Part shown: piece by piece, positions 1-64,000 of the stretch
Layout of the letters: every line of letters begins with the position of its first letter
Numbering within the stretch: position 1 is the stretch's first letter
From: Bacteroidales bacterium
GTDB lineage: Bacteria; Bacteroidota; Bacteroidia; Bacteroidales; UBA932
Length of the DNA stretch: 64,000 bases
Direction of reading: 5' to 3'
NCBI GenBank assembly: GCA_017473705.1
Contig: JAFUJQ010000029.1
Span: 124,001-188,000, forward strand
Program-made: the position numbers and the translations under genes
The notes under the pieces: model-generated
What the model was told of the DNA's origin: nothing
The model's database searches: none
What the model saw: the letters and a program-made list of their open reading frames with translations, nothing else

Positions 1-123
1 AAAGAAAGATATGGTGCCGGGTCTTCCGCTCTCGATACGTGCTAAGGATGTCACTGTGACTTCCGGATTTCCCTCTACTGTACCGCCAAGTATTTCCGCG
101 ATCTCTTTTGCCTTGAATTCCAT
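1..123 (-). CDS. lpxD: UDP-3-O-acylglucosamine N-acyltransferase LpxD, N-terminus (partial)
   Basis: Only the first 41 codons are present; the gene runs off the left edge. The readable protein begins MEFKAKEIAEILGG and continues through a GNPEVTVTSLARIESG segment to GTISFF. This matches the N-terminal uridine-binding domain of LpxD, which adds the second 3-hydroxyacyl chain to UDP-glucosamine in lipid A synthesis at the cytoplasmic face of the inner membrane. The ATG at 121-123 (read on the minus strand) is the first in-frame start. It is divergent from the rimP operon. The family call rests on the N-terminal domain only, so another protein carrying an LpxD-like front domain cannot be fully excluded. 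Confidence 0.8.
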   Translation of the reverse strand, partial: MEFKAKEIAEILGGTVEGNPEVTVTSLARIESGRPGTISFF

Positions 124-155
124 TATATTGAAGGGGTTAGGTTTCAGTTCTTATA

Positions 156-187
156 TTTGGTAGTTTCTGATTTTTTCTCTACATTTG
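156..187 (+). promoter_or_regulatory. Bacteroides-type promoter of rimP-nusA-infB
   Basis: TTTG at 156-159, then 20 nt, then TACATTTG at 180-187. This fits the Bacteroidota sigma factor consensus (-33 TTTG or TTG, -7 TAnnTTTG). A second -7-like box, TATATTTG, overlaps at 152-159. The expected transcript start is near 193, giving a leader of about 58 nt before the rimP ATG at 251. Confidence 0.7.
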
Positions 188-204
188 CAGCGTGAGAATG
201 ATCA

Positions 205-229
205 GGGGGCAGGCAGCCCCCTTATTTTA
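205..229 (+). terminator. Terminator-like hairpin in the rimP-nusA-infB leader (possible attenuator)
   Basis: GGGGGC at 205-210 and GCCCCC at 216-221 form a perfect 6-bp GC stem with a 5-nt loop, followed by TTATTTTAT. It lies between the predicted promoter (156-187) and the rimP start (251), so most of the operon's transcripts would have to read through it. NusA, encoded downstream, is a pausing and termination factor, so attenuation and autoregulation is a natural but unproven reading. Confidence 0.5.
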
Positions 230-250
230 TGCACTGTCACATACAAATAT

Positions 251-718
251 ATGAAAATATCAGATATAATAGATGCAATCGAGGGCGAAATCGTTGCACG
301 AGGATTGTTTTTAATTGAAGTCACAGTCAGCAAGGACAACGATGTGGAGATCACCATCGAGTCTGAGGAAGGCATTGTCGAGCTGGAGGACTGCGTCGCG
401 CTGAGCCGCCATTTCGAGAGCATGTTCGACCGCGAGCAGGAGGATTATTCGCTTACCGTGACATCGGCAGGACTCGACCAGCCGTTCAAGGTGCTCAAGC
501 AGTATCTCAAGTCGGTGGGCAAGAAGGTCGAGGTGCAGCTCAAGGGAGGCAAGAAGATGGTTGCGCTTCTCGAAGCGGCAGACCAGGAGAGCATCACGCT
601 GAAGTACTCTCAGAAAGAGGCAGTGGAAGGAAAGAAGAAGAAGGAGATCGTGGAGCATGTGGACCGCTTCACCATGGACCAGGTGAACAGTGTCCGCCCA
701 TTCATTGAATTTAACTAA
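251..718 (+). CDS. rimP: Ribosome maturation factor RimP
   Basis: 155-residue protein starting MKISDIIDAIEGEIVARG. RimP assists late assembly of the 30S subunit in the cytoplasm. An N-terminal alpha/beta domain contains the typical LDQPFK-like segment, and a C-terminal SH3-like half ends near VNSVRPFIEF. The frame stays open upstream to a TTG at 185, but that TTG sits inside the predicted -7 box, so the ATG at 251 is preferred. It is the first gene of the classical rimP-nusA-infB order, with nusA only 11 nt downstream. The Lys/Glu-rich stretch near the C-terminus (EGKKKKEIVEHV) is ordinary for this phylum. Confidence 0.93.
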   Translation: MKISDIIDAIEGEIVARGLFLIEVTVSKDNDVEITIESEEGIVELEDCVALSRHFESMFDREQEDYSLTVTSAGLDQPFKVLKQYLKSVGKKVEVQLKGGKKMVALLEAADQESITLKYSQKEAVEGKKKKEIVEHVDRFTMDQVNSVRPFIEFN

Positions 719-729
719 TAAAACATATA

Positions 730-1974
730 ATGGAAAAGATTGAACTTAAAGACGCTTTTGCTGAGTTCAAGAGCCAGAAGAACATCGACAGACCTACAAT
801 GATGGGTGTGCTCGAGGATGTGTTCAGGACTCAGATCATCAAGACTTACGGATCGGCAGACAACTTTGACATCATCATCAACATCGACAAGGGAGACTGT
901 GAGATCTACTGGAACAGAGAGGTTGTCGAGGTTGTAGAAGACCCTAACACCCAGATCGCGATCAACGACGAAGCTCTTGACGACGACTATGAGATCGGTG
1001 AGACTTTCGCCAAGAAGATCGAGCTCAAGGATTTCGGCCGCAGAGGTATCCTCAACATCCGCCAGAACCTTCAGGGAAGGATCATGGACATAGAGAAGGC
1101 AAACCTCTATAATAAATATGTAAGCAAGATCGGCGAAATATTCACAGGAGAGGTTTACCAGACATGGGCAAAGGAGGTTCTCATCCTCGACGAGGACGGA
1201 AACGAGCTCAGACTGCCTAAGTCAGAGCAGATTCCTGGAGAGCACTTCAAGAAGAACGATACAGTGAGGGCAATCATCAAGAGTGTCGAGATGAGGAACA
1301 CGACTCCTTACATCGTACTCTCAAGAACTTCTCCAGAGTTCCTTGAGAAGCTCTTCGAGCAGGAGGTTCCGGAGATCTACGACGGCCTCATCACCATCAA
1401 GAAGGTGGTACGCATCCCTGGCGAGCGCGCAAAGGTTGCTGTCGAGTCATATGACGAGAGGATCGATCCTATCGGAGCATGTATCGGTGTGAAGGGATCA
1501 CGCATCATAGGCATCGTAAGAGAGCTCCGCAACGAGAATATCGATGTCCTCCAGTGGACAAGCAACACCCACATCCTCATACAGAGAGCACTCAACCCTG
1601 CAAAGATTTCATCTATCGTTGTTGGTGGCGAGGACGAGAAGATCAAGGTATACATGCTTCCTGACGAGGTCAAGAAGGGTATCGGAAAGGGCGGATGCAA
1701 CATCAAGCTTGCAGGCATGCTCGTAGGAAAGGAAATCGAAGTATGGAGAGAGCTTCCACAGGAGGAGGAAGACGATGCTGAAGAGGATGTACTCCTCAGC
1801 GAATTCGATGATGTGATCGAGGGATGGATCATCGAAAAGCTCCAGAGCATCGGATGCGACACTGCTAAGAGCGTACTCGCCTGCACTCCTGCCGACATAG
1901 CAAAGAGAGCAGATCTCGAGGACGAGACAGTTGCTGAGATTTTTGATATCCTCCGTTCAGAATTTGAAGAATAA
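730..1974 (+). CDS. nusA: Transcription termination/antitermination factor NusA
   Basis: 414 residues, the usual compact length in Bacteroidota. An N-terminal RNA-polymerase-binding domain (about 1-130) is followed by an S1 domain (about 135-200, GEIFTGEVYQ) and tandem KH domains with GACIGVKGSRI (about residue 247 on) and GIGKGGCNIKLAG (about 315-330). The C-terminal 70 residues are acidic and end in a helix-hairpin-helix-like segment (TPADIAKRADLEDETVAEI). NusA binds RNA polymerase and nascent RNA and modulates pausing and termination. It lies between rimP and infB with very short gaps (11 and 6 nt), so co-transcription is expected. It could act on the hairpin at 205-229 in its own leader. 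Confidence 0.97.
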   Translation: MEKIELKDAFAEFKSQKNIDRPTMMGVLEDVFRTQIIKTYGSADNFDIIINIDKGDCEIYWNREVVEVVEDPNTQIAINDEALDDDYEIGETFAKKIELKDFGRRGILNIRQNLQGRIMDIEKANLYNKYVSKIGEIFTGEVYQTWAKEVLILDEDGNELRLPKSEQIPGEHFKKNDTVRAIIKSVEMRNTTPYIVLSRTSPEFLEKLFEQEVPEIYDGLITIKKVVRIPGERAKVAVESYDERIDPIGACIGVKGSRIIGIVRELRNENIDVLQWTSNTHILIQRALNPAKISSIVVGGEDEKIKVYMLPDEVKKGIGKGGCNIKLAGMLVGKEIEVWRELPQEEEDDAEEDVLLSEFDDVIEGWIIEKLQSIGCDTAKSVLACTPADIAKRADLEDETVAEIFDILRSEFEE

Positions 1975-1980
1975 TTACAT

Positions 1981-4770
1981 ATGGCAGAAATAAGATTAAG
2001 TAAACTCACAAAGCAATTCAGCATCGGACTTGCCAGGCTCGTGGATTTTCTCAATGAGCAGGGAGCCAATGTGGAGATGAATCCGAACGCAAAGGTTTCG
2101 GACGAATATCTTCCGGCTATAGAGGCTAAGTTCGGTGAAGACCAGAAACTTAAGGCTGACGCGGAAAAAGTGACTATCAAGCTTAAGGAAATCATCGAGA
2201 TGGGTCCTAAGAAGAAGGCAAGTCACGAAGAGGAGGAGGATGTTCCGGAGAAGGAGGTTGTCATCAAGAGCACAACCCTCACCGAGCCTGCCCCTGAAGT
2301 CAAGCCTGAGCCTGTCGCTGAGCAGCCTACGGCTTCCGTTCCCGAAGAGGAGCCGAAGCAAGAGGAGAATGGCGGCATAAAGATCGTGGACAAGATTGAT
2401 CTCTCACAGTTCGACAAGAAGAAGTCAGAACCAAAAGAGGAGACGAAGCCTGTCGAGGAAGAGCCTGCAGTTGAGCAGCCGAAGGAAGAAGCTCCTGTCG
2501 CAGAGCCGGAGCCTGTTGTCAAAGCACAGCCGGAGCCTGCTGTCAAGGAGGAGCCGAAGCCGGAGCCCCGCGAGGTGAAGGTGGAAGTCGAGAGACTTGC
2601 CGGGCCTAAGGTTGTAGACAAGATCGACCTCTCTCAGTTCGACAAGAAAAAGAAAAAGAAGAAGAGAGAAAGAATAGACAAGGGCGGCAGCCAGAAGGTT
2701 GACGTGACCAAGGTGGAGGCAGATCCGAAGCCTAAGAAGGACAAGGGCGGAAAGCCTGCTCAGCAGCAGCCGCAGGGTCAGGGCAAGAAGGACAAGAAGA
2801 GCCGCCGCGACCGCGGAGGCGACAAGTTCAAGCCTATGACCGAGGCCGAGCAGGAAGAGATGCAGAAGGAGATCCAGAAGCAGATCAAGGAGACCTATGC
2901 AAGAATGAACGAGGGCAAGAAGCAGAACTTCGGAGCGAAGCACAGAAAGGAGAAGAGAGAGGCAGCATCACAGAGGATGCAGGAGGAGATGGAGATGCAG
3001 CAGCTCGAGCAGAAGGTGCTCAAGGTGACCGAGTTCGTTACTGTAAACGACCTTGCCACGCTGATGAACAACACCCCTGTGACCAAGGTCATCGGAGCAT
3101 GCATGAGCCTCGGAATGATGGTATCCATCAACCAGCGTCTTGACGCAGAGACCCTCGTGCTTGTGGCAGAGGAGTTCGGATATGAGGTAGAATTTGTTAC
3201 GGCAAACCTTACTGACGCGATTGCTCAGGGAGAGACAGAGGATTCGGATGAGGATCTCCTACCACGTCCACCGGTGATTACCGTGATGGGTCACGTTGAC
3301 CACGGTAAGACCTCCCTCCTCGACCATATCCGCAGCGCGAACGTGATTGCAGGTGAGGCCGGCGGTATCACCCAGCACATAGGAGCATACAACGTGGAGC
3401 TTGCTGACGGCCAGCACATCACATTCCTTGATACACCTGGTCACGAGGCCTTTACGGCGATGCGTGCACGTGGAGCAAAGATGACAGACGTTGCCATCAT
3501 CATCATCGCAGCCGACGACTGCATCATGCCTCAGACAGTGGAGGCGATCAACCATGCACAGGCGGCAGGCGTACCTATGGTATTTGCGATCAACAAGATA
3601 GACAAGCCGGGTGCAAACCCAGAAAAGATCCGCGAGCAGCTTTCGAACATGAACATCCTCGTAGAGGACTGGGGCGGAAAGTACCAGTGCCAGGAGATCT
3701 CTGCAAAGAAGGGAATCAATGTCGACCAGCTTCTCGAGAAGGTTCTTCTCGAAGCCGAAATGCTCGAACTCAAGGCCAACCCTAACAAGAGGGCTGCCGG
3801 TGCCGTGATCGAGTCATCTCTCGACAAGGGACGCGGATATCTCGCGACAATCCTCGTACAGAACGGAACACTCCGAGTAGGAGATGTGATGCTGTCAGGA
3901 TGCTACACAGGTAGGGTGAAGGCCATGTTCAACGAGCGTGGACAGAAGGTAGAGGAGGCTGGTCCTTCAACACCGGTTTCCGTACTCGGTCTTAACGGAG
4001 CGCCTACAGCAGGTGAGACATTCGTGGTTATGGCTGACGAGAAGGAGGCGAAGGACATCGCCAACAAGCGTGAGCAGCTCATCCGCATCCAGGGCATCAA
4101 GACCCAGAAGCATATGACTCTCGAGGAGATCGGACGCCGTATTGCGATCGGAAACTTCAAGGAGCTCAACGTCATTGTCAAGGGAGACGTGGACGGATCG
4201 GTGGAGGCTCTCTCAGACTCTATCATCAAGCTCTCTACAGAGGAGGTTCGCGTGAATGTGATCCACAAGGCTGTCGGAGCGATTTCCGAGTCAGACATCC
4301 TGCTCGCAGCAGCTTCGGATGCGATCATCATCGGTTTCCAGGTACGTCCTATGCCTTCTGCAAGAAAGCTTGCTGAGAAGGAGGAGATCGAGATCCGTCT
4401 TTACTCAGTCATCTACGACTGTATCAACGAGCTCAAGAGCGGTATCGAGGGTATGCTCGAGCCTGAGCAGAAGGAGGTTGTCACTGCAACCGCAGAGGTT
4501 CAGGAGACCTTCAAGATCTCAAAGGTGGGAACCATCGCGGGATGTATCGTACGCGAAGGAAAGCTCCAGAGGACTGCGAAGGTGCGCGTGATCCGCGACG
4601 GTATCGTGATCTACACCGGAGAACTCGGATCTCTCAAGAGGTTCAAGGACGATGTCAAGGAGGTTCACATGGGTATGGACTGCGGTCTTAATATCCAGGG
4701 CTACAATGACATCAAGGTCGGAGACGTTGTCGAGGCCTACACAATCGAAGAGATAAAGAGAACACTCTAG
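1981..4770 (+). CDS. infB: Translation initiation factor IF-2
   Basis: 929 residues. A short N-terminal IF2 domain (about 1-60) leads into a long charged linker rich in E, P, K, V and Q (about 70-330). The GTPase core follows, with G1 GHVDHGKT at residues 437-444, DTPGHE (G3) and NKID at 538-541 (G4), then the EF-Tu-like domain 2, domain 3 and the C-terminal fMet-tRNA-binding domain. IF-2 delivers initiator tRNA to the 30S subunit. The linker contains two near-identical copies of [15 protein letters not shown] (residues 134-148 and 210-224). The gene ends the operon; the inverted repeat at 4784-4917 follows. Confidence 0.97.
2380..2652 (+). repeat. Duplicated [13 protein letters not shown] motif in the IF-2 linker
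   Basis: Two copies at 2380-2424 and 2608-2652 encode [15 protein letters not shown] and [15 protein letters not shown]. They are separated by about 60 residues of low-complexity E/P/K/A sequence. The codons differ at several third positions while the peptide is kept, suggesting selection on the protein rather than a recent duplication. Confidence 0.75.
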
Positions 4771-4783
4771 CAATACACAACAT

Positions 4784-4917
4784 AGCCGAAGGGCTTCAAA
4801 TTATTCCAGATTCTCCCCACTTCGCTGTTCACTGGGAACCTCCACCGGAGGTTCCCTTTATCGTTCACGACCTCCCTTTTCGGGAGCCAATGTCTGGAAA
4901 TTTGAAGCCCTTCGGCT
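4784..4917. terminator. Large nested inverted repeat between convergent operons
   Basis: A perfect 19-bp arm at 4784-4802 pairs with 4899-4917. The stem continues, after a 2-nt bulge, through TCCAGA (4805-4810) and TCTGGA (4893-4898). Inside lie a 10-bp hairpin, GGGAACCTCC loop ACC GGAGGTTCCC (4834-4856), and a small CTCCC/GGGAG hairpin (4872-4886). It separates the end of infB (plus) from the end of the lipoprotein gene at 4936 (minus), so bidirectional termination or transcript-end protection is likely. The segment near 4810-4832 also resembles the dispersed element noted at 31562 and 36534. This 165-nt gap holds nothing else that I can see. Confidence 0.7.
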
Positions 4918-4935
4918 TATTATATATGTACAGGA

Positions 4936-7821
4936 TTACTCCACTTCGACTTCGAAGTATTCGTCTGGCACGTCTACTACGTGTGGCTGATAGAAGTTGC
5001 CGTCGATATCTTTATATACGACATATACCTTATCAACATCGTCTTTTGCGTTTGCGTATGGCTGGCGGAACTCCACAGGGCCTTCTGCAGCCTTATAAAC
5101 CACGATTTCGCTGTTGCCTGTATATGTAGAGCACATCTCACAGTCCTCGTGAACGTGGGCTCCTTCACCATAGATCACGGCATTGCCGAACAAAGCGCAT
5201 CCGTGAGAGAAGCGGAACCATTTCCATGCATCCATCGAACCGGTCGACTCCCAAAGCTCAGAATCAACAAGCAGATCCTTGTCGCTCTTCTTGTCAGTCA
5301 TTTCGACGATCTTGATGATCTCATCAGCAACTGTCATGTTCTGTATGTTTCCACCGTCGTCAAGATAAGACTGAGCACCGCAAAGCACGTATGCAGTCAG
5401 ATGGTCAGGGCAGTCGAATGTAAATGTATACTTGCCCATCATCATTCCTGTCGCAGGCTCAAATCCCTCAGGAATCCAATTGAGGACAGGAGCGGCTTCA
5501 CTCCACTTTGAGTCTGTGTCATATACAATGTCTCCAAGTGCGATAGACCTTGTCGTAAAGTATATATGGAACGCCTTTGAAAGCACGCCGTCCGCATCCT
5601 TAGCCATGGCTACGAATACACAATCTTCCTTCAATCCAAGATCCGTCATGGTAGCGATACCGTCTACTATAGGATACTTCTCCTTCATTGTAACGAATCT
5701 TGTAGCAGTCTGGTTCAAATACATATATACCTGAGCGGTCTCAGGACTTCCACCAAGGTAGTTCGAACTCTTCCATGTATTGTCTGAAATCTTTCCTACC
5801 CAGTATACGAAATCGACCGCCCCTTCTGAAGTAACCTTCACTGCAACATTGCCAGGATCATTGACAACAACCTCAAGTGCGACTGTGAGATCATTATAGA
5901 CAATCTCCTTTGTCTTATATTCCTTGGTCATGACCTGGCCATACTTTCCTTCTGCATCTGATGCAACCGCGAAGAGGACATAGTCAGTCTCAGGCTTCAT
6001 CTTGGATATAGACTCAGACGCCTTGACCTGGGCTGTCTCGGCCTTGACAGACTTGCCATTTTCAAAAAGATAACCGGCCTTAGCCTCGTCATCAGCATAT
6101 TTCTTGGCTTCCGCAGCTGTAAGGAAGTTATAGTACATGGTCTCTGCACCTGCAGCCGATAATGTCGCGATGACATCAAGAGTCTGGACATTTTCCTCGG
6201 CAACAGTAACAGTTACATTTCCTCCTGAAGTCAGATTGAGTGTCGAGAACTCCACGACAACGACATCAGAAGCAGTGTATTCACCTGACTCTTTTGCCAC
6301 AGCTATCCAAGCAACATAATCCGTAGCCTTCTCTCCCTCGATTCCGGCAAACTCAAACACAGAGCCCTCATACTCCAGCGGAGAAGTCCTTGCCTCATAA
6401 TAACCAGGCATATTGAGTGAATACAGAACGTCATCCAGCATATAGAACTCAGCTGGAACGACATCTGCATAATAAGATGTCACACCTTCAAGAGCCATTG
6501 CAAGCTTTGCATCACGGAAACTCTCATTGCTGACTGCGAAATCAACTGAAGCATATACGAATTCCACAGTCTCGAAGGTGCCCTCAGACACATAGTATCC
6601 GGCATCCTCAGCTGTGAGATAATACAATGCAGGAAGGGTCCAGAACACATACTTCTCACCGGCAACAAGGTTATAGCCTGAGAAGGCATCGAGATCATAA
6701 GCCGACAGGTCTTCTGTAGACATTCCATATCCTGCAGGATACTCATACGCTGCAAGAAGGCCTTCCGCTACCTCAAAGATAGCAGCCTCATCATACTCAG
6801 CAGCCGGACATACTCCATAGACGAACTTCTGAAGACCGTTATACATCTTCACATCCGCCTTGCCATACGAAACATTCAGAGTCTCAAAAGGCTCGGTAGT
6901 CACATATAGTCTTGAGACAGTCGACTTTCCACCTTCGAATACTGCAAGTACCTTCAGATCTCCATCTGCCGCCGCCACTCCTGACTCAATGAGTTCCTTC
7001 TTAGGAGCCGTGATCTGGAAATACTTCGTTCCCATATATATATCCACGTTCTCCTTGACTCTCCATCCGTCAGGAATCTGAAGAACATAGTCTGCGACTC
7101 CGCGAGCTTCAAACTGAACGCTTTCTGTAGTACCGCTTGCCACAAAGCAGTCATTGATGATGACGCTCTGGCCGAATCCTCCTGTAGGAGCGACAAAATA
7201 GAAGCCGCATGCACCGTCAACAGTCACGGTAAAGGTCATGTCCCCACCAAATGTGAATGTTACAGCATATACTTCTCCAGTAAGCTCGTCTGTGACAAGC
7301 TCATAATCCGAAAATACCGAACTGCCTGAAATCGGATATTCGACTCCGCCGATAACCAGATATGTCTCGCCATCCCTCTCAATGAATTCCGGGAGCTCTG
7401 CTTCTACCGGAATAGGATTTCCCTCTGAATCCCTGAGGAACCTCTTGATGCCGTTCTCATCGATATATGCCCAGCAGTTCTTGTTCTCTCCATCAACTGA
7501 TGCTTCCATATAAGTAAGCATAGACTGAAGGTCTGTCTTTGGATAGAGGACCAGCTCGGTGCCGTCAGTCAGAACTACTGTTGTCACTCCATCGGTATCA
7601 GTAGAAACCGTCTTGATCATGGCATTTCCCCTCAGCATGGCTTGAAGGGCTGCAACCTCATTGTTAAGTTTCTCCTCAAGTTCGTAGAGTTTGTCGACTA
7701 TAAGGTCGATCTGCTCACGAAGCTCTGAGTCATCATAGCAGGACACTGCCATCGGGCAGGCCATCGCAAGAATGAGGGCCGCCTTCAGGAAACCTGACTT
7801 TGCGTTAGTAAAAATCTTCAT
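4936..7821 (-). CDS. Cysteine-bearing DUF4988/PL29-N-type lipoprotein with fibronectin-like modules
   Basis: 961 residues. A signal peptide with lipobox ending AVSC (lipid Cys28) is followed by YDDSELREQIDLIVDKLYEL, the coiled-coil opening typical of the DUF4988/PL29 N-terminal family. The rest is all-beta, with several modules ending in TDYVLFAVASDAEGKYG-like strands that resemble fibronectin/Ig folds. No catalytic motif is visible. It is likely anchored in the outer membrane and possibly surface exposed. Near the C-terminus HVHEDCEMC (residues 889-897, bases 5131-5157) looks like a His/Cys metal site. It lies 10 nt downstream of the S41 protease gene and is the last gene of that operon. Function is unknown. 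Confidence 0.85.
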   Translation of the reverse strand: MKIFTNAKSGFLKAALILAMACPMAVSCYDDSELREQIDLIVDKLYELEEKLNNEVAALQAMLRGNAMIKTVSTDTDGVTTVVLTDGTELVLYPKTDLQSMLTYMEASVDGENKNCWAYIDENGIKRFLRDSEGNPIPVEAELPEFIERDGETYLVIGGVEYPISGSSVFSDYELVTDELTGEVYAVTFTFGGDMTFTVTVDGACGFYFVAPTGGFGQSVIINDCFVASGTTESVQFEARGVADYVLQIPDGWRVKENVDIYMGTKYFQITAPKKELIESGVAAADGDLKVLAVFEGGKSTVSRLYVTTEPFETLNVSYGKADVKMYNGLQKFVYGVCPAAEYDEAAIFEVAEGLLAAYEYPAGYGMSTEDLSAYDLDAFSGYNLVAGEKYVFWTLPALYYLTAEDAGYYVSEGTFETVEFVYASVDFAVSNESFRDAKLAMALEGVTSYYADVVPAEFYMLDDVLYSLNMPGYYEARTSPLEYEGSVFEFAGIEGEKATDYVAWIAVAKESGEYTASDVVVVEFSTLNLTSGGNVTVTVAEENVQTLDVIATLSAAGAETMYYNFLTAAEAKKYADDEAKAGYLFENGKSVKAETAQVKASESISKMKPETDYVLFAVASDAEGKYGQVMTKEYKTKEIVYNDLTVALEVVVNDPGNVAVKVTSEGAVDFVYWVGKISDNTWKSSNYLGGSPETAQVYMYLNQTATRFVTMKEKYPIVDGIATMTDLGLKEDCVFVAMAKDADGVLSKAFHIYFTTRSIALGDIVYDTDSKWSEAAPVLNWIPEGFEPATGMMMGKYTFTFDCPDHLTAYVLCGAQSYLDDGGNIQNMTVADEIIKIVEMTDKKSDKDLLVDSELWESTGSMDAWKWFRFSHGCALFGNAVIYGEGAHVHEDCEMCSTYTGNSEIVVYKAAEGPVEFRQPYANAKDDVDKVYVVYKDIDGNFYQPHVVDVPDEYFEVEVE

Positions 7822-7831
7822 AGAATATTAT

Positions 7832-9664
7832 TTAGTTATTGTTATATACCAGATTACCAAAATGGCCTCGCGTTGCCTCAGCAGGCTGGAAGTCGAGCGG
7901 CCTGAGGCTTATGTCTGCGACGGACTTCGTCGCCGGAGTGTGAGTCCATCTGGCCTTGCCGGTGATGTCACAGTATGCCCATTGAAGAGCGATGTTATAG
8001 TCCATGTTGCCCCAGTCTGAGAATGAATACGGGAAGACATTGTCCGCATCATCGCTATAGCTGGTGTTGTCATTGTTGACATATTCGTCCGGTTTCATGC
8101 CGAAGCCGTAGTCACCGTAATCCATTGCGTTCCTCACCCAGAATGTCACAGGAGAGAACTGGAATCTGCGCCCCTCATAGGTGGTCTCAGAAACGACCAT
8201 TCCCACATTCTTGCCTTCTGTGTTGCATCCTATCATCTTCACAGGGAAGTCTATGCCCTTGAGGGAGTTGATGACAAGCTCCGCTGCCGATGCGGTGTTG
8301 TATGATGTGATTACGAAAAGTCTGTCAAGACCGAGGTCCGTCGGCTTGCCGAGAGGATCCGTGTCGTTGTTGTATCCGTAGTTGAACTTCCAGTTCTCGG
8401 TCGCCCCGTTATTATAGATTACATTCACGAAGGTCTTATCTCCGTTCGCTTCTCCGGCAATACAGCCTGACAGCCAGCGACTCTGCGCCACAGCTCCACC
8501 AGCATTGAAGCGGAGATCAAGAATAAGGTCCGTGATGCCCGCCTCGACAAATCCGTCGACAGCATCCTCAAGAAACTCCTGCGAATTAAGGTCAAAGGAC
8601 TCGTACACAAGATATCCGATCTTTGCAGACTCATCTTCAGGGTCTGACAGGACTGAAGCATGCAGAACCGGATCATATACATATGACGAAGCTGTCGCCT
8701 CTCCGGAATCGTAGGAATTCAGAGCGTAGCCACCGGACCCGTTGTCCTCGAACCTGAGGAAAGAGAATTTATATGTACCTGACGGATTCTGATACAGCGA
8801 CATCATCATGTTATAATAATTCGAAGTCGTCAGCTGAGAGCCGTTCACCGCATATATGATGTCTCCCCTTCTGAGACCGGCGGCCTCCGCAGGAGAGCCT
8901 CTGCGCACGAAGCTCGGTGCTATGCCGATAAGGGATGAATTGTCCGCAAGCGGTGTGGACAGGAACGGACCGAAACCGAGACCCACTGTCTGAGCGGCCT
9001 TCGTACCCATCTGTATCTCAACGATATTGGTGTATACGAAGCGCTGGCCCGCATTAGACTGTGAGGCCCTGTAATATCCTCCGTCGGCGATATTGACATC
9101 TCCCATCTGATTGCCGAGATAGTATGACAGGAAACTGTTGTAATCCATCGTCAGATCGACTTCCAGCTCATTGTATTCCTTATTGAAGAGATAGTCCTCT
9201 TTAAGGATTTCGTGCATGTATGTATTCAAAGCGACGTTGATCTTGGCATCTGCACTGACACCTGCAGCAGCCTGGGTGATGGTTGCGATGCATTCTGGAT
9301 CATAGCCTTCAACTTCTATCCAAAGCTCTGCCGTTCTCTCTTCCGCTGTCTCATTCTCCTCAAAGTCAATCCTGACCGTACACCTGTCCTTGGCTTCCCC
9401 ACTAACAGTGGAGGCAATCACTGACACCCAATCTTCATCCACCGCATCCAGCTTCTCTACAGAAGCAGTCCACGCCGCAGATGCAGAGAAGCGTACGGAC
9501 ACCGTCGTTCCTCTGTATGAAACCTGTTTGTCTGCGTAGGAATGTTCGACATTGGAAATTCCGCTCATCACCTCATCTCCAGGCTTGCCGCCATCATCCG
9601 GTCCTTTCTCACATGACACCGCAATGGCAAGAAGTGCAGCCAATATTGCATATAGTTTTTTCAT
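7832..9664 (-). CDS. S41 (C-terminal processing) peptidase lipoprotein with PDZ and BACON-like domains
   Basis: 610 residues from the ATG at 9664; an upstream in-frame extension lacks a signal peptide and is not used. Lipobox AVSC gives lipid Cys18. Residues about 35-135 resemble a BACON/Ig domain (SASAAWTASVE, DWVSV). A PDZ domain spans about 225-305 (GSPAEAAGLRRGDIIYAVNG), followed by the S41 core: DLRFNAGG, then NTASAAE with candidate nucleophile Ser459 and GCNTEGKNVG with candidate general base Lys485. Both catalytic residues are present, so it is probably active on envelope or surface proteins. The DUF4988 lipoprotein gene is 10 nt downstream. Related S41 lipoproteins are common in this phylum; the substrate cannot be told. 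Confidence 0.9.
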   Translation of the reverse strand: MKKLYAILAALLAIAVSCEKGPDDGGKPGDEVMSGISNVEHSYADKQVSYRGTTVSVRFSASAAWTASVEKLDAVDEDWVSVIASTVSGEAKDRCTVRIDFEENETAEERTAELWIEVEGYDPECIATITQAAAGVSADAKINVALNTYMHEILKEDYLFNKEYNELEVDLTMDYNSFLSYYLGNQMGDVNIADGGYYRASQSNAGQRFVYTNIVEIQMGTKAAQTVGLGFGPFLSTPLADNSSLIGIAPSFVRRGSPAEAAGLRRGDIIYAVNGSQLTTSNYYNMMMSLYQNPSGTYKFSFLRFEDNGSGGYALNSYDSGEATASSYVYDPVLHASVLSDPEDESAKIGYLVYESFDLNSQEFLEDAVDGFVEAGITDLILDLRFNAGGAVAQSRWLSGCIAGEANGDKTFVNVIYNNGATENWKFNYGYNNDTDPLGKPTDLGLDRLFVITSYNTASAAELVINSLKGIDFPVKMIGCNTEGKNVGMVVSETTYEGRRFQFSPVTFWVRNAMDYGDYGFGMKPDEYVNNDNTSYSDDADNVFPYSFSDWGNMDYNIALQWAYCDITGKARWTHTPATKSVADISLRPLDFQPAEATRGHFGNLVYNNN

Positions 9665-9694
9665 TCTATCTGGTTTATGTGTTTTTAAAACTTT

Positions 9695-9702
9695 CAAATA
9701 TA
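9695..9702 (-). promoter_or_regulatory. -7 box (TATATTTG) for the S41 peptidase operon
   Basis: Read on the minus strand, TATATTTG lies about 30 nt upstream of the ATG at 9664. No convincing TTG is seen at 19-20 nt further upstream, so only the -7 element is supported. Confidence 0.45.
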
Positions 9703-9746
9703 CTACAATTTTAGTAATTTCGCAGACTTATAAATCAAAATCGGGC

Positions 9747-10856
9747 ATGAATACAATCAAACATTTGATTATCATCGCATTCGCACTATTATGCGCAGGA
9801 TGTGGCGGCAACACGGATGAAGGCAAGACCGACATCACTAACGGCACAATAACACTCACAGCAGACCGGATGGTCATATGCTCAGACGGCACAGATGCCG
9901 CAACATTCAAAGTCACTGTCACTGACGACAAAGGCAACTCAAGAGACATCACTGATGAATCGGAGATATATTTCACCGACACAGACGAGCTGCTTTCGGG
10001 AAAAATTTTCAGCACTGACAAAGCCGGAGAATATGAATTCTATGCAGCCTACGGCCTCAGTCTGTCGGAGGAAGTGAGCATTTCTGCACTGGCAGTAATC
10101 CCGGAAGTCCCTGCCGACCCTCAACCGGACGGAAAGGCTTTCAGCCACAGGATGCTCCTTGTGCAGCACACCGGAGCCACCTGCCCTAACTGCCCTCTGA
10201 TGATGACATCACTAAAGACGCTTTCGGAGAATGCCGAATACAACACTGCCTATAATCTTGTCGCATCGCATTCTTACAATGGCGGAAGCAATGACAACGC
10301 ATATTCCGATGCAGCCAAGACGGTTTCCGCGATGTTCTGCAGCGGATCATATCCGGAGCTCACTTTCAATATGAGCAACACCAGCACAGGACACAATTAC
10401 AACGACATTTGCAAGCAGGTAGGCAATCATGCCAAGACTTCTGCCGATGCCGGCATCACCATGGCTGTGGAGACTTCAGGCAATAACATCATAGCCACCA
10501 TTGAGTATAAGTTTGCCGCAGGCAAGGTATACCGCATCGGAGCATGGGTGCTTGAGGACAATATCTTTGCGACACAGTCAGGAGCCACTGAGAGTTGGCA
10601 GCACACACACAACAATGCGCTCAGACTCATGCATGGCGAAAAGCAGAACGACCGTATCTATGGAACATCACTCGGCAGCATCAAGGCTGGCGAGAAGGTC
10701 GAAAAGATCCTGAAGTTCCAGCTGGAGGAGGATTGGAAGGCGGAGAACTGCAAAGTACTTGCATTCGTTACGGAAGCTGATGCAGAAGGAAATTACGACA
10801 TCGTGAACACAGTTGTATGCAAGACCGGAGAGAAGATTGAATACGAATATAAATAA
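9747..10856 (+). CDS. Omp28-like thioredoxin-fold lipoprotein
   Basis: 369 residues from the ATG at 9747; the longer frame back to 9552 has no signal peptide at its start and runs through the divergent promoter region. Signal peptide ends LLCAGC (lipid Cys19). Residues about 30-115 form an Ig-like domain (LTADRMVICSDGTDAATF, KAGEYEFYAAYG). The Omp28/thioredoxin-like half follows with CPNC (Cys146, Cys149). Omp28-family proteins are outer-membrane lipoproteins, and the CxxC suggests thiol-disulfide activity, which is an inference. It is 12 nt upstream of a fibronectin-like lipoprotein gene and shares an operon with it. One of five Omp28-like paralogues here. Confidence 0.85.
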   Translation: MNTIKHLIIIAFALLCAGCGGNTDEGKTDITNGTITLTADRMVICSDGTDAATFKVTVTDDKGNSRDITDESEIYFTDTDELLSGKIFSTDKAGEYEFYAAYGLSLSEEVSISALAVIPEVPADPQPDGKAFSHRMLLVQHTGATCPNCPLMMTSLKTLSENAEYNTAYNLVASHSYNGGSNDNAYSDAAKTVSAMFCSGSYPELTFNMSNTSTGHNYNDICKQVGNHAKTSADAGITMAVETSGNNIIATIEYKFAAGKVYRIGAWVLEDNIFATQSGATESWQHTHNNALRLMHGEKQNDRIYGTSLGSIKAGEKVEKILKFQLEEDWKAENCKVLAFVTEADAEGNYDIVNTVVCKTGEKIEYEYK

Positions 10857-10868
10857 TAAACAAGAACT

Positions 10869-13136
10869 ATGAAGAAAATATCTGTTATTGCAGCAATGCT
10901 GGCAGCCATCTGCCTGTCGGCATGTAAGGAGGAACCGATAGGTCCAGAGACAATTGCTCCTGTAATCAACATAGCCGAAACCGAATTCAGGGTAGCTCCT
11001 GAAGGAGGAAGTGCAAGAATCGCATACCAGGTCGAGAATCCTGTCCAAGGAGCGGCTCTTGCAGTAGAAGCTGAAGAGGACTGGATTGAGGATGTTGCAG
11101 TCAAGACACGCGTGATTGAGTTCAATGTAGGCAAGAATGATACGGACGCTTTCAGAAGCGCCATAATGCGTCTTTCATATGAAGGCGCTGATGATGTGGA
11201 GATCACAGTCAGCCAGGAACAGTGGATTGCGCCGATTACACTTACCATTCACGAGACAGACGCAACATCAGTTACATTCAGCGTGAAGACCACTTCAGAA
11301 GACCTTGCATGGATAGGCCAGATCGTCGGGAAGGAATGGTATGAGTCATATAAGAGCGAGGAAGAAATATTTGAAGCCGACCTTGCATATTTTGCAGCGG
11401 AGGCCAGCTATTACGGGGTTTCTCTCAAGGAATACCTCGCTGGTATCACCATCAGGGGATCAAAGGAAAACCTGAAATACAAGGGTCTTGACCCGCTCAG
11501 TGAGTATGTGCTTTACGTATATGGAATTTCCGAGGACGGAGAGCGTACAACCTCTCTGTACACAACCCCGATTACTACTGCTGAACCATATGACGGTCCT
11601 GTCACTTTTGAGTTTGAAATCCAGGAGACTGACGCCATAATGGATGTGACAGTGACTCCGTCACACGATGGAGTGGACTATTACTGGAACATGACCAGAC
11701 CTGAATCACTTGCAGAGTATGATGCAGACCCACAAAAGGCTGTAGAGAAATGGCTTGAGAGCAGGATCGAGGAACTTCTCGGATATGGCGACTACACAGA
11801 CAGGGAGGAATTTTTCAACGACAACACTACTAAGAATAAGAACACAAGTACATACGAGGGCATCGTTCATACTGACTACATCTTCTACGCGTTCAAGTGG
11901 GACAAGGAGTGTAAGGTGATCGGCGACATCGCCTTCAAGGAACATAAGACCGGAGATGTCACACCTTCTGCAAACCAGATTACTGTCGAGGTAAGCGGCA
12001 TCACCCAGAGTTCATTCCACGTGGAGACCAAGACCACAAACGACGATCCATACTTCTTGATTGCAGAGCCAGTATCTGAAATGGCCGGTGTGAACATGGA
12101 GGATGAGGATGCAGTATTCCATTATTTCTATGACTGGCTCGGAACCTTCTATATCTGGAGCTACGTGAACAACGGAAACATGGGAGGAGACTTCAAGGAA
12201 CTGAAGCCTGACACCGAATATTATGTTGTCACATTCGGATACAAGTCCGGAGCGCTGACTACCGGTGTACAGATCCAGAAGGTCAGAACACTTGCGACAG
12301 GAGATCCAAAGGATTGTACCTTCGAATTCGAGGTAAGCAACATCAAGACCACCAGTGCAGAAGTGAAGATCTCCCCATCAGACAAGGGCCATTACTACTA
12401 CTGGGACGTATTCCCTGGCAACTATACCGCCAACATGGTAAAGCAGGCGATCGAGAAGAAGTTCAAAGAGGAATACTACAGCGACATGTGGGAATTCTCA
12501 CGGGAACTTACTATCGCAGAAGACAGCGGTTATCTTAACTTCCTTGCACCGGCCACAGAATACAAGATCGGAGCAATCATCATCGACCGCAACTCGGAAA
12601 CTCTTGATTTCCTGGGATATGTGAATTTTAGCGACAAGTTCACAACTCCGGAGGCAAAGATATCAGCCACCACAGTAAACTGTGGCTTCCACGAATACTA
12701 TGACGGTGACGAGATCGCGATGATCGAGCCTGACAAGTTCGGCGGAATGGCCGGATATCCATGGATTCCGTTGAAGATTGAGATCGACGGCGAGTATGGC
12801 GCATACTACTACACTCTGTATGACTACATTGACGGCCTCGACGACCCGGCAAAATATCCAGACAGCATGCTGTATGACCAACTGATCAGCGTCGGATGGT
12901 CGACATCACAGATGATGTACTTCAGAGGACAGTGGGACAAGCCGCTCATGATCGCAGCGATGGCAATCGACCTTGACGGCAACTTCACTACAGTATTCCG
13001 CAAGAAGTTCACGCTGAGCAAGGCAGGAGCTGCACCAGCAGAGAACTTCGTGAATTCATACGGAAAATCCTCGACGAAGGCCGCTACCCCGCCGGAAGCC
13101 CTGGCGCCCAAAACACTGACATTCAACATTTTATAA
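10869..13136 (+). CDS. Surface-type lipoprotein with BACON-like and fibronectin-like modules
   Basis: 755 residues. Signal peptide and lipobox LSAC (lipid Cys19), followed by KEE, which matches the acidic lipoprotein export signal (K then two D/E) described for Bacteroidota surface lipoproteins. Residues about 30-125 resemble a BACON domain (EFRVAPEGGSARIAYQV, EDWIEDVAV). Three or four fibronectin-like modules follow, each with a DTEYYVVTFGY-like strand. The C-terminal 30 residues are A/P-rich. No enzyme motif is visible. It is co-transcribed with the Omp28-like gene 12 nt upstream. The pairing of an Omp28-like protein with a large lipoprotein recurs twice more in the window, so the two probably work together. 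Confidence 0.85.
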   Translation: MKKISVIAAMLAAICLSACKEEPIGPETIAPVINIAETEFRVAPEGGSARIAYQVENPVQGAALAVEAEEDWIEDVAVKTRVIEFNVGKNDTDAFRSAIMRLSYEGADDVEITVSQEQWIAPITLTIHETDATSVTFSVKTTSEDLAWIGQIVGKEWYESYKSEEEIFEADLAYFAAEASYYGVSLKEYLAGITIRGSKENLKYKGLDPLSEYVLYVYGISEDGERTTSLYTTPITTAEPYDGPVTFEFEIQETDAIMDVTVTPSHDGVDYYWNMTRPESLAEYDADPQKAVEKWLESRIEELLGYGDYTDREEFFNDNTTKNKNTSTYEGIVHTDYIFYAFKWDKECKVIGDIAFKEHKTGDVTPSANQITVEVSGITQSSFHVETKTTNDDPYFLIAEPVSEMAGVNMEDEDAVFHYFYDWLGTFYIWSYVNNGNMGGDFKELKPDTEYYVVTFGYKSGALTTGVQIQKVRTLATGDPKDCTFEFEVSNIKTTSAEVKISPSDKGHYYYWDVFPGNYTANMVKQAIEKKFKEEYYSDMWEFSRELTIAEDSGYLNFLAPATEYKIGAIIIDRNSETLDFLGYVNFSDKFTTPEAKISATTVNCGFHEYYDGDEIAMIEPDKFGGMAGYPWIPLKIEIDGEYGAYYYTLYDYIDGLDDPAKYPDSMLYDQLISVGWSTSQMMYFRGQWDKPLMIAAMAIDLDGNFTTVFRKKFTLSKAGAAPAENFVNSYGKSSTKAATPPEALAPKTLTFNIL

Positions 13137-13171
13137 AAAGTTCGTGCTCCCCATGGGGAGCACGAACTTTT
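13136..13171. terminator. Perfect 36-bp palindrome, bidirectional terminator
   Basis: Bases 13136-13153 and 13154-13171 are exact reverse complements, centred on CCCCAT/GGGG. The palindrome begins with AAAAG and ends with CTTTT, so either strand gives a GC-rich hairpin followed by U residues. It starts on the last base of the plus-strand stop codon at 13136 and serves the convergent operon ending at 13213. Confidence 0.85.
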
Positions 13172-13212
13172 AGTAAACAGCTAACACTCAGCGGATTATG
13201 CGCCAGCCGTTT

Positions 13213-14511
13213 TCACTTATAATGATATACTACGTAGTCTGAGTTCCAGGACATTCTGGTTACGTAGCCTTCTGCGTCGAATTCGTAGGTCAGGGCGTAT
13301 ATTTCCGTGCCCGTGCCTGTCGGCGATGGCGAGACCATCGCTGAGGGGAGTTGGGCGGATGCTTTTGTGTACCATCCCAGGAGGTATGGGAAGTATATGA
13401 ACGGATCGTTCTTTTCCATCAGGGACATGTAGCCCCATACGACATCGGCGGCTGACGGATTATTGATCAGAGCAGGATCGGAATATTCGAACGATGTGTT
13501 CCTGAACTTGACCAGATTGCCACCTTCGTATGAGAACGAACGAAGCGAACGCTTCGGAGACGATATGTCCGTAAGGAATCCATCCGCATCATATGTCCAT
13601 GTGAAAGGCGTGGCTTCGCTGTCGCCATAAATGAGGACATCGGCCTGAGTCACGACGCCGTCCGCATTGCGGATATATGACATGCCCATGTCGTTTGACG
13701 CCTCGAAACCATCATGATCCAGTGTGAAATAGCCGGAAGCGTCACAGATATACCGGTCATACGCCTCAAGAGACTCTTCCTCACCATTGATAACGGTTTC
13801 CGACACTGTAAGTGTCACAGGATCATCACGACTGATCTCCCATGACAGCCTGAGCATCATGGGACTGACATATGGACTATAGTAGTCCACGCGGGTCAAA
13901 GTCTTAATCACTACATCCTTATATACCAAGAACGACCCAGACAGAAGCCATTTCATGCCATCTTGTACCAGATACATCTTATATGAACCCTCGGCCAGAT
14001 CATCAGGAATCACGACTGATATGCCGGAATAAGTGATCACCGTCTCCAAAGGATATTCATTTTCCTGATCATCAACCAGAACAGCCTCACAACCTTCTTC
14101 GAAGCCTATTCCGTCTATAGACACGTCTTCTCCTTGCCTGGCTCCTGAGGACACCTTGAGACCGGTCACAGGCATGTCAGCCGGCAGGACCACAATGGTT
14201 CCGAGCTCATCCTGACCGGACTTGACCATATATATTCCTGGAGCAAGAGAAGCGGGAACCGTGAATATGAGCCCGGATGCCGTTACCACAGTCACCGTCA
14301 TCTCATATGAAGTCCCGTCCTCACCCACTACGCTTATGGCAGGGGCCTCGGGAAAACCGTCCCACTGGACGAGCACTTCTCCACCCGCCTGGACAGAAGC
14401 CGGCAGCACGCACTCTGACAGCGGATTCTCCACATCAAGACCTGACATGGATCCCGTCTCATTGCAGGCTACTGCCATCACCAGCAGAAGCGTCATCAGA
14501 ATCCTTCTCAT
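13213..14511 (-). CDS. TIG-like lipoprotein with DUF4595-like C-terminal region (susCD operon)
   Basis: 432 residues, lipobox MAVAC (lipid Cys16). Two IPT/TIG-like beta domains (about 35-110 and 112-195) carry the usual pattern (GEVLVQWDGFPEAP, GEDVSIDGIGFEEG). The C-terminal half has repeated F/Y-T-Y-DADGFLT motifs resembling DUF4595/YD-type strands (FTWTYDADGFLTDIS, LTYEFDAEGYVTRMS). No catalytic residues are evident. Its ATG overlaps the stop of the TlpA gene by 4 nt (ATGA). It is the last of six genes in the susC-led operon, and the palindrome at 13136-13171 follows. It probably serves as an accessory surface protein of the SusCD transporter; its ligand is unknown. Confidence 0.8.
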   Translation of the reverse strand: MRRILMTLLLVMAVACNETGSMSGLDVENPLSECVLPASVQAGGEVLVQWDGFPEAPAISVVGEDGTSYEMTVTVVTASGLIFTVPASLAPGIYMVKSGQDELGTIVVLPADMPVTGLKVSSGARQGEDVSIDGIGFEEGCEAVLVDDQENEYPLETVITYSGISVVIPDDLAEGSYKMYLVQDGMKWLLSGSFLVYKDVVIKTLTRVDYYSPYVSPMMLRLSWEISRDDPVTLTVSETVINGEEESLEAYDRYICDASGYFTLDHDGFEASNDMGMSYIRNADGVVTQADVLIYGDSEATPFTWTYDADGFLTDISSPKRSLRSFSYEGGNLVKFRNTSFEYSDPALINNPSAADVVWGYMSLMEKNDPFIYFPYLLGWYTKASAQLPSAMVSPSPTGTGTEIYALTYEFDAEGYVTRMSWNSDYVVYHYK

Positions 14512-15866
14512 TTCCTTATTCCTTCAAGATTTCTCAATGTTTCCGCAGTCTCCTTCGCTGAAGGACGTGACATGTCATTGCTGATGATTTTTCCCTCCCT
14601 GTCCAGAAGAATGAAACGAGGTATACCCTCTACCCTGTAGGCGTCCTGGAAGCTGCTTCCGAGTCCGAGGTATAGCTGCACACCGCTCAAGCCACCTTCC
14701 TTCACCATCTTCTGCCATGCAGCCTTGTCCTTGTCGACAGAAAGACCCAGGAAAACGATTTCAGCATCCTTGAACTCTTCTTCCAATGCCTTAAGATATG
14801 GAAGTTCACGCTTGCATGGGCCACACCATGTCGCCCACATATCAATGTAGACATATTTGCCCCTGAAATCAGCCAGCGTATATTCCTTGCCATTGACATC
14901 CGGAGCTCTGAAACCAGAAGACCTGCGTCCCGGACGGGACAGATCCCACCTGTCATACTTCGCAGCATATGACGCAGTCAAAGTGCTGTCCCTCACATAA
15001 GTATGATAAAGGTTTTCCATCTCGCTGATGTCTTTGACTCCGAAATTGTCGACATAGACTGCCGCGAGATGATGCACTATTATCTCCCTGATGCGAGGAT
15101 CTGAAAGTCTTTCTGCCGCATATTTCATCTGAGCCACAGTCTTCGGATATACAGATGTAACGTCTCTTCCGTCCGGATCAAGGACATGCATGGCCTCAGC
15201 CATGAAAGCACGATATACGTCAAGGCAGGCAAGACGTTCATCCTCCACCACATAAGATTCGATGGCCTCATAATAATCCTCTGACGACTGATATCCCATA
15301 TCTCCGGACATAACCCTGTGAGCCATAGGATACATGATCAGCGGAGAAGCATATGAATATCTTATCCTGTCCTTCTCATTTTTCTCGAAATCTCCTGCTG
15401 CGGTCAGGCCGTTTGCCTTCAGAAGCTTGACTGCGTCTGCTTCTTTTGCTGCCAGACGTGCCTTATATTCATCGAATGGCAAAGAATAATCCTCATCCGG
15501 AAGCGCTACCAATGACACAGTATTGAGATACTTGACAGCCGGGGCCTTCTCGCCGTCAAAGACATAGGTTCCCGTCATGTCACGGCCATTGAATGTCACA
15601 GTTGCCTGGTCTCCTCCTTCAAGGTATATCTGAAGCGACTCCCTGCCATGGAACAATTTGACATATGCCATCTCTGAACCTTTCAATACGAATGACGCAC
15701 AGCCATCTCCGTCAAGAGGCAATACATTTATATTGTTGTGGCATACAACAACCACCTCTGCGACTGCAGGAGCCTCGACTTTTACATTCAACACAGCATC
15801 TTCCGGTGCAGATGAGCAGCCAAGACAAAGGACTGCAGCTGCCAATACGGCCAACAAGCTTTTCAT
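14508..15866 (-). CDS. TlpA-family thiol-disulfide reductase lipoprotein (susCD operon)
   Basis: 452 residues from the ATG at 15866; a TTG six bases upstream is less likely. Lipobox LCLGC gives lipid Cys17. A roughly 300-residue N-terminal region with a DUF4369-like start and helical middle precedes a C-terminal thioredoxin domain with WATWCGPCK (Cys348, Cys351) and the cis-proline segment GIPRF. Such proteins reduce or isomerise disulfides, or serve as electron donors, on the periplasmic side of a membrane. TlpA-like proteins often sit in susCD operons with DUF4843 and PKD-like members, as here. Its start lies 11 nt after the PKD-like gene and its stop overlaps the next start. Confidence 0.92.
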   Translation of the reverse strand: MKSLLAVLAAAVLCLGCSSAPEDAVLNVKVEAPAVAEVVVVCHNNINVLPLDGDGCASFVLKGSEMAYVKLFHGRESLQIYLEGGDQATVTFNGRDMTGTYVFDGEKAPAVKYLNTVSLVALPDEDYSLPFDEYKARLAAKEADAVKLLKANGLTAAGDFEKNEKDRIRYSYASPLIMYPMAHRVMSGDMGYQSSEDYYEAIESYVVEDERLACLDVYRAFMAEAMHVLDPDGRDVTSVYPKTVAQMKYAAERLSDPRIREIIVHHLAAVYVDNFGVKDISEMENLYHTYVRDSTLTASYAAKYDRWDLSRPGRRSSGFRAPDVNGKEYTLADFRGKYVYIDMWATWCGPCKRELPYLKALEEEFKDAEIVFLGLSVDKDKAAWQKMVKEGGLSGVQLYLGLGSSFQDAYRVEGIPRFILLDREGKIISNDMSRPSAKETAETLRNLEGIRK

Positions 15867-15877
15867 ATTCAACGATT

Positions 15878-17431
15878 TTAATATATTCTTTCCTTATATG
15901 TAACATCAACAATCTCGGCGAAACCTTCATACACCTCAGGCTCGACATTTCTGAGATCTCCGTCAGACTCACGGCCCTCGTATACCCTCAGCACTCCGGT
16001 CCCATCCTTATGGCTTCCGACAAGGAGGTCATAGCTTTTCTGGGCATTTTCATGTTTCTGATATAAGTTGAACTTCAGGCAGGTTACCCTTTCGCCAGGC
16101 AAGCTGAACTGCAGTTCAGCCTCTGGAGATGACGAGGACAGGTCCACTCTGTATACCTTGTCCCTCACCGCATAATACATATAGTTCTTAAGCGAACTGA
16201 ATGCATAGAGAGCATCCTCGTGAAGGATGTCCTGACACTGTGAGAGATCTGCATAGCTTCGCTTGCCAAGCACATATGTGCAGTCTGCATACCTCAGCAT
16301 ATCACCCAGCTGGACTCCATATAGATGACAGTCTTCGCCATCCTTGAGGAGGACATATGTAAGTCCCATCTTGGCATTGCCAGGATCGTAACGCGTATTC
16401 TCCATATATACGCAGTCATAGCCTTCCGGCCATGCGTCAAAAGCATTTCCAAGAACTCCGGAACCCGGGGCCATGCCCTCGGCTATCTGTCCCATTTCAT
16501 CCATCGATGTCAGAGGATCCAGACCCCCAAGATCGTTTGCAGCAAGCAAAGGGCAATATGCCACAAGACGCCTGCCGTCAATATCATACAGCATATATAC
16601 CGCCGCATAGACCTGAGTGGCAAGAACATTCGCTCCGACAAAAGGTGCAACTGCAAAATCCTTATTCACCGCACTTCCATAAAGTCCGTCGATACCCATT
16701 ATCTCACAATAATGCGCACTTGTACCGCTCACCACGACTTTGCCGAAACCTGCAGACACGATCGAGTGCGGAACGAGCTTGTCCTGCACGGCCACCTCGT
16801 ATGAGAAATCATACTCCGGCTTCCACTCGAAGGCATCCTTTCCGAGTCTTGTCGCTCCGTCGCCGGTCAGCAGATAATATGGCGAGGCCGCATCGGTCTT
16901 GTCTGAAAGCCACTGAATCTTGCGAGGACCGTTCATCTGAGGCATGCCGGTTCCTTTCAGTACATCAGTCATAGTCTCACCTGTCACTGCCGAAACCACA
17001 TCCAGACGCGCGCGTCCCCCGTCAGAGCACAACACCATCCAACCCTCCGACATGGAAGAGCTGACGGTCAGCTCCACACTCTGCTGCCAGTATAGTCCTG
17101 TCGCGACGTCGGTCACTGTGAAGTACAATGCATATGAGCCAGGGGCGAGAGTCACCTCGTAGTCAAGATTCCTCTCCGTACCTATCACCACCGCTTCATC
17201 CATTGCATTGCGGTCGAGTACCTTCCACTCGAAGGCATACTCCCCTTCAGGGAAGTCCGCCTCGCCGAGGTCCGGCGTGAGCTGAAGCCTCGAGAGGGTC
17301 AGGACGCTCTGGTCATGAAGGCCTGTGATCACAGGCTCCTTGAGGTCGACATAGTCATAGTTGCCCTCATCCTGACTGCATGCCGTCAATGCCATGGCCA
17401 ACGCCAATATGTATAGAACCCTTCTCATCAT
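15878..17431 (-). CDS. PKD-like family lipoprotein (susCD operon)
   Basis: 517 residues, lipobox LTAC (lipid Cys18), followed by SQDEGNYDYVDLKEPVI, an opening typical of the Bacteroidota PKD-like family found after susD. An N-terminal Ig/PKD-like domain (about 30-125, AFEWKVLD, PGSYALYFTVTD) precedes a large region that reads like a beta-propeller of seven or so blades (for example DGATRLGKDAFEW, DKVYRVDLSSSSPEAEL). It is probably an extracellular accessory binding protein. The ATG overlaps the DUF4843 gene stop by 4 nt, so translation is coupled. Substrate is not identifiable from sequence. Confidence 0.82.
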   Translation of the reverse strand: MMRRVLYILALAMALTACSQDEGNYDYVDLKEPVITGLHDQSVLTLSRLQLTPDLGEADFPEGEYAFEWKVLDRNAMDEAVVIGTERNLDYEVTLAPGSYALYFTVTDVATGLYWQQSVELTVSSSMSEGWMVLCSDGGRARLDVVSAVTGETMTDVLKGTGMPQMNGPRKIQWLSDKTDAASPYYLLTGDGATRLGKDAFEWKPEYDFSYEVAVQDKLVPHSIVSAGFGKVVVSGTSAHYCEIMGIDGLYGSAVNKDFAVAPFVGANVLATQVYAAVYMLYDIDGRRLVAYCPLLAANDLGGLDPLTSMDEMGQIAEGMAPGSGVLGNAFDAWPEGYDCVYMENTRYDPGNAKMGLTYVLLKDGEDCHLYGVQLGDMLRYADCTYVLGKRSYADLSQCQDILHEDALYAFSSLKNYMYYAVRDKVYRVDLSSSSPEAELQFSLPGERVTCLKFNLYQKHENAQKSYDLLVGSHKDGTGVLRVYEGRESDGDLRNVEPEVYEGFAEIVDVTYKERIY

Positions 17432-18174
17432 CTGAATGTCAATGGTTCTCCGGTCCGAGGATCGAATGCATCCTCATCATATGCCTGTCCGGCATTCTTC
17501 TTCTCCACTTCCCCCTCCACATACGCTGTCATTTCTGCGCTGATATACAGCAGCTTGGCAAGGGTGATCACACCCGGGTCGTTGAAATCTCCCGGGTCTA
17601 TGCCCAGCACCCTGCAGATCAGCTCGAACTTCTGCTGGGTGAACTCTCCGACCAGATTTTCGTCCCATGCAGCAGGGGCCTTGGTGAACATATCAGAGAA
17701 ATATATCCTGTATTCAAGAGTAGACACCGTGTCAGCAACCTGCACGATATGGCCCACCGGCAGATCGAAATGCTCATTGGCATGAATCTGCAGGAGTATC
17801 ATCTTCTTCTCGGCCTTCAGGGCCTCGGTCCTTTTTAGTGTAACGATATAATCGGTTGATGACACTCCGGCAGGAAGGACGACAGCATCTGGGAGGACAT
17901 AATCCACACCTTCCTCAGCATTATCCGAACTGACGGTTATATCTATCGGGCGGTCTTGGTCGGAAGCCCGGCCCAGAAGCTGGACCTTGACCGGCACCTC
18001 CACTTGGTCCGAGGCCTCATAGACAAAGGTCACGTCGAGGCTGTCGGTGACGGTCATCGCCCCTGATGTATTGTTGAAATACACTCCTGTTACGTCCTGG
18101 AAGGGCGCCGGATCGCGTTCCTGGCAGGAGGTAAGGAGGATGAGGGAAGACAGTATGTAGTATATTTTTTTCAT
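17428..18174 (-). CDS. DUF4843 lipoprotein (susCD operon)
   Basis: 248 residues, lipobox LTSC (lipid Cys17). The conserved Calx-beta-like core of DUF4843 is recognisable: VYFNN, a DSLDVTFVYEASDQVEVPVKV strand pair, AEEGVDYVLPDAVVLPAG and FSDMFTKAPAAWDE. DUF4843 proteins are encoded right after susD in many Bacteroidota operons; their job is unknown but they are expected to be surface accessory proteins. The start overlaps the susD stop (TAATG, 1 nt) and the stop overlaps the next start (4 nt). Confidence 0.88.
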   Translation of the reverse strand: MKKIYYILSSLILLTSCQERDPAPFQDVTGVYFNNTSGAMTVTDSLDVTFVYEASDQVEVPVKVQLLGRASDQDRPIDITVSSDNAEEGVDYVLPDAVVLPAGVSSTDYIVTLKRTEALKAEKKMILLQIHANEHFDLPVGHIVQVADTVSTLEYRIYFSDMFTKAPAAWDENLVGEFTQQKFELICRVLGIDPGDFNDPGVITLAKLLYISAEMTAYVEGEVEKKNAGQAYDEDAFDPRTGEPLTFR

Positions 18175-19634
18175 TAATTATCTGTTTCTGAGGTTGGAAG
18201 CGGGATGACGAAGATGGCGTCGCTCGGCTGCGGGTTGCGGCTGGCAACCGGCGAGAAGAGCACCGGCGTGTACATTCTCTTGTACATATAGAAAAGCTGT
18301 CCTTCTCCGTAAAGTTCCCTTATATATTCATACTGAAGGATATCCCTCGTCAATGTCTGGATGTTGCCCACGCCTCTGTTTGCGCGGAGCCTGTTTACAT
18401 ATGCCACTCCTGCTCCGATATCCTCCGAGCGGCTTTCCGCCGCGATAAGATACATTTCTCCGAGCCTGAGCATCGGTATCATGGTGTTGCGGATATTTCC
18501 TGAATCCACCATGTCAGAGTATTTATAGAAATATCTGTTGGCGCCGGTTGCCACCCAGTTGACTCTATAGCGATAGTCGTCCTGGTTTCCGCCCGTCATT
18601 GCACCGCCTCCGAAGACAATGCTGCTCATCAGGTCGTTGTCCATCCTGAAGACATAGTTAGGGATGCGGCTCGGATCGAAGTAGTCCTTGAACAGAGTGT
18701 TCCTCTGCGAATGGGTCAGCGCGAAGATGACTTCAGAGGAGAATATGCGGTCCGGATCGTCCGGGGAGCCAGTCACAAGACTCTTGTCCACAAACGGGAA
18801 TATGCCTTTGTCAGAAGCATCGATCACCTCCGTAGAATATTGATAAGCCGCCTCTCTGTCTCCGAAATACAGTCCGGAACGTGCCAGGAGGGCTGTCACG
18901 GCATAGTAATTCAGACGAAGATTCCTGTAGTACATGAATGTAGACGAACCGTCCGATGGCGCCGATGTCATCGTGCCGGACGTCCTCACAGGATCATTGG
19001 CAAGCAGGATGCGGGCCTCCTGAAGGTCATGGATTATCTCCGCGGCGACCTCCGACGCAGGAAGGATATCGTTCGGTACGACAGAGTACTTCTTGTAATA
19101 TGGTATGGCATCCTGCTGAGGGTTGCGGGAATATACAGGACCGAAAAGGCGCAGCATGTCGAAATGAAGCATGGCCCTGAGAGCAAGCGCCTCACCTTTT
19201 ATCACCTTGTAGTTGTCCCCCGAAAACTTCACCCCGGTGTTCTCAAGCGCTTCGAGAAGCAGGTTGCAGTTCAGGATAAGAGAATATGCCTTGTTCCATG
19301 TCTCGTTCAACCTGGCCCTCCAGTAGTCTGTGCCATATTCATATTCCGCAAGGTCGGCATAGTTGCCCCATACGGAATTGTCCGTTCCGATCACATAGGC
19401 TCCGCCCATAATCTCCACCATCTCCACAGACAGCGCTCCGCCGTAGAGCATGTCGCTGTTCAGTTCGATGTATATTCCGTTTAGAGACTTGATGAATCCC
19501 GACTCGGTCGAGAAAAGCTCGTCCTGAGACATCTTGTCATATGGCTTCACATCCAGCCAGGCATCGCAGGACACGAGAGTCAGAAGAGACGCCAACGCAA
19601 TGTATGTAAGTATCTTTCTCATATTCCTGCCCAT
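18174..19634 (-). CDS. RagB/SusD-family nutrient-binding lipoprotein
   Basis: 486 residues, lipobox LVSC (lipid Cys23), then DAWLDVKPYDKMSQDELF, the hallmark start of RagB/SusD proteins. The helical TPR-like framework includes DYWRARLNETWNKAYSLI and KGEALALRAMLHFDMLRLF. SusD-type proteins cap the SusC channel at the cell surface and capture the ligand. The first ATG at 19634 abuts the susC stop with no gap; a second ATG at 19622 is an equally reasonable start. No glycoside hydrolase, lyase or sulfatase gene is in this operon, so the ligand may not be a polysaccharide. Confidence 0.95.
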   Translation of the reverse strand: MGRNMRKILTYIALASLLTLVSCDAWLDVKPYDKMSQDELFSTESGFIKSLNGIYIELNSDMLYGGALSVEMVEIMGGAYVIGTDNSVWGNYADLAEYEYGTDYWRARLNETWNKAYSLILNCNLLLEALENTGVKFSGDNYKVIKGEALALRAMLHFDMLRLFGPVYSRNPQQDAIPYYKKYSVVPNDILPASEVAAEIIHDLQEARILLANDPVRTSGTMTSAPSDGSSTFMYYRNLRLNYYAVTALLARSGLYFGDREAAYQYSTEVIDASDKGIFPFVDKSLVTGSPDDPDRIFSSEVIFALTHSQRNTLFKDYFDPSRIPNYVFRMDNDLMSSIVFGGGAMTGGNQDDYRYRVNWVATGANRYFYKYSDMVDSGNIRNTMIPMLRLGEMYLIAAESRSEDIGAGVAYVNRLRANRGVGNIQTLTRDILQYEYIRELYGEGQLFYMYKRMYTPVLFSPVASRNPQPSDAIFVIPLPTSETDN

Positions 19635-22600
19635 TTAAAATGTTATACCCAGGGACGTCGTCACTGTCCTTGCGAACGGATAGTCTATACCTCGCTCAAC
19701 GCGCACCGAGGTCGCCCTGAAGACATCCGTCATCGTAAGTTGGACATTCATCGCGCCGAGCCTCATGCGGCGCGCGATCCTGTCCGGAAACTCGTAGCCG
19801 ATATTGAACGACTCTCCGACAAGCGAGTTGTCATCCATCACGAAACGCGACGACTTCTCTGTCCTCTGCACCAGAGAGATACCCTTGAAGTATGCCTCTC
19901 TGTTGTTCTCGGACCATCTGTCGTAAAGAGCTCTCTTGTCCTGATTGTTGTATACTTCCTGAGTGCCGATGTTCTCGACCTTCTGGAAGAGCGACGAGTT
20001 GAACACCTGGCCGCCCCAGCGGTATCTCAGATAGCATCCGACAGAGAATCCCTTGAGATACAATGAAGTACCGATGAGGCCTTCTATCTTCGGCTGCGTA
20101 TCGCCGACCACGACCTCGTCATTCACATCATATGCGAACGAATATGTTCCGTCCTTCTTTATGAAGAGCTCCTTTCCGGTCGCAGGATCGATACCGGCCG
20201 AACGGACAGCCCATATTGCTGTCGGGCTTCCTCCGTCATAGTATCTCGTCGTGCCGACAAGGGATGTCTTTCCGCTTTCGTTCAACGCGCTGAACGAGTT
20301 GCCTATGTCGGCATATTCGGACCTCGCGCTCACGGCATTGAGGCTGATGTTCCACATGATGCCTTCCGAAGGCCTGTATACTGGCGAAATCCTGAATGAC
20401 GCCTCCCAGCCCTGCGTCTTCTGGCTTCCGGCATTCATGGCCACGCTGGTCACTCCCATGGATCCCGGAGTGGTGATCACTGCGAGAAGCGGATCCGTAT
20501 GCTTCCAGTAGTAGTCGAACGTCATATTGACCCTTTCTCCCCAGAATGTCATATCGATTCCGAGGTCATAGTTGGTGGTCTCCTGCCATGCCAGATCCGT
20601 ATTACCCAAAGCATTCAGTATCACGCCTGTACCAAAGATATTGGTCATCCAGCCGTTGAACTTGTATGTCGAGAACGCCTGGTATGCTGCAAAATTCTGG
20701 TTTCCCGGATTACCGACCGATCCACGCAGCTTCAGCAGCGAGAAGAAGTCGAAGTCCTTCATGAACGGCTCCTTGTGGATGTTCCATCCAGTGCCCACAG
20801 ACCATGTGTTCCTGAAGCGGTTGCCGGTACCGAACATAGACGCACCGTCAAGACGGTAGTTGAAGTCGAGGAGGTAGCGTTCTGCATATGCATATCCGCC
20901 GTTGATGTAGAAGCTGGCGGCACGCTTGAGGCTTTCGTTATAGTCCGGCGAGTCTCCGACAGGATAGCCATTGGCGAAGGACGGAGCGTCGAACTGGTCG
21001 TCGGTGAAACCTGTTGCCGAATAGCCGTAGACCTGTCTGTGATTGTTGCTGAAGTTGAATCCTCCGACAGCATTGACCATATGCTTCTTCGCGAAAAGCT
21101 TTCCGAAGGTTACAGCGACATCTCCTTCATAGACCAGTTCCTTGATCTGAGTATGGGCATAGAGTCCCTTCTCGGTCTCACCCATATCGTCGAACTGCGA
21201 ATGCAGCGGCGACAGGCGTGTCTGCTCGTCATCGTCCTGCTTGGTCAGACCGAACTTCGCCCTGAGGCGCAGCTCCTCGGTGACAAACCACTCGAAAATG
21301 AAGTTGTTGGTGAATCCGAAGCCTGTAGCCTTGTCCCAGTTGTTCATACGGGCGTTCCACAATGGATTCGCCACAGGATAATCGTCTACGCCTTCCTCCG
21401 GATAGTACAGATATTTGTCCACGCCTCCTTCGGCATTGTACTTCCTGTAATATGGATTGGCGAATGCATATTCTGCGAACGAGACGGTCGGATTGGTGAC
21501 ATCGAGCCAGTTGATCGAGAGCTTGTTGCTGAACTGGAACTTTCCCGTGCGATAGATAAGGTCCACATTTCCCTCGAGAGTCTGTCTGTCAGAATCCTTC
21601 ATGACACCGCCTACATTGCCATAGCTCAGGCCGATGCCGTATCTGATCTTGTCCTCTCCACCTTCTGCATATATGTTATGCTTATGGGTGAATCCCAGGC
21701 GTATAGGCTCGCTGAGCCAATATGTGTCGACTCCCCTCTCGATCTCCTTCAGACGCTCGTTGCGGAGATTGTCAAGCCTTATCTGGGCGAAAGGATCTCC
21801 CGTATTGTCCTTGTATACACCAGCAAGAGTCTCGAACTGGAGTTTCTCGCGGGAATTCATCAGGTTGTAGTCGCTCAGGTCTGCCAGAGAGAGGCCATAA
21901 TCTCCCTTATATGAGAGCTGCAGGCGGCCGCGGGCCGGGGCCTTGGTCTCGATGACGACAACTCCGTTGGAGGCTTTCGAGCCATAGATGGCCGTAGAGG
22001 CCGCATCCTTGAGGATCGTCACCGACGCCACGCGGTTCATGTTCAGATTCATGATGGTCTCCAATGTGGTCTCGAAGCCGTCAAGGATGAAGAGCGGCTG
22101 GTTCGGGTCTGTGCCGTATTCCTCCTTGAGGCCCACGACGCTCGTCTTGCCTCGTATCTCGATGTCCGGCATCATATTAGGATTGGAGCCGAACTGGGTG
22201 TTCTCCATCATCTTGAAAGACGGATCCAATGTCTTGAGGCTCTGCAGGACATTGGAAGATCCGACAGCCTTGAGCTGGTCTGTCTTGAAGGTCGCAGACG
22301 CTCCCGTGAAGCTCTCCTTCTTCCTCTCATACACACCGGTCACCACAACATCGGCCAGCTGCTCTGCATTCATATACATCACAACCTTCTGGAAAGATGA
22401 AGCATTCTTCAGAGTATAGAGTTTTACTTCATCATCATAGCCGACATATGAGAACGTCACCTCGCATTTCTGATCCGGAATGCGAAGTTCATAGGCTCCG
22501 TCCACGTCTGTCACGGTTCCACACTTGGTCCCCTCCACCACCACAGTCACTCCGATGAGCGGATATCCGTCAGCAGAGTCTATGACCTTTCCCTTGAGCA

Positions 22601-22676
22601 CAGCCACCTTGTCCTGAGCTGCCAGCGACAGCACGGACATCAGCAGAAAAAACATATTCAGAATGAAATTCCTCAT
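19635..22676 (-). CDS. SusC/RagA-family TonB-linked outer-membrane transporter
   Basis: 1013 residues with a cleavable signal peptide (ending SLAAQD). Residues about 25-105 form a carboxypeptidase-D-regulatory-like domain (GKVIDSADGYPLIGVTVVVEG). A TonB plug follows (about 110-230, VLQSLKTLDPSF, SVTILKDAASTAIYGSKASN), then a long beta-barrel ending in an aromatic residue (TSLGITF). It imports the ligand captured by the SusD partner using TonB-ExbB-ExbD energy; exbB/exbD genes are at 61507-63818. It leads a six-gene operon with 0 to 11 nt gaps. It is slightly longer than a minimal SusC but full length. Confidence 0.96.
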   Translation of the reverse strand: MRNFILNMFFLLMSVLSLAAQDKVAVLKGKVIDSADGYPLIGVTVVVEGTKCGTVTDVDGAYELRIPDQKCEVTFSYVGYDDEVKLYTLKNASSFQKVVMYMNAEQLADVVVTGVYERKKESFTGASATFKTDQLKAVGSSNVLQSLKTLDPSFKMMENTQFGSNPNMMPDIEIRGKTSVVGLKEEYGTDPNQPLFILDGFETTLETIMNLNMNRVASVTILKDAASTAIYGSKASNGVVVIETKAPARGRLQLSYKGDYGLSLADLSDYNLMNSREKLQFETLAGVYKDNTGDPFAQIRLDNLRNERLKEIERGVDTYWLSEPIRLGFTHKHNIYAEGGEDKIRYGIGLSYGNVGGVMKDSDRQTLEGNVDLIYRTGKFQFSNKLSINWLDVTNPTVSFAEYAFANPYYRKYNAEGGVDKYLYYPEEGVDDYPVANPLWNARMNNWDKATGFGFTNNFIFEWFVTEELRLRAKFGLTKQDDDEQTRLSPLHSQFDDMGETEKGLYAHTQIKELVYEGDVAVTFGKLFAKKHMVNAVGGFNFSNNHRQVYGYSATGFTDDQFDAPSFANGYPVGDSPDYNESLKRAASFYINGGYAYAERYLLDFNYRLDGASMFGTGNRFRNTWSVGTGWNIHKEPFMKDFDFFSLLKLRGSVGNPGNQNFAAYQAFSTYKFNGWMTNIFGTGVILNALGNTDLAWQETTNYDLGIDMTFWGERVNMTFDYYWKHTDPLLAVITTPGSMGVTSVAMNAGSQKTQGWEASFRISPVYRPSEGIMWNISLNAVSARSEYADIGNSFSALNESGKTSLVGTTRYYDGGSPTAIWAVRSAGIDPATGKELFIKKDGTYSFAYDVNDEVVVGDTQPKIEGLIGTSLYLKGFSVGCYLRYRWGGQVFNSSLFQKVENIGTQEVYNNQDKRALYDRWSENNREAYFKGISLVQRTEKSSRFVMDDNSLVGESFNIGYEFPDRIARRMRLGAMNVQLTMTDVFRATSVRVERGIDYPFARTVTTSLGITF

Positions 22677-22695
22677 AGCAAATTCATAGAAGATA

Positions 22696-22703
22696 CAAAT
22701 ATA
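22696..22703 (-). promoter_or_regulatory. -7 box (TATATTTG) for the susC operon
   Basis: On the minus strand TATATTTG lies 20 nt upstream of the susC ATG at 22676. A convincing -33 TTG at the expected distance is not seen, so the operon may need an activator. No anti-sigma or sigma gene flanks it. Confidence 0.45.
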
Positions 22704-22744
22704 CTAAATATATAGGAAAACATGCTGACAGCAGGACATAAAAA

Positions 22745-22767
22745 AGCCCGGCGGAATCCGCCGGGCT
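22745..22767 (-). terminator. Rho-independent terminator of the 22790-33665 operon
   Basis: AGCCCGGCG / CGCCGGGCT form a 9-bp GC-rich stem with a GAATC loop, 22 nt after the stop at 22790 on the minus strand. The hairpin is followed there by TTTTTTATG. It insulates the seven-gene operon from susC. Confidence 0.9.
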
Positions 22768-22789
22768 GAATTATAGAGTTATTCACAAA

Positions 22790-25700
22790 TTACATTGCGA
22801 TACCCTGAGACATCACTGATACAGTCTCAGTCCTAAGGGTTGCCTGAACATTATTGAGCATAAAATCAGGTGCGTTGAATGTACAAGTAGTTTCAGTCAG
22901 GTCAAAATACTCCATAGCAGCCTGAGACACAGCCTCTCCTGTCACAGGATCTGGAGCTACAAGATAGATGACACCTGATGTTGCATCGGTAGGTTCGACA
23001 ACGAAGTTACCCTCGAAATATGCCATCCACATTCCTGCTGCTTCAGCACCATAGAGTGCCTCATAATCTATACCGCAGAGGAAGTAATCAGACGCGATTG
23101 ATACACCGAAGTCAAAGACTGACGGCATATTCTCAACCCCCATAGATGCTGCCATCTCTGTCCAGTTGAAGTCCCACTGCTTGCCAACAATAGTAAGCTC
23201 TACCTCTGGCTCAGTCTGCTCTCCATAGATCATGGCGTACATCTTGTCGTGATAGTACTGCATCTTGTCCTGGAAGTGAACCTCAGTGTAGTAGTAGTTA
23301 CCCTCTGCATCCTTCCAGCTGGCTGCTACGTAAAGATCCGGAGCAACTCCATCCTCATAGTTATTTGAGTAGAAGAGACCAGACTCAAATGGCTCTGTAG
23401 TAGTTGTGGTTCTCCATGAACCGTAGCCAAGGCTCCAAAGTTTCGCAGCCTTTGCAGCAGCTGGCTCAGTCATATCATATGAAAGACCGTCTACATAAGC
23501 GATGCATACCTCAGTAGCCTCAGCTGGAACCATTGTATACGCAACCTCATAGTAGAACTGATACTTGCCATAATAGTCCTGATATGCATAACCATAATAT
23601 GCGCCATCACCATAGTTGTTGTCTGGATAGAACTCTGAATCCTCAGGGAGAACAAGAGTGATGACAGGCTTGGTAGCCTCGAACGCCTCACCCTCAGTAA
23701 TCACGCCGTCAATTGAGAATACGCTCTCGAAGTTGAAGATCGCTGCAGACTTACCAGGAGCACCGTTCTCATCGTAAGGAAGGACAGCAACCATATATGA
23801 GCTGCCATACTCACAGTTCGGAACATACATGAAACCGTCAACGAGCTCGTCAGCTGTTACGACCTTACCTCTGTTGTCACGGTCAAAGTGGATGGTAGTT
23901 GCAAGAGTTGCATCATCCATTCCTTCGTAAGGGTTGTAGTAGTTGGTCTGGAGCCAGTAGTACTTGAATGAAGCTGCTGTACCACCCTCTACTGCAGGCT
24001 TGAACATGAACTCTGTAGTGTTCTTGAGTACACCGTCTGTAAGGTTGGTCTCGTAAGGCTCAGTGAACACGATGTCGCTGTATACGAGCTGCTCAGTTGT
24101 AGCTGAGATCTTTGCAAGCTCACCATACTTGCCTGCGTCGTCTACGAAGAGAGCAACGAAGTGACTGGTTGTTTCAGGTTCTGAATCAAGGCAGTCGTAG
24201 TAAGGGAACTCTACGTCATTTGGAGTCATACCCCACTCCTGGAGGAGACGGTTTACGAGAAGCTCGTCATCACCACCATAGAGGTTCCAATCTTCATCAT
24301 CAAGCCACAAGTAGTAGAAAGCCACCCAGTTTGCAGCAGAAGGCTCGACCTTGACAGCTAACTGAGAATACTTGTCTACCTGCTTCTCAACCATAACATA
24401 CTCCCAATTCTCATAGTCATACTCCTCTGCCATATATGAGAACACCTGCTCAGCTGTTGCATTTACGGCACCGCCGGCTGTAAGAGCTGCAGTTGTGAAC
24501 TTGAACTCATAAATATCCTCAACAGTGTAATCCTCCCAAGCACGTCCGTCCATAGGGATGACGAGAAGGTAGATATCGAGGTTTGGAGCATAGTTGCCTG
24601 ACATAGAAGCAGTTGAACCCTCAGCAATATCAAGAACCGAACCAGTGTAAGACTCAGTGTAGTACTTACCCATCGGGCCTGACCAAGATTCAGGATCAAG
24701 TGACATCACCATATTCATCTTGTACTCCTCGAGAGCACCTTCATAATCAAGGTAGTTAGCTGGGATTGCAAGAGCAAGATACTTGTCAGCACCTTCTACA
24801 GTCACTGTTGCGGTTACATTGTATGCTGTCCTCTGTGACTCATCCTCAACTGCTGTAACATTAACAACCTGATAGTATGCAACCACGAAGTTGTCCATTG
24901 TGTAAGTTTCAATGTTCCAGTCTGAAACGAGAGCCCAAGCAACATATTCAACACCCTTCTCAGGCTCAGCACCGAGGAGTTCAGCAACGTCTTTAACCAC
25001 TTCGAACTCGCCGTCGTTCATTGCATAGTCTGACCAGCCCTCTGAATTGAGGTCAGCGAGAAGATCAGCAACCTCAGCCTCGAATGATTCTCTTGGAGAC
25101 ATGCCATAGTAGAACTCTGGAGCCCAGTTATTGTTGCTTGTTGCTGTGAAGTAAGCCTTGCCACCGAAAGCCTTTACACTTACAGGACGGTTGCTTACCT
25201 CTACTGGAAGCTTACCCACCATGCACTTGCCCTCTGCGCTGCAAGCATGAACCTTCACATAGCCTGAAGCTGCGCACTTACCAGGAATCTCAGTGCCAGT
25301 CTCATAATCATACTCACCAACAGTGTCCTCGTAGTTAGGTGCAGTAACCTCAAGCATGCCGTCTGAAGCGATCTCTGCATACCAGCCCTTAGGATATGAC
25401 ATTACAGTGATGTCATCGATGCCTGAAGACTTGATTGTCACCTTCTGAGTAGCCTCTGACTGGAAGTAAACCTTACCTGCGCGGATCTCGAATACGATTT
25501 CCTGTGGCTTCTCTATTGTGAACTCAGCGTCACCGACCTTGATGGTCACTGTGTCACCGTTGTCAACGAGAGATACCTCTGGGCACTCGTGCTCACATGG
25601 CACATACTGGCAAGGAGGGCACTCATGATCGCACTCATCAACGAGTACGATACCTGTACCTGTCCAGGTCTTTCCGCCGTCGAACGAGTACTGAAGCTCG

Positions 25701-25936
25701 TTGGTGTCAGACACCTGGAACTTGAGAGTGTAGAGTCCGTCAACCTTGGCAACAAGGTCAGCGAGCTGTCCCTTAAGGGCCTCAACAGCATCAAGACGAT
25801 TGTCGAGATCGTTGATCTGTTCTCTGAGTTCTGTGTCATCGTACTTGTCGCACGACACAAAGAGAGAAGAAGTTGCGCACAATGTCATGACACCTGCGCA
25901 GAGAGCCATAAGGCTCTTCATGAAATTTCTCTTCAT
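22790..25936 (-). CDS. Cysteine-rich DUF4988/PL29-N-type lipoprotein
   Basis: 1048 residues, lipobox LFVSC (lipid Cys29), then DKYDDTELREQINDLDNRLD, the DUF4988/PL29-N coiled coil. Immediately after, residues 102-118 read CDHECPPCQYVPCEHEC: six Cys and two His in 17 positions, a metal- or disulfide-cluster-like segment. A second cluster (Cys221, Cys232, Cys238) follows. The rest is a chain of beta modules of fibronectin-like type with Y/W-rich strands. No catalytic motif is seen. It is the last gene of a seven-gene operon with three Omp28-like proteins and a TlpA-like thioredoxin, 46 nt after the previous gene. It could be the terminal thiol or metal client of that system. Confidence 0.85.
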   Translation of the reverse strand: MKRNFMKSLMALCAGVMTLCATSSLFVSCDKYDDTELREQINDLDNRLDAVEALKGQLADLVAKVDGLYTLKFQVSDTNELQYSFDGGKTWTGTGIVLVDECDHECPPCQYVPCEHECPEVSLVDNGDTVTIKVGDAEFTIEKPQEIVFEIRAGKVYFQSEATQKVTIKSSGIDDITVMSYPKGWYAEIASDGMLEVTAPNYEDTVGEYDYETGTEIPGKCAASGYVKVHACSAEGKCMVGKLPVEVSNRPVSVKAFGGKAYFTATSNNNWAPEFYYGMSPRESFEAEVADLLADLNSEGWSDYAMNDGEFEVVKDVAELLGAEPEKGVEYVAWALVSDWNIETYTMDNFVVAYYQVVNVTAVEDESQRTAYNVTATVTVEGADKYLALAIPANYLDYEGALEEYKMNMVMSLDPESWSGPMGKYYTESYTGSVLDIAEGSTASMSGNYAPNLDIYLLVIPMDGRAWEDYTVEDIYEFKFTTAALTAGGAVNATAEQVFSYMAEEYDYENWEYVMVEKQVDKYSQLAVKVEPSAANWVAFYYLWLDDEDWNLYGGDDELLVNRLLQEWGMTPNDVEFPYYDCLDSEPETTSHFVALFVDDAGKYGELAKISATTEQLVYSDIVFTEPYETNLTDGVLKNTTEFMFKPAVEGGTAASFKYYWLQTNYYNPYEGMDDATLATTIHFDRDNRGKVVTADELVDGFMYVPNCEYGSSYMVAVLPYDENGAPGKSAAIFNFESVFSIDGVITEGEAFEATKPVITLVLPEDSEFYPDNNYGDGAYYGYAYQDYYGKYQFYYEVAYTMVPAEATEVCIAYVDGLSYDMTEPAAAKAAKLWSLGYGSWRTTTTTEPFESGLFYSNNYEDGVAPDLYVAASWKDAEGNYYYTEVHFQDKMQYYHDKMYAMIYGEQTEPEVELTIVGKQWDFNWTEMAASMGVENMPSVFDFGVSIASDYFLCGIDYEALYGAEAAGMWMAYFEGNFVVEPTDATSGVIYLVAPDPVTGEAVSQAAMEYFDLTETTCTFNAPDFMLNNVQATLRTETVSVMSQGIAM
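25583..25633 (-). other. Cys/His cluster CDHECPPCQYVPCEHEC in the lipoprotein at 22790-25936
   Basis: Encodes residues 102-118. The pattern CxHxC..C....CxHxC is near-symmetric around PPCQYVP: C-D-H-E-C on the left and C-E-H-E-C on the right. The symmetry and spacing would suit a Zn- or Fe-S-type site or two disulfide hairpins; this is inference from the pattern. Confidence 0.6.
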
Positions 25937-25982
25937 AATTAATAGGGATTAGTTAATAAAATTGTTTATATAAACATATTGT

Positions 25983-28259
25983 TTATTCAATTATTCCGAA
26001 GATCTCCTCAAGAGTCTGGGCCTTTCCGCCCTGGCAGATAAGGTGATACATCTTGTATACAGGCTCGCCGTCAGCATCCTGTCCGACTGCGATACAAGCC
26101 GCAACTGTCACCTGGTCGCCTGACCAGTCCTGTGATGTATTGCTGTTTGCACGCATACCGCCGCCGTTGTTCTCGAAGCCACCGGCAACCCAAGAGTAGA
26201 TACCGTTCCACCATGTCTCATAGTCAATTCCCGACTCTGCAATGTTGTTAAGGTGACCCTGATTGAGGCCAGGGATGAATGCTGCAAGTTCGGTTGTACC
26301 CTGAGTATAGCAATACAGGAAGTATTCTACATCGTGGTCGATGTCATACTTGACCGTCCAGTCGTAAGCATCGCCTCTGCTGTATGGCACAAGAGAAAGG
26401 TTCATAGTAGGGTCTGGTCCGACCTGAACCTCTGCTGTCGTGATTGAGGCGAACTGGAACTGGCTGATGTTTCCGTCAAAGTCCTCTGCGCAGAGGAATA
26501 CGGTATACTCAGTGTCAGGTTCCATACCTGTCCAAGTGAATGGATCGCTGCCGCTAGGAACGGTAGGCCATGCATTCACATCCAGGCTCGAATATTCTAC
26601 TGAACCTGTTCCGGAAGAAGACGGAGTAAATATATAATTCACCCAATCGTTCCACGGACTGTCAATCCAGAGACCAGGATTGGCATCTGCCGTCATATAC
26701 TGTACATAAACCACAGATACTGTCTCAGGATCATAAGTGATGTCTGCGGTGAACTGAGTACGTCCCGGATTCTTGAGCACGAGTTTGAGATCCTTCACAT
26801 TGCACTGGTCAGGAGATGCAAGATTCCTCTCATCCATGACTATTGGATCAGAGAATGTGAGCGGACCTGCCTGGCCATAGCCGTTTCGTCCTGTATATCC
26901 TATATAATATGTCGCACCTGGCTGAAGTCCGCCGAAATAATCGAGCTTCACTCTGCCCTGTGCTCCAACAGCCGGTTCATCCGCATTCTTATCCCACGCG
27001 AAGTTAGGGTTGTGACATCCGTATCCCTGATTTACGAGATCGATAGCCTCGAGCTTCTGATCCAGCGAACTTGCATTTTCAAGTGCTTCCTTCTGCTCTG
27101 AAGTGTAGACACGATAGAAGATTGTCTGGCAATCCTTCGGCATCTCTGCATAGAACTCGAAATATGCAGCTGCAATCCTCTCAGGAATGAGCGCCACATT
27201 CGGCTCGGCAATTGCAGCATCCTCCGGAATTTCAAGGAGGTGGAAGTCGCTGCGCGCGTAGTCTTCCTGAGGAGTGAGGTTCGCATCCACCGCCACTGCA
27301 CATGTTGTGCTGAGGATGTTGTGGTCTGCTCCCTGTCCATAGTCAAATGAGTAATAGCAAGAGCCTTCGACATTCGGATCGTAGACTGAAGGTCCTGTCA
27401 CTCTTGTACGCATGAAGTCACGGAACATAGTGTCGCCGAAAATGTCGATATACTCGTCGATCTCCTCTGTAAGACCTCCGAAGAAGTACACTCCCGCTGC
27501 GTCAGAGTTAGGATAATGCTGCACACCGAATGCATGGTATCCTGTGGTCACCTCGATCTCCACCTGAGGGTCGCCGATAAGCGGCTGACTGGTGGTGTGG
27601 ACGTAGCAGAGGGTGATCTGCTCCTGATTAGCAGTGCTGATTGATGTGTCCGTACCTCCGACAACGGCTATGACATAATCGCAGTCAGGAATTGCAATTG
27701 CTGAAGCTGGAGCATATGCCGTGCTCATCCAGTCGAGTTCGATCTGGAGGAAGTCATCCGGATTGTCGAAGTCGTTTATCGAGATTTCATATCCACCGCT
27801 TCCCGAAGTATTGAAGAGGAATGTGCGGATATGCTCTTCCATATCAATCGCATCTGAGCCTGTGAGAACACCCGCGTTCCTGTCATTGAGGAGGTTGTTG
27901 TAGAGCTGCGCGAGCGGATACACATCAAACTTGAAAGACTGCACCATGGCTCCCGGACGAAGTTCGAACACGAAATTATTGTCTTCGACCTTTGTAACCT
28001 CGATGGTCACACCGACATCTGAACCCTCAGCGAAAAGGTTGCCCGGCTCGAGCGGGAACTCCGCCATGTAAGGGAACTCGAACCTCTGCTGGTCACCTGT
28101 CTGGTTTCCACCTTGATTGCCGCCTTCATTCCCGTTTCCGGTGCCAGGAGTCTGTTCCGGATCGTCACCCTTGTTGTCTTCCGGCTGCGGTTTGTCGCAA
28201 GATGCGAAAATACCGAGAACGGCAAGGGACATCAGAAAGAATTTAAAGTTTCTCTTCAT
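25983..28259 (-). CDS. Large cysteine-bearing lipoprotein with fibronectin-like modules
   Basis: 758 residues, lipobox FASC (lipid Cys21). A low-complexity tether rich in G, N, Q, P and D (about residues 22-60) follows, as in proteins held away from the membrane. Beta modules come next, two with fibronectin-like endings (GATYYIGYTGRNGYGQAG, DTEYTVFLCAEDFDGNISQ). More than ten Cys lie beyond the lipid Cys, which is many for a surface lipoprotein. No enzyme motif is recognised. The gene is 13 nt downstream of an Omp28-like gene and 46 nt upstream of the DUF4988 lipoprotein. Function unknown; client or ligand-binding partner of the Omp28-like proteins is a guess. Confidence 0.82.
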   Translation of the reverse strand: MKRNFKFFLMSLAVLGIFASCDKPQPEDNKGDDPEQTPGTGNGNEGGNQGGNQTGDQQRFEFPYMAEFPLEPGNLFAEGSDVGVTIEVTKVEDNNFVFELRPGAMVQSFKFDVYPLAQLYNNLLNDRNAGVLTGSDAIDMEEHIRTFLFNTSGSGGYEISINDFDNPDDFLQIELDWMSTAYAPASAIAIPDCDYVIAVVGGTDTSISTANQEQITLCYVHTTSQPLIGDPQVEIEVTTGYHAFGVQHYPNSDAAGVYFFGGLTEEIDEYIDIFGDTMFRDFMRTRVTGPSVYDPNVEGSCYYSFDYGQGADHNILSTTCAVAVDANLTPQEDYARSDFHLLEIPEDAAIAEPNVALIPERIAAAYFEFYAEMPKDCQTIFYRVYTSEQKEALENASSLDQKLEAIDLVNQGYGCHNPNFAWDKNADEPAVGAQGRVKLDYFGGLQPGATYYIGYTGRNGYGQAGPLTFSDPIVMDERNLASPDQCNVKDLKLVLKNPGRTQFTADITYDPETVSVVYVQYMTADANPGLWIDSPWNDWVNYIFTPSSSGTGSVEYSSLDVNAWPTVPSGSDPFTWTGMEPDTEYTVFLCAEDFDGNISQFQFASITTAEVQVGPDPTMNLSLVPYSRGDAYDWTVKYDIDHDVEYFLYCYTQGTTELAAFIPGLNQGHLNNIAESGIDYETWWNGIYSWVAGGFENNGGGMRANSNTSQDWSGDQVTVAACIAVGQDADGEPVYKMYHLICQGGKAQTLEEIFGIIE

Positions 28260-28272
28260 AGTACGATAATTG

Positions 28273-29355
28273 TTATTTCAAATCATATCCAGAATCTCCG
28301 CCATCAATGGCGCAGACATTCATGTTGTTTACATAGCCCTCGGCATCGAGCACGAGCGCATAGATCTCTGTATTTTCAAGGACCCACCTGCTGTCAAGAT
28401 CCACATTCCATGTCTTTGAAACTTCCTGACCAGCAGCAACGCGGCCGTCTTCCGTAAATTTCTCACCGGTAAATGTTCCGGAATAAGAGGTCACGACCTT
28501 GCGGACAACATGTCTGTGATTGTAGTCATCCTGTCCCTCAGAATATGTAGGAGTCTTCTGCCAACCGCGGATCTTGTCCTGGACGACCAGGACCACAACG
28601 CGGTACTGCGAAGACTTCTCTGAAGTCAGCCTGACAGTCACCTCTGCCTTGCCCGATGCGACAGCCGAAGACACTGCGACTCCGCAATGCGGCATATGCT
28701 CGGTGAAAGCAGCCTCTATGCTTGGACGGAAGTTGGCCACACCATCATCTGTCAGCACTCCCGAATCTCTCAGGTCTGTGACGAATGACGGATATGCAAG
28801 CCCCTTGAACATCTTGAAGACATCCTGCGTCTGTGCAATCGCAAGCGTATCAGTTCCCTCGGCATCAGAATGGAATGCACAGAGATGGATATTATCCTTG
28901 TATTTCGCCAGCTGAGGATATGCAAGTATTCCCTTCATCTTGTCATATCCCTCAGGACAATTGATGCACCATGCTCCTGTGAATTCTATCACGCTAACAT
29001 GACGGTCGAACTTCGATTCCACTACTGCCGGACTTGAATCAGTCACCGTCACCGTCACCGGTTCGGAAGTCATTCCCGCGTATTCCGCGACAAAGACATG
29101 CTCGCCTTCATTTTCAGGAACATATATATTTCCCTGAAGTTCAATGGACGAAAGGGTGCTGTATATCTTCGACTCAGAAGTAATGTCCTGACCGTTGTAT
29201 GTCACGGTAAAGACCGCCTGCGACTCTGTCGCAAGGTCTATCTCGCTGTCATCTACGGTCAGCACCGGAAGCGCTGAAGAATCAAGGTTTCCGGAACAGC
29301 CGAAGAAGACTGTTGCTGCTGCCAATACTGATGATATGCAGGTTATTATCTTCAT
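28273..29355 (-). CDS. Omp28-like thioredoxin-fold lipoprotein
   Basis: 360 residues from the ATG at 29355, which overlaps the previous stop by 1 nt (TAATG); an open extension to 29457 lies inside the upstream gene. Lipid Cys20 (FFGC). An Ig-like domain (about 30-110, QAVFTVTYNGQDITSESKIY) precedes the thioredoxin-like half with GAWCINCPEG (Cys130, Cys133), the closest of the five paralogues to a classical WCxxC redox site. It probably acts on disulfides in the outer envelope. Third of three adjacent Omp28-like genes in the operon. Confidence 0.87.
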   Translation of the reverse strand: MKIITCISSVLAAATVFFGCSGNLDSSALPVLTVDDSEIDLATESQAVFTVTYNGQDITSESKIYSTLSSIELQGNIYVPENEGEHVFVAEYAGMTSEPVTVTVTDSSPAVVESKFDRHVSVIEFTGAWCINCPEGYDKMKGILAYPQLAKYKDNIHLCAFHSDAEGTDTLAIAQTQDVFKMFKGLAYPSFVTDLRDSGVLTDDGVANFRPSIEAAFTEHMPHCGVAVSSAVASGKAEVTVRLTSEKSSQYRVVVLVVQDKIRGWQKTPTYSEGQDDYNHRHVVRKVVTSYSGTFTGEKFTEDGRVAAGQEVSKTWNVDLDSRWVLENTEIYALVLDAEGYVNNMNVCAIDGGDSGYDLK

Positions 29356-30413
29356 TATCTTATCTTGCATTCGCTGACATTGTTTACAGTCCACACATAT
29401 CCTCCGTCTTCCGAAGTCAGAGCTGCAGCTACAACGCGCATGTTCTCCACATTCCATTCAGGAGAGAGTGTGAAAGACTTTTTCGCTTTCGCTTCGACGC
29501 CGACTGTCAAAGGAAGATTGTCGTTGATCTTGTCTCCGGTCGCACCCGTAAGCACTTTGCGTACTACATTATTATGTATATAACCAGACTCCCCGGACTG
29601 ATCCGCAACGATACCATCCTCTACGAGGAATACTATGTAACGATAAATCGACGGAAGATTGGAAGTGATGCCGACTTCTACGACTCCATTTTCGGTGCTG
29701 ACGGTGACTCCGCAGTTCGGAGCATATGCCGCAAGTTCCTCATTGTAGCTTTCCGTAAATGTCGGGCCGATCAGATGTGTGCCTGTACGCATGTTCCAGA
29801 AGAGGCGCGGCAGGCCATCAAAGCCTCCGAGCGCACTGTTGAACTCCGCCGTCTCTGGGATTGTCATCGGGTCCTGGATGCCGCTCATATGAGAATGGAA
29901 CGCCACAACGGATATCATTCCCGGATTAGCTTCCTGAAGCGCCTTGATGCCCTTCGTTGCTGACGGGCAGCTTGTGCATCCTGTAGATGTGAAGTATACT
30001 CCCAACACCCTCTGATCATATTCCTTTGCATCACCTGAGAAGAACTGCTTCGCGTCCACCGTCACGGAATTGTCTGTGTAGTTGTTGCCTGCATAGTAAT
30101 ATTTCGCAGAGAACTTATAGGTTCCGGCTGTAACGGTCGAGAACTTGTTCGCGCCATATGCCATGTATTTCTCCTCACCGGCATATGCCCTGATGATCTG
30201 AAGGGTCTTGGCATTGCTGACATCCTCGCTTCCGTACATTACGGTGAAAGTCACCTCATCATTGCCGTCCGCAGAAATCTCAGTCTTGTCCGCAAATATC
30301 CTGAGGACTCCCTCAGGAACCTCGTCGATGCCGCTTCCGCCGTTGTCAGGCTCTACACCTGAGCAGGCAACCGCAGCAAACGCGCAAAGGAGATATCTGA
30401 ATATATTCTTCAT
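29355..30413 (-). CDS. Omp28-like thioredoxin-fold lipoprotein
   Basis: 352 residues, lipobox AVAC (lipid Cys17). An Ig-like N-terminal domain (about 35-120, DKTEISADGNDEVTFTVMYG) is followed by the thioredoxin-like half with STGCTSCPSATKG (Cys146, Cys149). Only 3 nt separate it from the upstream paralogue, and its stop overlaps the downstream paralogue start. The CTSC site lacks the tryptophan of typical oxidoreductases, so redox potential and role may differ from the neighbour at 28273. Confidence 0.85.
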   Translation of the reverse strand: MKNIFRYLLCAFAAVACSGVEPDNGGSGIDEVPEGVLRIFADKTEISADGNDEVTFTVMYGSEDVSNAKTLQIIRAYAGEEKYMAYGANKFSTVTAGTYKFSAKYYYAGNNYTDNSVTVDAKQFFSGDAKEYDQRVLGVYFTSTGCTSCPSATKGIKALQEANPGMISVVAFHSHMSGIQDPMTIPETAEFNSALGGFDGLPRLFWNMRTGTHLIGPTFTESYNEELAAYAPNCGVTVSTENGVVEVGITSNLPSIYRYIVFLVEDGIVADQSGESGYIHNNVVRKVLTGATGDKINDNLPLTVGVEAKAKKSFTLSPEWNVENMRVVAAALTSEDGGYVWTVNNVSECKIR

Positions 30414-30416
30414 CTC

Positions 30417-31559
30417 CTACTCGTTGTATCTGTAATCCACAGTCTCACCATAACCACAGGTCACGATGTTGTCCATCACCGAAGAATCAGAAGCCTTCTT
30501 ATGTCCCCAGACAGCCACATAGAACTTCTTCAGGTCAGCTTCCGAAGGGACATTTCCCTCACCGAAGTCAAATGAGAATTCCCTTTCCATCTCCTCACCC
30601 TTTTCAAGCGCCTTTCCTGTCTCGGATGAATATCTGAGGAAATTAGGAGAAACGGTCAGAACTACCTCGTCAAACACTCCGTCATTATTGGCAGAGTAGA
30701 CACCTGGCTCGTCATATACCAGACCATCTCTGAGCACTGCACATGCGAGGTCATATCCTCCGCCTGTGCTGGTCTCAAGGGATGCCTTGACCTTGAGCGA
30801 GGTTCCCTCGACCTTCACTGAAGACACCTTTATTCCACAGGTTGCAGGATACTCTACGCGGCGCTCGAATATATTGTCCTCGAGAACAGATGTGCCGACA
30901 GCTCCTACAACCGCCTCATCCATGTCATAGACCAGTGTCGGCCATCCGTTGCCGCCGAATGCACTCATCAGATATGCGCCCAGCGCAACATCACCTGCAT
31001 AGACAGAGAAAGGATCCCTGTAGTTGAAGTCTCCATGGAAGGCAAGCACCACAGAATGGTCCTTGGTGTTGTCAGACAATCCATGAAGACTGTTGGCAAG
31101 AGAAGGACATGCAACGCACCATACACTTGTAGCCTTGAAAAGGCCCACATTCCTGTGATAAGCCTCATATGTGGAACGGTTCACCGCTTTCACCTGAACC
31201 GTGTTTGCACATTCGTTTCCAAGGTATGTCGCCGTGAACGTGTAAGTCCCGTTCTCGATGAAGGAGACCGTCCTTTCCATACGAGGAACGCGCACTCCCT
31301 TGTCTGAAACGATGTTCACGCTCTGAAGTGTCCTCTTGTCCTCGAGCATCTCCCGGTCATACTTGTCCTTGAGAGAGAACTTGACGAACTCCTGACCGTC
31401 AGCCTCAACCTCTTCGAGGTTTGCCGACAGGGTGAACGGAGCAGTGAACTCCTCCGGGATATCTCCCGTGCCTGTTCCTTCGCCTCCCTGCTCAGGGTCA
31501 ATGGTTCCTGAACATGCCGCGAAGGCCATCATTGCTGCGATGTAAAAAAACTTTTTCAT
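30417..31559 (-). CDS. Omp28-like thioredoxin-fold lipoprotein
   Basis: 380 residues, lipobox FAAC (lipid Cys16), then an acidic G/E/T-rich tether. An Ig-like domain (about 38-125, SANLEEVEADGQEFVKFSL) leads to the thioredoxin-like half with SVWCVACPSLANS (Cys148, Cys151). The WCVAC site is redox-type. A dispersed palindromic element sits in the 34-nt gap before this gene. It is the first of the three tandem Omp28-like genes; sequence similarity among the three is low outside the domain pattern, so the duplication is old. Confidence 0.85.
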   Translation of the reverse strand: MKKFFYIAAMMAFAACSGTIDPEQGGEGTGTGDIPEEFTAPFTLSANLEEVEADGQEFVKFSLKDKYDREMLEDKRTLQSVNIVSDKGVRVPRMERTVSFIENGTYTFTATYLGNECANTVQVKAVNRSTYEAYHRNVGLFKATSVWCVACPSLANSLHGLSDNTKDHSVVLAFHGDFNYRDPFSVYAGDVALGAYLMSAFGGNGWPTLVYDMDEAVVGAVGTSVLEDNIFERRVEYPATCGIKVSSVKVEGTSLKVKASLETSTGGGYDLACAVLRDGLVYDEPGVYSANNDGVFDEVVLTVSPNFLRYSSETGKALEKGEEMEREFSFDFGEGNVPSEADLKKFYVAVWGHKKASDSSVMDNIVTCGYGETVDYRYNE

Positions 31560-31561
31560 AG

Positions 31562-31590
31562 ATTTCTCGACTTAGCTCGAAATGACAATG
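31562..31590. repeat. Dispersed palindromic intergenic element
   Basis: The 34-nt intra-operon gap holds CTCGACTTAGCTCGAAATG followed by ACAATG. Its reverse complement reads CATTGTCATTTCGAGC then TAAGTCGAGAAATC, the form GTCATTTCGAGCnAAGnnGAGAAATC that recurs between genes in many bacterial genomes. Arms ATTTCTCGA / TCGAAAT form a small hairpin with a bulged T. Related copies: 36534-36563 and, more degenerate, 4810-4832. Confidence 0.55.
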
Positions 31591-31593
31591 TGT

Positions 31594-33168
31594 TTAGAAC
31601 GAAGTTGTGATGCTGAAGTTTGCTCCTGTATACTGAGGAATCTGGCGACATACTCCACCTGAGCAGATGAAGCCGTCCTTGTAGCGTCCATAGCCTGCTG
31701 CTATGCGCGTACGTCCTTTAGTATAGCTTACTCCAACATTGTAGTAATGCATCTTTGTCGAACCATGGTTGAACATGTCGCTTCCGAAGATGCTCCAATG
31801 TGGTGCAAAGTTGACCTCAAGGAGAGCGGCCATCCAATCCTTCTTATCCTCCTGAGTAGTCAGATACTGAAGTTCGAGGCGTGTAGAGAAGGTCGGAGTC
31901 CACTTATAAAGCAGGTCAGCGACGAATATGTTCGAGAGCCATGTGGTCTTGAAGCTTCCGTAAGTAGGATTATACTCCTGCATAGAGTACATGAGGAGCA
32001 TCTTGAACTGCTTTGTCCACTGCTTCTCGACATCAAAGCTGAAATCCCTGAAAAGGAGGTTTCCAGCCTTTGCCGTGCCTTCCTCTGCTATTGTGTAATA
32101 TGTAGAGAAGTTTGCGTGGACCTTCATTCCTCTCTTTCCGCCCAGGGCTGTGCCGCGACGGAAGTTGTAGAACGCGTCGATCTGGCCACCGACCTCACCG
32201 CTGTTGAACGAGAACGATGACTCGTCACCGAGCTGAGGGTTGTATGGATGAAGTGTTGTAAGCATGTAGGTATACTGAGTACTCATCGCAGGGACATACG
32301 AGATGAGGTTTGCTGTCGAGAGTGACCTTGCTGTGATCTTCTGGCCCATCCACTCGAGACGGCGTCCGGTCACAGTCACTCCGAGGCCTCTGCCGTTGTA
32401 ACCCACTTCGAGAAGCTGGGCATTACCCCTCTTCTGAGTGAATGACACGAGCTTCTTGCCGAGGTCCACATATTCTCCCTTGAGGAAAAGTCCGTTCCAG
32501 TCGAAGTTGAGCCTTCCTGAAAATCCTACCGAATTCGGTTTTCCGCCGGCCTCCTCCATATCGATGCTGATCTTCTCGAATCTGTTGAGGACTGATCCTT
32601 CCACGGAAAGAAGGATATCGTCAAGGCCTATGATGTTAGAAAGCGAAACGCTGAGGTCTGCTCCTCTGACCTGGGTGTCAGATATATCCATTCCAAGACG
32701 AGGCATGCCCCAGAGAGCCTTGAAGGCGATCTTGTCTTCCCAGTTGTATGCAAAGCGGGCTCCCATAAGCGCATTGTTGAGACCGAGGAGCCGGTCCTCC
32801 CAGCTGCGGAAAAGCAGACCGCTTCCGAACTGGTCGTAGAACGTACCGGCTGTGATCTGGAAATCCTCATCCTTCCAGTTCACATAGATGTTGCTGAGAG
32901 CGAACTTATTCAGGTCATCGGGATATCCGATGGTAGCAGGAGCATAGCCTTCTATCTGCAGACCGGCAGAGAAATTGCCGTTGTAGTAGTCCAGCTTGAG
33001 GTAGTTGTTCGAACCGAAACGGTCATTGTCAGGGGTGAACCTGTTCTTCTCGTCCTGGACATAGATATGGTCATTGGTCTCGAAGCTTCCTGTCAGATAA
33101 CCCTTGTCCTGCGCCGAGGCAGTGATCGACAAGGCTGCGAAGCTTATGATCAGAATTGCTTTTTTCAT
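31594..33168 (-). CDS. DUF6029-family outer-membrane beta-barrel protein
   Basis: 524 residues from the ATG at 33168; the frame opens 24 nt earlier without a signal peptide start. The signal peptide ends SITASAQDKGYLTGSFETN. The rest alternates short aromatic and amphipathic strands (NNYLKLDYYNGNFSAGLQIEG, NIYVNWKDEDFQITAGTFYDQFG) and ends in ANFSITTSF, with the terminal Phe typical of outer-membrane barrels. It resembles DUF6029 proteins, whose function is unknown. It lies 11 nt downstream of a TlpA-like thioredoxin and upstream of three Omp28-like genes, and may be the pore or export partner for that set. Confidence 0.85.
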   Translation of the reverse strand: MKKAILIISFAALSITASAQDKGYLTGSFETNDHIYVQDEKNRFTPDNDRFGSNNYLKLDYYNGNFSAGLQIEGYAPATIGYPDDLNKFALSNIYVNWKDEDFQITAGTFYDQFGSGLLFRSWEDRLLGLNNALMGARFAYNWEDKIAFKALWGMPRLGMDISDTQVRGADLSVSLSNIIGLDDILLSVEGSVLNRFEKISIDMEEAGGKPNSVGFSGRLNFDWNGLFLKGEYVDLGKKLVSFTQKRGNAQLLEVGYNGRGLGVTVTGRRLEWMGQKITARSLSTANLISYVPAMSTQYTYMLTTLHPYNPQLGDESSFSFNSGEVGGQIDAFYNFRRGTALGGKRGMKVHANFSTYYTIAEEGTAKAGNLLFRDFSFDVEKQWTKQFKMLLMYSMQEYNPTYGSFKTTWLSNIFVADLLYKWTPTFSTRLELQYLTTQEDKKDWMAALLEVNFAPHWSIFGSDMFNHGSTKMHYYNVGVSYTKGRTRIAAGYGRYKDGFICSGGVCRQIPQYTGANFSITTSF

Positions 33169-33179
33169 CGCCAAAGGGG

Positions 33180-33665
33180 TTATTTGCTGCATTTCTTGAT
33201 GGCCTCGAAGAGTTCAAGTTCGTTGCCAGGCACATATGAAGTGTGAGAATAGACAATCTTGCCAGTACCGTCCAACACGAATACATGTGGAACGACCGAC
33301 ACGTTCATGGCTCTCATGAAGTCTTGGTTCTTGTCGAAGAGGAGGGTATATTCCTCACCCCAGCCGCGTCCCTCAGCAAATGACTTTGCCTTTGCAAGGA
33401 GACGGCTGTCGTCTGTCGAAACTGCAACTACACGGAACTCCACCTCATCAAGCCAGTCAGGCAGTGCGTCATAGATGGCGTCAAGCTCACGGATGCATGG
33501 CTTGCATGATGTAGACCAGAATGAAACGATCATCGGTGTACCTTCCTTGAGGAGGGACTTTGTGTTCACGGTTTCACCCTTCGCATTCTCAACTGTTACA
33601 GAAGGGACCTGGGCAGCGGCGGCTGCGCAGATAAGGAGTGCAAGACTCAAAAGAAAAGTTCTCAT
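33180..33665 (-). CDS. Periplasmic TlpA-like thioredoxin
   Basis: 161 residues from the ATG at 33665; the frame is open further upstream but the ATG gives a clean signal peptide (MRTFLLSLALLICAAAAAQ). The single thioredoxin domain has SFWSTSCKPCIRELD (Cys54, Cys57) and the cis-Pro segment VSVVPHVFVLD. The signal peptide is of the cleaved type, so the protein is soluble in the periplasm, unlike the lipid-anchored TlpA at 14508. It leads the seven-gene operon and has a well-formed promoter. Likely role: thiol-disulfide donor or acceptor for the downstream CxxC lipoproteins (inference). Confidence 0.9.
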   Translation of the reverse strand: MRTFLLSLALLICAAAAAQVPSVTVENAKGETVNTKSLLKEGTPMIVSFWSTSCKPCIRELDAIYDALPDWLDEVEFRVVAVSTDDSRLLAKAKSFAEGRGWGEEYTLLFDKNQDFMRAMNVSVVPHVFVLDGTGKIVYSHTSYVPGNELELFEAIKKCSK

Positions 33666-33724
33666 ATTTTTCGTACTTAAATATTGACTTGAAAACAGAC
33701 TGATACAACAACCCATAATTCGGA

Positions 33725-33755
33725 CAAAAGTACGGAATAATATTCGAATTACCAA
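33725..33755 (-). promoter_or_regulatory. Promoter of the TlpA-like/DUF6029/Omp28 operon
   Basis: On the minus strand TTGG (33755-33752), 19 nt, TACTTTTG (33732-33725) fits the Bacteroidota consensus. The leader to the ATG at 33665 is about 55 nt. Confidence 0.6.
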
Positions 33756-33798
33756 TAATTTATTATGCAGACGGGGCAAAACCGGGCGCGATTGGCCA

Positions 33799-34605
33799 TT
33801 ATGACAGCATTTTAAACAAAGAAACAGTACGCACAGCTTCCGCCACATCGTGCACACGAAGAATGTCTGCACCCCTCTCGAGAGCAGCCATATGAAGAGC
33901 CTGGGTCGCAGGCAGGGACTCCTCTGGAGTGATTCCCAAAAATCGGTATATCATGCTTTTGCGGGATAGGCCGACAAGTATCGGACGTGGAGACATCTCT
34001 GACTTTATTTTCTCCAATCCTCTCATCAGGGCATAGTTCTGCTCCAAGGTCTTTGCAAATCCGAAGCCCGGGTCAAGAATCCAGTCACTTATGCCATGAA
34101 TTTCCGCCTTTTTCGAGAATTTTTTGAAATAATCGAGAACATCTTCAACCACATCCTTATAATCTGTAAGTTGCTGCATGTTTTCGGGCGTACCTCGCAT
34201 GTGCATGGCCACATATTTCAATCCCAGCCGACCGACTGTCGGAAGCATGTCGGGATCAGCCTCTCCTGCAGAGATATCATTGACTATGAACGAATCCAGA
34301 AGTCCGAAGGCCTTCTCTACAACAGACGCCCAATATGTATCTATGGACAAGGTTACATTTTGAAAGTTACTCCTGAAAGCCGCCAAAACCGGTTCAAGAC
34401 GGCGCCACTCTTCTTCCGCACCCACCGGAAGCGATCCCGGACGGGTAGAACATGCACCTATATCAATGATATCAGCCCCTTCGGCGACCAGTCCGGCAAT
34501 ACGGTCTATGGCCGCCTGCACATTGGCGCAGCGGCTTTCGGCAAAATACGAGTCATCCGTGAGGTTGACGATGCCCATTATCGATATTTTGCGGTTCAGT
34601 TCCAT
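33799..34605 (-). CDS. folP: Dihydropteroate synthase
   Basis: 268 residues from the ATG at 34605. The TTG twelve bases upstream lies in the predicted promoter. The protein opens MELNRKISIMGIVNLTDDSYF and carries the pterin-site motifs DIGACSTRPGS and DPGFGFAKT plus VGLSRKSMI near the C-terminus. It joins 6-hydroxymethyl-dihydropterin diphosphate with p-aminobenzoate in folate synthesis, in the cytoplasm. It is a single gene on the minus strand, divergent from tmk with back-to-back -7 boxes. The gap to the downstream operon promoter is small, so read-through is possible. Confidence 0.95.
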   Translation of the reverse strand: MELNRKISIMGIVNLTDDSYFAESRCANVQAAIDRIAGLVAEGADIIDIGACSTRPGSLPVGAEEEWRRLEPVLAAFRSNFQNVTLSIDTYWASVVEKAFGLLDSFIVNDISAGEADPDMLPTVGRLGLKYVAMHMRGTPENMQQLTDYKDVVEDVLDYFKKFSKKAEIHGISDWILDPGFGFAKTLEQNYALMRGLEKIKSEMSPRPILVGLSRKSMIYRFLGITPEESLPATQALHMAALERGADILRVHDVAEAVRTVSLFKMLS

Positions 34606-34614
34606 TTCGGGTGG

Positions 34615-34641
34615 CAAAATTAGTAAATTTGGTTAACTTTG
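34615..34641. promoter_or_regulatory. Back-to-back divergent promoters of folP and tmk
   Basis: CAAAATTA at 34615-34622 is TAATTTTG on the minus strand. One base later TAAATTTG (34624-34631) and then TAACTTTG (34634-34641) are plus-strand -7 boxes. The folP box ends about 10 nt from its ATG (34605), so that mRNA would have almost no leader. Confidence 0.5.
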
Positions 34642-34665
34642 TATGATAAACAAATCAACAAATTT

Positions 34666-35346
34666 ATGCTGGTAGTCCTTGAAGGCCTGGACGGTGCAGG
34701 TAAATCCACCCAGGTAAAGAAGCTCAGAAACTATCTCGAGAGCATTTTCGGCAGCCTCGAATACATACATTTCCCAAGATACGACGCTCCCGTATACGGA
34801 GAGCTCATCAGCCGCTTCCTGCGCGGAGACTTCGGTTCCAACGAGACCGTGCATCCGCAGCTGGTGGCGCTGCTTTTTGCGGAAGACCGTCACGGGGCGG
34901 CTCCGCAGATGAAGCGCACGCTTGCCGGAGGAGGCACCGTACTGCTGGACAGGTATGTATATTCCAACATAGCATACCAGTGCGCAAAGCTCAGCAACCC
35001 GGATGAAGCAGACGAGCTCAGAGAATGGATCTTCAACACAGAGTATGGCAATTTCGACCTTCCAGTTCCCGACCTCAACATATTTCTGGATGTTCCTATA
35101 GGATTTGTGGAGTCCAAGCTCAAGAGCCAACGTGGAGGCGCGGACAGGGAATATCTTGAAGGAGCGCAGGACATCCACGAGGCTGACATCAAGTTCCAGA
35201 TCAGAGTCCGTGACATATACAGGAAACAGTGCGAACACGATCCTAAGTTCATCCGCATAGACTGTTCGGACGAAAAGGGAGAGATGCTCCCTCCTGGCGA
35301 AATCTTTGCAAAGGTTCAGGCTGTGGTTGACGCAGCGATAAAGTAA
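34666..35346 (+). CDS. tmk: Thymidylate kinase
   Basis: 226 residues from the ATG at 34666. An in-frame TTG at 34639 overlaps the -7 box and is rejected. P-loop GLDGAGKST at residues 7-15, the DRYVYS motif of dTMP kinases, and a lid region with QRGGADREYLEG. It phosphorylates dTMP to dTDP in the cytoplasm. Slightly longer than the common 205-215 residues, as in other Bacteroidota. Followed after 11 nt by the BT_3928-type membrane protein, probably one transcript. Confidence 0.95.
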   Translation: MLVVLEGLDGAGKSTQVKKLRNYLESIFGSLEYIHFPRYDAPVYGELISRFLRGDFGSNETVHPQLVALLFAEDRHGAAPQMKRTLAGGGTVLLDRYVYSNIAYQCAKLSNPDEADELREWIFNTEYGNFDLPVPDLNIFLDVPIGFVESKLKSQRGGADREYLEGAQDIHEADIKFQIRVRDIYRKQCEHDPKFIRIDCSDEKGEMLPPGEIFAKVQAVVDAAIK

Positions 35347-35357
35347 AAGACATTCAT

Positions 35358-36533
35358 ATGAGATATCTTCTCCTCAGGATGAAGCGTTTCTGCGGCTTCA
35401 TCACCGGATTTGTATTCTTCCTGTCCGGAATAGTGAAACTGATGGATCCTGTGGGCGCAGGACTGGTGATGCAGGAATATTACGCATTCCTGCATCTGGG
35501 CTTCCTTGGATTCTCATCAAAGTTCATGGGAGTATTCTTCGCCCTCGCCGAGACCGTAATCGGTACAGCACTCATCACAGGCGTATGGCGACGTGTTGCC
35601 GCCCAGTGCGCCATCGCTTTGCAAGGCTTCTTCACACTATTGTCCCTCCTGCTGGTCATATTCAAGCCCGAGATGGACTGCGGATGCTTCGGAGAAGCCA
35701 TACATCTGACACACGGAGAAACATTCATAAAGAACATAATACTGCTCGCTCTGCTCCTGACATACTACATTCCCCGCAAGCATCTGGGCGAGACCAGAAA
35801 GAAGAAATACGTATCTTTCGCACTCGTCATCTTGTCAGTACTCACTTTTACCGTCTACTCATGGATATACATACCTATGATCGACTTCACAGCCTACAAG
35901 GCAGGTGCCGAGCTCCAGGCCGGCGTGACGGTCAATGCAGACGACCTATACGAGTCAGTATTCACATATGAGAAAGACGGTGTACAGCAAGATTTCACAC
36001 TCGGACATCTTCCTGACTCGACATGGACATTCGTAAACGCCAGCACACGCGTTAAGGAAGGGCACGAAGACTCATTGGTGAGCCTGTCTTTCTTCAACGA
36101 TGCCACCGGTGAATACATGGACACGCTGGCAGTCGAGGGCAAGGTCATGGTAGTTTCCGTCTATGACCCTGACATGTCTCACAGAAAGTGGAACAAGACA
36201 TCAACCTTCATCAGAAGGTCGCAGAAGGCCGGTTTCACGACACTCCTTCTGGTGACGTCCACAGAAGGAGTCCCTGCAGAGCTTGCCGCATCTGCATTCA
36301 TCTCCGACTACAAGACACTCATAAGCCTGAACAGGTCCAACGGAGGTGTCACATACTTCAATGACGGAGAGCTCGTTCGCAAATGGGCAAGAGTGAACGC
36401 TCCGTCCAAGACCGAACTTGACGAGCTCCAGAGCACCGACGCCACAGAGATAGCCATTGCTAAAGACAGCAAAGGAAGCCTTGGGTTTCAAGGCTTCCTT
36501 CTATATGTCTTTGCAGTAATGCTTCTGCTGTAG
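35358..36533 (+). CDS. BT_3928/DoxX-MauE-like membrane protein with CGC motif
   Basis: 391 residues. About four membrane segments in the N-terminal half (residues about 10-155) include FLSGIVKLMDPVGAG and MDCGCFGEAI, the MauE/DoxX-type pattern with a conserved CGC. A fifth segment near 160-180 leads to a periplasmic C-terminal domain (about 185-370) with a thioredoxin-like outline (VMVVSVYDPDMSHRKWNK) but no CxxC. A last hydrophobic stretch closes the protein. MauE-like proteins pass reducing equivalents across the inner membrane in some systems. It could therefore supply the TlpA/Omp28 proteins nearby (inference). It follows tmk by 11 nt. An alternative start is the ATG at codon 8. Confidence 0.82.
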   Translation: MRYLLLRMKRFCGFITGFVFFLSGIVKLMDPVGAGLVMQEYYAFLHLGFLGFSSKFMGVFFALAETVIGTALITGVWRRVAAQCAIALQGFFTLLSLLLVIFKPEMDCGCFGEAIHLTHGETFIKNIILLALLLTYYIPRKHLGETRKKKYVSFALVILSVLTFTVYSWIYIPMIDFTAYKAGAELQAGVTVNADDLYESVFTYEKDGVQQDFTLGHLPDSTWTFVNASTRVKEGHEDSLVSLSFFNDATGEYMDTLAVEGKVMVVSVYDPDMSHRKWNKTSTFIRRSQKAGFTTLLLVTSTEGVPAELAASAFISDYKTLISLNRSNGGVTYFNDGELVRKWARVNAPSKTELDELQSTDATEIAIAKDSKGSLGFQGFLLYVFAVMLLL

Positions 36534-36563
36534 TTCCCCGGCTACGCTCGTGATGACAATCAG
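36534..36563. repeat. Dispersed palindromic element between convergent genes
   Basis: TTCCCCGGCTACGCTCG then TGATGACAATCAG. In reverse complement it reads GTCATCACGAGCGTAGCCGG, a variant of the GTCATTnCGAGCGnAG element also at 31562-31590. It fills the 26-nt gap between the ends of the genes at 36533 (plus) and 36560 (minus), and may act as a weak terminator. Confidence 0.5.
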
Positions 36564-37708
36564 TTGTACTGATATGGGAGAGGGGTGTTGAATGTGACAT
36601 CCACAGCATTGACGATCGAATATGCGTCGCCGTCAGACTTGGTCACGAACACCACCATATTGAGATTTTCAAGCTTGAACTTGTCCCAGTAGATGCTTTC
36701 TGGAGCTGCGTCATAGATGTCATCAAGATTCCAGATGAAGATGTAGTCTGCTGTCTTTCCCTTCTCGATATTGCCCAAAGCATGACCGTAATACACTTCT
36801 CTGTTTCCTATCTTGGCAGCGGCATCGATATACCTCACGCAATCATTGTGAGTATTCATCCACTCCTGGCCATTTATCTGCTTGGACACTATGCCATCCT
36901 CAAGAAGCATGGCGCCAAGGCGATATATACCCGACGTTGAAGCCTTCACATTCACCCTTGCAATCACCTGTTTTCCGACAAGCTTCGCATTGACGGCAAT
37001 ACCGCAGGCTGCTCCTTTCTTCGAGTCGTTCTGCTCGAGGATAAGTGACTTGAAGTTATCAGCAGATGTCTCTGCATACAAAGCATACAGCTGCTTGTAA
37101 TCGATCACGATTGAAGGGTTTATGGCACCAAGCGCCTGCTGCGCCCAACTCCACTGAAGGTATGCATCATCCGGGAAAGATGGAGTATACTGATAGTTAT
37201 GTATAGCCGCCCTCACATACTCTTCAGCAAAAGCCTCATCATCAAATGCCGGCTTAAGCCTTTCCATAAACTCCGAACAGTAACTGCAGCCTGTTCCTGT
37301 AAACTGCATGCACATGGCCCTTACCTTGAAGTCCGTGCTTTCAGGCTTCGGGTCTGCCGGCATTTCCGGAATTGGAACCGCAATGGCTCTAAGGGTCACC
37401 GGATCGGAATTATGGACACCGTAGCTTGCCCAGACATCATAGTCTCCCGGCTCAGTAGCAAAGAACTTACCGTCAACCACATCAATGATTGATGTTCCGA
37501 TATAGAAAGCAAGGTCTTCAGTAACGACCTGACCGTCAAATTTCACGGTCAGAGTAACATAGTCCTCGCCATCCGACTGCAGAAGGGTCTTGTCCGGAAC
37601 AATCTCAAGCTTGCCGGATGTTCCTTCATTCCCCGAACCTGTACCTCCGCATGAGATAAGCATCACTGCCGCTGCCAGCAGTGATGCGAATTTATAAATC
37701 CTACTCAT
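36560..37708 (-). CDS. Omp28-like thioredoxin-fold lipoprotein
   Basis: 382 residues, lipobox MLISC (lipid Cys20), followed by a G/S/T-rich tether. An Ig-like domain (about 33-112, EIVPDKTLLQSDGEDYVTLTV) precedes the thioredoxin-like half with GTGCSYCSEF (Cys141, Cys144). Its first 8 nt overlap the 3' end of the lipoprotein gene at 37701, so it is the second gene of a two-gene operon. It resembles the paralogue at 9747 most, sharing the PEVPADPQP / PEMPADPKP linker and the GTSLGSIKAGEK / GHALGNIEKGKT segment. Confidence 0.85.
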   Translation of the reverse strand: MSRIYKFASLLAAAVMLISCGGTGSGNEGTSGKLEIVPDKTLLQSDGEDYVTLTVKFDGQVVTEDLAFYIGTSIIDVVDGKFFATEPGDYDVWASYGVHNSDPVTLRAIAVPIPEMPADPKPESTDFKVRAMCMQFTGTGCSYCSEFMERLKPAFDDEAFAEEYVRAAIHNYQYTPSFPDDAYLQWSWAQQALGAINPSIVIDYKQLYALYAETSADNFKSLILEQNDSKKGAACGIAVNAKLVGKQVIARVNVKASTSGIYRLGAMLLEDGIVSKQINGQEWMNTHNDCVRYIDAAAKIGNREVYYGHALGNIEKGKTADYIFIWNLDDIYDAAPESIYWDKFKLENLNMVVFVTKSDGDAYSIVNAVDVTFNTPLPYQYN

Positions 37709-40340
37709 TTGTATTGCTTATATTGAAAAGTTTCTCAACCTCACGTGTCATCATCCTGTCAAGCTTCTCCTCGGTCATCACGCAGATATCTTCAGCCTTC
37801 TGATACTTCACCGGCTGTCCTAAATCAGTCATAGACCTTACGTTGTACTTGACCGGAGCAACAGTCTGGGATCCGTCAGGGTTCCTGAGAGGAACAGACA
37901 TCACCTCAGGCTTTGCAGCCACCTTGGACTTCGGTTCTGTCCATCCGCGGGTAAGAGTGATCTCTGAAATCACTGGAGCCACGATTTCAACAGTTCCAGA
38001 CATCAAGGCATCCTGGCTGAGACCAAGAGAGTTCATGTAATATGTCACACCCTCGATAACCATAGGCTTGATCACAATAGTGTTTCCGTCCTCTGAAATC
38101 TCAACAGGGAATCCAGGATATGTCTCATTTGCATCATAGAATGCATTTGCCGAGCTGTATGCACCGACATAGAACGGATAACCTGGCCAGTTATGCATAG
38201 GTGGCAGGTAATATGAGCTGAACGGCACGATTACAGAGCCATCCTCCTGAACCTCCATGAACCACTTAGGTCCAAAGTCATATATGATCTGTGCCACATC
38301 CACAGAAGTATAGTCTCTTGCCACGAAAAGGTCATATGGAGACTTCCAGTCATTGCGTCCAACAGTCTTGTGGTAGTCGAAATCCACAAAGCCTGAACAG
38401 AGGATACGGCTGTATGGTGCAAGCCTTGCCTCCGAGAACTGCTCGGTGAGAAGCTGGAGCTCTTCATACATTCCGTCGACCTCATCGGTTGACTTGCCTG
38501 CATAAATAGTATATACTGAATCCGGCATAGGCATAGGGAGTTCAGGAAGAGAACCTGAAAGTTCAACCCTCGACTTATGCTCGAGATTATAGTGCTCATA
38601 GACCGGATCGCCGTTGGCATCCAGACCAACCTGCTGCTTTGCCTGAAGAGTTGCAGCAGCTGTCCACTCTCCTGCAACCTTTGCAAGGACAGAGCTGTAC
38701 GCAGCGACCTCACCAGGGCCCTCAGCATAAGGTGCCTTATAATCCGCCCATCCTCTTGCTATGCCTGCAGCGACGTCTTCATCAGAAGGATCCACCTCAT
38801 TGAATGTATACTCTGCGTTACATCCGTAAACGGCCATACGAGTAGTCTCGCCATCAAGAGTGAATACCGAATAATTGTAACCGGCCTCAGAGTTAATGAG
38901 AGCAAGTTCATCAGATGAGAAAGAATAATTTCCCTTGAGGAGAGTCTCATATGTGTAGTCCTGATTGAACATGAGCTGGAACTCTCTTGCATAGTTGGCT
39001 GCATAATATGCTCCTGATATAGGCTGGACGTTGCCGTTCTTGTCTTTGCCTGCCTTGATGTTGAAAGTAGCAAGGTATGGATTGCCGTCCTGGACAGCAG
39101 TCACCTCGATCACCGGTCTTGGCTGAGTAGCCTGCTTGGTTGTGAACTCTGAACGAATGAACTTCTGTGTCGTTCCCTGAGCGTCACCCCATGCATTCAC
39201 GAGAATGTTGTAATGGGTTCCCTTTGCAAGAGGCTCTGTCATGAACTCAGACACAACGCTGATTTCGATCGGGCCTCTGAACATTGTGGCACCCTCGAAG
39301 TATCCTGCAGTGGAAGCGATGAACCACTGGATATTCTCCTCTCCACCGCAGAGATCCACCATGGTAGCATATGTATTGTCATCAAGAACCATACACATGT
39401 ACTGGTATACATTATCATCAGGGTTGAAGTAAATTGTGGCGTCGAGCTGACCCACATCGTAAACTTCGATATCAAACTCAGCATCGAGCTCAGTCGGAGG
39501 AGTTGACCTGAAGCTTACCTTCTCGAACTCGCCTGTCCATTTATCGGTTGACCAGTCATAAAGAGGGATAATGTATGAAGGACCCCATCCTGACATGCCG
39601 ATCTCGGCCTCCACCTCTTCCTTTGAATTCGCCCATCTGAACTCACCGACCATGAAGATGCCCGGCTCGTTAGGGAAGATGTCATCGTGAAGATCCAGCT
39701 CCTCACCGTCAGGGAGTGTCTCATAGCAGTTGTCTGTATTATAGACCATAGTAGAGTCGTTCTTGATGTAACGGCCATAGATGTTACCGTTTGTGATGAG
39801 TCTCTCTACATCGATGGTTCCGTACATCTTGGTGGTCTTGTTATAGATAGCCTGGTTAAGGTATCCGTAGCGAAGGACATTGCCCCTCTCCTTGACCTCC
39901 TCTGGAACTGTCACATGCACCTTGAAACCGTCATAATAGGTCTCCACGATCTTCACAGTCTCCGAGAAATCATATTCCTTCGTAGTGAATTCAAGGGATA
40001 TCCTGTCGGTATATGCGTCACCTGCCTTACCTACCGCATATAAATGATAGGTGGTATTTGTGACGATACCTTTATTCACCCTGATCACCTGGGCAGGCTC
40101 TACTGTCAGCACTTCTCCTGTATTGAAGATAACTGCTGGAGTGACAAGCTGAGGCTCCTCAGAAACGACATAAGCCATCTCCATTGAAGAAGGTGCGGTC
40201 ACGAAAATGTCGACATAATCAGGACCTACCGTCTTGATGGAAAGAGCGAAGTCACCATAACCTTCCTTGACACATCCTGAGAAAGTCACGCAGAATGCAA
40301 AAATCGAAAGCAGAAGTGACAGATTAAGTAATTTTTTCAT
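37701..40340 (-). CDS. Large fibronectin-like lipoprotein paired with an Omp28-like protein
   Basis: 879 residues, lipobox FSGC (lipid Cys23). Beta modules of fibronectin type (residues about 30-110, TTYHLYAVGKAGDAYTD, and several more) fill the first 500 residues. The C-terminal third has aromatic-rich unique sequence and a Lys/Glu-rich helical end (TEEKLDRMMTREVEKLF). Several single Cys (NCYET, QYMCMV, DLCGG, YGCNA) are scattered. No catalytic motif is evident. The 8-nt overlap with the downstream Omp28-like gene implies coupled expression. A good -33/-7 promoter lies upstream. Confidence 0.83.
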   Translation of the reverse strand: MKKLLNLSLLLSIFAFCVTFSGCVKEGYGDFALSIKTVGPDYVDIFVTAPSSMEMAYVVSEEPQLVTPAVIFNTGEVLTVEPAQVIRVNKGIVTNTTYHLYAVGKAGDAYTDRISLEFTTKEYDFSETVKIVETYYDGFKVHVTVPEEVKERGNVLRYGYLNQAIYNKTTKMYGTIDVERLITNGNIYGRYIKNDSTMVYNTDNCYETLPDGEELDLHDDIFPNEPGIFMVGEFRWANSKEEVEAEIGMSGWGPSYIIPLYDWSTDKWTGEFEKVSFRSTPPTELDAEFDIEVYDVGQLDATIYFNPDDNVYQYMCMVLDDNTYATMVDLCGGEENIQWFIASTAGYFEGATMFRGPIEISVVSEFMTEPLAKGTHYNILVNAWGDAQGTTQKFIRSEFTTKQATQPRPVIEVTAVQDGNPYLATFNIKAGKDKNGNVQPISGAYYAANYAREFQLMFNQDYTYETLLKGNYSFSSDELALINSEAGYNYSVFTLDGETTRMAVYGCNAEYTFNEVDPSDEDVAAGIARGWADYKAPYAEGPGEVAAYSSVLAKVAGEWTAAATLQAKQQVGLDANGDPVYEHYNLEHKSRVELSGSLPELPMPMPDSVYTIYAGKSTDEVDGMYEELQLLTEQFSEARLAPYSRILCSGFVDFDYHKTVGRNDWKSPYDLFVARDYTSVDVAQIIYDFGPKWFMEVQEDGSVIVPFSSYYLPPMHNWPGYPFYVGAYSSANAFYDANETYPGFPVEISEDGNTIVIKPMVIEGVTYYMNSLGLSQDALMSGTVEIVAPVISEITLTRGWTEPKSKVAAKPEVMSVPLRNPDGSQTVAPVKYNVRSMTDLGQPVKYQKAEDICVMTEEKLDRMMTREVEKLFNISNTNE

Positions 40341-40360
40341 CTGAATTATTGGTTTTTAAT

Positions 40361-40380
40361 TAACAATTGTCAATTGATTA
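40361..40380. repeat. CAATTG-based short repeat in the leader of the 37701 gene
   Basis: TAACAATTGTCAATTGATTA: two CAATTG hexamers spaced by one T. On the other strand it reads as degenerate heptads of the (T)CAATTGA/CAATTGT kind. It lies between the predicted start site and the ATG of the minus-strand gene. Confidence 0.4.
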
Positions 40381-40393
40381 CAGTATATCATGG

Positions 40394-40424
40394 CAAAGAT
40401 AAACTTTTTTTGTAAGTTTACAAT
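40394..40424 (-). promoter_or_regulatory. Promoter of the 37701-40340 lipoprotein operon
   Basis: ATTG (40424-40421), 19 nt, TATCTTTG (40401-40394) on the minus strand, matching the Bacteroidota consensus. The leader is about 45-50 nt. Confidence 0.6.
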
Positions 40425-40473
40425 CATTCTTTATGTGAGACAGGCATTTATACTATTATTTGCTTCTTTTTGC

Positions 40474-40481
40474 TATATTTG
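40474..40481 (+). promoter_or_regulatory. -7 box (TATATTTG) for purB
   Basis: Perfect TAnnTTTG ending 18 nt before the purB ATG at 40500. No TTG at the standard 19-20 nt spacing; a TTTA lies 23 nt upstream. Confidence 0.5.
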
Positions 40482-40499
40482 CGTCGAAATTGAAAAACG

Positions 40500-41846
40500 A
40501 TGGAAATGAACAACACTCCGCTTCTGGCAGTATCACCTGTCGATGGACGCTACTCGCGTCAGACTGAACCACTTAGAGAACACTTCAGCGAATATGCGCT
40601 CATCAGATACCGCGTCCGCGTAGAGATCGAGTACTTTATCGCTCTCTGCGAGATTCCGCTCCCTCAGCTGGCCGACTTCGACCACACGAAGTTCGAAGCT
40701 CTCAGGGACATATACAGGAACATGACCCCGGAGGATGCAGCTAAGGTCAAGGAGATAGAGAAAGTCACCAACCATGACGTAAAGGCTGTGGAGTATTTCA
40801 TCAAGGACCGCTTCAAGGAGATGGACATCATGAAGTGGGGGGAATTCGTTCATTTCGGACTCACCTCGCAGGACATCAACAACACCTCGGTTCCGCTTTC
40901 TTTCAAGGAAGCCATCGAGGAATGCTTCATGCCTCTGCTCCAGGAAGTCCTCGGCCTTATCAAGGGGATGGCGACAGACTGGGCAGAGATCCCGATGCTC
41001 GCAAAAACCCATGGCCAGCCGGCATCACCCACCCGGGTAGGCAAGGAATTCAACGTGTTCGCAGTCCGTCTTGAGGAGCAGATCCGTCAGTTCTCACAGC
41101 TGACCTACCCTGCAAAATTCGGCGGCGCGACCGGAAACATGAATGCCCACAAAGTGGCGTATCCTGCTATCGACTGGATAGCATTCGGCAACGATTTCGT
41201 CGCTTCCCTCGGCCTTAAGAGGTCATTCCCGACCACCCAGATTGAGCACTACGACAACCTTGCGTCGCTTTTCGACAGCCTGCGCCGCATCAACACGATC
41301 CTCATAGACTTCGCACGCGACATCTGGACATATATTTCAATGGAATATTTCCGCCAGAAGGTAAAGGCAGGAGAGGTCGGATCTTCTGCAATGCCACATA
41401 AGGTAAACCCTATCGATTTCGAGAATGCCGAGGGCAACTTCGGGGTGGCAAACGCGCTCTACACTCACCTGTCGATGAAGCTGCCGATTTCACGCCTGCA
41501 GCGTGACCTCACAGACTCGACAGTGCTCCGCAACATAGGCATGCCCCTGGCTCATTCGATCATTTCGCTCAACTCACTCAAGAAGGGCCTGGGCAAGCTC
41601 ATCCTCAACGAGGACGCGCTCAGAGCTGACCTGGAGAGAAACTGGGCAGTGGTGGCAGAGGCGATACAGACCATCCTCCGCAGAGAAAATTACCCGAACC
41701 CTTACGAGACGCTCAAGGCGCTCACTCGTACAGGTGCGGGCATCAATCATGAGGTGATCGCAGAGTTCATCGAGACTCTCGATGTGTCAGAAGAGGTCAA
41801 GGAGGAGCTCAGAGGGATTACTCCTTGGAGCTACACGGGATTCTAG
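40500..41846 (+). CDS. purB: Adenylosuccinate lyase
   Basis: 448 residues starting MEMNNTPLLAVSPVDGRYSRQ, the opening of the E. coli-type PurB subclass. Fumarase/aspartase superfamily motifs include TSQDINNT, KTHGQPASPTR and the signature loop SSAMPHKVNPIDFENAEGN. It cleaves succinyl groups in IMP synthesis (SAICAR step) and AMP synthesis. A single gene on the plus strand, followed after 6 nt by the convergent DivIC/FtsB-like gene. A second ATG two codons later is an alternative start. Confidence 0.97.
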   Translation: MEMNNTPLLAVSPVDGRYSRQTEPLREHFSEYALIRYRVRVEIEYFIALCEIPLPQLADFDHTKFEALRDIYRNMTPEDAAKVKEIEKVTNHDVKAVEYFIKDRFKEMDIMKWGEFVHFGLTSQDINNTSVPLSFKEAIEECFMPLLQEVLGLIKGMATDWAEIPMLAKTHGQPASPTRVGKEFNVFAVRLEEQIRQFSQLTYPAKFGGATGNMNAHKVAYPAIDWIAFGNDFVASLGLKRSFPTTQIEHYDNLASLFDSLRRINTILIDFARDIWTYISMEYFRQKVKAGEVGSSAMPHKVNPIDFENAEGNFGVANALYTHLSMKLPISRLQRDLTDSTVLRNIGMPLAHSIISLNSLKKGLGKLILNEDALRADLERNWAVVAEAIQTILRRENYPNPYETLKALTRTGAGINHEVIAEFIETLDVSEEVKEELRGITPWSYTGF

Positions 41847-41852
41847 AAAAAT

Positions 41853-42170
41853 TTATTTCTCTATAATGTAGATGTCTTCGCCAGGGGCAGAAAAGTTATA
41901 CTGTTCTCTGGCGAATTTTTCTAATGTGTCGATGTCTGTGACGCGCTGGTCTATGCTGCCGTCCATCTCATCGATCTGGCGCTGATACTCTTCCATCTGC
42001 GCCTTCTGGTTCCTTATCTCCTTCTTTGCCTTGATCCAGCCAGGAATGGTGTTACCGTCTCCCACAAGCCATGAGAAGACGAAAACGATCAACACAACCA
42101 GTGTGAACCACGCAAACCTGCGGCGGTCACCGGTAAACTCACTCTTTATCTTTTCCCAGATTTTCATCAT
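41853..42170 (-). CDS. Septum formation initiator (DivIC/FtsB-like)
   Basis: About 105 residues from the ATG at 42170 (or 42167). A TTG at 42191 gives 112 residues but lies within the -7 box. A short cytoplasmic N-terminus, one membrane segment (FAWFTLVVLIVFVFSWLV) and a periplasmic coiled coil (KKEIRNQKAQMEEYQRQIDEM) with the end motif EKFAREQYNFSAPGEDIYII fit the FtsB/DivIC family. In the divisome it would form a complex with FtsL- and FtsQ-like partners. It ends 6 nt from the convergent purB stop. Confidence 0.9.
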   Translation of the reverse strand: MMKIWEKIKSEFTGDRRRFAWFTLVVLIVFVFSWLVGDGNTIPGWIKAKKEIRNQKAQMEEYQRQIDEMDGSIDQRVTDIDTLEKFAREQYNFSAPGEDIYIIEK

Positions 42171-42188
42171 ATTTTCATTTAGTCTCGA

Positions 42189-42206
42189 CAAATTTAACTA
42201 AATTTG
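42189..42206. promoter_or_regulatory. Perfectly symmetric divergent -7 boxes
   Basis: CAAATTTAACTAAATTTG: the minus-strand -7 box TAAATTTG (42196-42189) and the plus-strand TAAATTTG (42199-42206) are back to back with only AC between. They serve the DivIC-like gene (minus) and the CPBP protease gene (plus, ATG 42244). No other -33/-7 pair is seen in this 73-nt gap. Confidence 0.55.
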
Positions 42207-42243
42207 AGTGACTTTGTAAAACTTTCGTCAAATATAAACAGCA

Positions 42244-43134
42244 ATGGGATTTTTCAAGAGACATCAGGGAAGAGGTTCATACGATTTCTTTTCCACTTAT
42301 AATTACTTCATGCCAGGCCTTTCCGACATAGTATGGATTGCAATATTATTCTTCGTAGGAGTATTCCTGGGAGTGCTCATCAGTGCCGGACTCGCGCTGT
42401 TCATATCACAGGACTTCGCCTTGACATATGGAATGGTGATAGTATATCCTATCCAGTTCATCCCTGCAATGCTCTATGCATCAGCGGTCAGCCACAGGAA
42501 TATGGGATTCGAGCCGGAATATCCTCTTGACAACAGCAACTTCGGGGGAAGAAGCGGGCTTGGCATGGCCCTGATCGTCAGCGTAATGGCTCTATCCGCA
42601 GCATTTGTGATCGAGCCGGTCAGCATGCTGCTTCCAGAAATGTCGGAAGCGACTAAGATGGCCATGGAGCAGTTGCTCAATGGGCCTGTATGGCTCGTGC
42701 TGCTTTCCGTATCCGTCTTCGCTCCGTTCTTCGAAGAATGGCTCTGCCGAGGCATAATCCTCCGCGGACTGCTCAAGAAGATGAAACCGAGCTGGGCAAT
42801 CGTGATCTCCGCCCTGGTATTCGGCCTCATACACATGAACATTTGGCAGGCGATTCCTGCCTTCATCATAGGAACAGTCCTGGGATATGTATATTACAAG
42901 ACAGGCTCGCTCAAGCTCACCATGCTCATGCACTGTGTAAACAACACGCTCTCGGTAGTCGTAAGCAAGATTCCCGGCCTCGAGGATGTCGAGTTCTTTG
43001 CCGAAATAATGAGTCCTTGGACTTATGTACCCATGCTCATCGCTTTCGCAGTCGCGCTTACATGCGGTCTGCTGATTATCCGAAGCATTCCTCTCACACA
43101 ATCTCCTTTCCGAAAGGAACCACAGCAAGTATAG
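42244..43134 (+). CDS. CPBP-family (CAAX-like) intramembrane metalloprotease
   Basis: 296 residues with about seven or eight membrane segments. The abortive-infection/CPBP motifs are intact: FFEEWLCRG (Glu164, Glu165, Arg169), FGLIHMN (His197) and LMHCVNN (His230). These residues bind the active-site metal. Family members cleave prenylated proteins in eukaryotes; bacterial roles include bacteriocin self-immunity and signalling, and the substrate here is unknown. Its last 41 nt overlap the convergent YccF gene. Confidence 0.9.
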   Translation: MGFFKRHQGRGSYDFFSTYNYFMPGLSDIVWIAILFFVGVFLGVLISAGLALFISQDFALTYGMVIVYPIQFIPAMLYASAVSHRNMGFEPEYPLDNSNFGGRSGLGMALIVSVMALSAAFVIEPVSMLLPEMSEATKMAMEQLLNGPVWLVLLSVSVFAPFFEEWLCRGIILRGLLKKMKPSWAIVISALVFGLIHMNIWQAIPAFIIGTVLGYVYYKTGSLKLTMLMHCVNNTLSVVVSKIPGLEDVEFFAEIMSPWTYVPMLIAFAVALTCGLLIIRSIPLTQSPFRKEPQQV

Positions 43135-43462
43135 CCATCTTGAAGTGCTGCACGCCGAACGGAATTCCTATTATCGTGCAGCACAATGCTATACCAAAGG
43201 TAACATGAATCAGGGCTATCTCTATTCCGCCCAGCACAATCCACAGAACATTCATGAATATGGACAGGCATCCTCCGTCATTGGATGCAGATCGAACCTC
43301 ACGGCCGAAAGGCCAGAGGGCGAAGCCGGCCATCTTGATGAGCTGGTAACCGAACGGCGCGCCTATGATTGTGATGCAGAACAGGAGTCCCACGATAAAG
43401 TAGTATGCTGCCACGATAAGTCCTCCGAGGAGGAGCCAGAGTATGTTTCCAATAAATTTCAT
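43094..43462 (-). CDS. YccF-domain inner-membrane protein
   Basis: 122 residues made of two similar halves: NILWLLLGGLIVAAYY ... GAPFGYQLIKMAGFALWPFGREV and NVLWIVLGGIEIALIH ... GIPFGVQHFKMAILAVVPFGKEI. This internal duplication is the mark of the YccF (DUF307) family, small membrane proteins of unknown function. It is the third gene of the minus-strand operon begun by the RapZ-fusion kinase (11-nt gaps). Its 3' 41 nt overlap the CPBP gene on the other strand, so the two transcripts are antisense at their ends. Confidence 0.92.
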   Translation of the reverse strand: MKFIGNILWLLLGGLIVAAYYFIVGLLFCITIIGAPFGYQLIKMAGFALWPFGREVRSASNDGGCLSIFMNVLWIVLGGIEIALIHVTFGIALCCTIIGIPFGVQHFKMAILAVVPFGKEIV

Positions 43463-43473
43463 ATCTATTCAGT

Positions 43474-44241
43474 CTAATTCATATCATTAAACATTTCTTC
43501 GGCCTGGGCCAAGGTGTCGAGCTTTCCGACATCCAGGAAGTTGAGGTTTTCCGCAACGACACCATATATGGGCATTCTCAACGCCGCCCATAGGTAAAAA
43601 CTCATAATAGGGAATTTCACACCGGCCTCGGGATCCACAGCCAGTCCCCTTTCCGCAACATATTCATCCATCAGACCAAACACCTTGTCTGACATCACAT
43701 GTATGCCTGAGAATCCATATGCAAGGCAATCATCAACCTTCAACGATTTGTCCGCCAGACTGTAATCTCCGGTGTCCGTATTGTGCCATCCGACAAGCCT
43801 CATAGTGTCAGGATAAAACAGCAGGAACCTCTTGGTCGGACGGTTGCTTACCAGCAATGTAGCCAAAGCATCCTCACGTACCTGCTCCTCAAGCCACTTG
43901 AGGTCGGCATTCGACATGATGTCCACATTATGGATGAGGAAATGCCCGCAACCTTCCAGATACTTTCGTGCATGGAGTACAGCCCCTCCGGTCTCAAGAA
44001 GCATCTTCCTCTCATCACTCACCTCCATCTTCATTATGTCCTGCTCCCCTACCCAAGCCTCGACCTTGTCGGCAAAATGATGGACATTCACCACAGACTC
44101 TTCCACCCCGGAAGCCTTCAGCTTACGGGCAACATGTTCTATAAGGGGTTTTCCCCCGACTGGCACCAGCGCTTTCGGAAGCGTATCTGTAATCGGTTTC
44201 AGACGGGTGCCGAGACCCGCGGCGAAAATCATGGATTTCAT
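43474..44241 (-). CDS. MurU-like sugar-1-phosphate nucleotidyltransferase
   Basis: 255 residues from the ATG at 44241; a TTG at 44250 is possible but weaker. The opening MKSMIFAAGLGTRLKPIT and TLPKALVPVGGKPLIEH are the NTP-binding signature of NTP-transferases. The short, single-domain length fits MurU/mannose-1-phosphate-type enzymes. In Pseudomonas MurU turns MurNAc-1-phosphate into UDP-MurNAc after AmgK phosphorylates MurNAc. Here an AmgK-like kinase is encoded 11 nt upstream, so a cell-wall recycling role is likely. A different sugar remains possible. Confidence 0.83.
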   Translation of the reverse strand: MKSMIFAAGLGTRLKPITDTLPKALVPVGGKPLIEHVARKLKASGVEESVVNVHHFADKVEAWVGEQDIMKMEVSDERKMLLETGGAVLHARKYLEGCGHFLIHNVDIMSNADLKWLEEQVREDALATLLVSNRPTKRFLLFYPDTMRLVGWHNTDTGDYSLADKSLKVDDCLAYGFSGIHVMSDKVFGLMDEYVAERGLAVDPEAGVKFPIMSFYLWAALRMPIYGVVAENLNFLDVGKLDTLAQAEEMFNDMN

Positions 44242-44252
44242 ATTTATCAACC

Positions 44253-45722
44253 TTATTCCTTTATTTTATCGTATTCGTATCTTATCCCTTCCCTCGGGGA
44301 ATCGGATAGCATCGTATCGATGCCTTGTTCCCGATGGATCAGGCGGAGGCGGATGTCTGGGTATTTCTCGCGTAGATGGGCGACGAGGTGCTCCGCGCAG
44401 TATACGGAGCGGTGCTGGCCGCCTGTGCAGCCGAAGCTGACCATCAGGCTGGTGAAGCCTCTGCGGGCATATGTCTCTACATGCGGGTCAACGACTCCGT
44501 AGACATGTTCAAGGAAACCGAACACTTCTCCGTCATCCTCCAGGAAGCGGATTACAGGCTCATCCATTCCTGTCAGTTTCTTATATGGTTCGTATCTGCC
44601 TGGATTATGGATGGAGCGGCAGTCGAAGACGTAGCCGCCTCCGTTGCCTGAAGCGTCCTGAGGTATTCCTTTCTTGAACGAAAAACTGCACACACGCACT
44701 TCCAGGACTCCGTCAGATGTCTGTTCTTCAAAACGAGGGAGAGCGCAGAGCCTCTCCAGAGTCTGTGTCAGATATGGATATCGCGACGAGAACTTGCCAG
44801 TCATTGACTTCAGTTCGGAAATAGCGGCTGGTATGCTGGTAACAAAGTCAGCCTTGTGCTCGATCAGTCCACGGAAGCCATATGCACCCAGCACCTGAAG
44901 CAGGCGGAAGAGAATGAAAAGGTCCAGCCTCTTCATGAATGCTCCGCGGTCTATAGGACGATATCCGGCCAGCGCGTCAAGATAGTTGTCAAGCATCCTT
45001 TCCTTCAGGGCTAAAGGATATTTCGCCCGCGCCTGCCACACGAAAGAGGCCACATCATAATATACAGGACCACGCCTTCCTCCCTGGAAATCAACAAAAT
45101 ACGGATCCTCTCCACAGACCATCACATTACGTGCATTGAAATCGCGGTACAGGAAAGTGTCGGTATTATCTTCAAGCAGGGCATCAGCAAATCTTTCAAA
45201 GTCATCCTGAAGCAGAACTTCGTTGAACTCCAGGCCAGAAGGCTTCAGGAAACAGTACTTGAAATAGTTAAGGTCAAACATCACCATCCTTCTGTCAAAA
45301 GAAGGCTGAGGATAGCACACCGAGAAGTCAAGCCCCTCGGCTCCGCCATGCTGGATTGCAGGAAGCATTGACATGGTCTTGTTCAGCAGAGCGTCGACAC
45401 GTACCATATCTTCATCACCACGGCGGGCCGCAGAAAGCAGATCGAACAGCACGCAGTCTCCCAGATCCTGCTGCAGATATGAAGACATGTCATCGCTCAC
45501 AGCATAGACCTCAGGCACATTAATGCCTTTGGCGCGGAAGTGGCGCGCGATCGTCACGAATGCATTGTTTTCCTTCACATCAGTTCCGATGACGCCGATG
45601 CAGGACCCTGCATCAGAGGCCAGTCTGTAGTATCGACGGTTGCTGGCAGAGCCGGTAAGAGGGGTGACGGAAGCAGGCATGCATCCGTATTTCGACTTAT
45701 ATAATATGCTTAAGCGCTCCAT
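44253..45722 (-). CDS. AmgK-like sugar kinase fused to a RapZ C-terminal domain
   Basis: 489 residues. The N-terminal part (about 1-330) is an aminoglycoside-phosphotransferase-type kinase: SASNRRYYRL, the catalytic loop FLYRDFNARNVM (Asp194, Asn199) and the metal-binding DFQGGRRGP (Asp211). The C-terminal part (about 340-475) is a RapZ C-terminal domain: FSFKKGIPQDA, VFDCRSIHNPGRY, and GCTGGQHRSV (431-440), the loop that in E. coli RapZ binds glucosamine-6-phosphate. The Walker P-loop ATPase of full RapZ is absent. With the MurU-like enzyme downstream, it suggests amino-sugar kinase activity joined to an amino-sugar sensor or a second sugar-handling domain. First gene of a three-gene operon. 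Confidence 0.88.
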   Translation of the reverse strand: MERLSILYKSKYGCMPASVTPLTGSASNRRYYRLASDAGSCIGVIGTDVKENNAFVTIARHFRAKGINVPEVYAVSDDMSSYLQQDLGDCVLFDLLSAARRGDEDMVRVDALLNKTMSMLPAIQHGGAEGLDFSVCYPQPSFDRRMVMFDLNYFKYCFLKPSGLEFNEVLLQDDFERFADALLEDNTDTFLYRDFNARNVMVCGEDPYFVDFQGGRRGPVYYDVASFVWQARAKYPLALKERMLDNYLDALAGYRPIDRGAFMKRLDLFILFRLLQVLGAYGFRGLIEHKADFVTSIPAAISELKSMTGKFSSRYPYLTQTLERLCALPRFEEQTSDGVLEVRVCSFSFKKGIPQDASGNGGGYVFDCRSIHNPGRYEPYKKLTGMDEPVIRFLEDDGEVFGFLEHVYGVVDPHVETYARRGFTSLMVSFGCTGGQHRSVYCAEHLVAHLREKYPDIRLRLIHREQGIDTMLSDSPREGIRYEYDKIKE

Positions 45723-45771
45723 TTACAATCAATTTATTGGCGAATTTACGAAATAGTTGAACAAAAAAGAT

Positions 45772-45779
45772 TAAATTTG
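45772..45779 (+). promoter_or_regulatory. -7 box (TAAATTTG) for pncB-pncA
   Basis: Perfect TAnnTTTG, 22 nt before the ATG at 45802. The -33 side is not clear. Confidence 0.5.
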
Positions 45780-45801
45780 TTGGATTTAAAACATAATTGC
45801 A

Positions 45802-47295
45802 ATGCACAATTACGCATATTGCTCGGACAAGTACCAGTACACAATGGGAAAATCCTTCTTTGACAGCGGAATGAAGGATCAGCACGCTGTCTTCAACCTT
45901 TTCTACAGAAAGGCTCCGGAAAACAACAACTGGGCTGTGGTAAGCGGCGTGGACGAAGTCATCGAGATGGTGCAGAACCTCGGAAACATGGACCCTGCAT
46001 TCTTCGAGAAATTCCTCCCTGGCGATGAATACACCGATTTCAGAGGATATCTCTCGACCATGAAATTCACAGGAAACATCTACGCGATGCGCGAAGGTGA
46101 GATCGTCTTCCCTAACCAGCCTATAATAATAATAGAAGGGCCGCTCATCGAGGCCCAGGTCCTGGAGACGCCGATGCTCTGCATCATGAATCACCAGATG
46201 GCAGTAGCCACAAAGGCATCGAGAGTCTGCCGCGCAACCAACCGTCCGGTCAGCGAGTTCGGCTCGCGCAGGGCGCACGGCCCATGGGCCGCGACCTACG
46301 GCGCCAAGGCCGCCATCATCGCCGGATGTGCAGCCACATCGAACATCCTCACAGGAGCTCTGTTCGACTACGGTTCGACAGGAACCATGGCGCATAGCTA
46401 TGTAACGTCATTCGGATGCAGCGTAAAGGGCGAATACAATGCTTTCGACACATACATCAAGACTCACAGGAACGAACCTCTCATCCTCCTTATCGACACA
46501 TACGACACTCTCAAGTGCGGTGTGCGCAATGCCATAAAGGCATTCAAGGACAACGGCATAGACGACAGTTATGCTGCAGGATACGGAGTCAGGCTCGACA
46601 GCGGAGACCTCGCATATCTGTCGATCGAGTGCCGTGCCATCCTTGACGAAAGCGGTCTGAAGAACTGCAAGATATTCGCGACCAACTCCTTGGATGAATA
46701 CCTCATCACAGACCTCGAGCGTCAGGGAGCATGTATCGATTCGTACGGTGTCGGAGACGCCATCGCCACCAGCAAGGCAAATCCATGCTTCGGCAATGTA
46801 TACAAGCTGGTTGAAATCGAAGGAGAAGCCGTGCTCAAACGTTCCGAGGACAAGATCAAGCTCATCAATCCGGGATTCCAGATCACCTACAGGATCATGA
46901 TCAATGACCCGTCAAAGGGAGAGATATACAAGGTGGACGTCACCTGTCTCAGAGGCGACGAACTCAGCAGGAAGATAGAAGCCGGCGAGACATTCACCGT
47001 CTGCGACGAGTACGACCGCTACAAGAGCAAGACCTTCGAAGCAGGTGAATATGTTGCGCTGACTCTCCAGCATATGGTCATCGAGAACGGCAGACGCTGC
47101 GCTCCGACCCATACATTGGCAGAGAAAAAGGCATACTACAACAATACATTGATGCACTTCAGCCCGAGCGAGCGCCGACTGATCAATCCGCACTACTACA
47201 AGGTGGATATTTCTGACGACCTCTATAACCTCAAGATGGGCATCATCAACAGAATCGTACAGGAGATCAGAGATTTCTCGACAAGCTCTAAATGA
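45802..47295 (+). CDS. pncB: Nicotinate phosphoribosyltransferase
   Basis: 497 residues. The opening YCSDKYQYTMGKSFFDSG is the conserved NAPRTase start. SEFGSRRAHGP and GTMAHSYV form the nicotinate/PRPP site, and RLDSGDLAYLS and IFATNSLDEYLI are further family motifs. It converts nicotinate and PRPP to nicotinate mononucleotide in NAD salvage. The 3' end overlaps the pncA start by 4 nt, coupling the two salvage enzymes: nicotinamidase makes the nicotinate this enzyme uses. Confidence 0.96.
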   Translation: MHNYAYCSDKYQYTMGKSFFDSGMKDQHAVFNLFYRKAPENNNWAVVSGVDEVIEMVQNLGNMDPAFFEKFLPGDEYTDFRGYLSTMKFTGNIYAMREGEIVFPNQPIIIIEGPLIEAQVLETPMLCIMNHQMAVATKASRVCRATNRPVSEFGSRRAHGPWAATYGAKAAIIAGCAATSNILTGALFDYGSTGTMAHSYVTSFGCSVKGEYNAFDTYIKTHRNEPLILLIDTYDTLKCGVRNAIKAFKDNGIDDSYAAGYGVRLDSGDLAYLSIECRAILDESGLKNCKIFATNSLDEYLITDLERQGACIDSYGVGDAIATSKANPCFGNVYKLVEIEGEAVLKRSEDKIKLINPGFQITYRIMINDPSKGEIYKVDVTCLRGDELSRKIEAGETFTVCDEYDRYKSKTFEAGEYVALTLQHMVIENGRRCAPTHTLAEKKAYYNNTLMHFSPSERRLINPHYYKVDISDDLYNLKMGIINRIVQEIRDFSTSSK

Positions 47296-47891
47296 CAGTC
47301 ACTATGAATAACAGCGCATTGGTCGTCGTGGACATGCTCTACGACTTCATCGACGGCAGCCTTGCATGCCAGAATGCCGACATGGCCGTACAGGAGACCC
47401 TCAAGTTCATCGGCAGACAGACCAAGGGTCAAGGCAGCGAGGATCACGAGATCCTGGACACATTCCCTATCCTGTTCATCCGCGACCATCATCCTTCAGA
47501 CCATTCCTCATTCAAGGAACAGGGAGGAATATGGCCGGCACACTGCGTTGCAGGCACCCGCGGAGGCGATATCCATGAGGAGCTTGCGCCATATGCCAGA
47601 GAGGAGCTCACATTCGACAAGGGATGTGACAGAAATGTCGAGCAGTATTCGGGATTCGAAGGCGTAAACTGCGCGGATCAATCTCTCGGGGAGGTGCTCG
47701 AGCTGCTTGACTGCGCAGATGTATATGTGGCGGGCATCGCGACAGAATACTGCGTCAGGAACACCTGCGAAGATCTGCTGAAGGCCGGATTCAAAGTGCA
47801 TCTGCTCAAAGACTGCATAGCATATGTAGACCATGACGGACACGTCAAGGCACTCGCAGAGATGGCGCAGGAGGGCATAAGCATTGAATAA
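47292..47891 (+). CDS. pncA: Nicotinamidase
   Basis: 199 residues. The isochorismatase-fold nicotinamidase triad is present: Asp14 (VVVDMLYDF), Lys110 (TFDKGCD) and Cys154 (ATEYCVRNT). Likely metal ligands are Asp65 and His67 (RDHHPSDHSSF) and His84 (WPAHCV). It hydrolyses nicotinamide to nicotinate and ammonia. It overlaps pncB by ATGA. A start at the second ATG (codon 5) is possible, which would remove the overlap. Confidence 0.95.
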   Translation: MTVTMNNSALVVVDMLYDFIDGSLACQNADMAVQETLKFIGRQTKGQGSEDHEILDTFPILFIRDHHPSDHSSFKEQGGIWPAHCVAGTRGGDIHEELAPYAREELTFDKGCDRNVEQYSGFEGVNCADQSLGEVLELLDCADVYVAGIATEYCVRNTCEDLLKAGFKVHLLKDCIAYVDHDGHVKALAEMAQEGISIE

Positions 47892-47913
47892 TAAATAATT
47901 ATTCGTACCTTTG
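47883..47913 (+). promoter_or_regulatory. Promoter of the putative porin gene, nearly leaderless
   Basis: ATTG (47883-47886), 19 nt, TACCTTTG (47906-47913). The -33 part lies inside the end of pncA. The porin ATG at 47924 follows the -7 box by only 10 nt, leaving a leader of a few nucleotides. Confidence 0.6.
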
Positions 47914-47923
47914 CCGTCTTGTT

Positions 47924-50755
47924 ATGAAGAAATTCGTGTCAAAAATATGGGTACCGGCACTGCTGGTGATGGTGGCTGCGGCGCAGTCATTCGGCATTGA
48001 CGCAGGCAGGGCCGTCGGTCTGAGAAGGCTGGCGGACTCGCTTGTCCTTACCCGTGTGACTCCGGACACTACTTCCGCAGGCATCGACACGACAGCTGCA
48101 GACACAGCAGCAGCCGACACCCTGCCGGCAGACTCGATGGTTCTTGACAGTCTTCTGACAGATTCACTGCAGAGAGACTCCGCAAAGGTCGATACACTTA
48201 TCCTTTCACCAAGAGACACGATCAAGATTCCTGACTCCCTCGAGTTCAAGGATCCTTTCTTCTTCAAATACTACATAGCAGTCAAGGACTCCACCACCAG
48301 AAGGATAGTCCGCGACTCGCTGATGCTTGCAGGAGACACCCTTGAGCTGATGAAGCTCGACTCGCTTTACATCAAGGATTCCACAGAAGTTGCCAAGGCG
48401 AAATTCGACGCATGGTACGCTTCCCTGACCAGAAAGGAGCGCAAGAGATATGACGCAGAGCAGAAGCTCCCCGCCCTGATCGCCGAAGCCAACAGGAAGA
48501 TGGCCAGAAAGGACAGCATCAAGGCAGTGAAGGACAGCATCATAGAGGCGACTCCACGCATACTTGAGACATTCGCGTTCCCGGATTCTCTCCATTACAA
48601 GAGGATTGTGACATGGACACACGACAGAAGGTTCCACGAGATCGTCGGCCTCCGTGACCAGTCCACAGACTCATCATTCAACTACAACTTCCACGACTAC
48701 AAGTTCTACAATGAAGATCTGAATGCGACATGGCTTGGAACCATCGGTTCGCCAGTACAGCTGTATGACTATTTCAAGAGACAGGAGGAAGACAACGCGA
48801 TATTCTATACTCCATATCAGATCTACTCATACACTCCGGCCACACTTCCGAAGTACAACACAAAGACCCCATACACAGAGCTGTGCTACTGGGGCACCTT
48901 GTTCGCCAACACGGAAAAGGAGGAGTCGAACATAAAGATCCTCACCACTCAGAACATCACTCCCGAGCTCAACATCATGCTCCAGTATACCAGGAACGGT
49001 ACAAGGGGAATGCTCAGGAACGAGGATGTGGACAACAGGAACTTCGTTGCAGCCACCAACTACACCGGCAAGAAATACCTGATGCACGCCGGATTCATAT
49101 ACAACAGGATCAGGCGTGGAGAAAACGGAGGTATTATTGATGAATCATGGATACGAGACACCACCGTGGATGCTCGAGAAATCGAGGTATACCTCAACAA
49201 TGCACGAAGCAACCTCAAGAAAAACACTGTCTTTCTTGACCAGAGCCTCCGTATTCCTTTCACATTCCTTGACAAGGAGGTAAGGGCGAAGAAGAAGGAA
49301 GACAAGAGACAGGCGTTCCTTCGCGACAGCATCATGGCAACAGGTGATTCGGCTGCGATTGCAGCATTCTCGGCGGCAGAGGAGGCCCGTCTGGCAAAAG
49401 AGGCAAAGGAGGCCGAGAGCGGAGACACCCTCAAGACAGACATCACCACTGCATTCATCGGACATAGCAGCGAATACACGGTCATCAGGAAGTCATACGA
49501 AGACCAGATCACTTCGTCAGACAACCATGCCCGTGAATTCTTCGGCGACAGGTTCTTCATCAACCCGACCACAAGTCATGACTCCCTCAGAGTCATGAGG
49601 TTGGAAAACAGAGTCTTCTTACGCCTGCAGCCATGGAAGAGCGACGGCATCATTTCCAAACTTGACGTCGGAGTCGGAGACAAACTCCTGAACTACTTCA
49701 GCTTCAAGCCGACCGACTACATCCAGGGCAGCACGAATGTGATTCAGAATTCCATGTATCTGTATGCCGGAGCCCAGGGACAATACAAGAAATACCTCAC
49801 ATGGAACGCCAAGGGACAGTACACATTCCTCGGACACGAAATCAACGATTTCGGCATCGAGGCGAACATGTCCTTCAGCGCATATCCATTCAGAAGGGAC
49901 AGAAAGAGCCCGCTTACGCTGAACGTACACTTCGAGACCAACCTCAAGGAGCCTGACTACTATCAGCAGCACCTCTTCACAAACCACTACAAGTGGAACA
50001 ACGATTTCGGAAAGATATCGACAACAAAGCTTCAGGCGGCCGTCCTCGTGCCGAAGTGGGACCTTTACGGCTCCTTCGGATACGGCCTGCTGAGCAACAA
50101 CATATATTACGACACCGACGGAACGGCCCGTCAGAACGACAAGGCAATGAGTGTGATCACCGCCAACCTGCAGAAGGACTTCAAGCTGTGGAAGTTCCAT
50201 CTGGAAAACAGAGCGATGCTCCAGTTCTCGTCCAACCCGGAAGTGATGCCTCTGCCACTGCTGTCCCTGAACCTCAGGTACTATTTCCAGTTCGATGTCG
50301 TCAAGAACGTGATGAAGATGCAGATCGGAGCGAATGCCCTCTTCACCACAAAATGGAACGCACCGGCATACAACCCGGTACTCGGAGTGTTCCACAACCA
50401 GACAGATCGCGAATACGGCAACTGTCCATATATAGATGCATTTGTAAACATCCAGTGGAAGAGAGTCTCAGTCTTCGTCAAGGCAACCAATGTAAATATG
50501 GGATGGCCTAACAAACAGGCTGACTATTTCACTGCAGCCGGATACATCGCTCCGCAGAGGGGCATCAAGTTCGGCATCAAGTGGCCGTTCTGGGTGTTTG
50601 CAGGAAAGAACAGTTCAACCAGTGCTTCCAAAGCCGGAACCGCGGGAGGCGGTATGGGTGGAGGACGCCCGAGCTCAGGACGTCCCGGATCAGGCTCCGG
50701 ACGACCTGGATCCGGCATGTCCGGCGGGCTGCAAAGCAATTTAAACAGAAGATAA
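47924..50755 (+). CDS. Putative porin (Porin_10-like outer-membrane barrel)
   Basis: 943 residues. A signal peptide (ending near QSFGIDA) is followed by a low-complexity stretch of D-T/S-L/A-A repeats (residues about 45-90, for example DTTAADTAAADTLPADS). A region with many lysine- and aspartate-rich helices (about 95-210) comes next, then a large beta-barrel with strands such as YTYQIYSYTPATLP-type aromatic patterns. It fits the Bacteroidota putative porin family. The last 45 residues are Gly, Ser, Pro and Arg-rich, an unusual end for a barrel, which normally ends on an aromatic residue. Its stop overlaps the lytic transglycosylase start (TAATG). Confidence 0.85.
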   Translation: MKKFVSKIWVPALLVMVAAAQSFGIDAGRAVGLRRLADSLVLTRVTPDTTSAGIDTTAADTAAADTLPADSMVLDSLLTDSLQRDSAKVDTLILSPRDTIKIPDSLEFKDPFFFKYYIAVKDSTTRRIVRDSLMLAGDTLELMKLDSLYIKDSTEVAKAKFDAWYASLTRKERKRYDAEQKLPALIAEANRKMARKDSIKAVKDSIIEATPRILETFAFPDSLHYKRIVTWTHDRRFHEIVGLRDQSTDSSFNYNFHDYKFYNEDLNATWLGTIGSPVQLYDYFKRQEEDNAIFYTPYQIYSYTPATLPKYNTKTPYTELCYWGTLFANTEKEESNIKILTTQNITPELNIMLQYTRNGTRGMLRNEDVDNRNFVAATNYTGKKYLMHAGFIYNRIRRGENGGIIDESWIRDTTVDAREIEVYLNNARSNLKKNTVFLDQSLRIPFTFLDKEVRAKKKEDKRQAFLRDSIMATGDSAAIAAFSAAEEARLAKEAKEAESGDTLKTDITTAFIGHSSEYTVIRKSYEDQITSSDNHAREFFGDRFFINPTTSHDSLRVMRLENRVFLRLQPWKSDGIISKLDVGVGDKLLNYFSFKPTDYIQGSTNVIQNSMYLYAGAQGQYKKYLTWNAKGQYTFLGHEINDFGIEANMSFSAYPFRRDRKSPLTLNVHFETNLKEPDYYQQHLFTNHYKWNNDFGKISTTKLQAAVLVPKWDLYGSFGYGLLSNNIYYDTDGTARQNDKAMSVITANLQKDFKLWKFHLENRAMLQFSSNPEVMPLPLLSLNLRYYFQFDVVKNVMKMQIGANALFTTKWNAPAYNPVLGVFHNQTDREYGNCPYIDAFVNIQWKRVSVFVKATNVNMGWPNKQADYFTAAGYIAPQRGIKFGIKWPFWVFAGKNSSTSASKAGTAGGGMGGGRPSSGRPGSGSGRPGSGMSGGLQSNLNRR

Positions 50756-51837
50756 TGCTATTTACAGAAAAAAGAATCAGAAGAACAAGGAACGTCCTGA
50801 TATCTTTGCTCATCATCTGCCTTACACCAGTATGCGAAAAGGGCCGTCTCCTCAGTGGAGCAAAAGCGGATGATGTATTTGCAGGTCAGGAACTGGTCTG
50901 CGCAATAGACCTCGGCAAAGACATGCGCAGCGGACATTGGCTGGAAACCGGATTCAACTACGAACTGGTCAGGAGATTTGCGCAGGACAACGGATGTACT
51001 GTAAGAATAATCGCAACCGGATCAAGGGATGAGGCTGAATACATGGATTCCCTCAGATGCGGGAAGGCAGACATCGTCATAACACATATCGAGGACGGAG
51101 CCATCCCGGAAGGAGTGCTTGCATCCTGTGCAATCAATGAATGCTCAGCGTGGATGACGGACGATGACAATCCGAGAGAAATCCTAGAAATCAGGAAATG
51201 GATCAGATATTACTCTGAAACCGCGGAATATGAGGCCCTCAAGAAGAGGTTCCATGCAGCAACAAGCCCTGTCAAGAGGGCGTCGCAAGGCGTAATTGCA
51301 GGAAATGTCAGCCCATATGACAGCTTGATCAAGGCACATGCCGCAAAACTTGGATGGGACTGGAGACTGCTTGCAGCCGTGATATATCAGGAATCAAAAT
51401 TCTCTATCTGCTCCGAGTCCCCTCGAGGAGCAAAGGGTCTGATGCAGGTCATGCCGAGGAATGCCGCCAAATACGGCATATACGACCTTACCGATCCTGA
51501 GAGCAACATAATTGCCGGAACAACACACCTGGCGAAGATACAGGACAGGTTCAAGGATATCGGATTTACTCATGACGAAATGATCAAGTTCACCCTCGCA
51601 GCATACAACGCAGGGGCGGGACGCATCACCGACTGCCGAAGGCTTGCGGCCGCACAGGGACTTGACAACTGCAAGTGGGAGAATGTCGTAAAGGTCATCC
51701 CGATGATGAGGGAAGATTCCATACTCGAAGAAGAAAGCGTGAAGCTTGGAAAGTTCCACGGTCACGAGACCATCGCATATGTCGAAAATGTGATGATGAT
51801 ATATAGGTCCATCTGCGCCATCTGCCCGAAAGCATAG
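50755..51837 (+). CDS. MltF-like lytic transglycosylase with shortened substrate-binding domain
   Basis: 360 residues from the ATG at 50755 (TAATG overlap with the porin); an open extension to 50581 lies in the porin gene and lacks a signal peptide. After a signal or anchor segment (residues about 8-27) comes an SBP_bac_3-like part of only about 120 residues (FNYELVRRFAQDNGCTVRII, GKADIVITHI), roughly half the usual. An SLT domain follows with AAVIYQESKF (catalytic Glu213), GLMQVMP and AAYNAGAGRI. It cuts the peptidoglycan glycan strand between MurNAc and GlcNAc to give anhydro-MurNAc ends. A shortened regulatory domain suggests altered control. Confidence 0.9.
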   Translation: MLFTEKRIRRTRNVLISLLIICLTPVCEKGRLLSGAKADDVFAGQELVCAIDLGKDMRSGHWLETGFNYELVRRFAQDNGCTVRIIATGSRDEAEYMDSLRCGKADIVITHIEDGAIPEGVLASCAINECSAWMTDDDNPREILEIRKWIRYYSETAEYEALKKRFHAATSPVKRASQGVIAGNVSPYDSLIKAHAAKLGWDWRLLAAVIYQESKFSICSESPRGAKGLMQVMPRNAAKYGIYDLTDPESNIIAGTTHLAKIQDRFKDIGFTHDEMIKFTLAAYNAGAGRITDCRRLAAAQGLDNCKWENVVKVIPMMREDSILEEESVKLGKFHGHETIAYVENVMMIYRSICAICPKA

Positions 51838-53031
51838 CTATTTCACCCTCACGGTCTCGGCCGGATCGACTTTGGAGATGAACAGGGTCGGTATTAGAAG
51901 GAGGAGGAGAATGGCGACGAAGGCGACGATGTCCGCAATCAGGACCGGCAGGAAATCAAGATGTACAGGCACATATGACACAAAGTAATTCTCAGGGTCA
52001 AGCTTGAGGACATGTGTCGTACCCTGCACTATGCAGAAAAGCACGGCAAGGAGATTTCCGGCAATCATTCCCTTGGCCACCAGGACAGCAGCACTCGAAA
52101 GGAACACCTTGGAAATAGACCGGTCAGTCATGCCGACCGCCTTGAGAAGACCTATGGTGGAAATATTCTCAAAGAGCATTATGAGCAGACCTGATATCAT
52201 ATTGAATCCTGCCACAATTATCATGAGAAGCAGGATGAAGAATACATTGAAATCAATCAGGGACAGCCAACCGAAGACCTGCGGATATCTTGAGACAGCA
52301 GACACAGCAACAAGGGCATCATCTTCTTCTGACGCATATGCATTGAGAATGAATCCTATTTCGGCGGCTGCAGCCTCCATAGACTCCTCGTCCCTGTTCG
52401 AAGGAGTCAGCATCACCTCCATCATGGATGTCTGGTCCTGTCCCCAGCCGTTCAGACGACGCATGTCCTCTATGTCAGCATATACCAGGAATCTTCCGTC
52501 CGGATCAGCTCCGGACTCATATGTGTCCACTATGTTGAACTGCCTCACCTTCATCCTCTCTCCCACGAAATAGGTCAGCATCCGGTTCCCTGGGCCAAGT
52601 CCTGACGCTTCTGCAAAGGACTTAGGCACGGCGACAGCGAGCTTCACAGTGTCAACGTCTTCAGTACCCACAGCAGCATGCACCCCGCCAGGCATTCCCT
52701 TTACCAGCACACCATATATCTGATCCTCATGTTTGACTATTCCTGCCCTGAATATTGCCGGACGCACTTCAGACACTTCATTCATGCCTTCCAGAACACC
52801 CATATAAGAAGGGTTGGCATTTATCGGATCCGACTCGTCCAGATAGCTCATCGTCGGATGAGTAAGAAGCACATCGCCAGTCATGGCGGACAGGCCGTCT
52901 CGAAGTTCGGTCCTGAAACCGGAAGACACGGCTACGGCGATAATGATCACAAGAAAGCTTATCGCAACGGAAACCATTGCGATACGGCCCTTGAAGCGGA
53001 GCCTTCTTCCTATGAAAAGTGATGCATCCAT
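51838..53031 (-). CDS. LolC/LolE-like FtsX-family ABC permease
   Basis: 397 residues. One N-terminal membrane segment (IAMVSVAISFLVIIIAVAV), a periplasmic domain of about 220 residues and three C-terminal membrane segments give the LolC/E topology. These permeases pass outer-membrane lipoproteins to the periplasmic carrier, with a LolD ATPase encoded elsewhere. This suits a genome rich in lipoproteins, but a different FtsX-type role is possible. The gene is last in the pyrE operon. Its stop codon abuts the stop of the convergent transglycosylase gene with no bases between, so no separate terminator exists. Confidence 0.88.
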   Translation of the reverse strand: MDASLFIGRRLRFKGRIAMVSVAISFLVIIIAVAVSSGFRTELRDGLSAMTGDVLLTHPTMSYLDESDPINANPSYMGVLEGMNEVSEVRPAIFRAGIVKHEDQIYGVLVKGMPGGVHAAVGTEDVDTVKLAVAVPKSFAEASGLGPGNRMLTYFVGERMKVRQFNIVDTYESGADPDGRFLVYADIEDMRRLNGWGQDQTSMMEVMLTPSNRDEESMEAAAAEIGFILNAYASEEDDALVAVSAVSRYPQVFGWLSLIDFNVFFILLLMIIVAGFNMISGLLIMLFENISTIGLLKAVGMTDRSISKVFLSSAAVLVAKGMIAGNLLAVLFCIVQGTTHVLKLDPENYFVSYVPVHLDFLPVLIADIVAFVAILLLLLIPTLFISKVDPAETVRVK

Positions 53032-53952
53032 CTACTTGTTCAATGCCTCCAGTCTTGCTTTTGCCTGCATTTTCTCCACATCTGTCCCATGCTCCTGAAG
53101 CATTGCCAGATATTTCTTCTCCATCTTGACGTTGCCGAGCTTTCTTGCTGCAAGGCAGCTGTTCTTGATTGCAGTGTAGTCTGAAGGATTCTTCTTCAAC
53201 ACCTTGTTGTAATATTTAAGCGCCGTCTTGCAATCGTCCTTCACAAGCATATGGTATGTACCTATATTGCTGACGAATGCCATATTTGTCGGATATATGC
53301 CGGTCATGACCTCAGAAAGCTTTCTGAAGGCCTCATACGAAGACGGAGTCGCAAGAGTATAGAAACTGATGCAGTATTCCTGCATGGCGTCGGCGAAGAA
53401 CTCCGCATCGGCAGGATTGCCGTCATATGTCCACTCTTCGGTTCCCTTCACAAAGTCATTTGTCAGACCAATGAGGTTTGCAAGCGCAATGTCAGGACTC
53501 TCTCTCTCATATGACACATACGCATTGGTCTTCATGAAACGGAAATCCAGTCTTTCGGGATACACCTCGATAGCCCTGTCAACCGCATCTATCGCCTCGC
53601 GGAAAAGTTCGTCATCATACACCAGAACCTGAAAATAGAACACGTCCGCCCCGGTCGAATCCTTAAGCGTCAGGACGGGATCCATTCCCAGGTATTTCTT
53701 TGTCTGTCTGGTTACAACCTCCGTGCTCTGAGCCTTGGTCAGATAATAATGAAACCTGGCCGTCAGCATCCTGTCATTGTCCTGATCGGCCTTCGCCCAG
53801 TTGTTTATGAGCGTCTCGATGCCGACTCCGGCAGGACCCACCTGAGAGACCAGCAGATTGTATCTGCGCTCGAAGTCCTGAGTCTGGGCAGTCATCTGCA
53901 ATGCGGTCAGAATCACCGCGAGTGTTGTCAATATCCTTTTTGTCATAGTCAT
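53032..53952 (-). CDS. Periplasmic TPR-repeat protein
   Basis: 306 residues from the ATG at 53952, which overlaps the methylase stop (ATGA); an ATG two codons later is an alternative. The signal peptide (MTKRILTTLAVILTALQMTAQ) is of the cleaved type. Several TPR-type helical pairs follow, for example DAVDRAIEVYPERLDF, ALKYYNKVLKKNPSDYTAIKNSC and LAMLQEHGTDVEKMQAKARL. TPR arrays bind other proteins; the partner is unknown. It is 0 nt from the downstream LolE-like gene. It may help lipoprotein or envelope assembly, by position only. Confidence 0.85.
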   Translation of the reverse strand: MTMTKRILTTLAVILTALQMTAQTQDFERRYNLLVSQVGPAGVGIETLINNWAKADQDNDRMLTARFHYYLTKAQSTEVVTRQTKKYLGMDPVLTLKDSTGADVFYFQVLVYDDELFREAIDAVDRAIEVYPERLDFRFMKTNAYVSYERESPDIALANLIGLTNDFVKGTEEWTYDGNPADAEFFADAMQEYCISFYTLATPSSYEAFRKLSEVMTGIYPTNMAFVSNIGTYHMLVKDDCKTALKYYNKVLKKNPSDYTAIKNSCLAARKLGNVKMEKKYLAMLQEHGTDVEKMQAKARLEALNK

Positions 53953-55328
53953 CTTATATCCATTCTTATCCTTCTGCTTTGCGGATGCAGGCTGTTGCAC
54001 CGGTTGCCAAGATTCTTCACAAAACCCAGAGGCAATCCCTGGAACCTGACAACCAGATACCCAAGAGGGGCTTCCGGGAAGGCAACATTGTCCCTGTGCA
54101 GATATGCAAGGGCTGTCTGTCTGTCAACATCTACTGACGGGAAAGCATCCTCGGCAAGCATCAGAGAAAGCGCAAGGTCCGCATCCGGCACCAGATTCTT
54201 TCCCTTGACGATTCCGACAGCACATCCAGCTGCAGTCATATGAAGCACCTGTTCCACCATGGCCACATCCGTTGCGATATTCTTCGGCACGGCTGTCACG
54301 GTCTCCCCTTTCATCCTTATTACGCACTCTGTCCCCAGCAGCCTGTCCACTCCGGACGGAAGCGGCGCTTCCTTTCCAGGACGTGATGATCTTGAACCCT
54401 TCGTGCGCACCTGACGGAACTCAACCTCAGAAGTCTTGCGGACAGCGGAACAATACTGTCCCTCACCTTCCACATGACCGGGCACAAGGCTGTATCCCAG
54501 CTCTGTCTTCAGCACCCCCGGCATTCCGGGCAGGACATCTTCATGCATCAGATATTCTGCGCCCAGTTCCTCTGACACCCAGCGCACATTGCCGTCATTC
54601 TCCCTCCTGTTGAACGTGCAGGTGGAATACACCATCACACCTCCTTGAGCGAGCGTCGGCCATACATCCGCAAGAATTCTCCGCTGGCGGGCCTCGCAAA
54701 GAGCCACATTGTCCTCAGACCACTGACACAGCGCCTCTTCATCCTTCCTGAACATGCCTTCTCCAGAACATGGCACATCGGCCAATATCATGTCGAAGAA
54801 GCCGGGAAGCGCGGCAAATGCGCTCGGATCGTCAGAGACGACGGTCACATTGGGATCTCCCCAAAGGGCGACATTGTCAGCAAGGACACCTACCCTGGCC
54901 TTCATGACCTCATTGGAAACCAGAAGAAACTCATCTCCGAAAGCCTCCCTCAGCGACGCCGCAAGATCCGTGGTCTTACCTCCCGGAGCCGCACACAGGT
55001 CCAGCACCCTGAAAGGACGGCCGACCGGCCTGACCATGTCCTTAAGCAATGTACGGAATGCATGGCCGACAAACATGGAGGACGAATCCTGCACATAGTA
55101 TGCTCCGGCATGAAAGAGAGGGTCCAAGGTGAACACTGGGCGCTCGGTCAGAATACGGCCATGATTGTTCCAAGGCACCTGGCGTCCCAGAGGCCCCGCC
55201 TCACCCTTGAAAGGGTTCAGTCGCACGGCCACCGACGCCGGCTCCTCAAACGCAGAAAAAGCGACAAGGGCATTTTCGCTCCCTATCGCCTCTTCCATAT
55301 ACTTCCTGAATGACGGGTCTATTATCAT
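53949..55328 (-). CDS. RNA cytosine-C5 methyltransferase (RsmF/NSUN-type)
   Basis: 459 residues. The SAM-binding motif LDLCAAPGGKTT, DVPCSGEGMF with a catalytic Cys, and VMVYSTCTFNRRENDGNV with the second Cys mark m5C RNA methylases of the RsmB/RsmF class. A C-terminal region of about 170 residues includes the GYLVVRFQGLPLGFVKNLGNR segment seen in RsmF-like proteins. It modifies cytosine in rRNA or tRNA. It overlaps the SRPBCC gene start and the TPR gene start by 4 nt each, so it is part of a tightly coupled operon. Confidence 0.93.
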   Translation of the reverse strand: MIIDPSFRKYMEEAIGSENALVAFSAFEEPASVAVRLNPFKGEAGPLGRQVPWNNHGRILTERPVFTLDPLFHAGAYYVQDSSSMFVGHAFRTLLKDMVRPVGRPFRVLDLCAAPGGKTTDLAASLREAFGDEFLLVSNEVMKARVGVLADNVALWGDPNVTVVSDDPSAFAALPGFFDMILADVPCSGEGMFRKDEEALCQWSEDNVALCEARQRRILADVWPTLAQGGVMVYSTCTFNRRENDGNVRWVSEELGAEYLMHEDVLPGMPGVLKTELGYSLVPGHVEGEGQYCSAVRKTSEVEFRQVRTKGSRSSRPGKEAPLPSGVDRLLGTECVIRMKGETVTAVPKNIATDVAMVEQVLHMTAAGCAVGIVKGKNLVPDADLALSLMLAEDAFPSVDVDRQTALAYLHRDNVAFPEAPLGYLVVRFQGLPLGFVKNLGNRCNSLHPQSRRIRMDIR

Positions 55329-55771
55329 TTATTGAACATTGACGGGTCTACGCCTTCGGGCATCCTGCCCTCCGACATGGCCACAAGAGCATCCACGACC
55401 TTGTCAAGACCGTCCTTGATCTTTCCACCAAGTAGAGTCTTCATCATGAAATTGAGCTCCGCATCCACCACGATCTGGAAATCCGTCTTATACGGATCAA
55501 CTGCAGGATCGAAATGCAGAGTCAGATGGAACTGGAACGGAGCGCCGTCATCGGCATATTCCAGCCTTGAATAAGGGACACGGTTCACCACCTTTACTCC
55601 GATGTTGAACCCCTGCACCTCTGCATGGATGGTATCGTAATCGGCAGTAACTCCCTGCTTCTTTTCTTCAGGAAGGAACTGCACGAAATTACGCATGTCG
55701 ACGAATGTCATGTAAAGCTCGTACGGAGCCTTGGACACAACAGCGCGCTTGCTCTTTATCTCTACTGCCAT
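55325..55771 (-). CDS. SRPBCC-fold protein
   Basis: 148 residues. A START/Bet v1-like fold is suggested by KRAVVSKAPYELYMTFVDMRNFVQFLP at the start, a central beta sheet (FDPAVDPYKTDFQIVVDAELN) and the long C-terminal helix (KIKDGLDKVVDALVAM). Such proteins bind hydrophobic ligands or act as lipid or cofactor carriers; no function can be set. It lies 1 nt downstream of pyrE and overlaps the methylase gene. The pyrE-SRPBCC order is common in Bacteroidales, from general knowledge of these genomes. Confidence 0.88.
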   Translation of the reverse strand: MAVEIKSKRAVVSKAPYELYMTFVDMRNFVQFLPEEKKQGVTADYDTIHAEVQGFNIGVKVVNRVPYSRLEYADDGAPFQFHLTLHFDPAVDPYKTDFQIVVDAELNFMMKTLLGGKIKDGLDKVVDALVAMSEGRMPEGVDPSMFNK

Positions 55772-55772
55772 A

Positions 55773-56411
55773 TTACTCTGTCTTTCCCCAGGTTGAAGGC
55801 GAGAATCTCCACTCCTTGAGAACCTCCTTGTCGGACTCCTTGATGTAGCCTGTCTCTGAAGCGACCTCCACGAGAGTGTCGTAGTTTGACAGTGTAGTGA
55901 GCTCTACATTGCTGTCTTCGAAGGCCTTGCGCGCCTGATTGAAGTTGTATGAGAAGATCGCCACCATTCCGAGGATGTCAGCTCCTGCATTGACGAGAGC
56001 GTTCTTTGCCGCGAGGCTGCTCATTCCTGTAGAAATCAGGTCTTCCACGATGACCACCTTTGCTCCTGTCTCGAGGAGTCCCTCTATCTGCGAGCCTGTT
56101 CCATGATCCTTTGGTTTAGGCCTCACATAGCAGAAAGGCTTGCCGAGGATGTGCGCCACGAGATATCCATGAGCGATCGCTCCTGTCGCCACGCCTGCAA
56201 TAACCTCAACATCAGGATACTGCTTCATGATGATCTCCGCCATCCACTTGCAGATGTTCTCGCGGATCTCAGGGTATGAGAGCACCTTTCTGTTGTCACA
56301 ATATATAGGTGATTTCCAACCTGAAGCCCATGTGAACGGGTTTTCCGGTCTCAACATGACGGCCTTGATGTCCAGAAGGGACTTGGCCACTGCTTTCTCA
56401 ATTACTTCCAT
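55773..56411 (-). CDS. pyrE: Orotate phosphoribosyltransferase
   Basis: 212 residues. SGWKSPIYCDNRKVLSYP and the PRPP-binding loop VVIVEDLISTGMSS are diagnostic, as is KDHGTGSQIEG in the flexible catalytic loop. It makes OMP from orotate in pyrimidine synthesis. It leads a five-gene operon (pyrE, SRPBCC, methylase, TPR, LolE-like). Its promoter at 56433-56461 overlaps that of the divergent NUDIX gene. Confidence 0.96.
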   Translation of the reverse strand: MEVIEKAVAKSLLDIKAVMLRPENPFTWASGWKSPIYCDNRKVLSYPEIRENICKWMAEIIMKQYPDVEVIAGVATGAIAHGYLVAHILGKPFCYVRPKPKDHGTGSQIEGLLETGAKVVIVEDLISTGMSSLAAKNALVNAGADILGMVAIFSYNFNQARKAFEDSNVELTTLSNYDTLVEVASETGYIKESDKEVLKEWRFSPSTWGKTE

Positions 56412-56432
56412 AAGTCTTTTATTTAATTTTCA

Positions 56433-56461
56433 TATATTTGCGAACACATTCCGCAAAGTTA
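56433..56461. promoter_or_regulatory. Overlapping face-to-face promoters of pyrE and the NUDIX gene
   Basis: TATATTTG at 56433-56440 is the plus-strand -7 box for the NUDIX gene (ATG 56490). TAACTTTG on the minus strand at 56461-56454 is the -7 box for pyrE (ATG 56411). The boxes lie on the far side of each other's start site, so RNA polymerase could occupy only one at a time. Confidence 0.45.
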
Positions 56462-56489
56462 ATAAATTTATAATAAAATTATAGGTGTA

Positions 56490-57101
56490 ATGCGCAAAAT
56501 ATACTTCGAAAAACGCTGCATCATAATATGCCCTCCTGAAGAACAGGCCCTGTCTGATCCCAACGCGATACTCTACAACATTGGTACCAGCGTGGACATA
56601 CACTCTCTGGTGGGAATGTTCGAGACATCCGACTCGCTCATGAAGGTCTACATCCCGACCGAAGACCCGGAGGGAACATACAGCAGGATATGCAGTGAAT
56701 TTGTCGAAGTGAATGCCGGTGGAGGTCTGGTGTCAAACCGCAGGGGGGATTACCTGCTGATCAGCCGCAACGGTCTCTGGGACCTGCCCAAAGGGCACCA
56801 GGACCCGGGCGAGGAGATCAGCGTGACGGCTCTGCGCGAGGTGAGCGAGGAGACCGGCATAGACCAGCTGATGCTGCGGGACCTCATATGCGTGACGGAC
56901 CATTGCTACAGAAGAGACGGGAAATGGCACCTGAAACACACATGGTGGTATGACATGCTCTACACAGACCCGACCGATCTGACTCCTCAGACAGAGGAGG
57001 ACATATCCAAGGCGGCATGGGTGGCAAAGTCCAGCCTTACGCCATATCTTCTGAACACATATCCGTCCATCATAGAGGTCTTTCGAGAGGCAAAAGTGTG
57101 A
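56490..57101 (+). CDS. NUDIX hydrolase
   Basis: 203 residues. The NUDIX box is complete at residues 102-124: GHQDPGE, then REVSEETGI (GX5EX7REUXEEXGU). The N-terminal 70 residues have no clear match, with two segments like an extra beta domain. The substrate (a nucleoside diphosphate linked to another group) cannot be told. A single gene, divergent from pyrE; the 89-nt gap after it precedes queA. Confidence 0.93.
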   Translation: MRKIYFEKRCIIICPPEEQALSDPNAILYNIGTSVDIHSLVGMFETSDSLMKVYIPTEDPEGTYSRICSEFVEVNAGGGLVSNRRGDYLLISRNGLWDLPKGHQDPGEEISVTALREVSEETGIDQLMLRDLICVTDHCYRRDGKWHLKHTWWYDMLYTDPTDLTPQTEEDISKAAWVAKSSLTPYLLNTYPSIIEVFREAKV

Positions 57102-57190
57102 TTCTTCAACAATTCTGCACGAATATTGAAACAAAAACCACAAAATTTCGTATAATAATATGATTTTGCAGTTTAAAATTTACAAAATAT

Positions 57191-58240
57191 ATGAAACTTT
57201 CACAATTCCAGTTCAATCTTCCTGCCGAGAAGATAGCATCTGAACCGCCGAGATGGCGTGACGAGTGCAAGCTCATGGTTCTCAACAAAAAGACAGGAGA
57301 GATCGAGCACAAGCTCTTCAAGGACATTCTTGACTATTTCGAAAAAGGCGACACTTTCGTTCTCAACGACACAAAGGTGTTCCCTGCAAAACTTCGCGGA
57401 AACAAGGAAAAGACAGGAGCTGACATCGAAGTGTTCCTCCTCAGGGAGCTCAACCGCGAGCAGAGGCTCTGGGACGTCATCGTCGAGCCTGCAAGGAAGA
57501 TCAGGATAGGCAACAAGCTATACTTCGGAGAAGACGAGAGCCTCGTTGCAGAGGTCATCGACAACACGACATCGAGAGGCCGTACTCTCCGCTTCCTCTA
57601 CGACGGAAGCTACGAGGACTTCAAGGAAACCCTTTTCGGACTCGGCCAGACACCTGTCCCTGACTGGGTAAAGAAGGAAGTGACACCCGAAGACGCTGAG
57701 AATTTCCAGACAATCTTCGCAAAGCACGAAGGTGCGGTTTCAGCTCCGGCTGCCGGCCTTCACTTCAGCCGCGAGCTATTCAACAGAATGATCCTCAAGG
57801 ACATAAACAAGGCATTCATAACACTTCACATGGGCATAGGCCATTTCAGGGAAGTGGATGTCGAAGATCTCTCGAAGCACAAGATGGATTCGGAAAGGCT
57901 CATCATCACCGAGGAGACAGCTGACCTCATCAACAGCACCAGAAAGAACGGACACAAAGTACTCGCAGTGGGTATCACAGTGATCAGAGGCCTCGAGACC
58001 TACACCACGACAAACGATGAGGTGAACGCATATGACGGATGGACAAACAAGTTCATCTTCCCGCCTTACAGATTCGCCATTCCAGACGCGATTGTATCCA
58101 ACTTCCACCGTCCGGGCTCGACGATGCTCATGTCGGTAGCGGCATTCGGAGGATACGAAAATGTGATGAAGGCATATAAGATGGCTCTTGAAATGGACTA
58201 CAAGTTCGGTCCATACGGAGATGCTCTTCTCATCATCTGA
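57191..58240 (+). CDS. queA: S-adenosylmethionine:tRNA ribosyltransferase-isomerase QueA
   Basis: 349 residues, starting [20 protein letters not shown], the conserved QueA opening. Motifs [25 protein letters not shown] and [24 protein letters not shown] RF of the family are present, along with [10 protein letters not shown] near the end. It adds the ribosyl part of SAM to 7-aminomethyl-7-deazaguanine in tRNA to form epoxyqueuosine. The other queuosine genes are not in this window. The terminator at 58297-58331 follows. No preQ1 riboswitch is visible upstream. Confidence 0.97.
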
Positions 58241-58296
58241 TGATAATAAAAAGAAAAAGTTTTAAAATTCGTAAAAACTTTTGCTAAAATAAATAA

Positions 58297-58331
58297 AAAG
58301 ATGGCTCCCGGACTTTCCGGCAGCCATCTTT
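58297..58331 (+). terminator. Rho-independent terminator after queA
   Basis: AAAGATGGCTCCCGG and CCGGCAGCCATCTTT pair with one C-C mismatch around a 5-nt loop (ACTTT), then TTTGTTTATAAT follows. The stem is 14 paired bases of 15. Confidence 0.85.
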
Positions 58332-58348
58332 GTTTATAATATTGCGCC

Positions 58349-59515
58349 ATGAAGAATTTTGAAGAGAAAGCTTGTCTGTGCGCACTGAACAGGGTTTTCG
58401 GCTTCGAGCCGAAAAGCGCGCTGGCACTCATCTCGCATCTCGGATGCGCAAGCACCCTGTTCACTTTGGGTGAAAAGGAATTGGAAGAGCTGCTCGGTCC
58501 ATATTCCAGATACAGGCATCATATCAGGCGCAATGCCGTATATGAAGCCGCCGCAGAACTGGAGTCTCTTGAGAAATCAGGGATTCAGTTCATCGGATGG
58601 GGCGAAGAAGGGTATCCTCCCTTGCTTGCCGAATGCCAGGATCCTCCCATAGGATTATATATAAAAAGCTGCACACCGGCTTCGCAATTGTGGACACCGG
58701 ACAAGAGCATAGCGATTGTCGGTACGAGAGACATATCCCCTTATGGCAAAGACTGGTGCAGGAAGACCGTCGAAAGTCTGGCTGCCACGCGGGAGAAGCC
58801 ACTGATTGTCAGCGGGCTGGCATTAGGCACCGACATCTGCGCCCATAAAGCGGCAGTGGAAAGCGGCCTGCCGACCATCGGAGTCATGGCCACCGGACCT
58901 GACAGCGTATACCCATACAGACATCTTGCTTTCGCCGATCAGATATGCCACACGCCTGGCTGCGCCCTTATAACAGACTATCCGCCCGGAACCCCTCCTC
59001 TGCCGGTCCACTTTTTAAGACGCAACAGGATCATCGCCGGCCTGAGCGATGCGACCATATTGATAGAATCCAAGCTCAAGGGCGGAGGAATGATGACCGC
59101 ACGACTCGCTTTTTCCTACGACAGGGACGTTTATGCGCTTCCCGGAAGGGCTGACGACATAAGGTCTCAGGGATGCAACTACCTGATTGGTAACAAGATC
59201 GCCGAACCGATCATATCAACAGAATCTCTGATCAGGAGCATCGGGATGAAGTATGCAGGAAGGAGCAGGAAGGACAATGTATCGGAGGAGCTGACGTCGG
59301 TGTTTGGAGGTCGTATTCAGGCAGACATGATAGAAGAGATGGCCGGCATACTGTCTGTCGTCCAAAGATGCAGGGGGATCACGGTTGAAGCCATGTGCGG
59401 CGAGACTGGCATGAGCTACGGAAGGTTGTCGTCATTAGTCTCGATGCTGGAAGCTGAAGGCTTCTTGTCCATCGACCTGCTCAGGAGATGCAGCATATGC
59501 AGGAGAACTAAATGA
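58349..59515 (+). CDS. dprA: DNA-processing protein DprA (Smf)
   Basis: 388 residues. An N-terminal SAM-like region (about 1-80, LISHLGCASTLFTLGEKEL) is followed by the Rossmann-like DprA core: IVGTRDISPYG, VSGLALGTDICAHKAA, TDYPPG and HFLRRNRIIAGLSDATI. A C-terminal winged-helix part (about 320-385) closes it. DprA loads RecA onto incoming single-stranded DNA in natural transformation. No com genes are close. It starts 18 nt after the queA terminator. Confidence 0.95.
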   Translation: MKNFEEKACLCALNRVFGFEPKSALALISHLGCASTLFTLGEKELEELLGPYSRYRHHIRRNAVYEAAAELESLEKSGIQFIGWGEEGYPPLLAECQDPPIGLYIKSCTPASQLWTPDKSIAIVGTRDISPYGKDWCRKTVESLAATREKPLIVSGLALGTDICAHKAAVESGLPTIGVMATGPDSVYPYRHLAFADQICHTPGCALITDYPPGTPPLPVHFLRRNRIIAGLSDATILIESKLKGGGMMTARLAFSYDRDVYALPGRADDIRSQGCNYLIGNKIAEPIISTESLIRSIGMKYAGRSRKDNVSEELTSVFGGRIQADMIEEMAGILSVVQRCRGITVEAMCGETGMSYGRLSSLVSMLEAEGFLSIDLLRRCSICRRTK

Positions 59516-59522
59516 CACAGAT

Positions 59523-59553
59523 GTTGGGCATTTGGTGAAAATGTTTAAATTTG
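59523..59553 (+). promoter_or_regulatory. Promoter of tatD-ansA
   Basis: GTTG (59523-59526), 19 nt, TAAATTTG (59546-59553), with the ATG at 59574. It lies just past the dprA stop, so tatD-ansA can be expressed on its own. Confidence 0.6.
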
Positions 59554-59573
59554 CAAAGATATATCTATAAGAT

Positions 59574-60341
59574 ATGGTTTTCACCGACACCCATACTCAT
59601 CTATATGACGAAGCCTTTGCCGGCGAGGAAGATCTCGCTGTCGAGAGGGCCGTAGCCGCAGGTGTCACCAGGATGATCCTGCCCGACATCGACTCGCAGA
59701 CACGCAATGCTATGTTCTCGCTCGCTGAAAGGCATGAGGGCGTGCTTTTCCCTTGCCTCGGCCTGCATCCCACATCCGTAGACGCACGCTGGAAGGAAGA
59801 AATGATGCTCATGGAGCAGAATCTCGAAAGGAAGATCCGGGCCATAGGGGAAATAGGAATGGACTGCTACTGGTCCCGTGAATTCGTCAAGGAACAGGAG
59901 GAGGTGTTCCGCATCCAGCTGGAGATGGCATCCGGAATGGATCTTCCTGTCATCATACACTCACGCGAATCCACAGAACTGATACTGAAGATTCTGAAAG
60001 ACTGCAGCCACCTTGGCCTGCGAGGCGTGTTCCACGCATTTAGCGGCAGCATTGAAACATTCCGCGAGCTCCAGAAGCTCGGAGACTGGTACATAGGCAT
60101 AGGCGGAGTCCTCACCTATAAGAAAGCGTCCATTGCAGAAACTGTAAGACAGATACCATTGGAGCGGATTCTGCTTGAGACCGACTCGCCATACCTCACG
60201 CCGGTACCGTTCCGAGGGAAGCGCAATGAAAGCGCATACATCCCCCATATAGCCGCAAGGCTGTCCGAACTGACAGGCAGGACAATGGAAGAGACCGCAG
60301 CAATAACGACAGACAACGCACAAAAACTATTCGGCATATGA
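59574..60341 (+). CDS. TatD-family metal-dependent hydrolase
   Basis: 255 residues. Metal ligands of the TatD fold are in place: HTH (His7, His9), GEIGMD (Glu93), IIHSRES (His129), FHAFSG (His154) and ETDSPYL (Asp204). TatD proteins are 3'-5' exonucleases in DNA repair and RNA quality control in E. coli; several paralogues usually exist. The stop overlaps the asparaginase start by 4 nt. Confidence 0.94.
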   Translation: MVFTDTHTHLYDEAFAGEEDLAVERAVAAGVTRMILPDIDSQTRNAMFSLAERHEGVLFPCLGLHPTSVDARWKEEMMLMEQNLERKIRAIGEIGMDCYWSREFVKEQEEVFRIQLEMASGMDLPVIIHSRESTELILKILKDCSHLGLRGVFHAFSGSIETFRELQKLGDWYIGIGGVLTYKKASIAETVRQIPLERILLETDSPYLTPVPFRGKRNESAYIPHIAARLSELTGRTMEETAAITTDNAQKLFGI

Positions 60342-61372
60342 AAAAGTCCGCGATTCTCCTCATATATACAGGAGGAACAATAGGCATGAAGGTGGATGAG
60401 GACCTGCAAGCCCTCACACCTTTCGACTTCAGCCAGATTCTGGATGAAGTTCCAGAACTGAAGAAATTCGCATACAGGATCGACTCATACACATTCTCGC
60501 CGCTGATCGACTCATCAGATGTCGAGCCCTCCCTTTGGGTTTCCCTCGCAGATCTGATCGAGCGCAAATATGACGACTACGACGGATTCGTCATCCTGCA
60601 CGGAACAGACACCATGGCCTACTCGGCATCCGCATTAAGCTTCATGATAGAAGGACTGACCAAGCCTGTCATATTCACCGGAAGCCAGCTCCCTATCGGC
60701 AGTCCGAGGACGGACGGAAAGGAAAACCTCATTTCATCAGTAGAGATTGCTGCGGCAAAGGACGAAGATGGACATGCGCTTGTGCCGGAAGTGTGCATAT
60801 GCTTCGACAGCATCCTGATGAGAGGATGTCGCACGAGCAAGATGAACGCAGACAACTTCAGAGCCTTCCGTTCGGAGAATCTGCAGCCTCTGGCCGAGGC
60901 CGGCATCAACATCAGATACAACACCGCCATTATCCTCAAACCGTCCGACTGGGATGCCAGACCGATATTCAGAAAGAACCTCGACACGCGGGTGTCGATT
61001 CTGAAGATGCACCCTGGAATAACACCTCAGATCGTCAGGGAAATCCTCTGCAGCAGCGACACCAGGGCGGTCATCATCGAGACATACGGCGCCGGAAACG
61101 CACCTTCGAAAGAATGGTTCCTGGAAACGGTCAAGAACGCCGACGCAATGGGCAAGATCATACTCAATGTGACCCAATGCATAGCAGGCAGCGTGAACAT
61201 GGACATATACGCCACGGGCAAATGCCTGAAGGACATAGGCGTGATCAGCGGATATGACAGCACGACCGAAAGCGCCCTGGCGAAACTCTTCTATCTCATG
61301 GGCGTATGCCAGGACAATGCCACTGTAAAAGACCTTCTGAAACTGAACCTGAGGGGAGAAATATCAAAATAA
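60338..61372 (+). CDS. ansA: Type I (cytoplasmic) L-asparaginase
   Basis: 344 residues without a signal peptide. Catalytic motifs IYTGGTIGM (Thr14) and HGTDTMAY (Thr90, Asp91) and a C-terminal domain of AnsA type are present. It hydrolyses asparagine to aspartate and ammonia. Translationally coupled to tatD. The 134-nt gap after it is A/T-rich; it contains a weak ACCGC/GCGGT hairpin (61406-61425) without a U tract, and nothing else that I can assign. Confidence 0.95.
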   Translation: MKKSAILLIYTGGTIGMKVDEDLQALTPFDFSQILDEVPELKKFAYRIDSYTFSPLIDSSDVEPSLWVSLADLIERKYDDYDGFVILHGTDTMAYSASALSFMIEGLTKPVIFTGSQLPIGSPRTDGKENLISSVEIAAAKDEDGHALVPEVCICFDSILMRGCRTSKMNADNFRAFRSENLQPLAEAGINIRYNTAIILKPSDWDARPIFRKNLDTRVSILKMHPGITPQIVREILCSSDTRAVIIETYGAGNAPSKEWFLETVKNADAMGKIILNVTQCIAGSVNMDIYATGKCLKDIGVISGYDSTTESALAKLFYLMGVCQDNATVKDLLKLNLRGEISK

Positions 61373-61506
61373 TTATTGCCGATTGAAAATAAATTGCTAA
61401 ATTGCACCGCATTTTATGAGGCGGTATGTGTTACCCGCTCGATAAAAGAGATATTAACTAAAAACAAATCAATAACTTTATTAATCAAAAACACACAAAA
61501 ACAATT

Positions 61507-62295
61507 ATGAAAAAAATTTTCATGTTTTTGGCAGTAATGGGCGTTATGGCCTTTTCTGCACAGAACGCAGCAGCTCAGGACGAGCAGCCTGCTGACACTA
61601 CAGCAACTGAGGTAGTAGCTGAGACTACTGAGGCTACTGACGCACTTCCTGAGGAGGTTCCTATGCACCAGGCCCTCAAGACAAAGTTCATTGAAGGTGG
61701 TGCAGGCTTCATGGCACTCGTAATCGCCTGCCTTATCCTCGGTCTCGCTCTCTGTATCGAGCGTATCCTTTACCTCTCATTCTCAAAGACCAACACCAAG
61801 AAGCTTCTCGCTAAGATCGAGGAGGCTCTCAAGAACGGTGGCGTTGAGGCTGCAACAGAGGTTTGCCGCAACACTCGCGGTCCTGTAGCATCTATCTTCA
61901 CTCAGGCATTCCTTCGTCTTGCTGACGGCCAGAGCCTTGAGGAGGTTGAGAAGTCAGTGGTTTCTTATGGCGGAGTTGCTGCAAGCCAGATGGAGCAGAA
62001 CCTTTCATGGATCTCTCTCTTCATCGCTATCGCTCCTTCACTCGGATTCTTGGGTACAGTTATCGGTATGATCCAGGCATTCGACGCCATCATGGTTGCA
62101 GGTGACATGTCTCCAGCAGTCGTAGCAGGTGGTATGAAGGTCGCTTTGATTACTACAGTCGGCGGTTTGATCGTTGCCGTTATCCTTCAGATCTTCTACA
62201 ACTACATCCTTTCACAGGTTGAGTCTCTCACAATCGACATGGAGGACGCAACTATCTCATTGATGGATATCTTGGTAAAGTATCAGGGAAAATAA
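61507..62295 (+). CDS. exbB: ExbB/TolQ/MotA-family proton channel protein
   Basis: 262 residues. Unlike enterobacterial ExbB it begins with a signal-like segment (MKKIFMFLAVMGVMAFSAQNAAAQ) and an acidic T/E/A-rich periplasmic stretch (about 25-55), as is usual in Bacteroidota. Three membrane segments follow, the last two in the conserved MotA/TolQ/ExbB domain (SLFIAIAPSLGFLGTVIGMIQAF and GGMKVALITTVGGLIVAVI). It forms the proton-driven motor for TonB-dependent import, which would power the SusC protein at 19635. First of four linked genes. Confidence 0.94.
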   Translation: MKKIFMFLAVMGVMAFSAQNAAAQDEQPADTTATEVVAETTEATDALPEEVPMHQALKTKFIEGGAGFMALVIACLILGLALCIERILYLSFSKTNTKKLLAKIEEALKNGGVEAATEVCRNTRGPVASIFTQAFLRLADGQSLEEVEKSVVSYGGVAASQMEQNLSWISLFIAIAPSLGFLGTVIGMIQAFDAIMVAGDMSPAVVAGGMKVALITTVGGLIVAVILQIFYNYILSQVESLTIDMEDATISLMDILVKYQGK

Positions 62296-62314
62296 CAATT
62301 GACTTTTCTTTAAA

Positions 62315-62746
62315 ATGAAATACACAAAAATCTTAAAATGGGTCCTGGCGGTATTGTTCGCAGTGGGCGTTGTGTTCAGCTTCTACGGCTTCCTCGTAGG
62401 ATTTGAGACCAACGGAAACGCTCCTGTCGACAACATGCTCTACTGCGCCTATGGATTTGCACTTGTCGCAATCCTCTCCGTTCTTTTCGGTGTGGTTGTG
62501 ATTGGTGGAATCAACGATCCGAAGAGCCTTCTCAAGCTCCTCATCGGTCTCGTTGCAGTGGTTGCAGTGGTTGCAGTTGCATACGTACTTGCTCCAGGAA
62601 CACCAGCCGTAGGATATCTCGGCGACCCTGTTTCAGACGCAACACTTAAAATGACCGACACATTCCTCAACCTTACATACTTCCTCTTCGGAGGCGCTAT
62701 CCTTGCGCTTATCGTAGGATGGATTGTCGGTGCAACTCGTAAATAA
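62315..62746 (+). CDS. Four-helix membrane protein of the exb operon
   Basis: 143 residues with four predicted membrane segments (ILKWVLAVLFAVGVVFSFYGF, FALVAILSVLFGVVVI, LLIGLVAVVAVVAVAYVL, LFGGAILALIVGWIVG). No catalytic residues are visible. It lies between exbB (19-nt gap) and the first exbD (8-nt gap). Small membrane proteins at this place are seen in other Bacteroidales exb operons; they may be assembly or accessory subunits. Function is not known. Confidence 0.85.
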   Translation: MKYTKILKWVLAVLFAVGVVFSFYGFLVGFETNGNAPVDNMLYCAYGFALVAILSVLFGVVVIGGINDPKSLLKLLIGLVAVVAVVAVAYVLAPGTPAVGYLGDPVSDATLKMTDTFLNLTYFLFGGAILALIVGWIVGATRK

Positions 62747-62754
62747 TTGACACC

Positions 62755-63330
62755 ATGGGTAAGAAAACACCAGAAATCAATTCAAGTTCAACGGCGGATA
62801 TGGCATTCCTCCTGCTCTGCTTCTTCATGATGACAACCACCATGGATCAGGACAAGGGTCTGCAGCGTCGTCTCCCTCCTATGCCTGACCCAAATCAGAA
62901 GGTAGAGGATCAGAAGGTTAATCGCCGCAACATCATCATTGTGAAGATTAACTCAGCCGATAGACTTCTTGCTGGTACTGAACCTATGCACGTCAGCCAA
63001 CTCAAAGACAAGATCAAAGAGTTCCTCACAAACCCTGCAGACGATCCGAATCTTCCAGAGAAGGAAGAAATCGAAATCGAAGGATTCGGCCCTTGTATGG
63101 TTTCCAAGGGAGTCATCTCACTCCAGAACGACCGTGGTACCAGCTACCAGGCATATATGGCAGTTCAGAACGAGCTCGTAAAGGCCGTTAACGAACTCCG
63201 TGACGAGTGGGCCATGGCAAACTTCGGAAAGCTCTATATCAAGTGCGACGAAGACGAGCAGGTCATTGTAAGAAAGGCAGTTCCTCAGAACATTTCAGAG
63301 GCAGAGCCTAAGGATGTTTCCAAGAAATAA
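62755..63330 (+). CDS. exbD: ExbD/TolR-family protein (first copy)
   Basis: 191 residues. A short cytoplasmic N-terminus (PEINSSSTADMAFLLLCFFM) leads into the single membrane segment with the conserved Asp (STADMAF), then a periplasmic domain of about 140 residues. The Asp is the expected proton carrier. The periplasmic part is longer than in E. coli ExbD. Downstream partner of exbB. Confidence 0.93.
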   Translation: MGKKTPEINSSSTADMAFLLLCFFMMTTTMDQDKGLQRRLPPMPDPNQKVEDQKVNRRNIIIVKINSADRLLAGTEPMHVSQLKDKIKEFLTNPADDPNLPEKEEIEIEGFGPCMVSKGVISLQNDRGTSYQAYMAVQNELVKAVNELRDEWAMANFGKLYIKCDEDEQVIVRKAVPQNISEAEPKDVSKK

Positions 63331-63347
63331 AATAGGAGAATAGCAAT

Positions 63348-63818
63348 ATGTCAAGATTCAAGAATAAAGAGAAAAGGACAGTACCACAGCCACCTTCAGG
63401 CTCTCTGTCCGACATCGTCTTCATGCTGTTGTTCTTCTTCATGGTGACAACCACAATGCGTGAGACTGAGAATAAAGTCGTAGTAAGGCTTCCGGAAGCT
63501 TCCGAGATCGCCAAGCTGGAAAGAAAGGACCTTTCTTCATACATCAACATCGGTACCCCTATCAGAAGCCTCCAGGGCCAGTATGGTAACGATTCACGTA
63601 TCCAGCTCAACGACTCATTCAAGACAGTGAACGAGATCCGCGACTTCATCGCTGCAGAGCGTGACGCGATGTCTGAGGCTGACAGGTCATTCATGACAGT
63701 AGTGATCAAGGCTGACGAAAGCACCCGTATGGGTATCGTTACTGATGTTAAGCAGGAGCTCCGTAAGTGCTCTGCCCTTAAGATCATGTACACAGCCAGA
63801 AAACCGGCAGATGAGTAA
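63348..63818 (+). CDS. exbD: ExbD/TolR-family protein (second copy)
   Basis: 156 residues. PPSGSLSDIVFMLLFFFMVTTTM contains the membrane segment with its conserved Asp (SLSDIVF). The periplasmic domain is followed by a basic C-terminus (ELRKCSALKIMYTARKP). Two different ExbD subunits per operon are typical for this phylum, and the motor may be a hetero-assembly. The terminator at 63841 ends the operon. A TonB gene does not follow directly within the window. Confidence 0.93.
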   Translation: MSRFKNKEKRTVPQPPSGSLSDIVFMLLFFFMVTTTMRETENKVVVRLPEASEIAKLERKDLSSYINIGTPIRSLQGQYGNDSRIQLNDSFKTVNEIRDFIAAERDAMSEADRSFMTVVIKADESTRMGIVTDVKQELRKCSALKIMYTARKPADE

Positions 63819-63840
63819 TTTACTTATGCATACTGAAGAA

Positions 63841-63867
63841 AGCAGTCCTCAAGGGCTGCTTTTTTTT
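63841..63867 (+). terminator. Rho-independent terminator of the exb operon
   Basis: AGCAGTCCT loop CA AGGGCTGCT (one T-G wobble) followed by a run of eight T. It starts 23 nt after the stop at 63818. Confidence 0.9.
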
Positions 63868-63901
63868 GTGTATCACAGGTACAGATTTTAAAGAAAATAG
63901 A

Positions 63902-63909
63902 TAAATTTG
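63902..63909 (+). promoter_or_regulatory. -7 box (TAAATTTG) of the last gene
   Basis: Perfect TAnnTTTG 37 nt before the ATG at 63946, right after the exb terminator. The -33 side is not clear. Confidence 0.45.
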
Positions 63910-63945
63910 TAGGATTGATAGAATAATCCGACAAACAATAACACA

Positions 63946-64000
63946 ATGAAAAAGATTTTACTTATCGTCGCAGTAATTGCAGCAGCCATGTCACTGAACG
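63946..64000 (+). CDS. Exported protein, N-terminus (partial)
   Basis: Only 18 codons lie in the window: MKKILLIVAVIAAAMSLN. This is the start of a signal peptide, so the product is exported. It has its own promoter after the exb terminator. Identity cannot be given. Confidence 0.75.
   Translation, partial: MKKILLIVAVIAAAMSLN

What the first reader, a model, noticed from the sequence alone, without database searches (positions are those of the whole stretch)
22790..33665. Seven-gene operon pairing a periplasmic thioredoxin, a DUF6029 barrel, three Omp28-like CxxC lipoproteins and two cysteine-rich lipoproteins
One promoter (33725-33755) and one strong terminator (22745-22767) frame seven tightly spaced genes. 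The order is soluble TlpA-like (SCKPC), outer-membrane barrel, three Ig-plus-thioredoxin lipoproteins (WCVAC, GCTSC, WCINC), then two very large lipoproteins with many cysteines, one with a CxHxC..C....CxHxC cluster. The parts fit a trans-envelope thiol relay ending in surface clients, or a cysteine/metal capture device. I know of no described system with this composition.
Basis: partly seen in the sequence, partly recalled or inferred. Interest (0 to 1): 0.75.

Follow-up and report, generated by a model that had tools for sequence, protein, structure and literature searches.

The report
Outer-membrane thiol relay operon
A gut Bacteroidales genome carries an operon whose three-gene core, found across the Bacteroidota phylum, is predicted to make a periplasmic thioredoxin, an outer-membrane barrel and a thioredoxin-like lipoprotein; each keeps a cysteine pair almost without exception, and together they likely pass electrons from inside the cell envelope to the cell surface, which would be a new kind of route.

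Summary
The seven genes, their CxxC motifs, promoter and terminator are as described, with corrected starts. The core is TlpA–DUF6029–Omp28: side by side at 68 of 82 barrel genes in the order, against 0 of 480 control genes; Omp28 is divergent in 39 of 80 named loci, mostly Flavobacteriia. All 152 of 295 Bacteroidales genomes with a strong DUF6029 match also hold Omp28. New: DUF6029 ends in a CxGGVCR pair (CX4C in 180 of 181 distinct barrels, the miss truncated; base rate 7 of 725), placed by a model in the last outer loop of a 24-strand barrel. The lipoprotein's nearest solved relative is HBP35, a surface thioredoxin. In one family DsbD follows Omp28 directly. I favour a relay from periplasm to surface; a structural disulfide is the main rival. 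The 'cysteine-rich client' half is not supported: the large lipoproteins are lineage-specific and ordinary in cysteine content, and BIG1's cluster lies in a variable loop. Passage through the barrel is unshown.

The parts
33180..33665 (-). TlpA-like thioredoxin, 161 aa, predicted signal peptide (by eye), SCKPC active site (Cys codons 33506-33504 and 33497-33495)
   Evidence: CxxC in 73 of 73 aligned neighbours of DUF6029
31594..33168 (-). DUF6029 predicted outer-membrane beta-barrel, 524 aa from the conserved start; 24 strands in the AlphaFold2 model
31645..31665 (-). Codons of CSGGVCR (residues 502-508): conserved CX4C pair in the predicted last outer loop
30417..31559 (-). Omp28-like lipoprotein a, 380 aa, modelled as Ig-like + thioredoxin + C-terminal beta domain, WCVAC
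29355..30413 (-). Omp28-like lipoprotein b, 352 aa, GCTSC
28273..29355 (-). Omp28-like lipoprotein c, 360 aa, WCINC; start codon overlaps the stop of b
25983..28259 (-). Large lipoprotein BIG2, 758 aa, no Pfam family; 238 database homologues; directly after Omp28 in all 22 loci where it was found
22790..25936 (-). Large lipoprotein BIG1, 1048 aa, paralogue of the 961-aa lipoprotein at 4936-7821; N-terminal C-x3-C-x2-C-x4-C-x3-C loop (25633-25583)
33725..33756 (-). Candidate promoter, ATTG-N20-TACTTTTG
22745..22767 (-). Intrinsic terminator-like site, 10-pair stem with T run
36560..37708 (-). Fourth Omp28-like lipoprotein (GCSYC), after large lipoprotein 37701-40340
9747..10856 (+). Fifth Omp28-like lipoprotein (TCPNC), followed by a 755-aa lipoprotein with a weak BACON match, 10869-13136

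Best explanation
This is a seven-gene operon built on a three-gene core found across Bacteroidota (a TlpA thioredoxin-like protein, the predicted DUF6029 barrel with an almost never-missing cysteine pair, and an Omp28 predicted lipoprotein with a CxxC thioredoxin-like site), and it likely works as a thiol-disulfide relay that would carry electrons from the periplasm to the outer cell surface. Inferred flow: DsbD in the inner membrane reduces periplasmic TlpA; TlpA reduces the CxGGVC hairpin of the barrel; the hairpin reduces the CxxC of surface-anchored Omp28 proteins, which act on disulfides of surface lipoproteins or outside substrates. The hairpin would do in the outer membrane what the CX4C hairpin of the DsbD N-domain does in the periplasm of the same bacteria. 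Shown here: gene linkage, conservation of all three cysteine pairs, genome-level co-occurrence, the Omp28 relation to a proven surface thioredoxin. Predicted: 24-strand barrel and outer placement of the hairpin. Untested: redox activity of the hairpin, direction of flow, surface placement of Omp28, and how TlpA's electrons cross the barrel. In this lineage Omp28 has multiplied to three in the operon (five in the window) with large lipoproteins added as possible partners.
Against: The cysteine loop is predicted outside and TlpA in the periplasm; no route between them is shown, the model's coordinates could not be inspected, and local confidence at residues 501-510 is 79 against 92.3 overall. 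An invariant short-hairpin disulfide could be purely structural. One inner loop (337-347) is conserved too (0.75). The core is not universal: 20 of 180 loci lack TlpA directly upstream, and of 20 divergent homologues 7 have another thioredoxin as third gene and 5 have no Omp28 in the locus. DsbD lies on another contig here, and a pattern search met DsbD-like genes in only 4 of 181 loci. Surface placement of Omp28 rests only on acidic residues after the lipid cysteine (45 of 61 against 132 of 340 other lipoprotein-like ORFs), two of the three in the operon show just one, and my lipobox pattern fitted only 61 of 76 Omp28 neighbours. In the own genus 10 of 37 genomes carry DUF6029 (many incomplete).
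Confidence: 0.45

Rival explanations
1. The barrel's CX4C is a structural disulfide. TlpA (and Omp28) help it form or isomerise while the barrel is assembled, as DsbA/DsbC do for LptD (recalled), and the barrel itself is an ordinary pore or transporter of an unknown substrate.
For: Needs no electron passage across the outer membrane; explains strict conservation of both cysteines and of a neighbouring thioredoxin; the model's closest folds are pores, FimD/PapC and Occ porins.
Against: Does not explain why the third partner is a predicted lipoprotein with an invariant CxxC and cis-Pro (75 of 75 aligned), nor the two conserved outer loops, nor why strong DUF6029 was not seen without Omp28 (152 of 152).
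Confidence: 0.3
2. A capture and import device: Omp28 lipoproteins bind a ligand at the surface (haem, metal or a disulfide-bonded peptide), reduce it, and hand it to the DUF6029 pore; TlpA keeps the system reduced.
For: HBP35, the nearest solved relative of Omp28, binds hemin and supports growth at low hemin (PMC2907840, abstract and passages); DUF6029 looks like a wide pore.
Against: BIG1's cysteine/histidine cluster is not conserved. No ligand site was looked for beyond conserved residues, and uptake genes near the core were not surveyed, so this rival is little tested.
Confidence: 0.15
3. No shared function: the genes sit together by shared ancestry of a gene-dense region.
For: All linkage counts are uncorrected for phylogeny.
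Against: Linkage persists across classes with changed orientation of Omp28 and control genes give 0 of 480.
Confidence: 0.03

Closest known systems
DsbD (DsbD_N, DsbD_TM and C-terminal thioredoxin domains) feeding TlpA/CcmG-type thioredoxins
   Same: Thiol cascade ending in thioredoxin-fold proteins; 26 of 30 Bacteroidales DsbD N-domains contain the same CX4C spacing (its role as exchange site is recalled).
   Different: DsbD is an inner-membrane protein (recalled); DUF6029 is a predicted outer-membrane barrel with no match to DsbD domains. The likeness of the two hairpins is analogy, not shown homology.
HBP35 of Porphyromonas gingivalis (PDB 5y1a)
   Different: The window's Omp28 proteins are predicted lipoproteins with an added Ig-like domain; the paper ties HBP35's surface attachment to a conserved C-terminal domain. 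Whether HBP35 has a DUF6029 partner was not tested.
Omp28 of P. gingivalis (PDB 2r2c; PF11551) and the NCBIfam Omp28-related selenoprotein (NF045500)
   Same: Family of the lipoproteins; Omp28 b matches the selenoprotein model weakly (30.2 bits against a cut-off of 200).
   Different: No function for Omp28 was seen in the search listings; here it is tied to a barrel and a periplasmic thioredoxin.
FimD/PapC usher pores
LptD
   Same: Outer-membrane barrel that needs disulfide chemistry (recalled); weak Pfam match to DUF6029, E 0.014, 15.1 bits against 22.4.
   Different: Below the family cut-off; DUF6029 has one pair, in the last outer loop.

Membership tests
DUF6029 (PF19494) | Full-length profile match above the cut-off | tested here: met
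   E 1.1e-175, profile 1-538 of 538
DUF6029 (PF19494) | C-terminal CX4C (feature found here) | tested here: met
   CSGGVCR in the window; 180 of 181 distinct barrels
Omp28 (PF11551) | C-terminal domain profile match above the cut-off | tested here: met
   Met by b and c; a reaches E 1.8e-07, 31.6 bits against 34.9, so not met by a alone
Omp28 (PF11551) | Lipoprotein with thioredoxin fold and CxxC | tested here: met
   75 of 75 aligned have the first Cys, CxxC and cis-Pro (one of 76 neighbours, 520 aa or longer, left out); model of a
TlpA/AhpC-TSA thioredoxins | Signal peptide, thioredoxin fold, CxxC | tested here: met
   (signal peptide by eye)
DsbD-type thiol transporter | DsbD_N, DsbD_TM and C-terminal thioredoxin domains | tested here: not met
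   No such match in DUF6029 at E up to 1; works like, not member of
DsbD-type thiol transporter | Redox-active hairpin cysteines exchanging with thioredoxin folds | not testable with these tools
   Spacing is shared with DsbD N-domains; activity needs the bench
Chaperone-usher pore | Usher profile and periplasmic N- and C-domains | tested here: not met
   No usher family at E up to 1; strands span residues 24-523 of 524
HBP35-like surface thioredoxin | Thioredoxin plus beta domain of HBP35 | tested here: met
HBP35-like surface thioredoxin | Conserved C-terminal domain for surface attachment | not tested
   The window proteins have a lipobox instead
Surface-exported Bacteroidota lipoprotein | Acidic export signal after the lipid cysteine (recalled) | tested here: inconclusive
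   45 of 61 Omp28 against 132 of 340 other ORFs have two or more D/E at +2 to +7

The most novel reading that the evidence does not exclude
DUF6029 is the outer membrane's counterpart of DsbD: a wide barrel that passes reducing equivalents from periplasmic TlpA to surface thioredoxin lipoproteins, so that Bacteroidota run a phylum-wide electron route by thiols to their outer surface.
Probability: 0.38. Interest if true: 0.92.

Novelty: new variant of a known kind. Interest (0 to 1): 0.72.

Why it matters
No thiol-disulfide route across the outer membrane showed in the listings of the searches made (open-access papers only). If the relay is real, it explains how an outer face cut off from cytoplasmic NADPH keeps surface thioredoxins reduced, gives a function to a widespread family of unknown function and to Omp28, and names two cysteines per protein to test. 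A close version of the operon, without BIG1, exists in a cultured gut species, Phocaeicola coprocola DSM 17136. Even under the structural-disulfide rival, a barrel tied to its own pair of thioredoxins is a new biogenesis question.

Tried and rejected
Metal/cysteine capture by BIG1: rejected as a core function. The C-x3-C-x2-C-x4-C-x3-C loop is shared by the closest orthologues only (5 rows, several partial). In the wider BIG1/4936-7821 family (23 rows) only the window's BIG1 has it; L121 has a shorter, different cysteine loop, and the other rows have at most single cysteines there.

Cysteine-rich clients: weak. Percentiles 76 and 80 of 130. BIG2 cysteines are well kept among 131 mostly close relatives (C193 and C218 127 of 131; C722 125 of 131) but less so in 21 more varied ones (15 of 20, 12 of 20 and 10 of 19), so a client role for BIG2 is open.

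Polysaccharide secretion: one paper noted DUF6029 similarity in some Wzi-like porins (PMC9603273, three passages read). Not pursued; no scan for polysaccharide genes was made.

Selenoprotein link: NF045500 matches Omp28 b weakly; two paper searches gave nothing on it.

PDB sequence search with the barrel, single and as a profile, gave no convincing relative. Cysteine statistics were planned on the whole genome but made on fetched loci. One search stopped on a print error after its first part; the rest was rerun. On re-reading I noticed the DsbD gene next to Omp28 in family f20; I left the odds as they were.
Full report
OBSERVATION. The seven genes are present on the minus strand between 33665 and 22790. 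Corrected starts: TlpA ATG at 33665, DUF6029 at the conserved Met 33168, the third Omp28 at 29355, where its ATG overlaps the previous stop as TAATG. Families are AhpC-TSA/Redoxin, DUF6029, three Omp28 (one just under Pfam's cut-off) and two proteins without a Pfam family above cut-off. The promoter candidate ATTG-N20-TACTTTTG (33756-33725) fits the Bacteroidota consensus as I recall it; the terminator-like site at 22767-22745 has the best stem in the region.

THE CORE. I fetched 80 loci around DUF6029 from genomes of the own order, own genus included, called open frames and labelled them with profiles grown from the window's own proteins. Of 82 barrel genes, window included, 68 have a TlpA-like gene directly upstream and an Omp28-like gene directly downstream on the same strand, with median gaps of 22 and 12 nt. 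Of 480 control genes of at least 300 aa in the same loci, 4 have TlpA upstream, 11 have Omp28 downstream and none has both. Named loci came from the GTDB collection: the best 80 of 584 confirmed matches, found by a pattern that does not touch the cysteine loop. In these TlpA is upstream in 71; Omp28 is downstream on the same strand in 29 (8 of them without TlpA) and divergent in 39, chiefly Flavobacteriia. In 20 loci picked among the most divergent DUF6029 matches of the phylum TlpA is upstream in 18; the next gene is another thioredoxin in 7 and Omp28 in 5, and 5 have no Omp28 in the locus. The order and named sets overlap in part, since some contigs appear in both.

GENOME LEVEL. DUF6029 occurs in 164 of 295 Bacteroidales genomes and Omp28 in 174: both 158, DUF6029 alone 6, Omp28 alone 16, neither 115. 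The six are among 12 DUF6029 genomes that I set apart as weak (best E above 1e-31); of the other 152 (E below 1e-100) all have Omp28. These counts are not corrected for shared ancestry. Across the phylum sample 80 of 296 genomes match DUF6029, and in the own genus 10 of 37.

THE CYSTEINE PAIR. DUF6029 ends in C-x-G-G-[VI]-C, mostly followed by R, about 17 residues before its C-terminus. Both cysteines are at the aligned columns in 81 of 82; the motif is in 80 of 80 named loci, CX4C in 20 of 20 divergent homologues, and CX4C in the 120 listed of 2158 database relatives. Pooled without those 120, 180 of 181 distinct barrels have CX4C; the exception is cut by a contig end. Among 725 other proteins of at least 400 aa only 7 have a CX4C in the last 55 residues. 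In 38 of 64 aligned barrels these are the only cysteines after residue 25, and the next best cysteine column holds 16 of 64.

SOURCE OF ELECTRONS. The own genome has a DsbD-like ORF of 656 aa on another contig, with DsbD_TM above the cut-off, a DsbD_N match below it, N-domain CTGGAC and C-terminal GCVNC. In 30 Bacteroidales DsbD_N loci the pair was read by a simple pattern as CX4C in 19, CX5C in 10 and CX6C in 1; seven of the ten begin CC and so also contain CX4C, making 26 of 30. This is the spacing of the DUF6029 pair; I read it as analogy, not homology. In the three sampled genomes of family f20 that carry the core, the DsbD N-domain follows the Omp28 domain within about 140 nt on the same strand: G055 (C90), G170 (C3) and G267 (C38) (coordinates). 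A pattern search met DsbD-like proteins with GCVNC in 4 of 181 loci (L044, L053, L088, L109), L088 being G170; L048 has a further candidate with ACVNC. So DsbD is usually not beside the core.

MECHANISM. Most likely a thiol relay: DsbD to TlpA to the barrel's hairpin to surface Omp28. Shown: linkage, conservation, co-occurrence, fold relations. Predicted: barrel topology. Inferred: redox activity, direction, surface location of Omp28, and the crossing of the barrel, which is the weakest step. The main rival is a structural disulfide with dedicated helpers.

THE EXTENDED OPERON. BIG2 homologues occur in 22 of the 161 loci searched for them (80 order, 80 named and the window), each directly after an Omp28 gene, in the own genus and some others. 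In Phocaeicola coprocola DSM 17136 the order is TlpA, DUF6029, a fused double Omp28, Omp28, BIG2, S41 peptidase, with no BIG1. BIG1 and the 961-aa lipoprotein at 4936-7821 are paralogues. The window holds five Omp28 genes; the genome search found four, all in the window, and missed Omp28a. BIG1's cysteine cluster is not conserved beyond close relatives, and neither large lipoprotein is unusually rich in cysteine.

LITERATURE. Full-text searches found one paper that names DUF6029, on polysaccharide porins (three passages read), and, judged by listings only, none that joins Omp28, TlpA and a barrel. The library is open-access only.

VERDICT. I file it as a new variant of extracytoplasmic thiol-disulfide pathways. 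If the barrel truly carries electrons it would be a kind of its own.

Noticed in passing
36560-40340 and 9747-13136: Two more Omp28 lipoproteins, each next to a large lipoprotein (879 and 755 aa), so the Omp28-plus-large-lipoprotein pairing occurs three times in about 31 kb.
   Followed up: partly
4936-9697: S41 peptidase with PDZ and BACON-like domains and a BIG1 paralogue; S41 homologues close the extended operon in L038, L046, L124, L125, L126 and L134, so this piece may have split off from the operon.
   Followed up: partly
13213-22676: SusC-SusD-DUF4843-PKD-TlpA operon just downstream on the same strand, ending in a gene with a DUF4595 match just under cut-off; its TlpA-like lipoprotein (14508-15872) has WCGPC.
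   Followed up: no
35358-36533: MauE/DoxX-like membrane protein with DCGCFG near the operon; MauE proteins are linked to disulfide chemistry (recalled).
   Followed up: no
G055:C90, G170:C3 (L088), G267:C38: In family f20 a DsbD gene follows Omp28 directly, giving a TlpA-DUF6029-Omp28-DsbD series in L088.
   Followed up: partly
L039, L126, L131, L132, L134: Tandem DUF6029 genes separated by two BIG1-type lipoproteins; both barrels keep CSGGVC where shown.
   Followed up: partly
L198-L204: Divergent DUF6029 barrels (CTSGIC) where the third gene is another thioredoxin (NCPHC, GCPHC and similar) instead of Omp28.
   Followed up: partly
L039, L121, L124, L126, L128: Omp28 units in one open frame with two or three CxxC domains; open-frame calls only, fusion not checked except by reading L124.
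   Followed up: no
25983-28259: BIG2 has 238 database relatives; none of the 120 listed has a Pfam domain, and cysteines are conserved within its clade.
   Followed up: partly
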